Positions 1 through 32,308 of a stretch of DNA of 32,308 nt are shown here, piece by piece (the first letter of the stretch is position 1; the number at the start of each line of letters is the position of its first letter). The notes under the pieces are model-generated. The model worked only from the letters and a program-made list of their open reading frames with translations, did not search any database and was not told the DNA's origin. The DNA lies in NCBI GenBank assembly GCA_937858365.1, contig CALLYK010000390.1, forward strand, positions 1 through 32,308. The letters are read 5' to 3'. The position numbers and the translations under genes were made by a program. This DNA comes from an uncultured Isosphaeraceae bacterium (lineage in GTDB: Bacteria > Planctomycetota > Planctomycetia > Isosphaerales > Isosphaeraceae).

Positions 1-1587
1 GACCGGGAAGAGGAGGAAGGAGAGCCGGTCGGCCGGCAGCCGAGGCGGAGCGTAGTGGGCCTTCACATCGGGCGTGTGGCCGCTGTAAACCGACAGGGCA
101 ATCGGCTGATAGCGGTCGAGTCGCCATTTCAATCGTTCGAGTTCCTTACGCGCGATCCTCTCGCGACCGAGGTGGGCCGGCGAGAGGTACCTTTCGCGCT
201 GGGGCCTCTCTCCCTCGACGACCGCGTTGGCTTCAAGCCACTTCGCTTTCGCCTCGGCTTCCGCTTGGGCGAGTCCCGCCAATTCCGCCTCGTAGTGGAC
301 ACGCCGCAGTTCGAGTGATTTCCGCTCCTCGTCGAAGCCACCGCGGTCTTCCACGGGAAGGTACTCGGCTGGCCGATCGGCGATTTGCAGCGTCGCGAAG
401 ACCGCTTGGAGGGCGTAGTAGTCGCGCGTGGGGACCGGGTCGAACTTGTGGTCGTGGCACCGGGCGCATTGCAGGGGCTGCGCGAGGAAGGTTTGACCAA
501 CGGAATCGGTCACGTCGTCGAGGAACCTCTGCCGGGCCACTTTCGGCACTTCCATCCCGGTCAGTTCCCAAGGACCCATCCGTAAGAACCCAACGGCGAT
601 GAGGGCCTCCGGATTGGTCGGGTCGATCTCGTCGCCGGCGAGTTGCTCGCGGACGAAGCGATTGTAAGGTTTGTCGGCGTTGAAGGCGCGGACGACATAA
701 TCGCGATAACGCCAAGCCGGGCCGCGTTCGTAGTCATTGGCGAAGCCCGACGAGTCGGCATAGCGGGCGACGTCGAGCCAATGCTGGGCCATCCGCTCAC
801 CGTAGTGGGGGGAAGCGAGCAGCCGTTCGACGATTGTGGCGAACGCTTGGTCGTCCGATGCGGGGTCGGCGAGGAAATCTGCGATTTCTTGACGCGTGGG
901 TGGCAAGCCGGTCAGGTCGAACGTCACGCGCCGGAGAAGCGCCCGTCGCGAAGCGGGTGGGGCCGGGGCAAGTCCCAAACTCTTCAGATGCAGATCAAGG
1001 AAACCGTCCACGGACGCGGCTGGCGAAAGGTGTGCGGTGACGGGTCGAAATGCCCAAAGATCGGCGACGGCGTAGCGACGATTTGTCCAGTCCGCCGACA
1101 ACCCGCCGCTCGTTTTGACCACGACCATGTTCGCGTTCACGGCTTCCTTGCCGATGAGCACGTTGAGTTCCTTGATGCGATCATCGTCAGGCCAAGGCGC
1201 GCCGGCTGTGATCCAGGTCTTCAACGCGGCGAGTTGGTCGACCGCCAACCTCTCATTCTCTTTGGGAGGCATCGGCGACCAATCTTCCGACGTCCGCGAA
1301 GCGGCCAGCCAGAGGGGGCTTTCGATAGGACTTCCGGCGGTCACCGCGGGCGTTCCGCTGTCGCCGCCCATCATCATCTTGGTCCGGTCTCGCAGGTCGA
1401 GCCCGCCCTTGAGCTTGTCCGGATCTGCACCGTGGCACGCCAGGCACTTGCTTTGCAGAACGGGCAAGACGTGTTCAACGAATTGCCGATCCGACGCGAG
1501 GGCCACGGGGTCCGGCGATTGCGCCGACGCGCCTCGAGCGAAGCAAGCCCAAGCGACCAACGACAAGGCAAGGGTCCGCAAACGCAT
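1..1587 (-). CDS. DUF1549 / planctomycete cytochrome c-type protein, N-terminal part (runs off left edge)
   Basis: The minus-strand frame starting with ATG at 1587 stays open for 529 codons to the window edge, so the gene is partial. Residues 1-22 form a signal peptide ending in ASA. A planctomycete-type cytochrome c domain follows, with heme motif CLACH (C48, C51, H52) and the usual KGGLDLR segment. The DUF1549 region begins near residue 200 (RRVTFDLTGLPPT, HYGERMAQHWLDVARYADS) and holds a second CxxCH-like site, CARCHDHKFDPV (C374, C377, H378). Homologues usually end in a DUF1553 domain, which would lie outside the window. The family is exported and very abundant in planctomycetes. Its substrate is unknown; roles in polysaccharide or other macromolecule oxidation have been suggested. 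A good Shine-Dalgarno (GGAGAGG, 6 nt before ATG) supports the start. FkbM lies upstream on the same strand with a 306-bp gap, so co-transcription is uncertain. Confidence 0.93.
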   Translation of the reverse strand, partial: MRLRTLALSLVAWACFARGASAQSPDPVALASDRQFVEHVLPVLQSKCLACHGADPDKLKGGLDLRDRTKMMMGGDSGTPAVTAGSPIESPLWLAASRTSEDWSPMPPKENERLAVDQLAALKTWITAGAPWPDDDRIKELNVLIGKEAVNANMVVVKTSGGLSADWTNRRYAVADLWAFRPVTAHLSPAASVDGFLDLHLKSLGLAPAPPASRRALLRRVTFDLTGLPPTRQEIADFLADPASDDQAFATIVERLLASPHYGERMAQHWLDVARYADSSGFANDYERGPAWRYRDYVVRAFNADKPYNRFVREQLAGDEIDPTNPEALIAVGFLRMGPWELTGMEVPKVARQRFLDDVTDSVGQTFLAQPLQCARCHDHKFDPVPTRDYYALQAVFATLQIADRPAEYLPVEDRGGFDEERKSLELRRVHYEAELAGLAQAEAEAKAKWLEANAVVEGERPQRERYLSPAHLGRERIARKELERLKWRLDRYQPIALSVYSGHTPDVKAHYAPPRLPADRLSFLLFPV

Positions 1588-1893
1588 GATCGGCCTCTCC
1601 ATCCGGACGACCAAGGTCAGCCGCCGTGTAGGCTACTCAAGTTTGGTCCCTCGGAACATGGTCGCGACCCCGCCGTCGGTTGCGATGCCTCGATCAAATC
1701 AGCGACTGACTTGGTTCCGCCTCGCTCAGTGTATCCTGAGTGCGGGCCCGGACCAACGGGTGTCGCGCGGGAGCGATTGGATCGTTCAATTCGAAGACAA
1801 CCTGAGGAATGTTTCTCACCAAGAGAGGCGGCGCGACCTCCGTAAGCACATTGAATTCGGAAATGTAAAAAAATCTCTTTCTTTGTCATGTCT
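1588..1893. other. Intergenic region between DUF1549 gene and FkbM gene
   Basis: This 306-bp stretch has no convincing coding frame; the short frames across it lack family features. Just downstream of the FkbM stop, the minus strand has a small stem (TCATG-AAGA-CATGA) overlapping the stop codon, then a purine-rich stretch and a run of T (plus-strand A run at 1867-1873). It could be a weak terminator, but the stem has only 5 bp. Part of the region presumably holds the promoter of the DUF1549 gene; no clear -35/-10 boxes were found. Confidence 0.4.
1594..1600 (-). promoter_or_regulatory. Ribosome binding site of the DUF1549 gene
   Basis: The minus strand reads GGAGAGG, then six bases (ccgatc), then ATG at 1587-1585. 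This fixes the start in front of the signal peptide. Confidence 0.6.
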
Positions 1894-2715
1894 TCATGAT
1901 TCAGCCTTGCGTCGGCAAATCGTCAATCCGCCATTCTGAGTGGTCTCAAAACCGTGGCCGCGAATTGCCGCGTGGAAGACCTCCGTGGCCATCCCGAAGC
2001 GGCTGTCATCGTGGAGTTCAATCGCGATCGCATCGACCCGATCCAGCCAGTCCGTCTTTTCGCGGAAGACGACGACCTCCGCCCCTTCGATGTCGATCTT
2101 CAGCAACGAGATCCGGTCAAACCCCGACGAGGCCAAGAGGGAAGGAATACTCAGTCCTTGGAAGTCGGGCTCTTGATCAGCTTCGCAAGGCACGACTTGG
2201 AGCGACCACTCGCGACCGTCTCGATATGGGTCACGTGAGGACCTCAGCGGGACGTTGTGCGACCAGACCCCGGCACGTACGGCTTCCGCTCGTTCCCCAT
2301 ACGCGCGCAAATTGCGCTGGAGCATGGCGAAGTTCCCCGGGTCCGGTTCGATGGCGAGCACTCGACACGAAGGGAAATGCGACAGAAAGAAGGCGGACGA
2401 GAAGCCGACGTTTGCACCGCAATCGATCACCAAGCGGACATCTTGCAGGTCACGGAGGGGACCGTATTCGAGGCGGATGAAGATCTGTCGGAAGACGTCG
2501 AGATCGGAAGAGCCCATACGGAAAGACAGGGGGTGTTTCGCGTGCCGCGGGTTCAGAGAATAGGTCGCGCCCCGGGACCCCAGGCGCCTCCGGACCTCGA
2601 AAAGAAGGCCGCCCCAGAGGCCAAGTTCATCGATCACTTGCATCGATCCCCGACGGGTCTTCTCCAACCACCGACGCAGATCTTGAGGTAAGCGCCTCTT
2701 CAGCCAAGACAACAC
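1894..2715 (-). CDS. FkbM family methyltransferase
   Basis: This 273-residue protein has the features of the FkbM family of SAM-dependent methyltransferases, which often O-methylate sugars or small molecules. Motif I is VIDCGANVGFSSAFFL (from residue 96), followed by the acidic SAM ribose-binding E123 in AIEPDPGNF. The family signature LLKIDIEGAE is at 204-213 and AIELHD at 231-236. No signal peptide or membrane segment is seen, so it should be cytoplasmic. The start is GTG at 2715, with a strong AAAGGAGG only 4 nt upstream. TTG at 2712 would have a more usual 7-nt spacing, so the true start may be one codon later. No glycosyltransferase or polysaccharide cluster is visible nearby, so the substrate cannot be inferred. 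Confidence 0.9.
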   Translation of the reverse strand: MLSWLKRRLPQDLRRWLEKTRRGSMQVIDELGLWGGLLFEVRRRLGSRGATYSLNPRHAKHPLSFRMGSSDLDVFRQIFIRLEYGPLRDLQDVRLVIDCGANVGFSSAFFLSHFPSCRVLAIEPDPGNFAMLQRNLRAYGERAEAVRAGVWSHNVPLRSSRDPYRDGREWSLQVVPCEADQEPDFQGLSIPSLLASSGFDRISLLKIDIEGAEVVVFREKTDWLDRVDAIAIELHDDSRFGMATEVFHAAIRGHGFETTQNGGLTICRRKAES

Positions 2716-2719
2716 AAGG

Positions 2720-2727
2720 CCTCCTTT
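2720..2727 (-). promoter_or_regulatory. Strong Shine-Dalgarno of the FkbM gene
   Basis: The minus strand reads AAAGGAGG followed by CCTT and GTG (2715-2713), then TTG. The spacing is 4 nt to GTG and 7 nt to TTG, so this site leaves the choice between the two adjacent start codons open. Confidence 0.6.
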
Positions 2728-2809
2728 ATGGCTTTGAGTTGGCCCAAAGGACCCAAGGGCCTAATGGCCATTGCCTCCATCGTCGGACTCGACCTCGGCA
2801 AGTTCAAGA

Positions 2810-2837
2810 GCGATCCCCGCAGGGATCGCCCTGCGGG
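2810..2837. repeat. Two overlapping, mutually exclusive perfect hairpins
   Basis: Hairpin A pairs GCGATCCC (2810-2817) with GGGATCGC (2822-2829) around loop CGCA. Hairpin B pairs CCCGCAGGG (2816-2824) with CCCTGCGGG (2829-2837) around loop ATCG. They share bases, so only one can form at a time. The element lies in the divergent intergenic region, about 155 nt before the PPC gene start and 95 nt upstream of the FkbM start. It could be a REP-like extragenic repeat or a transcript switch. A separate 10-bp perfect palindrome, AATGGCCATT, lies at 2763-2772. Confidence 0.6.
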
Positions 2838-2990
2838 CGTTCCCGATGACACTCAATCGCGAACGCTTGACAATCCGCCGCGCGGCGTGCGACCGTACAC
2901 GTCTGCCTTCATTCCCTCCCCACTCTCCTCGCTTCGGCTCGGTTCGATCCGGATGAAATCGGATCGTCGTTCGACCTGGGGGCCCTCGCC

Positions 2991-5369
2991 ATGTTTCGCA
3001 AGCTGGCCGTCCTCCTTTCGGCGCTCGCGTTCACCACGGTCTCAGCCGCCTTGCTCGCCGAGGTCCCGCAGATCAACGGCCTGGGCTCGGCGGGCCTGCA
3101 ACGTGGGGTCGCCAACAACCTGACCATCAGCGGCGCTAACCTGAAGGGACACACGCGCGTCATCTCCCCCTTCGCACTCACCGCCGAGTACGACGAGACA
3201 GATGCCGGTAACCTCAAGGTCAAGCTCACGCCCGCCGCCGACACACCCGTCGGTGTTTATCCCCTGCGCGTCCGCACGGACGACGGCCTCTCGAACCCCC
3301 TTCTCGTCGCCGTCGGCCAGGTGCCCGAGGTCGTCGAAGTCGAAGAAAACACCACGTTCGACAAGGCCCAGGTCATCCCGCCCTTGTGCGCGGTCAGCGG
3401 CCAGTGCCCAGGGAACGATGTCGATTACTTCAAGTTCCCCGGCAAGAAGGGCCTGAAGATCGTGATCGACGCCCAATGCGCGCGCCTCGGTTCGGGCCTC
3501 GACCCGCAAGTGCGCCTGACCACCGCCGGCCGCGCCTTCGTGGCCTCGGCCGACGACACCGCAGGCCTGCAAACCGACGCCCGCCTCTTCGCCGTCTTGC
3601 CCGAAGACGGTGATTATGTGATTGAAATCTCCGACTCGAAATATCAAGGGAACAACAAGCCGTTCTATCACTTGCTCGTTGGGCCGATACCGACCGCCGA
3701 GGAGGTCTTCCCGCCTGGCGGACAGCGCGGTCACGTGATCGCCGCGCGTCTGAGCGGGGGCAACTTGTTGGTGGCCGCCACGCAAACGGCCAAGCTCGAT
3801 GCTCTGCCGGGCACCGACGTCGTCCATCCCCGCTTCTCCGGCCGGATCTTCGCCGGCCCAGGGCCCGAGGCGAACCTGGACGTGGAACTACCAGCTCCCC
3901 TCGTCGTGGGCGACCTACCCGAGATCGTTGAGCCCCCCGAACCGCCCGCCGACAGCAAGGACAAAGACGCCCCGATTCTGGTCGGGACCCCGATCGTCAT
4001 CAACGGCCGGCTCGACCATCCCAACGAGAGCGATCGCTATGTCGTGAGCGTCAGCCCTGGTCAGAAGCTGCGCGTGACCTTGCGAGCCGCCGAGATCGGC
4101 TCGGCCCTCGACCCTCAAATCCAGGTCCTCGGGCCCAACAACGCGGTGATCGTCTCGGCCGATGATTCGCCCTTGCCGATCTACCCCAACGTGCGCAAGA
4201 AGGCCGCCGCCAAGAAGGCGGAGTTCCAGTCCCCCGACGCGACCGTTGAAGTGACCGTGCCCGCCGGGGCCAACGAGATCACCGTCGTCGTGCGCGACCT
4301 GGAGGGACGCGGCGGCGTCGGCTACACTTATCGGCTCGCCATCGTCCCTTCGTCGCCGTCTTATGAACTTTGGCTTGATGAGTCGGAGATCAACCTCGCC
4401 AAGGGGTCTTCGATCAATGTGTATGTGACCGCCGATCGCGCCGGGTACAACGGGCCAATCACGCTGAGCGTGACCAACCCACCGGCCGGTCTGACCGTTC
4501 GTGGAGCCACGATTCCCGAGGGTCAAGCGGTCGGCCTCGTGACCCTCGCTGCCGCGGACGACGCCAACTTCGACATCGCCGACCTCAAGGTCCAGGGAGA
4601 AGGCAAGGGCCCGGAAGGCCCCATCGTGCGGACCGCCCGCAAGGCCTTGGTCTTCGGCACGCAATTGACGCCGCCAGGGAAGGTCGCCGTCCAAGCGGCC
4701 TTGCCCACGGCGCTCGTCGGCCCGGCGCCGATCGCCTTGAACGCCCCCGCCGAGCCGGTCGAAATCGCCCACGGAGGCGAGGCGAACGTGCCCGTGAAAG
4801 TGAAGCGAGGGGAAGGGGCCGATGCCGGCCTGGGGCTGGCACCTCTCACGGCGCTGCCCAAGGGGGTCACGATCGCCGAGGCGAAGGTGGCCGACAAGGC
4901 CGACGAAGGGAAGGCCGCCTTCAAGGCCGACGCCGACGCGCCCCTCGGTCCGCTCGTGGTCGGTCTGGAGGCGAAAGGGAAAGTTGCCGGCAAAGACAGG
5001 ACCTACGACGTTCCCTGGATCACGCTGCAAGTGGTGCGACCAATCACGGTGGAAATGGTCACGCCTTCCCTCGCGGTCCAGCCGGGGGCCACGGTTGAAC
5101 TCAAGGGAAAGATCGTCCGCAAAGGGGGCTTCAAGGACCCGGTGACGATCAAGGTCGACGGCCTGCCCAAGGGGCTCAAGGCCGACCCGGTGACCCTGGA
5201 AGGGGAGGCCGTCGAGTTCGCCCTCAAGGTCGTCGCCGAGGCCGACGCCGCCGATGCCAAGGCCGACGCCAAAGTCGCACCCGCTTTCCAAATCAACAAG
5301 AAAGACTACGCCACACCGCCGACCGCAGTCTCCGTGCAGGTCGAGAAGAAGTCGGCCCCCCCTCAATGA
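2991..5369 (+). CDS. Exported PPC-domain protein (planctomycete type)
   Basis: This 792-residue protein starts with a signal peptide (about residues 1-23, MFRKLAVLLSALAFTTVSA). An IPT/Ig-like beta domain (about 25-105, GANLKGHTRV) follows. Two pre-peptidase C-terminal (PPC) domains follow: one around 135-230 (NDVDYFKFPGKKGLKIVIDA, LPEDGDYVIEISD) and one around 335-460 (INGRLDHPNESDRYVV). The second half is a series of Ig-like beta modules (AGYNGPITLSV, RKGGFKDPVTIKV) ending in an Ala/Lys/Asp-rich tail. No peptidase or other catalytic domain is present, so it is probably a periplasmic or surface binding protein. It overlaps the next gene by an ATGA, indicating translational coupling with the cytochrome-WD40 protein. 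In planctomycetes this pair often travels with DUF1549/DUF1553 proteins; such a gene lies nearby on the opposite strand. The site before the ATG is G-rich but not a clear Shine-Dalgarno. Confidence 0.9.
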   Translation: MFRKLAVLLSALAFTTVSAALLAEVPQINGLGSAGLQRGVANNLTISGANLKGHTRVISPFALTAEYDETDAGNLKVKLTPAADTPVGVYPLRVRTDDGLSNPLLVAVGQVPEVVEVEENTTFDKAQVIPPLCAVSGQCPGNDVDYFKFPGKKGLKIVIDAQCARLGSGLDPQVRLTTAGRAFVASADDTAGLQTDARLFAVLPEDGDYVIEISDSKYQGNNKPFYHLLVGPIPTAEEVFPPGGQRGHVIAARLSGGNLLVAATQTAKLDALPGTDVVHPRFSGRIFAGPGPEANLDVELPAPLVVGDLPEIVEPPEPPADSKDKDAPILVGTPIVINGRLDHPNESDRYVVSVSPGQKLRVTLRAAEIGSALDPQIQVLGPNNAVIVSADDSPLPIYPNVRKKAAAKKAEFQSPDATVEVTVPAGANEITVVVRDLEGRGGVGYTYRLAIVPSSPSYELWLDESEINLAKGSSINVYVTADRAGYNGPITLSVTNPPAGLTVRGATIPEGQAVGLVTLAAADDANFDIADLKVQGEGKGPEGPIVRTARKALVFGTQLTPPGKVAVQAALPTALVGPAPIALNAPAEPVEIAHGGEANVPVKVKRGEGADAGLGLAPLTALPKGVTIAEAKVADKADEGKAAFKADADAPLGPLVVGLEAKGKVAGKDRTYDVPWITLQVVRPITVEMVTPSLAVQPGATVELKGKIVRKGGFKDPVTIKVDGLPKGLKADPVTLEGEAVEFALKVVAEADAADAKADAKVAPAFQINKKDYATPPTAVSVQVEKKSAPPQ

Positions 5370-5371
5370 GC

Positions 5372-5378
5372 AGAAGGG
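5372..5378 (+). promoter_or_regulatory. Ribosome binding site deciding the start of the cytochrome-WD40 gene
   Basis: AGAAGGG ends 8 nt before the ATG at 5387. That ATG gives a clean signal peptide (MLRQTLVILALAV). The earlier ATG at 5366 would add MSRRDHT, would contain this site within its own coding sequence, and has no obvious site of its own. Confidence 0.55.
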
Positions 5379-5386
5379 ACCACACG

Positions 5387-6784
5387 ATGCTTCGTCAAAC
5401 GCTCGTCATCCTGGCGTTGGCCGTCTCGTCCATACCACTCGCCGCTCGGGCCGACGACCCGCCCGCGCCCACCCCGGCGGCCGGCACGGTCAGTTTCATG
5501 AAGGACGTGGCCCCCATCCTCGTCCAGAACTGCATTGCCTGTCATAACCCGAAAAAGAATGAAAGCAAGTATGTGATGACCACGTTCGTCCAGCTGGCCA
5601 AAGGGGGCCAACAGGGCGAGGGGATGACGCTCGAACCGGGCGACCCGGACTCCAGCTACTTCGTCGAACTGCTCCGACCCGACGGCGCGCCCCGGATGCC
5701 CTGGAAGCTCGACCCGCTGCCCGCCCAGCAAATCGCCCTCATTGAGACATGGGTCAAGGAAGGAGCCAAATATGATGGGAAAGACCCGGGCGAAGACTGG
5801 GTCACGCTACTGAACAAGACCCGCGTCGTGACCGTGCCCGAGACCTATCCCGCCCCCATGCCCATCACGGCCCTTGCCTTCACCCCTGATGGCTCTTCCG
5901 TGGTCTCGTCGGGTTATCATGAGATCAATGTTTGGAAGCGGGAAGGAAGCGAGCCGCCCCGCCGGGTGCGCGGACCGCGTGAGCGGACCTACGATGTGGT
6001 CTTCAGTCCGAACGGCCAGTGGCTGGGGGTGGCGAGCGGCGACCCCGGCCAGTTCGGCAAGGCGACCCTCTTCAAGACGACACCCAACGGCGAGGCCAAC
6101 GAACCGCGCGAACTGGTCGAATCGGCCGACGTCGTCTTCGCGGTGGCATTCAGTCCCGACAGCAAGAAGGTGGCCGTGGGCGGGGCCGATCGAGCGATCC
6201 GCGTCTTCGAGGTCGAGACGGCCAAGCTCTTGCTTACGATCGAGGACCACGCCGATTGGGTGCTCGACCTGGCCTTCAGCCCCGATGGCACCAAGCTCGC
6301 GAGCGCCGGTCGCGACAAGACGAGCAAGGTCTTCGATGTCGAGAAGAAGGAGAGCCTGGTGACCTTCCCCGGCCATGCGGAGACCGTTTACGCAGTGGCC
6401 TGGTCGCCCGACGGCAAGACGATCGCGACGGCCGGCGGCGACAACCAAATTCGCCTCTGGGACCCCGCGAATGAGGCGAAGCAGACCCGAGCGATCGGCG
6501 GTTTCGGCGGTGCCGTCTTCCGGGTCTTCTACCATCCCGAGGGGAAGCAGCTCATCGCCTGCTCGGCCGACAAGTCGGTCCGGACGATCGACGCGAGCAA
6601 CGGAAACGTGATCAAGAAGATGGACGGCCACCAGGACTGGGTCTATAGCGTGTCCCTCTCGCCCGACGGGAAGACGTTGGCCTCGGGATCATGGGACGGA
6701 GAAGTCCGGCTCTGGGACGCGGCCGAAGGAAAACCCCTGGGGACGATCCTGGCCGCGCCCGGCCTGAAGGTCGCGGGCAAGTAG
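5387..6784 (+). CDS. Planctomycete cytochrome c / WD40-repeat beta-propeller protein
   Basis: This is a protein of about 465 residues from the preferred ATG at 5387 (472 from 5366). Residues 1-21 are a signal peptide ending in ARA. A cytochrome c-like domain follows (SFMKDVAPILVQNCIACH; C49, C52, H53), with the usual GDPDSSYFVELLRPDG and an R-M-P-W segment. Residues about 158-460 form a propeller of roughly seven WD40 blades, with recurring SPDGK/SPDSK turns and blade ends such as IRLWD and VRLWD. The fusion suggests an exported heme protein with a protein-interaction scaffold. It is coupled to the PPC gene upstream through an ATGA overlap, so the two products are probably made in balanced amounts. 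The family is well known in planctomycetes; its reaction is not established. Confidence 0.92.
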   Translation: MLRQTLVILALAVSSIPLAARADDPPAPTPAAGTVSFMKDVAPILVQNCIACHNPKKNESKYVMTTFVQLAKGGQQGEGMTLEPGDPDSSYFVELLRPDGAPRMPWKLDPLPAQQIALIETWVKEGAKYDGKDPGEDWVTLLNKTRVVTVPETYPAPMPITALAFTPDGSSVVSSGYHEINVWKREGSEPPRRVRGPRERTYDVVFSPNGQWLGVASGDPGQFGKATLFKTTPNGEANEPRELVESADVVFAVAFSPDSKKVAVGGADRAIRVFEVETAKLLLTIEDHADWVLDLAFSPDGTKLASAGRDKTSKVFDVEKKESLVTFPGHAETVYAVAWSPDGKTIATAGGDNQIRLWDPANEAKQTRAIGGFGGAVFRVFYHPEGKQLIACSADKSVRTIDASNGNVIKKMDGHQDWVYSVSLSPDGKTLASGSWDGEVRLWDAAEGKPLGTILAAPGLKVAGK

Positions 6785-7640
6785 GCCGATCGCTTTATCC
6801 GCTTCCTCGAACGAGCTTGGCACTGCGGTCATCGCGGTCGATGTGCCGCAAGAGATCGTGCGGATGGCGGGCCTTTGGGCCGACGCCACGCGGCTTCGTC
6901 GGGTCAACCGAGCAGTTGCTCCCGGCCAGCGTGGGGAACGATGTGAAATTCGAGCGGATTGGGGATCGACGAGCTTATCATTGGACCGAAGGCGAGGAAA
7001 TCCAGGAGGCCCCCGCGCCTCTTTCGCCTAACGCCTTCCGGACGGTCCTGGCGAGTCTCCTCGCGCGATGCGACCAGGGGTCTCATGGGCCCGTCTCTCC
7101 TTACAGCGGCGAGAGTGACTTCTTCTTGGGACCATCTGAAGTCCTTCGGCAAATTCACGAACACGACCCAGGTCGAAGAACCAGTGCTGTGGACTCGACC
7201 GTTGCCGAGGCCGAACACCCTCAGGAATGGGCCAGGAATCACTTTCCAATTCCAAGCGGGCTTGAGGGTGGCCCGGGTAGTTCCATAAGAGTATGACTTT
7301 GCCGAACATGAACTTTATATTCTTGTATAATTTCACAAATAATTTTAAAATATTGTGTGAAATTTTATTATATATTAGAAACAAAAAATATTTTATTTTA
7401 CAAATAAATAACATATAAAAATTAAACAATCGTATAATTTTCAAAGATCTAAGAAGCAGGCTTTGATCTTTCGCCGCCCAAGTGGGGCCAACGTGGGCCC
7501 CAGCGTCGCGTCGGGCAGCCGGGAGGGCGGGTCTGGTGTCGGGTCGTCCTCTGAAAGATCTCGGGAGGATGCCAGCCGCTTGAAATCCTCGCCCCTCTCG
7601 GCGAACCTGGCGCTTATCACCGGACCGAGAGGGACGAGTC
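6785..7640. other. 856-bp gene-free region with an AT-rich island
   Basis: From 6785 to about 7290 the sequence is GC-rich but no frame on either strand shows a recognisable domain, so it may be decayed coding sequence or spacer. From about 7290 to 7450 composition switches abruptly to mostly A and T, unlike anything else in the window. From about 7450 to 7640 it returns to GC-rich and leads to the ThuA gene. The island includes a near-palindrome at 7329-7364. No tRNA, integrase or transposase remnant was identified. Confidence 0.55.
7329..7364. repeat. AT-rich near-palindrome
   Basis: Arms AATTTCACA (7329-7337) and TGTGAAATT (7356-7364) are perfect inverted repeats. Pairing continues through most of the 18-nt centre; 15 of 18 symmetric positions are complementary. 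It lies in the AT-rich island. It could be an extended protein-binding site or the remains of a mobile element end. Confidence 0.5.
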
Positions 7641-8588
7641 ATGTCGATCGTTTCGGGCATCCGTGGGACAGCCTTGGCGGGACTCACTTTTCTGCTCGCC
7701 CTCACCCCTTCGTTCGGGAGCGGGCCGATCGCGGGGAAGCGCGTGGTGATTGTCTCGGGGCCTTCCCAGCACCCGCCCGGCACACACGAATCGGCCGCCG
7801 GGGCGCGCGTCTTGCGCTCGTTGCTCGCGGGCGTTGACGGCTTCGCGCCCGATGGGGTCACGATCCTTGAGGAGTGGCCGGCCGATTCGACCTTTCTGAA
7901 CGAGGCCGACGTGTTGGTCTTCGTCGGCGACGTATTCCCTGGTGAGACCCTCAAAGACCCGGCGCGCGTGAAGGCGGACGTCGCCCGACAAGTGGCCCGC
8001 GGTTGCGGAGTGGTCTGCCTGCACTACGCCACGGGCCTGCGCGCGGCCAACGTCCCGGAAAATGGCGAGCACCCGTTGCTGCACTGGATCGGCGGCTATT
8101 TCGCCAGCAACTGCCCGCACCACAAGTCGGTCGCGCGGGTGGTCACGGCCACGCTCACGCCCGAGCCGAACGAGCATCCCGTCCTGCGCGGTTGGAAGGC
8201 GTTCACCTGCGAGGACGAGCCCTATTGGAACAACTATTTCGGCCCCAACGGCATGGCGCCGAACGTGCAATCTCTGGTGACTGCGATGCTCCCGCCCGAG
8301 GGGCCCAAGAAAGAAACGATCTGTTGGGCCATCGAGCGGGCCGACGGCGGTCGTGGTTTGGGCCTGGTCATGCCCCACTTTTATCGCAACTGGCGCGATG
8401 ACGACCTGCGCACACTGATCGTCAACGCGGTCGCCTGGGCCGCGAAACTGGAAGTGCCCGCGGACGGCATCAAGACCCCCCGACCCGACCTCGCCCGCTT
8501 TGGTCCCGGGTCGGTCGAGCCCCAGCCCCCGCAACCTCCCGCCGAGAAGAAGACTGAGAAGAAGAAGAAGGCCCAGCCCCAACGTTGA
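7641..8588 (+). CDS. ThuA-like domain protein, exported
   Basis: This 315-residue protein has a signal peptide-like N-terminus (about 1-27, GTALAGLTFLLALTPSFGSG). A ThuA-like domain, which has a class I glutamine amidotransferase-like fold, follows at about 32-275. Recognisable segments are KRVVIVSGPSQHPPGTHE, EADVLVFVGD, GCGVVCLHYATG, the PNEHPVLRG turn, and PHFYRNWRDDDLRTLIVNAV near the domain end. ThuA proteins are linked to trehalose or other sugar utilisation, and exported versions are numerous in planctomycetes; the specific substrate is unknown. The tail after residue 280 is Pro-rich and ends in Lys-rich low-complexity sequence. GAGAGGG ends 7 nt before the ATG. A 9-bp hairpin begins 2 nt after the stop. 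Confidence 0.9.
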   Translation: MSIVSGIRGTALAGLTFLLALTPSFGSGPIAGKRVVIVSGPSQHPPGTHESAAGARVLRSLLAGVDGFAPDGVTILEEWPADSTFLNEADVLVFVGDVFPGETLKDPARVKADVARQVARGCGVVCLHYATGLRAANVPENGEHPLLHWIGGYFASNCPHHKSVARVVTATLTPEPNEHPVLRGWKAFTCEDEPYWNNYFGPNGMAPNVQSLVTAMLPPEGPKKETICWAIERADGGRGLGLVMPHFYRNWRDDDLRTLIVNAVAWAAKLEVPADGIKTPRPDLARFGPGSVEPQPPQPPAEKKTEKKKKAQPQR

Positions 8589-8590
8589 CA

Positions 8591-8614
8591 GGTCGCGTCT
8601 TCGGCGACGCGACC
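8591..8614 (+). terminator. Hairpin directly after the ThuA gene
   Basis: GGTCGCGTC (8591-8599) and GACGCGACC (8606-8614) form a perfect 9-bp stem around the loop TTCGGC, starting 2 nt after the ThuA stop. There is no T run behind it, so it is either a non-canonical terminator or a 3'-end stabilising hairpin. Confidence 0.45.
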
Positions 8615-8642
8615 GCGATCGTCCCTTTCCGATGACGGCCCC

Positions 8643-9377
8643 ATGCGTCGGATTGAATCATGCGTGGTCTGGGCGCTCGCCGCCTTGGCCCAGTTCGTGT
8701 TCGGGTCCCCCGGCTTGGCGGACGACGGCCCCACATTGAGGGTCCTTCAGGAGGACCACCCCAGGGCGTACTATTTCCGGAGCTCTAAGGCCCTCGCCCG
8801 GCAGGGCCGCGTTTCCTACGAGGACTGGGAGTCTTGCTTCAGTCGCCTGATGGGCGTTTGCGGCAAGGCCATCGATGAAGGAAACCCCCGGAAACCTCGG
8901 GCGCTGCGGCACCTTCTTCACGCGATCCAAGAAGGACCATCCCGAGAACTCGCACTCCTGCACTACAACGGCAACGCCCGCGACCCGCGTCACGATGCGC
9001 AGGACTTCTTCGCCGGGCATTGGCTCTATTTCAATGGGGCCACCGTTCTCAGCGACGTCCCCGCCGAGGAAGGAGAGACAGACTTGCGCGTGGAGGACCC
9101 GTGCCGCTTCCGAATGAACATGTGACGATACAAGGAGTCGAACGACGAGATCGGCCTCTGTCTTCTCGGTGACGAGGGCAAGCCCGACTGGCGTCAGAGC
9201 GAGCAAGTTCGACTCGTCGGTGTGGACGTCTCGAATCGGACGATTCGCGTCCAGCGTGGCTACCTGGGCACGAAGCCGCGCGCCCTGGGATACTCCACCT
9301 CCTCGGCCTCTTGCTCCCCAATCCTGAATCAGAACAGTTCGTGCCGGGGTCCATTCAGTCGTGGTCCCCGAGGGTAA
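8643..9377 (+). pseudogene. Decayed gene for an exported protein, interrupted by in-frame TGA
   Basis: The first 160 codons (8643-9125) encode a signal peptide (ALAALAQFVFGSPGLA) and a soluble region with ALLHYNGNARDPRHD and FFAGHWLYFNGA. The frame stops at TGA 9123-9125. The same frame then continues for 83 codons with protein-like content: RYKESNDEIGLCLLGDEGKP, then DVSNRTIRVQRGYLGTKPRA with mostly G/C third positions, before turning into unlikely sequence and ending at TAA 9375-9377. The simplest reading is a GGA (Gly) to TGA change at 9123, followed by loss of the C-terminal part. I do not recognise the family by name; the style is that of large exported planctomycete proteins. The first 160 codons could still yield a short product. 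Confidence 0.7.
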
Positions 9378-9636
9378 AAAGGTCCAATAAGGCCGAATTG
9401 GTGGGGCTTTTTGAGCGTGTTCGCCGGGGTTGACGGTGATCTCCAAAAAAAGTCCCTTCGCGCGGTCCAGAATCCGGTCCGTTCCGTCATTAGTCGGTAG
9501 AGGACTCTCGTCTCGGGTCTCGGTCGATGTGCGCCCTTGACTTCGCCTGACCGCGTGGGGAGGTTGGACCATGTTCGGGGACCGTTGGGCCGACGACCTA
9601 ACATGTCGGCGTAGCCCCCTTTCGTGAGACCACCCC
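9378..9636. other. Intergenic region upstream of the kinase gene
   Basis: This 259-bp stretch has no gene, although it may include eroded 3' sequence of the preceding pseudogene. No clear promoter or hairpin was found. Confidence 0.35.
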
Positions 9637-12600
9637 ATGAGTGACACCCGCGTCTCCGCCCCAACCTGCAGCCCCGCGATGACGGCCGCGCTGGATAGGT
9701 TTCGGACGGCCCTCTCCGCGTGCCGGCGCGGGGACCACGCCCCGTCGATCGACGACTTCATCCTGGCGGTCCCCGAGGAAGAGCGTCCCACGGCCCGCTC
9801 GGCCATGCAGGCCCTGGCGCGGGAACTGGGCGACGCCACGACCGACCCCGACGGCTTGTCCCCCGACCCAGCGTCCACGCTCGAACTCCCCACGGGGGTC
9901 GCGACTGTCCGGCAAGTGAGCAACCTGGCCTCGTCGGCCGAGACGGTCGACCACATCGCGGCCGACCCGAACGCCACCGTTGATCAAGGCTCGTTGCCCA
10001 GGCCCTCGGTGGCCGCCACCCAGAGGGCCACCGCCGACCCGGACGCCACCGTCGATCAAACTGAAGAGGCGGGCAAGACCGTCACCCGGCAGGGTGAATC
10101 ACCACGGGCAGTCAAACCAGGTCGGCGCGCCGTCGGGACCTTGCCGGGCGGGATCGCCGGCTACGAGATCTTGGGGGAACTTGGTCGGGGCGGCATGGGG
10201 GTCGTGTACAAGGCCAGGCACGTCGAACTCGACCGTGTGGTCGCCTTGAAAATGGTCCTCGCCGGGGCCCACGCCTCGCCCGGACAGCTTGAGCGCTTCC
10301 GCGCCGAGGCCCTGGCCGTCGCCAAGCTGCAAGACCCACGGATCGTCCAGATCTTCGACGTGGGCGAGCACGACGGCCTGCCCTATTTCTCCTTGGAATT
10401 CGTGGATGGCGGCAGCCTTCAGGGCAAACTGGAGCGCAAGCCGATGAAGCCTCGCGATGCGGCCGAGTTGGCCGAGAAGCTCGCGCGGGGCATCGCCGTG
10501 GCCCACGATCGCGGCATCATCCACCGCGACCTCAAGCCGGCGAACATCCTCCTCACGCCCTCGGGCGAGCCGAAGATCACCGACTTCGGCCTGGCCAAGC
10601 AGCTCGAAGACGAAGAGCACCAGACCGTCACCGGCGCGGTGATGGGCACGCCCAGCTACATGTCCCCCGAGCAAGCCTGGGGCCGCACCGCCGAGATCGG
10701 TAAGCCCGCCGACATCTACGGTCTGGGCTCGATGCTCTACGAGTTCTGCACGGGCCGGCCCCCATTCCAAGGCTCCAGCACGGTCGAAACGCTCGACCTG
10801 GTCCGCAATCGCGAGCCCGTGCCGCCCAGCCAACTCCAGCCCAAGCTGCCCGTGGACCTGGAGACGATCTGCGTCAAGTGCCTCCAAAAAGAGCCCCACC
10901 GACGCTACGAGACGGCCCACGCGCTGGCCGACGACCTCCGGCGTTTCCTCGAGGGCCGTCCAATCCTGGCCCGACCCGTGTCGGCCCCTGAGCGGCTCTA
11001 CCGCTGGGCCAAGCGGAATCGAGGACTTGCTACGGCGATAGGAGCTGCGGCCGTCTTGCTGGTCGCCGTAGCGGGTATTTCTACAGGCGCCGCGATTGGT
11101 TTTCGCAATTTGAACGGCCAACTCGAATCGTCGAACTCGAACCTCTCAAACGCAAACGAGGCCCTAGCGGCCAAGACCAAGCTGGCCGAGGAGAAGGCCG
11201 CCGGCGAACTCAAGGCCAAGCTCGAGGCCCAGGAAAACGAGAAGAAGGCCAACGAGGCCCGCGAGTTGGCCCAACAACGCGAGAAGGACGCCAAGAACGC
11301 CGTGCAGGCGGCCCTGAAGCAAAACGCCCAGGCCGTCGAGTCGAACCGCTTCCTCACGGTCCTCGCGTTCGACCGCTTGCGCGGCATCCCAGGCACGGCC
11401 GCCGTGCGCCGTGAGCTACTCGACACGGCCGCCAAGGGCCTTCTAGGCAACATGCAAGTCCACGACGAGTTGAATGGTGTTGTTGCCGGACTGAACCCGG
11501 CCGACCCGACCCTCGCCGAACGGACGCTCGCGGGCATTTATCAGCGCAACGGCCGGATGTTCCTCGACGTCAACCGCGTGGCCGATGCCCTCGCCCAGTT
11601 CCAGAAGATGGAGGCGATCGTCGCGGGCCTGCGCGAGCGCTTCCCCAACGAGATGACGTCGCACCGCAACTTCGCGGTCGCCCAGAACAACCTTGGCGAG
11701 GTCTATCTGGACCGCTTGGGAGACGCCGAACGCGCCCGCGACTACTTCCTCCAAGGACTCGAGGCCCGCAAGAAACGGGACGAGATCGCCCCCAACGACG
11801 ACAGTAAGCTCGACCTGGCCTCACAACACGGCTACTTGGCTCGCATCGAGCTGACGCTGGGCAACCCCGAGAAGGCGTGGGGCCTCTATCAAACCGAGTC
11901 GAAGTATCGCGACATGCTCTCGCCCGCCTACGCGAACGTGCTCGAACGCCGTCGCGAGCGGGCCGGGATGCTGGAACGCATGGGGGAGACCGCGCTGCGA
12001 TTGGGTCGCAAAGAGGACGGGTTGAAGCTCTACGGCGACGCGGCCAAGCTGCGCGAGGAAATCTCCCGCGAAAACAAGGACCCGGTGACGCTCCGCCACG
12101 ATCGTTGGGTCCTGGTCCATCGCCTGGGCGACGTTCAGATCATGTTCCTGAATGACGCCGAGGGCGCCTTGGAAAGCTACAAGAAGGCCGTCGATCTGGC
12201 CCGTTCGTGGCTGAGCGAGTCGCCCGACGAACCGCGGGCCAAGAAGGACCTGGGCAGTTCGCTTTACGGCGTGGGCACGGCGCAAGACCGCTTGGGCCGT
12301 CGCGAGGAGTCGGCCGCGGCCTACGCCGAGTGCTTGAAGCACTGGCGGGAGCTCGCGAGCAACCCGGCCGCGCGCATGGAGGAGATCGACATCATGCTCG
12401 CGCAAGGGCGCGACGGGAACCACGCCGAGGCCGCCAGGCTCGCCCAGGGCCTCATCACCGTCCCGCCGCAAGACGCGCGGAACTACTTTCAGGCCGCTTG
12501 CGGTTTCACCCTGGCGGCGGCGGCGGCCGAGCGCGTCGAGCCGGACAAACCCGAACTGGCCCGCGGCTATCGCGACGAGGCCCTGAAGGCCCTCGCGTTG

Positions 12601-12729
12601 GGTCTCAAGAACGGCTGGAAGGACCGCGTCGCCCTGGACCACGACCCCGACCTCGACGCCCTGCGTGATCTCCCCGAGTTTCTCGCGCTTGTGAACGAAA
12701 ACGACCTCCATGCCCAGAAGACGCCATGA
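9637..12729 (+). CDS. Membrane-anchored Ser/Thr protein kinase with TPR-rich C-terminus (PknB-like)
   Basis: This 1030-residue protein has a helical N-terminal segment (about 15-70) typical of planctomycete kinases. A disordered linker follows, carrying two ATVDQ motifs (in DPNATVDQ and DPDATVDQ). The kinase domain is at about 175-435: glycine loop LGRGGMGVVYKA, K205 in ALKMV, HRDLKPAN with D298, DFG with D316, and GTPSYMSPEQAWG in the activation segment. All key catalytic residues are present, so it should be active. One membrane segment (about 463-489) is followed by a charged coiled coil (about 490-570). TPR-like repeats then run to the end (GDAERARDYFLQGLEARKK, DAEGALESYKKAVDLA), closing with DPDLDALRDLPEFL. 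The kinase should face the cytoplasm and the TPR part the other side. No strong Shine-Dalgarno precedes the ATG. The giant surface-protein gene follows 335 bp downstream on the same strand; a functional link is not shown. Confidence 0.95.
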   Translation: MSDTRVSAPTCSPAMTAALDRFRTALSACRRGDHAPSIDDFILAVPEEERPTARSAMQALARELGDATTDPDGLSPDPASTLELPTGVATVRQVSNLASSAETVDHIAADPNATVDQGSLPRPSVAATQRATADPDATVDQTEEAGKTVTRQGESPRAVKPGRRAVGTLPGGIAGYEILGELGRGGMGVVYKARHVELDRVVALKMVLAGAHASPGQLERFRAEALAVAKLQDPRIVQIFDVGEHDGLPYFSLEFVDGGSLQGKLERKPMKPRDAAELAEKLARGIAVAHDRGIIHRDLKPANILLTPSGEPKITDFGLAKQLEDEEHQTVTGAVMGTPSYMSPEQAWGRTAEIGKPADIYGLGSMLYEFCTGRPPFQGSSTVETLDLVRNREPVPPSQLQPKLPVDLETICVKCLQKEPHRRYETAHALADDLRRFLEGRPILARPVSAPERLYRWAKRNRGLATAIGAAAVLLVAVAGISTGAAIGFRNLNGQLESSNSNLSNANEALAAKTKLAEEKAAGELKAKLEAQENEKKANEARELAQQREKDAKNAVQAALKQNAQAVESNRFLTVLAFDRLRGIPGTAAVRRELLDTAAKGLLGNMQVHDELNGVVAGLNPADPTLAERTLAGIYQRNGRMFLDVNRVADALAQFQKMEAIVAGLRERFPNEMTSHRNFAVAQNNLGEVYLDRLGDAERARDYFLQGLEARKKRDEIAPNDDSKLDLASQHGYLARIELTLGNPEKAWGLYQTESKYRDMLSPAYANVLERRRERAGMLERMGETALRLGRKEDGLKLYGDAAKLREEISRENKDPVTLRHDRWVLVHRLGDVQIMFLNDAEGALESYKKAVDLARSWLSESPDEPRAKKDLGSSLYGVGTAQDRLGRREESAAAYAECLKHWRELASNPAARMEEIDIMLAQGRDGNHAEAARLAQGLITVPPQDARNYFQAACGFTLAAAAAERVEPDKPELARGYRDEALKALALGLKNGWKDRVALDHDPDLDALRDLPEFLALVNENDLHAQKTP

Positions 12730-12852
12730 ATGACGACTTCCACGGCCTTCTGATGCATCACCTCGACGCGAGACATGAAGGTGTCGTGACAAACCACTTC
12801 GTCCGAGCGCTTTTCGGAGATTTTTGTTGATTTCACCTGGGACAAACACCAT

Positions 12853-12882
12853 GTTGGGGGAACTCCACTTTGGTCCCCCAAC
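12853..12882 (+). terminator. Possible terminator hairpin after the kinase gene
   Basis: GTTGGGGGA (12853-12861) and TCCCCCAAC (12874-12882) form a perfect 9-bp stem with a 12-nt loop, 124 nt after the kinase stop. No T run follows. It separates the kinase from the giant gene and could equally lie in the leader of the giant gene's transcript. Confidence 0.4.
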
Positions 12883-13052
12883 GCGAGCGACAAGCGGGCC
12901 GCGAGACGGAAGCGAACAAACCGCCCCTAGCTTGGTCCGCGGCCTTCAGGGATGATCGCATCCAACAAGTGACATAAATACACCGTTTGAGACGGACGCG
13001 ATCGTCGTTCGTCCTCACTGGCCGATCTCGCACCGAGCCTTCACAACCGTTT

Positions 13053-13058
13053 GAGGAG
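13053..13058 (+). promoter_or_regulatory. Ribosome binding site of the giant gene
   Basis: GAGGAG ends 6 nt before ATG 13065 and supports that start, which places the LESRTLLA export motif at residues 41-48. Confidence 0.65.
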
Positions 13059-13064
13059 TGGCCG

Positions 13065-16000
13065 ATGTCCTGGTTGAATCGCGGCGGCATGCGGAAGCGG
13101 GACAAGTTTCAGCGGACAGTGCGAGTCGGCAAGGTGCCGTCGGGACTTCGCCGTCAATTCCGGCCTGACACGTTCCTCTCGCCGCTCGAGTCGCGGACCT
13201 TGCTCGCGACCTTCACGGTGGTCAACACGGGAGACAACGGCGGCATCAATCCGCTGCCCCTGGCGGGCACGGGCACGTTCCGTCAGGCGATCGTGGACGC
13301 CAACTCCACGGTGGGGGCCGACACGATCCAATTCGCGATCGGCGGCGGCCTGCAGACGATCGTGCTCAATTCGGCTTTGCCAAGTCTGTCGGAGTCGGTG
13401 ATCATTTCGGGGCCCGGGACTTCCAGCCTGGCGATCGACGGCAACAACGCGTATCGGGCCTTCAGCGTCTCATCCGGAGTCAGTGCGGTCATCACGGGAA
13501 TGACCCTCCAGAATTCCAATGTCGGGACTGCCGATGCCTTCGCAAGTTACGGGGGCGCGGTACGCAATTCCGGTTCGCTCGCACTGAGCCAGGTCGTTCT
13601 CTCAGGCAACAGGGCAGCCCGCGGCGGTGCCGTCTACAACGAAGGCACGTTGACGGTCGATCAGAGCACCCTGACACTAAACAACGCGGCGATTACGGGT
13701 GGCGCGTTGGATAACTATGGATCTGGGACGGCCAACACTTCGATTTCCAATTCGACAATCAACAACAACACCGCATCGTACGGCGGAGGTGTCGGAAACG
13801 ACAATGGTAACTCAGGTGTTGTGTCCTTGACGAATGTGACGGTTCACGGAAACACGGCAACCGGCAATGGCGGTGGCCTGGTTGGAAATCGGTTTTCCTT
13901 GCTGAACAGCACGGTCACCGCGAATAGCTCGCCTTGGGGCGGGGGCATTCTTGTTGGTCAGGTACTGGACCTCAACAACTCGATCGTCGCGGGCAATTCG
14001 GCAACGACCGCCAACGACGTGGGTGTTGCAGGGGGAACCGCCGCTGGTTCCTTCAATCTGATCGGCGACAACTCCGGTTCCGCCGCCTTTTTCACCAATG
14101 GAGTCAACGGAAATCTGGTTGGGACTTTGGCAAGTCCCCTCGACGCCCGACTTGGCCCCTTAGCACTCAACTTTGGGACCACGAAGTCGGTTGCTTTGCT
14201 TTTTGGAAGTCCCGCGATTGATGCGGGAAACAGCGGGTTGGCTCCCGCCTCGGACCAGCGCGGTGTGGCACGCGTGGGGACGGCGGACATCGGGGCCTTC
14301 GAAACGGATCGGAACTACTTCCTGGTCGCCAACGTCAACGACACGGGCGCGAAATCTCTCCGCAAGGGCCTCAGCGACGCCAATTCGACGACGAACCTGG
14401 CGGCCGGCCCTGATGTGATTCAATTCGGCGTGGGTACCGGGTTGCAGAACATCGCACCCCTGTCGGCCCTGCCCAACATCACCGATTCGGTGATGATCGA
14501 TGCCACGACCCAGCCCGGCTACGCGGGCACACCACTGATCCAACTCGACGGCGTGAACATCGCGGCTGCGACGGACGGGCTCTCCATCAACACGAACAAC
14601 TCGGTGGTGAAGGGGCTGGCGATCGGCCGGTGGAGCTTCGCCGGGATCATCATCAACGGCAGCAACAACAGGGTCCAGGGGAACTACATCGGCCTGGCGG
14701 CCGACGGGACGACGGTCCGGGCCAACACGAGCGGCGGCGTCTGGGTCTACTCAGGCAACAACAACGTGATCGGCGTCGACGGCGACGGCACCAATGACAC
14801 CGCCGAGGGGAACGTCATCAGCGGCAACACGTCCGCGGGTGTTTATCTGCAAGGAAGCGACAGCGCGAACGTGATCGCGGGCAACATCATCGGTCTGAAC
14901 GCGGCGGGCACGGCGACCGCCGGCACGCAGCAGTTCGGCGTCTGGATGTTCGACGGCTCGGTCGTGGGCACGCGGGTCGGCACCAACGGCGACGGCGTGA
15001 GCGACACCCTGGAACGGAACGTCATCTCGGGGAACACGAACTACGGCATTCGGATCGACGGCGCCCCCAACTCGGTGATCGCGGGGAACCTGATCGGCAC
15101 GAACGCGGCCGGCACGGCGGTGATCAGCGGCGGCCAGGCCGGCATCAGCCTGGGGACCGGCACGCAAGGGACCCGCGTCGGCACCAACGCCGACGGCACG
15201 GCCGACACGCTGGAGCGGAACGTGATCGTCGGCGGTCTGGCCAACGTCACGGGGGCCAGCTTCGGCATTCTGATCTCGGGCGCAGGCACGACGGGCAACA
15301 AGGTCGCGGGCAACTACATTGGTGTCGGTCCTGATGGGACGACGGCGATGCCGAATGGGGAGGGCGTATGGATCGAGCAGGGCGCCACGGACAACACGAT
15401 TGGCGGCACCACGGCGGCCGACCGCAACATCATCAGCGGCAACGGCGGCGGCGTGCTCATCCGCGGGACTGGTACGGACAACAACCTCGTCCAGGGGAAC
15501 TTCATCGGTCTGAACGCCTCCGGGACCGAGCCGATCATCGGTCAGGTCGGATGGTACAAGGGTAACGAAAGCAGCTTAGACGCGACCACGAGTGGGCAAA
15601 TAGGTAAGATATCCGACGATACGTTACTCCTGTTTGCTGATGGAAAAGTCGGCAGGTGTTTGAGCTTCAATGGTTCCGGCCCACTCTACACGTCGCGTAC
15701 CGTGTCCTACGCCACCGGCGCTAGCTTCGACATGTGGATCCAGACGTCGAGCCCAGCGGGCACTCTGACGGCTGATGGCGGCCAGGGGACCGATCGGGGC
15801 ATGGGTCTGTTCGTCGAGGGGGGCAACCTCGTCCTGAGCGGCAGCTACGGGACCGGCACGCCGAACTTCACGATCACGGGCCCGGCCGTCGCCGATGGCC
15901 TATTCCATCACGTGGCCGCGACCTGGACGGGCAACACCACCGCCAACGGCGTGAAGCTCTACCTCGACGGCGTGCTCGTGGGGCAGGCGACGGCCGTTTC

Positions 16001-19000
16001 GGCGATCGCCACTGGGGGCAACACATTCGCGATGGGCGGACACAATTCGCTTCCGTATTCACCATTCACGGGCCTCCTGGATGAGGTCGGCATCTTCAAT
16101 CGGCCCCTCACGGGGGCCGAGGTGGCCTCGATTTTCAATGCCGGCAGCCAGGGCAAGGGACTGGGCAATGATACTGGCGTCCAGCTCGACTCAGGGGCCA
16201 CCGGCAACACGATAGGTGGTGCCACGGCCGCGGCCCGAAACGTCATCTCGGGGAACAAGGACGCCGGCGTGGTAATCGATTCATTCACGACCGGGAATGT
16301 CATCGCGGGAAACTTCATTGGCACCGACGCGGCCGGCACGGCCGTCGTGGGCAATGAGCAAGGTGTGTACAGCATTGGCACAAGCAACACAATCGGCGGC
16401 CTGACCGACACCCCCGGCATGGCCCCCGGCAACCTGATCAGCGGAAACGGGGTCAATGTCTGGCTTTTCGGGACGGCGGACGTCGTCGCGGGGAACCTGA
16501 TCGGCACCGACCTCTCCGGGACGATCGGCTTTTGGAGCAATCGTCAGGGCTACGGCGTGAGCATCAACGCAGGCGTGAACAACACGATCGGCGGTCTGAG
16601 TACCCAGGCGCGGAACGTCATCAGCGGCCAAGACGTGGGGATCACGCTGTACGTGGGGGCCAGCGGCAACGTCGTGCAGGGCAACTTCATTGGCACGGAT
16701 TCGGCGGGAACGAGTGCGGTTGCCAACGGTACGGGTGTCTGGTTTCTATCTGATGCCTCGAACAACACGATCGGCGGGTCGACCGCGACCTTCGGCACCG
16801 GCGCGGGGAACGTGATCTCGGGCAACACGACAGGGGTGCTGGTCCAAGACTCGGGTACGACGGGCAACAAGGTCCAGGGGAACATCATCGGGGCCAACGC
16901 GGCGGGCACGGGCGCGGTCGCCAATGATCGCGGCGTCCTTTTCGACGTCGGCACGTCGGGCAACCTCATCGGCACCGACGGCGACGGCACCAACGACGCC
17001 ACCGAAGGCAACCTCATCAGCGGTAACACGGGTGCTTTCGGCTACGGGGTGCATTTTTCCCAGAGCAGCAATAACGTCCTCGCGGGCAACTTGATCGGCA
17101 CGAGACTGGGCGGCGCGATCGCCTTGCCGAACACGTTCGGCGTGGTGGTCAACTTCAGCTCGACCAACAACCGCATCGGCACGAACGCCGACGGCACCAG
17201 CGACACGTTCGAGCGGAACACCATCAGCGGCAACTCGAACGCCGGCATCTGGGTCGCGGCCTCGTCGGCCACGAAGATCGCGGGCAACTACATCGGTGCG
17301 GACTCGTCGGGGCTGTCGGCGGTCCCGAACACGACGTACGGCGTCCTTCTCAATTCCGGAGCGTCGAACAACACCATCGGCGGCGTGACCTCGGTCGCTC
17401 GTAACGTCATCAGCGGCAATACCGGCTCGGGCGTCTCGATCACGGGCGCCTCGACCACGAACAACCTGGTGGCCGGCAATTTCATCGGCGTAGACCAAGG
17501 AGGGAACACTCAGCTCGCCAACGGCGGCTACGGCGTGATCATCTCCGCGTCGGGGGTGGTGTCCAACACGATCGGCGGCCTGACCGGCACCGTTGGCAAC
17601 CCCGCTCCCGGCACGGCCCCGGGCAACGTCATCAGCGGCAACACGAGCTACCAGATCTGGCTCGCCTCGTCGGGCCAGACGGTGCAGGGCAACATCATCG
17701 GCCTCGGGGCAGACGGCTCCACCGCGATCGGCGCGTCGTCGGCCGGGCTGGGCGACTCGGGCATCAACAACAGCCTGATCGGCGGTAATGACGCTCGGGC
17801 GCGAAACGTCATCGGCGGCCTCACGACCCCCATGTACCTCGGGGCCGGCTCGGGCACGCAAGTCCTGAACAACTACATCGGCACCGACGTCGGCGGCACG
17901 CTGAATCGGGGCGGTCAATCCTACTTCTACGGCACCACCAACATCGCCTTCGGCGCGGCCGGGGCGGGGAACGTCTGGGTCGGGAGCAGCGGCACCGGCT
18001 ACACCATCCGGGGCTACGGCGACGGCTGGTCGTTCAAGGGGAACCGCTTCGGCACCACGGCCGACGGCACGGCCCCGCTCCTCGGCTTCTCGGGCGTCAT
18101 CAACACGCAGGGGAACAACGTCACCGTCGGCGGCACCGCGGCCGGCGAGGGGAACCAGTTCGCCGACTCGCTCGCCATCCGGAACGGCACGAACGCCACG
18201 GTCCTCGGCAACACCTTCGGCCTGAACGCCGCCGGCAACGCGGTCCTGACGGGCTCGACCGCGTCCCTGGCCTTCTACCGGTTCGGCTCCGCGACGGTCG
18301 GCGACGGCACGGCCGCCGGCCGGAACGTCTTCGCCAGCGCGAGCTCCTATGCCGTCGTGGACGAGGGATTCGGCGCCGACGGGAGTTCGATCCGGGGCAA
18401 CTATTTCGGCACCAACACCGCCGGCACCGCCACCCTCGGCTCGCTCCAGTACGGCGTCTGGGTCGAGGCCTCGGCCACGAACACGACGGTCGACGGCAAC
18501 GTCGTCGGCAAGGCGTCCGTCGCGGGCGTCTTCATCGACGGCAACCACACCCCGTTCGCCCTCCCCGACACGGGTGTCGCCTGGTTCAAGGCGGAAGGGA
18601 ACTTCGCCAACATCGCCGACTACCAGACGTCCGGCGCGGCGTTCGGCACGGTCTCCTTCGGTAGTGGAGTGGCCGGCGGCCAGGCGTTCCAGTTCAGCCG
18701 GACCACGCCCGGCTACGTCCGGTCCGAGCACGCGGCCAGCTACACGCTCAACGCCACGGCGGTGACGGTCGAGGGCTGGGTCAACCCAGCGAGCCTGCCG
18801 ACCGCCGGCCAGGAATACTATATCGGCAGCAACAACGCCGCGAGCGACCCGAACTACGCGCTGTTCCTGACCAACACCGGAGTCAACGTCCGGCTTGGTT
18901 TCCGATATCACACCACCACCGGCTCGCAGACCGCCACCAGCGCCGCGCTTCCCTTCGGCACCGGCGCCTTCCACCACGTCGCGGTCACGGCCGACGGGAC

Positions 19001-22000
19001 GAATGTCAAGTTCTACGTCGACGGCAGCCTGTTCGACTCGGTGGCCGTGGTCGGCACGCCGACGACCTACGGCACCAATAACGCCGGCGACCCGAACATC
19101 CAGCTCTTTATCGGCGGCGGCAACTCGGGCGCCTTGACGTTCGACGGCAAGGTCGACGAGTTGGCCGTTTACAACCGCGCCCTCACCGCCGCCGAAATCA
19201 ACCGGATCTTCACCATCGGCGGTGCCGACAAGGGCGGAAGCTGGACGCGCAACACGACGATCACCGGCAACATCATCGGCCTGCTCGCCGACGGCACGAC
19301 CGCCGGCGCAGTCACCGGCGACGGCATCCGCATCGACAACAGCGAGTCGAACACGATCGGCGGCACGACCGTCGCGGCCCGCAACGTCATCGCCAAGGCC
19401 GGCGGCGACGGCATCAAGCTCCTCAATAAGTACGCCCGCTTCAACGTCATCAGCGGCAACTACATCGGCACCGACGCCACGGGCGCCAACGACCGGGGCA
19501 ATACCAGCTACGGCGTCGAGTTCACCACCAGCGCCGCCGGCAACACCATCGGCGGGCTGACGGCCACTCCCGGCACGGGCGCGGGCAACGTCATCAGCGG
19601 CAACGACGCCGGCGGCATCCACCTGCTGACCGCCAACAACACGGTGCAGGGCAACATCGTCGGCCTGACCGCCGCCGGCACGGCCAAGCTCGCCAACACC
19701 GGCCACGGCGTCCACGTGCAGGACGACGGCAACATCATCGGCGGCACGGCGGCCGGGGCGGGCAACGTCCTCAGCGGCAACACCCAAGACGGAGTCTATT
19801 TCGGCGGCGTCCTCACAAGCCTGACGGTGCAGGGGAACTTCATCGGCACCGACGTGACCGGGACCGCGGCGCTGGGCAACTCCAACGACGGCGTCGAGGT
19901 CGTCAACTCCAGCGGCGCCCTGATCGGCGGCCCGACGGCGTCGGCCCGCAACGTCATCTCCGGCAACGGCGTGATGGGGGTGCGCATCGCCGGCAACCTC
20001 CGCAACGGCAACACGGTGCAGGGGAACTACATCGGCACCGACGTGACCGGCGCCGTTGCCCTGGGGAATGCCCAATACGGCATCCAGGTCCTCAACAACT
20101 CGAACAACGTCGTCGCCGGGAACGTCGTCAGCGGAACGACGGGCGCCGGCTCCATCGGCATCGACATCATCGCGACTGCCGGCAGCATGACCGGGAACGT
20201 CGTGCTCGGCAACTTCGTCGGCACCAACGCCGGCGGGACGGCCGCGCTGCCGAATGCCAATGTCGGCATCTACGTCGAGACCACCGGCAGCGGCACGCTG
20301 ACGAACACGACCATCGGAGGCACCACGGCGGCCGACCGCAACATCATCAGCGGCAACGCCGGCAACGGCGTGCAGATCTCGGGCGCAGGCACAACGGGCA
20401 CGCTGGTCGAGGGCAACTACATCGGCACGAACGCCTCGGGCGCCGAGCCGATCGGCGGCCAGGTCGGCTGGTACAAGGGGGAGCTCAACGAGTACGACGC
20501 GACCACCAATGCGCGAATCGGCTCCTATTCCACGACGTCCGTCTCTTTCGTCACCGCCAAGGTGGGCAGCGGCTTCAACTTCAACGGCACCGGCCCGGTC
20601 GCCACGTCGCGGACCGTTTCCTATGCCACGGGCGCGAGCTTCGACCTTTGGTTCCGGACGTCCAGCGCCTCGGGCACCCTGGCGGCCGATGGGGGCGTCG
20701 GCACGAATCGCGGCATGGGCCTATTCGTCGAAGGGGGCAACCTCGTCCTTCGCGGCAGCGATGGCACCGGCACCCCCAACTTCACGATCATCGGTCCGGC
20801 CGTCGCCAACGGCCTTTTCCACCACGTCGCCGCGACCTGGACGGGTGACACTTCCGCCAACGGCGTGAAGCTCTATCTCGACGGCGTCCTCGTGGGCCAG
20901 GCGACGGCCCTGTCGGCGATCGCCACCGGGGCGAACTCGTTCGCGATGGGCGGACACGGCACGCTGCCGTACCCGCTGTTCACGGGCGTCTTGGATGAGG
21001 TCGGCCTCTTCAATCGGCCCCTCTCGGGGCCCGAAGCGGCCGCGATCTTCAGCGCCGGCGGCCAGGGCAAGGGCCTGGGCAATCGCGGCGTCGGCGTGAA
21101 GCTCGACTCGGGCGCCACGGGCAACACGATCGGCGGCACCACGGCGTCGGCCCGCAACGTCATCTCGGGGAACGCCCAGGACGGCGTGCGGATCGCCGGG
21201 ATGACGGCCAGCGGGAACGTTGTCGCGGGGAACTTCATCGGCACCGACGCGGCCGGCACGGCCGTCGTGGGCAATGACCGCTGGGGCGTCTCCAGCGACG
21301 GCTCGAACAACACGATCGGCGGCCTCACCGCCACCCCCGGCACGGCCCCGGGGAACGTGATCAGCGGCAACCCGATCAACGTCCAACTCAGCGGGACGGC
21401 GGACGTCGCGGCGGGCAACCTGATCGGCACCGACCTCACCGGCACGATCGGCCTCTGGGGCGGTCGCCAGGGGTCCGGGGTGAGCATCGCGGGCGTGAAC
21501 AACACGGTCGGCGGTCTCAGCACCCAGGCGCGGAACGTCATCAGCGGGAACGGCACGGGGATCGGCATCGGCGGCGTGGGCGTCAGCGGCAACGCCTACC
21601 TCAACAACTACATCGGCACCGACATCACCGGCGCGGTGGGCCTGGGCAACGGCGGCTACGGGGCCTACTTCTACAACACCGGGGCGAACAACACGTTCGG
21701 CCTGCCGGGCGCGGGCAACGTGCTGGCGGCGAGCGGCTCCTACGGGATGCTCGTCGCCTTTTCTCCCAACCTCACCATCCAGGGGAACAAGATCGGCACC
21801 AACGAAGCGGGCACCGCCGCGCTGCCGAACAATCCCTACGGCCTGGTGCTGACCTACGTCGACGGCATTCAGATCGGCGGCACGGCGGCCGGGGCGGGGA
21901 ACCTCATCAGCGGCCACTCCGGTACGGCGATCGACCTCAGCTCATCGACGGGCGCCACCATCCAGGGGAACAAGATCGGCACCGACGTGACGGGCACCGT

Positions 22001-25000
22001 CAGCCTGGGCGGCGGAGGGGGCATCTCCCTCTCTCGATACACCACGGGCGCGACGATCGGCGGCACCACGGCCGCGGCCAGGAACATCATCAGCGGGCTC
22101 TCCGCCCAAGGGATCGTCTTCAGTGGCCACGGCAACGAGAACAACGTCGTCATTGGGAACTACATCGGCGTGGCGGCCGACGGCGCAACCGCCATGCCCA
22201 ACAACTCCTACGCGGGCGTTTATGTTTCGGGCTCGGCCCGCGACAACACGATCGGCGGCACGGCCCCTGGCGCGAAGAACGTCATCAGCGGCAACAACAC
22301 CGACGGCGTCAAGATCGACGGCACGGGATTGCCCGATTACACGCCCGCCTACTACAAGGCCGACGGCAACACTCAGAACACGGCCGCCACACCGGTTGGC
22401 TCGGCGACTATTCTTGGCGGCGTCACGTACGGGCCCGGCAAGACCGGTCAGGGGTGGCGGTTCACGAATACGGTCGGCCAGCGGGTGACGCTGCCCAACA
22501 CCGCCGGTTACCTATCGTTGACCACCGGCACTGTCCAATCTTGGATCAACCTGAACAGTCTGCCGGCCGCCGGTACGAGATTCGTCGTGGCCTCGCGGGG
22601 CTACTCAGCCGCGCCGGCGAGTGAGAACTTCGGGCTCTATGTAAACGAGAACGGCGGCCTAACGTTCCGCTGGCACAACCCGGCGATCGGCGGGGGAGGC
22701 TTCGGTCAAGCCGACTCGACGGCCGGCCTCCTGACGACGGGCACCTACCATCACGTCGCCGTCACGATCGACGGGATGTACGTCAAGTTCTTCATCGACG
22801 GCGCGGCGGCGGGCCAGTCCGTCATGGTCGCGCCACTCGTCGTCACGGCCACGGGCGACGTCGAGGTCGGCGGCCTGGCCAACGACCCGGCCACGCGGTT
22901 CGATGGTCTCATCGACGAGATGGCGATCGGTTGGTACCCGCTGGCTGCCGACGACATCGCGCGGATCTACGCGAACGCCGGCCAGGGGACCGACCTGGGC
23001 GGCAGCGGCACCACGGGCATCGTGGTGCAGGGGAACATCATCGGCCTGAACGCGTCCGGGACGAGCGCCGTGCCCAACACGGCCTCGGGCGTCTACATCA
23101 CGAAGTCGAGCGACAACACGATCGGCGGCACAGCGGCGGCCGTCACGCGGACGATCAGCGCGGGGGGCCTTCTCGGCACCGGGCGGGTGCCTCAGGGAAT
23201 CGTCACGGCCGCCAACGGCGATCTCTACGTTGGCTCGTACGACACCGGCAACCCGATCGGCAACGGGCAGGTCTTCCAGGTCAACCCCGTCACCGGCGCG
23301 CAATCGCCGGTCGCCTCGGGCGGCCCCTTGAACATCATCGGACCCATGGCGCTGGACGCCTCGGGCAAGCTGATCGTCGTCGACGTCGATACCTCGGGGC
23401 CTGTCTGGGTCTATCGCCTGGTGTCCATCGACCCGGCGGTCCCGGGCGGCAACCCGACCGTGCTGACCACGACCGGGGCCTCCTGGTCGAGCCTGTACGA
23501 CATTCAGCGCGAGCCCTCGGGGACCTTCGCGCTGGCCGACGGCGACGGCGGCAAGATCCTTCGCTTCGACGCCGCGACGGGAGTCGTGACGACGATCGCG
23601 TCGGGCCTGCTCGGCCCCACATCGCTGGCGATCGCCCCCGACGGCACGATCCATGCGGTCGACCGGCAGAACGGCGTGCCCAACAGCGCGCGGGTTCTGC
23701 GAGTCCATCCCGTCAGCGGGCAAGCGACCGTCACCAGCCAGGGCGGATACCTCTACGCGCCGGCCGCCCTCTTGCTCTCGCCGCGCGGGAGCCTCTACGT
23801 CGTCGACTACCAGAACACCGCCGGTTTCCCCGGCCGGGTTTACACGATCGACCCGTCCAACGGCGCGCAGGCCCTGGTGATCGAGAATGGCTTCGACCCG
23901 AATTACGTCACGATGGGGAGCACGGGCGACATCGTCTTCACCGACTACGCGGCCGGCTCGGTCTCCCAGCTCCTTCTCAACCCGGCGCGCAACATCATCA
24001 GCGGCAACGCGAGTCAGGGCGTCTGGATCGACGGGGCCGGCAGCACGGGAAACCGAGTCCAGGGTAACTTCGTCGGCATCAACGCCCTCGGCGCAAAGCC
24101 CATCGGCAACGGGGCGTTCGGCATCTCGATCACCAGCGGGGCGTCCGGGAACACGATCGGAGGCACGACCGCGGGGACCGGCAACGTCATCAGCGCCAGC
24201 GCCAACTTCGGCGTCTTCATCACGGGCGCTACCTCGGCTGGAAACCAGATCGAGGGGAACTTCCTCGGGACCGACGCGACCGGCGAACGGGACCAGGACG
24301 TGCTCGGTCAGTCGTTCGGGAACACCCATTGGGGCGTTTGGATCGAGGGGCCGAACAACACGGTCGGCGGGTCGGCGGCCGGGGCCGGGAACCTGATCTC
24401 GAACACGAGCGGACCGGGCACCGACCGCGGCGGCGTGGCCATCATCGGCGGCGACGCGAGCGGGAGCGTCGTCCAGGGGAACATCATCGGCCAGAACGCG
24501 GCCGGCACGCGGTCCCTCGGCACGGCCGGTGGGGCGGTCTGGGTGTCCGGCGCCGCGGACGTCACGATCGGCGGCGCCGCTTCCATCGACCCGACGACCC
24601 ACAAGTTGACCGGGGCCGGGAACCTCCTGTCGGGGATGGCCCCGAACGCCGGCTGGACCGTCTTATTCAACGACGCGCAGAACGCCGTCTTCCAGGGCAA
24701 CCTCGTCGGCCTCGATTCGACCGGGACCCAGCCGGTCGATTTGGCCTTCGTCAGTGTCGTGGTCCAGGGATCGTCCACGAATGCGCGCATCGGAGGCCCA
24801 TCGGCGGCGCTACGAAACGTCATTGCGAACACCGGGGTCGGCATCAAGATCAACCCGGGGAGTGACAACGCGCGCATCGAAGGGAACTACCTCGGCACGG
24901 ACGTGACCGGGACGAACGCGATCACTCCGGTCGGCGGAAACGTCAACGGCATCGAAATCGTGTCCGGTGTCGCGGGGACGACGATCGGCGGGTTGGCCAC

Positions 25001-28000
25001 CGGCGCCGGAAATTTGATCAGCGGTTGGGGTGTGGCCGGCGTCGTCGACGGCGGGGCGTCGGGGACCATCATCCTGGGCAACAGCATCGGCACGAACGTC
25101 ACCGGCGCAACGCCCATCCCGAACGTCACCGGCGTCAACCTGAGTGGGGCCTCCGACACCCGGATCGGCGTGGACGCGGGGGCCCGTGAGGTTCTCGCGT
25201 CGAACGCCTTGACTCGTGCGGGAGGTCTCGCCCGCGCCGGAGACGGCACCATCTTCTACGCGGACAACGATTTCTTCAGCCAGACAGCTTGGGTGTACCG
25301 ATTCGACCCGGCAACGGACCGCCTACGCACTCTTCTGGCCGGCTTCGCCTATCCGTTTCGACTCAACGGCCTCGCGTTGGACAACGCCGGGAGCCTGATT
25401 GTCGGCCTCATGAATGATGCGTCGGGGCTTGGCGGGTTGCTCCGCATGGACCCGACCACGGGCAACTACACGACGCTCTCACCCGTGGGCACGTTCGGTC
25501 CAATCGCCGCAATCTCGGTGGACCCCGTGAGCGGCGATTACTACTTGGCGGACCAGGACCCGAGCACGGGGAACGGCCGCGTCGTCCGGGTCGACCAGGC
25601 GACCGGCGCGATCGTCGGTCAGACCGAGGGCGGCAACTTCAACACGCCGTCCGACCCGAACGGAGTGCCCAGCGGTCTGACCTTCAACCAGAGCGGCCAG
25701 CTCTTCGTGTCGGCCTCGTCCGACCCCGGCGGCCCGCAGAGGATCGTCCGCATCGCCCCCGCCACCTTGACGCAGACGCTGGTCTTTCAGGACACCACGC
25801 TTGACCCCTTCGGCGCGATCGCCGCTCAGTCCGACGGAAAACTCCTGGTCGCCGCAGGCGCGGGCATCATCCGCGTGGACCAGGCGACGGGCGCCTGGAC
25901 GAACGTCTGCGACTTGAGCGATCCCCCGTTCATTCATCTTAGTGGTTTCGCGATCGAGTCGGACAACACCCTGATCGCGACCTTCAACGGCTTCATCGGC
26001 AGCGGGCGACTGGACCGAGTGGCCGTCCGGTCCGTCGGCAACCTGATTAGCGGAAACACCGGTGCCGGAGTGAGCGCCCAATACTCAAGCGGCGTCGTCC
26101 TCGCGAGCAACTTCATCGGCACCGACGCGGCCGGTGGCGCCGCGGTCCCGAACGGCGGCGTCGGCGTGGTCTTAGGTGTGGGCAATACGGGCTGGACGAT
26201 CGGCGGCGTTACGGCGGGCGCCCGGAACGTCATCAGCGGCAATGACGGCGGCGTCGCGATCACGCAATACGGTAACTCCTTCAACGTGATCGCGGGGAAC
26301 TATATCGGCACCGACGCCGCCGGTCTCCACGCCATCCCGAACGCTCGGGGCGTCGCGATCGACGGTCAGAACAACCCGAACAACACGATCGGCGGCGCGT
26401 CGGCCGGGGCCCGGAACCTGATCTCCGGCAACACCCGCTTCGGCGTCTGGCTGTACACGACGAGCAACCAGACCGTCATGGGCAACTGGGTCGGACTCGA
26501 CGCCACCGGAAACGCGGCCATCCCCAACCTGGAGCACGGCTTGCTCCTGTACGACGGGACCCACGATTGCAGCGTCATCGGCAATGTCATCAGCGGCAAC
26601 TCCAGCGGCCTCACGTTTATCTACAACGCTAACGCCAACGTCGTCCGCGGCAACCTTATCGGCACGAACTCCGCCGGCACGGCGGCCGTGCCCAACGTCG
26701 TCGGGATCTCGGTCGTCGAGGGCTCCGCGAACAACACGATCGGCGGTCTCACGCCGGCCGACCGGAACGTCATCAGCGGCAATACCGGCGTGGGGGTGGG
26801 CCTCGGCGGGGGCGACTACTACCCCGACGCGCCCAACAACCAGGTCCTAGGCAACTACATCGGGACGGACGTCACGGGGTCGCTCCCGCTGGGCAACGTC
26901 TTCGGCGTCAGAATCGACGCCAAGCCCTGGGGCGATGTCAACGGCAACGTGATCGGCGGGACGGACCCGGGCGCCGGGAACCTCATCAGCGGCAACACGA
27001 CGGGGATCGGCCTTTACGGCACGTCGACCTCGTATGTCAGCGGGGGCGGCATTCTCGGCAACTTCATCGGGACCGACGCGACGGGCTCACAGCGCGTGCC
27101 CAACGTGACTGGGATCGAAGTGGGCGACGGCCGCGTGAATGTGCCGATCGGCGGCACGGCCCCCGGTTCGCGCAACATCATCAGCGGCAATACCGGAAGC
27201 GGACTTTTCCTTTACGCGTCGCCCGGCCCGATCCGGGGGAACTCCATCGGCACGGACGTCACCGGCACGAAGGCCGTCCCGAACGCCGACGGCATCAGTA
27301 CCCTGAACGCCATCGGCGTGACGATCGGCGGCACTCAGCCCGGAGAGGGAAACCTGGTCTCGGGGAACTCTAGGGCCGGCCTCTATCTGAACGGCGCCTC
27401 GACGGCGTTCGTCGCCGGCAACGTCATCGGCCTGGATTCCACGGGGGCGAAGGCCTTGCCCAACCAGAGTCACGGCGTCGCGGCCTTCGGCGTCGGCGGC
27501 CAATACACGATCGGCGGCGGAGCGCCGGGTTCGCGCAACGTCATCTCGGGCAATCTCGGCTCGGGGATTGCGATGCAGGTCCTGGGCGGGTCGAGCGTCC
27601 TGATCTCGGGCAACTTGATCGGCACCGACACAGCGGGTCAGAAGGCGGTCGGCAACGCGGTCCAGGGGATCGACGTGGCCCCGAGCACCGGGACCATCAC
27701 GATCGGCGGCACCGGCCCGCTGGCCTTCAACGTCATCTCGGGGAACGCCCGGAACGGCATCGCGATCGCCTCGGGCAACGTCACGGTCCTCGGCAACCGG
27801 ATCGGGACCGACGCGACCGGCAGCTTTGAAATCGGCAATCTGGGCGACGGTGTCCATCTCACGGGGTCGGCTGCGGCCGGCGACCTGATCGGCGGGACGG
27901 CCCTCGGCGCCGGGAACTTGATCTCGGGCAACCTCGGCAACGGCATCAAGCTCGATGGCGCGAGCGGCGTGCTCATCCAGGGGAACTTCATCGGCACCGA

Positions 28001-31000
28001 CCTCAAGGGCATTAAGGCCCTGGGCAACCAGGCCCACGGCATCCACGCGTATTACTCGCCCAACAACACGATCGGCGGTCCGGCCGCCGGGGCGCGGAAC
28101 GTCCTCTCGGGCAACGGTTACGAAGGGATCGCGCTGGAGGGTCTGACGCCGACCGGTCTCTACACAAGCGCGGCCTCGGGTAACCGGGTCCAGGAGAACT
28201 ACGTCGGCACCGACGTCTCGGGCACGGCCGCGTTGCCGAATTCCGGCTTCGGCATTTACGTCCAGGCGCCTTCGAACACGCTCCTGGGGAACACGGTCGC
28301 GTTCAACGCCACGACGGGCATTAGAGTCGTGGGCGGCACGGGCAACCGGATCAGTCAAAACGCGATCTTCCGCAACCGGGGCCTCGGCATCGACCTGGGC
28401 AATCCCGGCGTGGGCGGCACCAGCGGCGTGAACAACGACCAACCCTTCCCCGTGATCTCCGGCTTCACCGTCAACGGCCCCAATGTGGTCGTCACCGGCG
28501 CGGTGACCGCGGCGCCCAACACGACCTACACCATCGAGCTGTTCAACCTCGACTCCCTCAACACGGCGACGATCTTCACTCAGAACGGGCTCATCTCCGC
28601 TTACGGGGAGGGGCGTTATTTCCTGGGCGCCACGAGCGTCACGACGGGGGGGGCGGGGGTCGGGGCCTTCAGCGTCACGCTGCCCTTGAACGGTCGCGCC
28701 GCACGCTTCCTCACGGCCACCGCGACCGACCCCTCCGGCAACACTTCCGAGTTCTCCCTCGACTATGGCATCAACCGCGCGCCGGTCGCGAAGGCCGGCC
28801 CCGACCGTACGGTGAACGAAGGGGCCGCCACGTTCCTCGACGCCCGCGCCTCGACCGACCCCGACGGCGACGCGCTCGCCTACACCTGGGACTTCGGCGA
28901 CGGCTCGCCGACTGTTACGGGCGCGACCCCCGTACATCGCTTCTATCTGCCCGTCGGCACGAACGAAACGTCGCACACCTACACCGCGACCTTGACCGTG
29001 AACGACGGCTTCGGCGGCGTGAGCACGGCGGTCACGCACGTGACCGTCCTCAACGTCGCCCCCGTGTTCATCGACCAGTCGTTCGGCCCACCCTCCGTGA
29101 TCGTGACGCCGGACACCCCCGCCGACGGCTTCGGCAACAGCGTCGCGGCCGTGGACGACAACATCGCCGTCGGGTCCGCCGCCTCGACCGTCGGCGCGCT
29201 GGCCGGCGCGGGCCTCGTCCGCCTTCATGATGCGACGGGCCTTCTCCTACGCGCGTTCCAATCGCCCGCCCCGGTCGCCAACGGCGCCTTCGGCACGTCG
29301 GTCGCGGCGGTCGGTAACAACCTGCTCATTGGCGAGCCGGGCGCCAACGGGACCGGCCTGGCCTATCTGTTCGACGCCAACCCCGACAGCCCGACCTTTG
29401 GCGCTTTGCTCAAGACCTTCGCCGACCCGACGCCCCAGCCGGGGGACCAGTTCGGCCTCGCCGTCGCCGCGCTCGGGACCAAGGTTCTAGTCGGCGCGCC
29501 CGCCGCCGGCATTCCCGCCACCCCGGGCCTGGGCCACGCCTATGTTTTCGAGGGCAACCCCAAGGCCCCCGACTTCGCCAATCCAGCGCCCCTGCTCACG
29601 CTCAGCGACCCGCTCCTGGCCCTCGGCACCCGCTTCGGCGCCTCGTTGGCCTCCGTCGGCGGCGACGTCCTCGTGGGCGCCCCCCGGGCGTCCGACGGCG
29701 TGGGCGCCGCCTACCGCTTCCGCGCTACCGACGGCGCCCCGCTCCAAGGCTACTTCAGCCCGACCGGAACCTTCGGCATTGCCTTCGGCCAGGCGGTCGC
29801 GGCCGTCGGCGAAAACGTCCTGATCGGCGCGCCGAACGAAGACGGCGGCGCCGGGGCGGCCTACCTCTTCGTCGGGGCCAACCCGGCCCCCTTGATGACC
29901 TTCGCCCAGCCCGATAATGGGGGCGGCCTCTTCGGTTACGCCGTCGCCGGCACGGGCACGACCGCCCTGATCGGCGCTCCCTTGGCCACGCTGGGCAAGG
30001 CGAGCGCGGGGGCCGCGTACCTCTTCGACGCAGACCCGGCCTCGCCCACCTTCGGCCTGCCCTTGACCTCCGTGCTGGGACGGACGCCGACCCCGGGCGA
30101 CCTCTTCGGCGCGGCCGTCGGCTTCAACAACCTCGACCTCCTCGTCGGCGCTGGGGTCAACGCCGCGCTGGCCCCCCAAGGCCAAGGCGCCGGCGCCGTG
30201 TACGACTTCCCGCAAGACGCGCCGGTGACGATCAGCTCGCCGGTGAGCTTCGTGATCGACCCGGCCCACGCCTCCGTCAACCTGAGCGGGACCTTCTTCG
30301 ACCCGGGGGTCGCCGAACCTCACACCGTGCGGGTCGACTGGGGCGACGGCTCGGCGTCGACGACCACCGTCGTCCCTGGCGGCGGCTACGCCTTCTTCGC
30401 CTCCCACGCCTATTTGCAGGACTCGGGCGACAAGCTGCCGATTACGATCACGGTGGACGACCGCCACGGCGGCCGGGCGACGTACACCCAACTCGTGCGC
30501 ATCAACCCCGTGCCCGTCACGATCAACCCGTTGCAGTTCTCGGCGAACCCGATCAACGAGAACGACACGGTGCAAGTCACGGGCGGCTTCGCCGACCCGA
30601 ACTCGACCAACCCCCACACGGCCGTGATCGACTGGGGCGACGGCACCGACCAAACGATCGTCCAGCTCGCCGCGGGCGTCTTCACGTTCCATGGCTCGCA
30701 CAAATACCTCGATGATTCGGCCGCTGGGCCGAGCTACTCGGTCGTGGTCACGGTGAGCGACAGTCAAGGAAAGATCGCCGCCCTGACCTCGCCGATCACC
30801 GTGCGCAACGTGTCTCCCGCGCCGACGTCGTTCAGCCTGGACCGGACCACGATCACCGAAGGGGGCGCCGTCAAGGTCACGGGCGCGTTCACCGACCTCG
30901 GCACGTTCGACACGCACACGGTCGGCATCGACTGGGGCGACGGCTCGCCGATCACGCCGCTCGTCCTGCCCCTGGGCGTGACGACTTACACGGCGTCGCA

Positions 31001-32308
31001 CCGCTACCTGAACAACCCCGCCGGTCAGCCCGTCGGGGGGGCCTTCACGATCACGGCCACGATTGCGGACAAGGACGGCGGGGTGGGCCAGAGCACCGCC
31101 TCGGTCGTCGTGAACAACGCCCCGCCTACGGCCGTCATCCGCAGCGACCCCGCGCACCCGCCGATGAACGGCACGTTCACGTTCCTGTCCCGGCCCTCCG
31201 ACCCCGGTTCCCTGGACACGCTCAGCTACGCGTGGACGGTGAACGGCATGCCCTTGCCGAGCGAGACCGGCCCGACCCTCAGCCTCCAGGTCCCCCAGGG
31301 CGGCCCCACCAACATCGGCCTCACGATGACCGACAGCGACGGCGGCGCCACGTCGGACACCGTCCAGGTCCGCGTGCTCACTCCCAACCCGGACAATGTC
31401 ACACTGATCAATCCGCCCGGCGTCAGCCGTTTGATCGTCTACGGCCTGGGGGCCCCCACCGGGACCGGCGACCGCATCGACGGAAGCGCGCTCACGATCC
31501 CCGTCGAAATCGAGGACGACGCACCGGGCAACCACACCCTCATCGGCGGCTCGGCCGACGACGTGATCGTGGGCGGCCCCGGCAGCGACAGCCTCATCGG
31601 CAACTCCGGCGCCGACTCGCTCTACGCCAACCACGGCGACGACTATTTGCGGGGCGGGTTCGGCAACGACTGGTACGTCGTCATCCCCGGCAGCAGCCCG
31701 GTGCTCGACGAGGGGCTGACCTCGGGCCTCGACCCGAACCGGACCGACGACCAAGGTCCAGTGGTCAACACGGTCGACTTCAGCCAGGCCGAGACCGGCT
31801 TGACGTTCGACCTGCGGATCAACGACGGTACGCCTCAGCACGTCGATCAGTTGGCTGGCCGCGACAACACCGTCGCCATCATCGGCAGCTTCGACCAGAT
31901 GATCGGCTCGAAGCTCGGCGACGTCCTTTACGCCAACTCTTCGGGCAACACGCTGGTCGGCGGCGGCGGCTCCGACATCCTCTACGGCGCCTCGGGCGGC
32001 GATTCCCTCGTCGCCGGCTCGATGCCGGGCGACCCGGGCACAACGGGCACGCCCAACACGCTCATCGGCGGCGGCGGCAACGACATCATCTACGGCGGTC
32101 TGGGCGGCGACTCGATCCTCGCGTCGGGTGACGGCAGCAACACGATCGTGGGTGGTGGCGGCAACGACGTCATCTACGGCGGCCTGGGCGGCGACTCGAT
32201 CCTGGGCACGGGTGACGGCAGCAACACGATCGTGGGTGGTGGCGGCAACGACATCATCTACGGCGGCCTGGGCGGCGACTCGATCCTGGGCACGGGTGAC
32301 GGCAGCAA
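13065..32308 (+). CDS. Giant extracellular beta-helix / LamG / propeller / PKD / RTX protein (at least 6,414 residues, runs off right edge)
   Basis: One plus-strand frame from ATG 13065 stays open to the window end: 6,414 full codons and no stop. I followed the frame at many points, including all domain junctions. The N-terminus is basic, lacks an ordinary hydrophobic signal peptide, and carries LESRTLLA (41-48), matching the planctomycete extracellular motif (Planc_extracel type). Domain order by residue: beta-helix I with a choice-of-anchor Q-like end (50-416); beta-helix repeats (about 417-5106) interrupted by LamG-like domains at 826-1032, 1837-2053, 2465-2672 and 3094-3312 and propellers at 3361-3640 and 4041-4324; helix-end beta domain (5111-5234); PKD (5239-5331); seven-bladed FG-GAP propeller (5339-5714); four PKD/Ig-like domains (5723-6106); RTX repeats (6156 onward). 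It is likely a secreted or surface-anchored adhesin or matrix protein, with calcium binding expected in the RTX part. The true C-terminus and any anchor lie outside the window. Confidence 0.92.
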   Translation, partial: MSWLNRGGMRKRDKFQRTVRVGKVPSGLRRQFRPDTFLSPLESRTLLATFTVVNTGDNGGINPLPLAGTGTFRQAIVDANSTVGADTIQFAIGGGLQTIVLNSALPSLSESVIISGPGTSSLAIDGNNAYRAFSVSSGVSAVITGMTLQNSNVGTADAFASYGGAVRNSGSLALSQVVLSGNRAARGGAVYNEGTLTVDQSTLTLNNAAITGGALDNYGSGTANTSISNSTINNNTASYGGGVGNDNGNSGVVSLTNVTVHGNTATGNGGGLVGNRFSLLNSTVTANSSPWGGGILVGQVLDLNNSIVAGNSATTANDVGVAGGTAAGSFNLIGDNSGSAAFFTNGVNGNLVGTLASPLDARLGPLALNFGTTKSVALLFGSPAIDAGNSGLAPASDQRGVARVGTADIGAFETDRNYFLVANVNDTGAKSLRKGLSDANSTTNLAAGPDVIQFGVGTGLQNIAPLSALPNITDSVMIDATTQPGYAGTPLIQLDGVNIAAATDGLSINTNNSVVKGLAIGRWSFAGIIINGSNNRVQGNYIGLAADGTTVRANTSGGVWVYSGNNNVIGVDGDGTNDTAEGNVISGNTSAGVYLQGSDSANVIAGNIIGLNAAGTATAGTQQFGVWMFDGSVVGTRVGTNGDGVSDTLERNVISGNTNYGIRIDGAPNSVIAGNLIGTNAAGTAVISGGQAGISLGTGTQGTRVGTNADGTADTLERNVIVGGLANVTGASFGILISGAGTTGNKVAGNYIGVGPDGTTAMPNGEGVWIEQGATDNTIGGTTAADRNIISGNGGGVLIRGTGTDNNLVQGNFIGLNASGTEPIIGQVGWYKGNESSLDATTSGQIGKISDDTLLLFADGKVGRCLSFNGSGPLYTSRTVSYATGASFDMWIQTSSPAGTLTADGGQGTDRGMGLFVEGGNLVLSGSYGTGTPNFTITGPAVADGLFHHVAATWTGNTTANGVKLYLDGVLVGQATAVSAIATGGNTFAMGGHNSLPYSPFTGLLDEVGIFNRPLTGAEVASIFNAGSQGKGLGNDTGVQLDSGATGNTIGGATAAARNVISGNKDAGVVIDSFTTGNVIAGNFIGTDAAGTAVVGNEQGVYSIGTSNTIGGLTDTPGMAPGNLISGNGVNVWLFGTADVVAGNLIGTDLSGTIGFWSNRQGYGVSINAGVNNTIGGLSTQARNVISGQDVGITLYVGASGNVVQGNFIGTDSAGTSAVANGTGVWFLSDASNNTIGGSTATFGTGAGNVISGNTTGVLVQDSGTTGNKVQGNIIGANAAGTGAVANDRGVLFDVGTSGNLIGTDGDGTNDATEGNLISGNTGAFGYGVHFSQSSNNVLAGNLIGTRLGGAIALPNTFGVVVNFSSTNNRIGTNADGTSDTFERNTISGNSNAGIWVAASSATKIAGNYIGADSSGLSAVPNTTYGVLLNSGASNNTIGGVTSVARNVISGNTGSGVSITGASTTNNLVAGNFIGVDQGGNTQLANGGYGVIISASGVVSNTIGGLTGTVGNPAPGTAPGNVISGNTSYQIWLASSGQTVQGNIIGLGADGSTAIGASSAGLGDSGINNSLIGGNDARARNVIGGLTTPMYLGAGSGTQVLNNYIGTDVGGTLNRGGQSYFYGTTNIAFGAAGAGNVWVGSSGTGYTIRGYGDGWSFKGNRFGTTADGTAPLLGFSGVINTQGNNVTVGGTAAGEGNQFADSLAIRNGTNATVLGNTFGLNAAGNAVLTGSTASLAFYRFGSATVGDGTAAGRNVFASASSYAVVDEGFGADGSSIRGNYFGTNTAGTATLGSLQYGVWVEASATNTTVDGNVVGKASVAGVFIDGNHTPFALPDTGVAWFKAEGNFANIADYQTSGAAFGTVSFGSGVAGGQAFQFSRTTPGYVRSEHAASYTLNATAVTVEGWVNPASLPTAGQEYYIGSNNAASDPNYALFLTNTGVNVRLGFRYHTTTGSQTATSAALPFGTGAFHHVAVTADGTNVKFYVDGSLFDSVAVVGTPTTYGTNNAGDPNIQLFIGGGNSGALTFDGKVDELAVYNRALTAAEINRIFTIGGADKGGSWTRNTTITGNIIGLLADGTTAGAVTGDGIRIDNSESNTIGGTTVAARNVIAKAGGDGIKLLNKYARFNVISGNYIGTDATGANDRGNTSYGVEFTTSAAGNTIGGLTATPGTGAGNVISGNDAGGIHLLTANNTVQGNIVGLTAAGTAKLANTGHGVHVQDDGNIIGGTAAGAGNVLSGNTQDGVYFGGVLTSLTVQGNFIGTDVTGTAALGNSNDGVEVVNSSGALIGGPTASARNVISGNGVMGVRIAGNLRNGNTVQGNYIGTDVTGAVALGNAQYGIQVLNNSNNVVAGNVVSGTTGAGSIGIDIIATAGSMTGNVVLGNFVGTNAGGTAALPNANVGIYVETTGSGTLTNTTIGGTTAADRNIISGNAGNGVQISGAGTTGTLVEGNYIGTNASGAEPIGGQVGWYKGELNEYDATTNARIGSYSTTSVSFVTAKVGSGFNFNGTGPVATSRTVSYATGASFDLWFRTSSASGTLAADGGVGTNRGMGLFVEGGNLVLRGSDGTGTPNFTIIGPAVANGLFHHVAATWTGDTSANGVKLYLDGVLVGQATALSAIATGANSFAMGGHGTLPYPLFTGVLDEVGLFNRPLSGPEAAAIFSAGGQGKGLGNRGVGVKLDSGATGNTIGGTTASARNVISGNAQDGVRIAGMTASGNVVAGNFIGTDAAGTAVVGNDRWGVSSDGSNNTIGGLTATPGTAPGNVISGNPINVQLSGTADVAAGNLIGTDLTGTIGLWGGRQGSGVSIAGVNNTVGGLSTQARNVISGNGTGIGIGGVGVSGNAYLNNYIGTDITGAVGLGNGGYGAYFYNTGANNTFGLPGAGNVLAASGSYGMLVAFSPNLTIQGNKIGTNEAGTAALPNNPYGLVLTYVDGIQIGGTAAGAGNLISGHSGTAIDLSSSTGATIQGNKIGTDVTGTVSLGGGGGISLSRYTTGATIGGTTAAARNIISGLSAQGIVFSGHGNENNVVIGNYIGVAADGATAMPNNSYAGVYVSGSARDNTIGGTAPGAKNVISGNNTDGVKIDGTGLPDYTPAYYKADGNTQNTAATPVGSATILGGVTYGPGKTGQGWRFTNTVGQRVTLPNTAGYLSLTTGTVQSWINLNSLPAAGTRFVVASRGYSAAPASENFGLYVNENGGLTFRWHNPAIGGGGFGQADSTAGLLTTGTYHHVAVTIDGMYVKFFIDGAAAGQSVMVAPLVVTATGDVEVGGLANDPATRFDGLIDEMAIGWYPLAADDIARIYANAGQGTDLGGSGTTGIVVQGNIIGLNASGTSAVPNTASGVYITKSSDNTIGGTAAAVTRTISAGGLLGTGRVPQGIVTAANGDLYVGSYDTGNPIGNGQVFQVNPVTGAQSPVASGGPLNIIGPMALDASGKLIVVDVDTSGPVWVYRLVSIDPAVPGGNPTVLTTTGASWSSLYDIQREPSGTFALADGDGGKILRFDAATGVVTTIASGLLGPTSLAIAPDGTIHAVDRQNGVPNSARVLRVHPVSGQATVTSQGGYLYAPAALLLSPRGSLYVVDYQNTAGFPGRVYTIDPSNGAQALVIENGFDPNYVTMGSTGDIVFTDYAAGSVSQLLLNPARNIISGNASQGVWIDGAGSTGNRVQGNFVGINALGAKPIGNGAFGISITSGASGNTIGGTTAGTGNVISASANFGVFITGATSAGNQIEGNFLGTDATGERDQDVLGQSFGNTHWGVWIEGPNNTVGGSAAGAGNLISNTSGPGTDRGGVAIIGGDASGSVVQGNIIGQNAAGTRSLGTAGGAVWVSGAADVTIGGAASIDPTTHKLTGAGNLLSGMAPNAGWTVLFNDAQNAVFQGNLVGLDSTGTQPVDLAFVSVVVQGSSTNARIGGPSAALRNVIANTGVGIKINPGSDNARIEGNYLGTDVTGTNAITPVGGNVNGIEIVSGVAGTTIGGLATGAGNLISGWGVAGVVDGGASGTIILGNSIGTNVTGATPIPNVTGVNLSGASDTRIGVDAGAREVLASNALTRAGGLARAGDGTIFYADNDFFSQTAWVYRFDPATDRLRTLLAGFAYPFRLNGLALDNAGSLIVGLMNDASGLGGLLRMDPTTGNYTTLSPVGTFGPIAAISVDPVSGDYYLADQDPSTGNGRVVRVDQATGAIVGQTEGGNFNTPSDPNGVPSGLTFNQSGQLFVSASSDPGGPQRIVRIAPATLTQTLVFQDTTLDPFGAIAAQSDGKLLVAAGAGIIRVDQATGAWTNVCDLSDPPFIHLSGFAIESDNTLIATFNGFIGSGRLDRVAVRSVGNLISGNTGAGVSAQYSSGVVLASNFIGTDAAGGAAVPNGGVGVVLGVGNTGWTIGGVTAGARNVISGNDGGVAITQYGNSFNVIAGNYIGTDAAGLHAIPNARGVAIDGQNNPNNTIGGASAGARNLISGNTRFGVWLYTTSNQTVMGNWVGLDATGNAAIPNLEHGLLLYDGTHDCSVIGNVISGNSSGLTFIYNANANVVRGNLIGTNSAGTAAVPNVVGISVVEGSANNTIGGLTPADRNVISGNTGVGVGLGGGDYYPDAPNNQVLGNYIGTDVTGSLPLGNVFGVRIDAKPWGDVNGNVIGGTDPGAGNLISGNTTGIGLYGTSTSYVSGGGILGNFIGTDATGSQRVPNVTGIEVGDGRVNVPIGGTAPGSRNIISGNTGSGLFLYASPGPIRGNSIGTDVTGTKAVPNADGISTLNAIGVTIGGTQPGEGNLVSGNSRAGLYLNGASTAFVAGNVIGLDSTGAKALPNQSHGVAAFGVGGQYTIGGGAPGSRNVISGNLGSGIAMQVLGGSSVLISGNLIGTDTAGQKAVGNAVQGIDVAPSTGTITIGGTGPLAFNVISGNARNGIAIASGNVTVLGNRIGTDATGSFEIGNLGDGVHLTGSAAAGDLIGGTALGAGNLISGNLGNGIKLDGASGVLIQGNFIGTDLKGIKALGNQAHGIHAYYSPNNTIGGPAAGARNVLSGNGYEGIALEGLTPTGLYTSAASGNRVQENYVGTDVSGTAALPNSGFGIYVQAPSNTLLGNTVAFNATTGIRVVGGTGNRISQNAIFRNRGLGIDLGNPGVGGTSGVNNDQPFPVISGFTVNGPNVVVTGAVTAAPNTTYTIELFNLDSLNTATIFTQNGLISAYGEGRYFLGATSVTTGGAGVGAFSVTLPLNGRAARFLTATATDPSGNTSEFSLDYGINRAPVAKAGPDRTVNEGAATFLDARASTDPDGDALAYTWDFGDGSPTVTGATPVHRFYLPVGTNETSHTYTATLTVNDGFGGVSTAVTHVTVLNVAPVFIDQSFGPPSVIVTPDTPADGFGNSVAAVDDNIAVGSAASTVGALAGAGLVRLHDATGLLLRAFQSPAPVANGAFGTSVAAVGNNLLIGEPGANGTGLAYLFDANPDSPTFGALLKTFADPTPQPGDQFGLAVAALGTKVLVGAPAAGIPATPGLGHAYVFEGNPKAPDFANPAPLLTLSDPLLALGTRFGASLASVGGDVLVGAPRASDGVGAAYRFRATDGAPLQGYFSPTGTFGIAFGQAVAAVGENVLIGAPNEDGGAGAAYLFVGANPAPLMTFAQPDNGGGLFGYAVAGTGTTALIGAPLATLGKASAGAAYLFDADPASPTFGLPLTSVLGRTPTPGDLFGAAVGFNNLDLLVGAGVNAALAPQGQGAGAVYDFPQDAPVTISSPVSFVIDPAHASVNLSGTFFDPGVAEPHTVRVDWGDGSASTTTVVPGGGYAFFASHAYLQDSGDKLPITITVDDRHGGRATYTQLVRINPVPVTINPLQFSANPINENDTVQVTGGFADPNSTNPHTAVIDWGDGTDQTIVQLAAGVFTFHGSHKYLDDSAAGPSYSVVVTVSDSQGKIAALTSPITVRNVSPAPTSFSLDRTTITEGGAVKVTGAFTDLGTFDTHTVGIDWGDGSPITPLVLPLGVTTYTASHRYLNNPAGQPVGGAFTITATIADKDGGVGQSTASVVVNNAPPTAVIRSDPAHPPMNGTFTFLSRPSDPGSLDTLSYAWTVNGMPLPSETGPTLSLQVPQGGPTNIGLTMTDSDGGATSDTVQVRVLTPNPDNVTLINPPGVSRLIVYGLGAPTGTGDRIDGSALTIPVEIEDDAPGNHTLIGGSADDVIVGGPGSDSLIGNSGADSLYANHGDDYLRGGFGNDWYVVIPGSSPVLDEGLTSGLDPNRTDDQGPVVNTVDFSQAETGLTFDLRINDGTPQHVDQLAGRDNTVAIIGSFDQMIGSKLGDVLYANSSGNTLVGGGGSDILYGASGGDSLVAGSMPGDPGTTGTPNTLIGGGGNDIIYGGLGGDSILASGDGSNTIVGGGGNDVIYGGLGGDSILGTGDGSNTIVGGGGNDIIYGGLGGDSILGTGDGS
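13209..14313 (+). other. N-terminal beta-helix module with choice-of-anchor Q-like end (within giant CDS)
   Basis: It starts with an ATFTVVNTGDNGGINP entry and a GTFRQAIVDANSTVGADTIQ segment. Short helix rungs of the GGAVYNEGTLTVDQSTL and GGGVGND type follow. It ends with SPAIDAGNSG, DQRGVAR and DIGAFE, the signature of a domain that usually closes beta-helix proteins. Codons here are less GC-rich than in most of the gene. Confidence 0.7.
14316..15540 (+). other. Second helix-entry module and first NTIGG/ISGN repeats (within giant CDS)
   Basis: A new entry module (FLVANVNDTGAKSLRKGLSD, then a DVIQFGVG segment) begins immediately after the anchor-Q-like end and leads into the long repeat series. 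The repeat unit has three conserved parts: N-x-IGG/IGTN, A/ERNVISGN with GVxI, and GNxIGxxxxGT. The same unit, with variations, continues to about 28380 between the inserted domains; more than 25 ISGN-type rungs were seen by eye. Confidence 0.75.
15405..16627 (+). repeat. Segmental duplication, copy 1 (within giant CDS)
   Basis: This 1.22-kb segment covers one helix rung, LamG 1 and three following rungs. It matches 20319-21547 in the same order, starting with a 39-base identical run at 15405-15443 and ending in GGLSTQARNVISG. Identity is high by eye but was not computed. Confidence 0.8.
15540..16160 (+). other. LamG-like domain 1 (within giant CDS)
   Basis: This is a concanavalin/laminin-G jellyroll. 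Typical features are GWYKG at the start, SFDMWIQTSS, a DGLFHHVAATWTG strand, KLYLDGVLVGQA, and the end strand LDEVGIFNRPLTGAEVASIF. It interrupts the helix between GTEPI and GLGNDTGVQLDSG. It is a close duplicate of the domain at 20457-21079. The part at about 15560-15690 is unusually AT-rich compared with its copy. Confidence 0.85.
18573..19221 (+). other. LamG-like domain 2 (within giant CDS)
   Basis: The domain runs from GVAWFKAEGNF to VDELAVYNRALTAAEINRIF, with GAFHHVAVTADG and VKFYVDGSLFDS. It is clearly related to, but diverged from, LamG domains 1 and 3. It is inserted between a GVFIDGN rung and TTITGNIIGLLADGT. Confidence 0.85.
20319..21547 (+). repeat. Segmental duplication, copy 2 (within giant CDS)
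   Basis: This is the partner of 15405-16627, displaced by about 4.92 kb in direct orientation. Shared protein landmarks include GTTAADRNIISGN, GQVGWYKG, TSRTVSYATGASFD, LDSGATGNTIGG, GNFIGTDAAGTAVVGN and GNLIGTDL. Confidence 0.8.
20457..21079 (+). other. LamG-like domain 3 (within giant CDS)
   Basis: It runs from GWYKGELNEYDATT to LDEVGLFNRPLSGPEAAAIF, with GLFHHVAATWTGD and KLYLDGVLVGQATA. It is almost the same as LamG 1 from TSRTVSYATGASFD to the end, at both protein and DNA level. Confidence 0.85.
22344..22998 (+). other. LamG-like domain 4 (within giant CDS)
   Basis: It runs from AYYKADGNTQNTAA to FDGLIDEMAIGWYPLAADDI, with TGTYHHVAVTIDG and VKFFIDGAAAGQS. It is inserted between GVKIDGTG and TGIVVQGNIIGLNASGT, the same helix loop as LamG 2. 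Confidence 0.83.
23145..23982 (+). other. NHL/SMP-30-like beta-propeller 1 (within giant CDS)
   Basis: About 280 residues without beta-helix motifs contain repeated blade elements: GIVTAANGDLYVGSYDT, MALDASGKLIVVDVD, SLAIAPDGTIHAVDRQ, LLLSPRGSLYVVDYQ, GSTGDIVFTDY, with intervening IDPSNG and FDAATG turns. The pattern is that of NHL or streptogramin-lyase-like propellers. It lies between NTIGGTAAA and ARNIISGN, splitting one conserved rung. Confidence 0.75.
25185..26034 (+). other. NHL/SMP-30-like beta-propeller 2 (within giant CDS)
   Basis: About 283 residues carry blade elements such as RAGDGTIFYADND, LALDNAGSLIVGLMND, ISVDPVSGDYYLADQD, LTFNQSGQLFVSASSD, AAQSDGKLLVAAG and FAIESDNTLIATFNG. 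It lies between TRIGVDAGAR and GNLISGN, the same break point in the helix repeat as propeller 1. Confidence 0.75.
28380..28770 (+). other. Helix-closing beta domain (within giant CDS)
   Basis: After the last rungs comes FRNRGLGIDLGNPGVGG, then a beta domain (VVVTGAVTAAPNTTYTIELF) ending in FLTATATDPSGNTSEFS. This arrangement commonly follows NTIGG-type beta-helices and marks the end of the helix. Confidence 0.65.
28779..30205 (+). other. PKD domain followed by a seven-bladed FG-GAP propeller (within giant CDS)
   Basis: The PKD domain has NRAPVAKAGPDRTVNEG and YTWDFGDGSP. The following 375 residues contain seven FG-GAP/integrin-alpha-like blade starts: FGNSVAAV, FGTSVAAV, FGLAVAAL, FGASLASV, FGQAVAAV, FGYAVAGT, FGAAVGFN. 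Most are followed by a V/LIGAP-type strand and AYLF. Seven blades make a closed propeller. Confidence 0.8.
30230..31380 (+). other. Four PKD/Ig-like domains (within giant CDS)
   Basis: Three consecutive domains share the VDWGDGS / IDWGDGT / IDWGDGS strand, followed by a SHxYL turn, and have ITVDD/VTVSD/ATIAD ends. A fourth (PPTAVIRSDPAHPP, LSYAWTVNG, IGLTMTDSDGG) completes a rigid rod of Ig-fold modules between the propeller and the RTX repeats. Confidence 0.75.
31947..32308 (+). repeat. RTX-type Gly/Asp tandem repeats, 84-bp units (within giant CDS)
   Basis: A 108-bp diverged unit (31947-32054) precedes three 84-bp units (32055-32138, 32139-32222, 32223-32306) and the first two bases of another. 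Each encodes 28 residues with GGGGNDIIYGGLGGDSIL, two RTX-like nonapeptides that normally bind calcium in a beta-roll. The last two full units look nearly identical; I saw one base difference (gtc/atc). Earlier RTX-like sequence begins near 31530 (TLIGGSADDVIVGGPGSDSL). Confidence 0.88.

Follow-up and report, generated by a model that had tools for sequence, protein, structure and literature searches.

An AT-rich intergenic island abutting a remnant of an ISAzo13-type insertion sequence in an uncultured Isosphaeraceae bacterium

Results and Discussion

Organization of the locus

The window (the whole stretch of DNA analysed here, 32,308 nucleotides long, 66.0% GC, corresponding to contig C390) belongs to a draft assembly of 6,804,291 bases in 591 contigs, estimated to be 85% complete with 4.2% contamination. 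A gene for a WD40-repeat protein (5366-6784, plus strand) is followed, after a gap of 857 bp in which no gene was called, by a gene for a ThuA-domain protein (7641-8588, plus strand; PF06283, E 1.3e-12); the calls were made with our own codon model rather than an established gene finder. The gap is composite. Its left part (6785-7222), gene-free by the codon-based calls, had no match among plasmid or phage records. It is succeeded by the remnant of an insertion sequence (7223-7306), an AT-rich island (7305-7455) and, between the island and the ThuA gene, a GC-rich stretch (7456-7640).

A compositional outlier

The sequence-only reading of this DNA had pointed to about 160 bp of mostly A and T at positions 7290-7450, with abrupt boundaries and a 36-bp near-palindrome, and both the composition and the boundaries were borne out: A+T content across that interval is 83%, the maximal scoring AT segment spans positions 7305-7455 (151 bp, 86% A+T), and both of its edges are sharp. 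The score of this segment, 98.5, lies far outside what chance produces, as the maxima were 17-18 in random sequence of 62.4% GC, which is the measured intergenic composition of the genome (five runs of 1 Mb each), and 13.5-16.5 under a first-order Markov model (three runs). The island is therefore a true compositional outlier in a GC-rich window.

The near-palindrome (7329-7364) is also present, with 30 of its 36 positions symmetric (15 of 18 pairs), but it stays within what such a composition yields by chance. Equal symmetry arose in 33 of 1000 shuffles that preserved mononucleotide composition and in 20 of 300 that preserved dinucleotide composition, and 20 of 200 shuffles folded equally well as DNA (z -1.27). 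We accordingly rejected the palindrome as a specific site; its significance is weak, and we attach no function to it. Two further candidates were discarded as well, namely an RNA gene (Rfam gave nothing up to E 1 for positions 6700-8700) and a terminator, none being found in a search of the region. Sequence searches with the island itself were equally negative: neither the 44 other genomes sampled from the order, nor the 296 others sampled from the class, nor plasmid and phage records gave a match.

A remnant of an ISAzo13-type insertion sequence

Positions 7218-7306 were matched repeatedly in one relative from the same family, G008, when 40 genomes, including the genome under study, were searched at the DNA level. 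Thirteen places in G008 matched at about 75% identity, and comparison with the element found there gave 74.7% identity over positions 7220-7306 (87 bp, E 1.7e-11). The element is about 1325 bp long and is present in at least eight near-identical copies, seven of which share 98.3-99.8% identity with the eighth over 1322-1327 bp (eight were compared); it is thus recently active in that genome. Both of its ends carry AGGAATAGGCCGGG(A/G)ATAACTTCC, inverted relative to each other, and the transposase of one copy (L090) belongs to the ISAzo13 family (NF033519, E 3.1e-120; PF07592, E 1.6e-108).

The window retains one end of such an element, namely a terminus followed by the 3' end of the transposase gene on the minus strand (7223-7306). 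Positions 7223-7244 fit the terminal pattern of the G008 element with 0 mismatches and are its single copy in the window, while four other places in the same genome fit with 3 mismatches. The second terminus is absent from the window, so that we speak of a remnant and not of an element. Of the transposase gene, no more than the 3' end is recognizable, by its 74.7% DNA identity over 87 bp, the 79-aa frame at this position having no Pfam match. A PF07592 search of the genome under study was likewise blank, as it was for 14 of 14 control genomes, and is hence not to be read as evidence of absence. The rest of the element could not be traced in the window, including the GC-rich stretch at 7456-7640. 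In its terminus and transposase 3' end the remnant thus resembles the full-length ISAzo13-family element of G008, from which it differs in that only about 84 of some 1325 bp are left and in that the AT-rich island lies outside the known element.

The inner edge of the remnant coincides with the left edge of the island. Counted per ten bases, identity to the G008 element is 8 at positions 7298-7307 and then falls to 5, 4, 5, 4 and 3, which places the break of the element no more than about 2 bp from the beginning of the AT-rich segment. Another relative, G001, likewise has a solitary terminus of this kind (27 bases, 93% identity).

AT-rich islands elsewhere in the genome and in the family

The sequence-only reading had made the peculiarity of the island depend on similar AT-rich spacers being rare between the genes of this genome, and the outcome was mixed. 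A sample of 857,531 bases of the 6.8 Mb, with stretches of N dropped (26,932 bases in one contig set), contained 23 AT segments scoring at least 18, 18 of them mostly intergenic. The background rate, calculated without the window and two loci (L049, L050) that had been chosen because they bear islands, is 19 such islands in 806,223 bases, one of which scores 50 or more. Smaller islands therefore recur, but a density of 42 A/T in 45 bases is attained at only three places in the assembly, stretches of N aside: the island of the window, which is the strongest of the sample, and one island each on contigs C457 and C35. The C457 island (in the interval 1284-2225 of locus L050) is 68 bp long, has 90% A+T and is separated by 131 bp from the start of an IS1634 transposase fragment, whose match (E 5.3e-12) falls below the curated cut-off of the model. 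The C35 island has a nucleoside deoxyribosyltransferase-like gene on one side and on the other, directly after it, a GH99-like gene, an arrangement more suggestive of a promoter region. Of the 23 islands, 12 are situated in closed gaps, and these gaps are long (median 866 bp; 353 bp for random intergenic bases). The long gaps, whose median was equalled by 22 of 2000 random sets, favour debris.

Strong AT-rich patches were present in 19 of 41 genomes of the family, that under study included; G026 and G008, for example, both assembled in few contigs, are among them. Neither this set nor those used for the insertion-sequence and ThuA searches yielded another genome of the genus. We read 18 islands at 17 loci of these relatives and found that, as judged by reading, they adjoin gene starts and gene ends alike. 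The smaller islands of the genome and of the family share with that of the window their sharp AT-rich character and their location mostly between genes, yet the island of the window is the strongest of its own genome's sample and has no sequence in common with them: its best score against 22 other islands (the second island of locus L190 omitted) was reached by 138 of 200 shuffles. A common sequence family was therefore rejected. Two of the relatives' islands, in contrast, are related to each other (L180:3006-3117 in G026 and L186:3004-3134 in G008); both have long terminal inverted repeats around ACCACGAAT...ATTCGTGGT and, judging by these repeats, look like miniature inverted-repeat elements. 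In two further family genomes, G002 and G009, 511 and 277 overlapping AT-dense matches were counted, far above the other family genomes sampled.

No clear excess of transposase genes was detected beside the islands. Among the matches listed, transposases accounted for 2 of 39 genes flanking islands of the genome under study (both IS1634; 25 of 140 families listed), 1 of 30 genes flanking those of relatives (TnpB; 25 of 172) and none of 40 control proteins (25 of 160), a comparison that has little power with such partial coverage of the families; the 30 genes of relatives were taken from 34 distinct genes and the 40 controls from 78 proteins drawn. A literature search found no paper that mentions intergenic AT-rich islands in Planctomycetes.

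Origin of the island

The island is probably non-functional AT-rich intergenic debris at the site of a decayed ISAzo13-type insertion sequence. An element of this type would once have inserted at the site and later been broken, with some 84 bp of one end surviving (7223-7306), and the 151-bp AT-rich segment would have come to occupy the site from the break onward, either as a foreign or mobile scrap that landed in the element or as filler joined during deletion of the remainder. The order of these events, a foreign origin of the segment and its absence of function are what we infer from the arrangement of the locus. In favour of debris we count the remnant and its coincident edge, the lone terminus in G001, the 857-bp gap devoid of genes, the lack of conservation at ThuA loci described below, the long gaps around the other islands of the genome and the position of the C457 island near an IS1634 fragment. 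Against it stand the failure to find a match to the island elsewhere, the lack of clear transposase enrichment, the position of the C35 island before a GH99-like gene, and an excess of promoter-like matches. Of the origins put forward in the sequence-only reading, that of a horizontally acquired scrap fits best, since the island lies in a long gene-free gap and abuts a broken ISAzo13-type end; this holds for the setting, but a source for the AT-rich segment was not found. As regards the nucleoid-protein or replication-type site also suggested there, the palindrome does not exceed chance, and neither does the similarity of the island to 22 others.

The main rival to debris is a lineage-specific regulatory region, that is, an AT-rich promoter or UP-element or a nucleoid-protein site driving or silencing the ThuA gene 186 bp downstream. 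Such a role would agree with the position of the island upstream of that gene, with the presence of the palindrome, within chance as it is, with the C35 island lying directly before a gene, and with four promoter-like matches in positions 6700-7800 (three of them on the plus strand) where 0.3 were expected, but matches to promoter consensus sequences come easily in AT-rich DNA and the relatives' islands, as judged by reading, adjoin starts and ends of genes alike. A regulatory role upstream of ThuA had also been proposed from the sequence alone, with the suggestion that the same island be sought at orthologous loci. We compared 30 loci of ThuA homologues (39-57% identity), found in Pirellulaceae, Gemmata and Verrucomicrobiota records, and an AT segment scoring above 13.5 occurred upstream of none of them (up to 801 bp inspected, one locus offering only 119 bases); nor did any of four further loci from relatives have a segment scoring 20 or more. 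The homologues found are distant, a search of 36 genomes from the family having detected none at E 1e-60. With no comparable island at any of these loci, a conserved element controlling ThuA is unlikely, leaving the proposal unsupported as far as a conserved feature is concerned, and even a lineage-specific one appears to us rather unlikely.

Miniature inverted-repeat transposable elements (MITEs) are short, AT-rich and non-coding, have paired terminal repeats and occur in several copies per genome. The island of the window is similarly short, AT-rich, non-coding and palindromic and adjoins the terminus of a transposon, and the mutually related islands of G026 and G008, with their long terminal inverted repeats, would lend such a reading some support. 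The island of the window differs, however, in that no terminal inverted repeats pairing its two ends were found, in that its own assembly holds no second copy (only 16-base chance matches), and in that it is no more related to the 22 other islands than chance would have it. That it is a MITE we regard as distinctly improbable.

A further possibility is an ISAzo13-like transposase gene, diverged and AT-rich, whose 3' part would continue as the AT-rich segment. Two weak hints point in this direction: the frame of the transposase remnant (7028-7954, minus strand) is open through the island, as happened in 16 of 2000 shuffles (62 of 2000 for any of the six frames), and its translation weakly resembles an ISAzo13 transposase, to a degree reached by 16 of 1000 shuffles. 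Neither was confirmed by profile and genome searches: Pfam yielded nothing up to E 10, plasmids and the 296 other genomes sampled from the class contained no match, and the best-scoring protein alignment does not keep register with the remnant; the continuation of the frame was therefore rejected as largely refuted and is scarcely plausible. A false join of unrelated DNA during assembly, which a contaminated draft of 591 contigs and the singleton nature of the island could suggest, is very unlikely, because comparable islands in relatives assembled into 1 to 6 contigs (G008, G011, G026, G061) indicate that the family does contain islands of this kind.

Debris at a decayed insertion sequence is an ordinary explanation, under which mobile DNA in decay can account for a striking compositional feature with no need to invoke regulation. 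That mostly unrelated AT-rich islands recur across a GC-rich family nevertheless raises a minor question as to their origin and the persistence of their AT bias. One could imagine that these sharp intergenic islands of about 45-190 bp are the recurrent product of a single process in the family rather than separate foreign captures, for example of AT-biased or non-templated fill-in during the repair of broken insertion sequences, a speculative idea to which we give very little credence.

Downstream of the ThuA gene, our gene calls place one uninterrupted frame of about 19 kb (13065-32306, plus strand; some 6,400 codons) that reaches the end of the window. Laminin_G_3 and beta-helix domains are present in its first 3,312 residues, and its product is predicted from these domains to be a giant surface-type protein.
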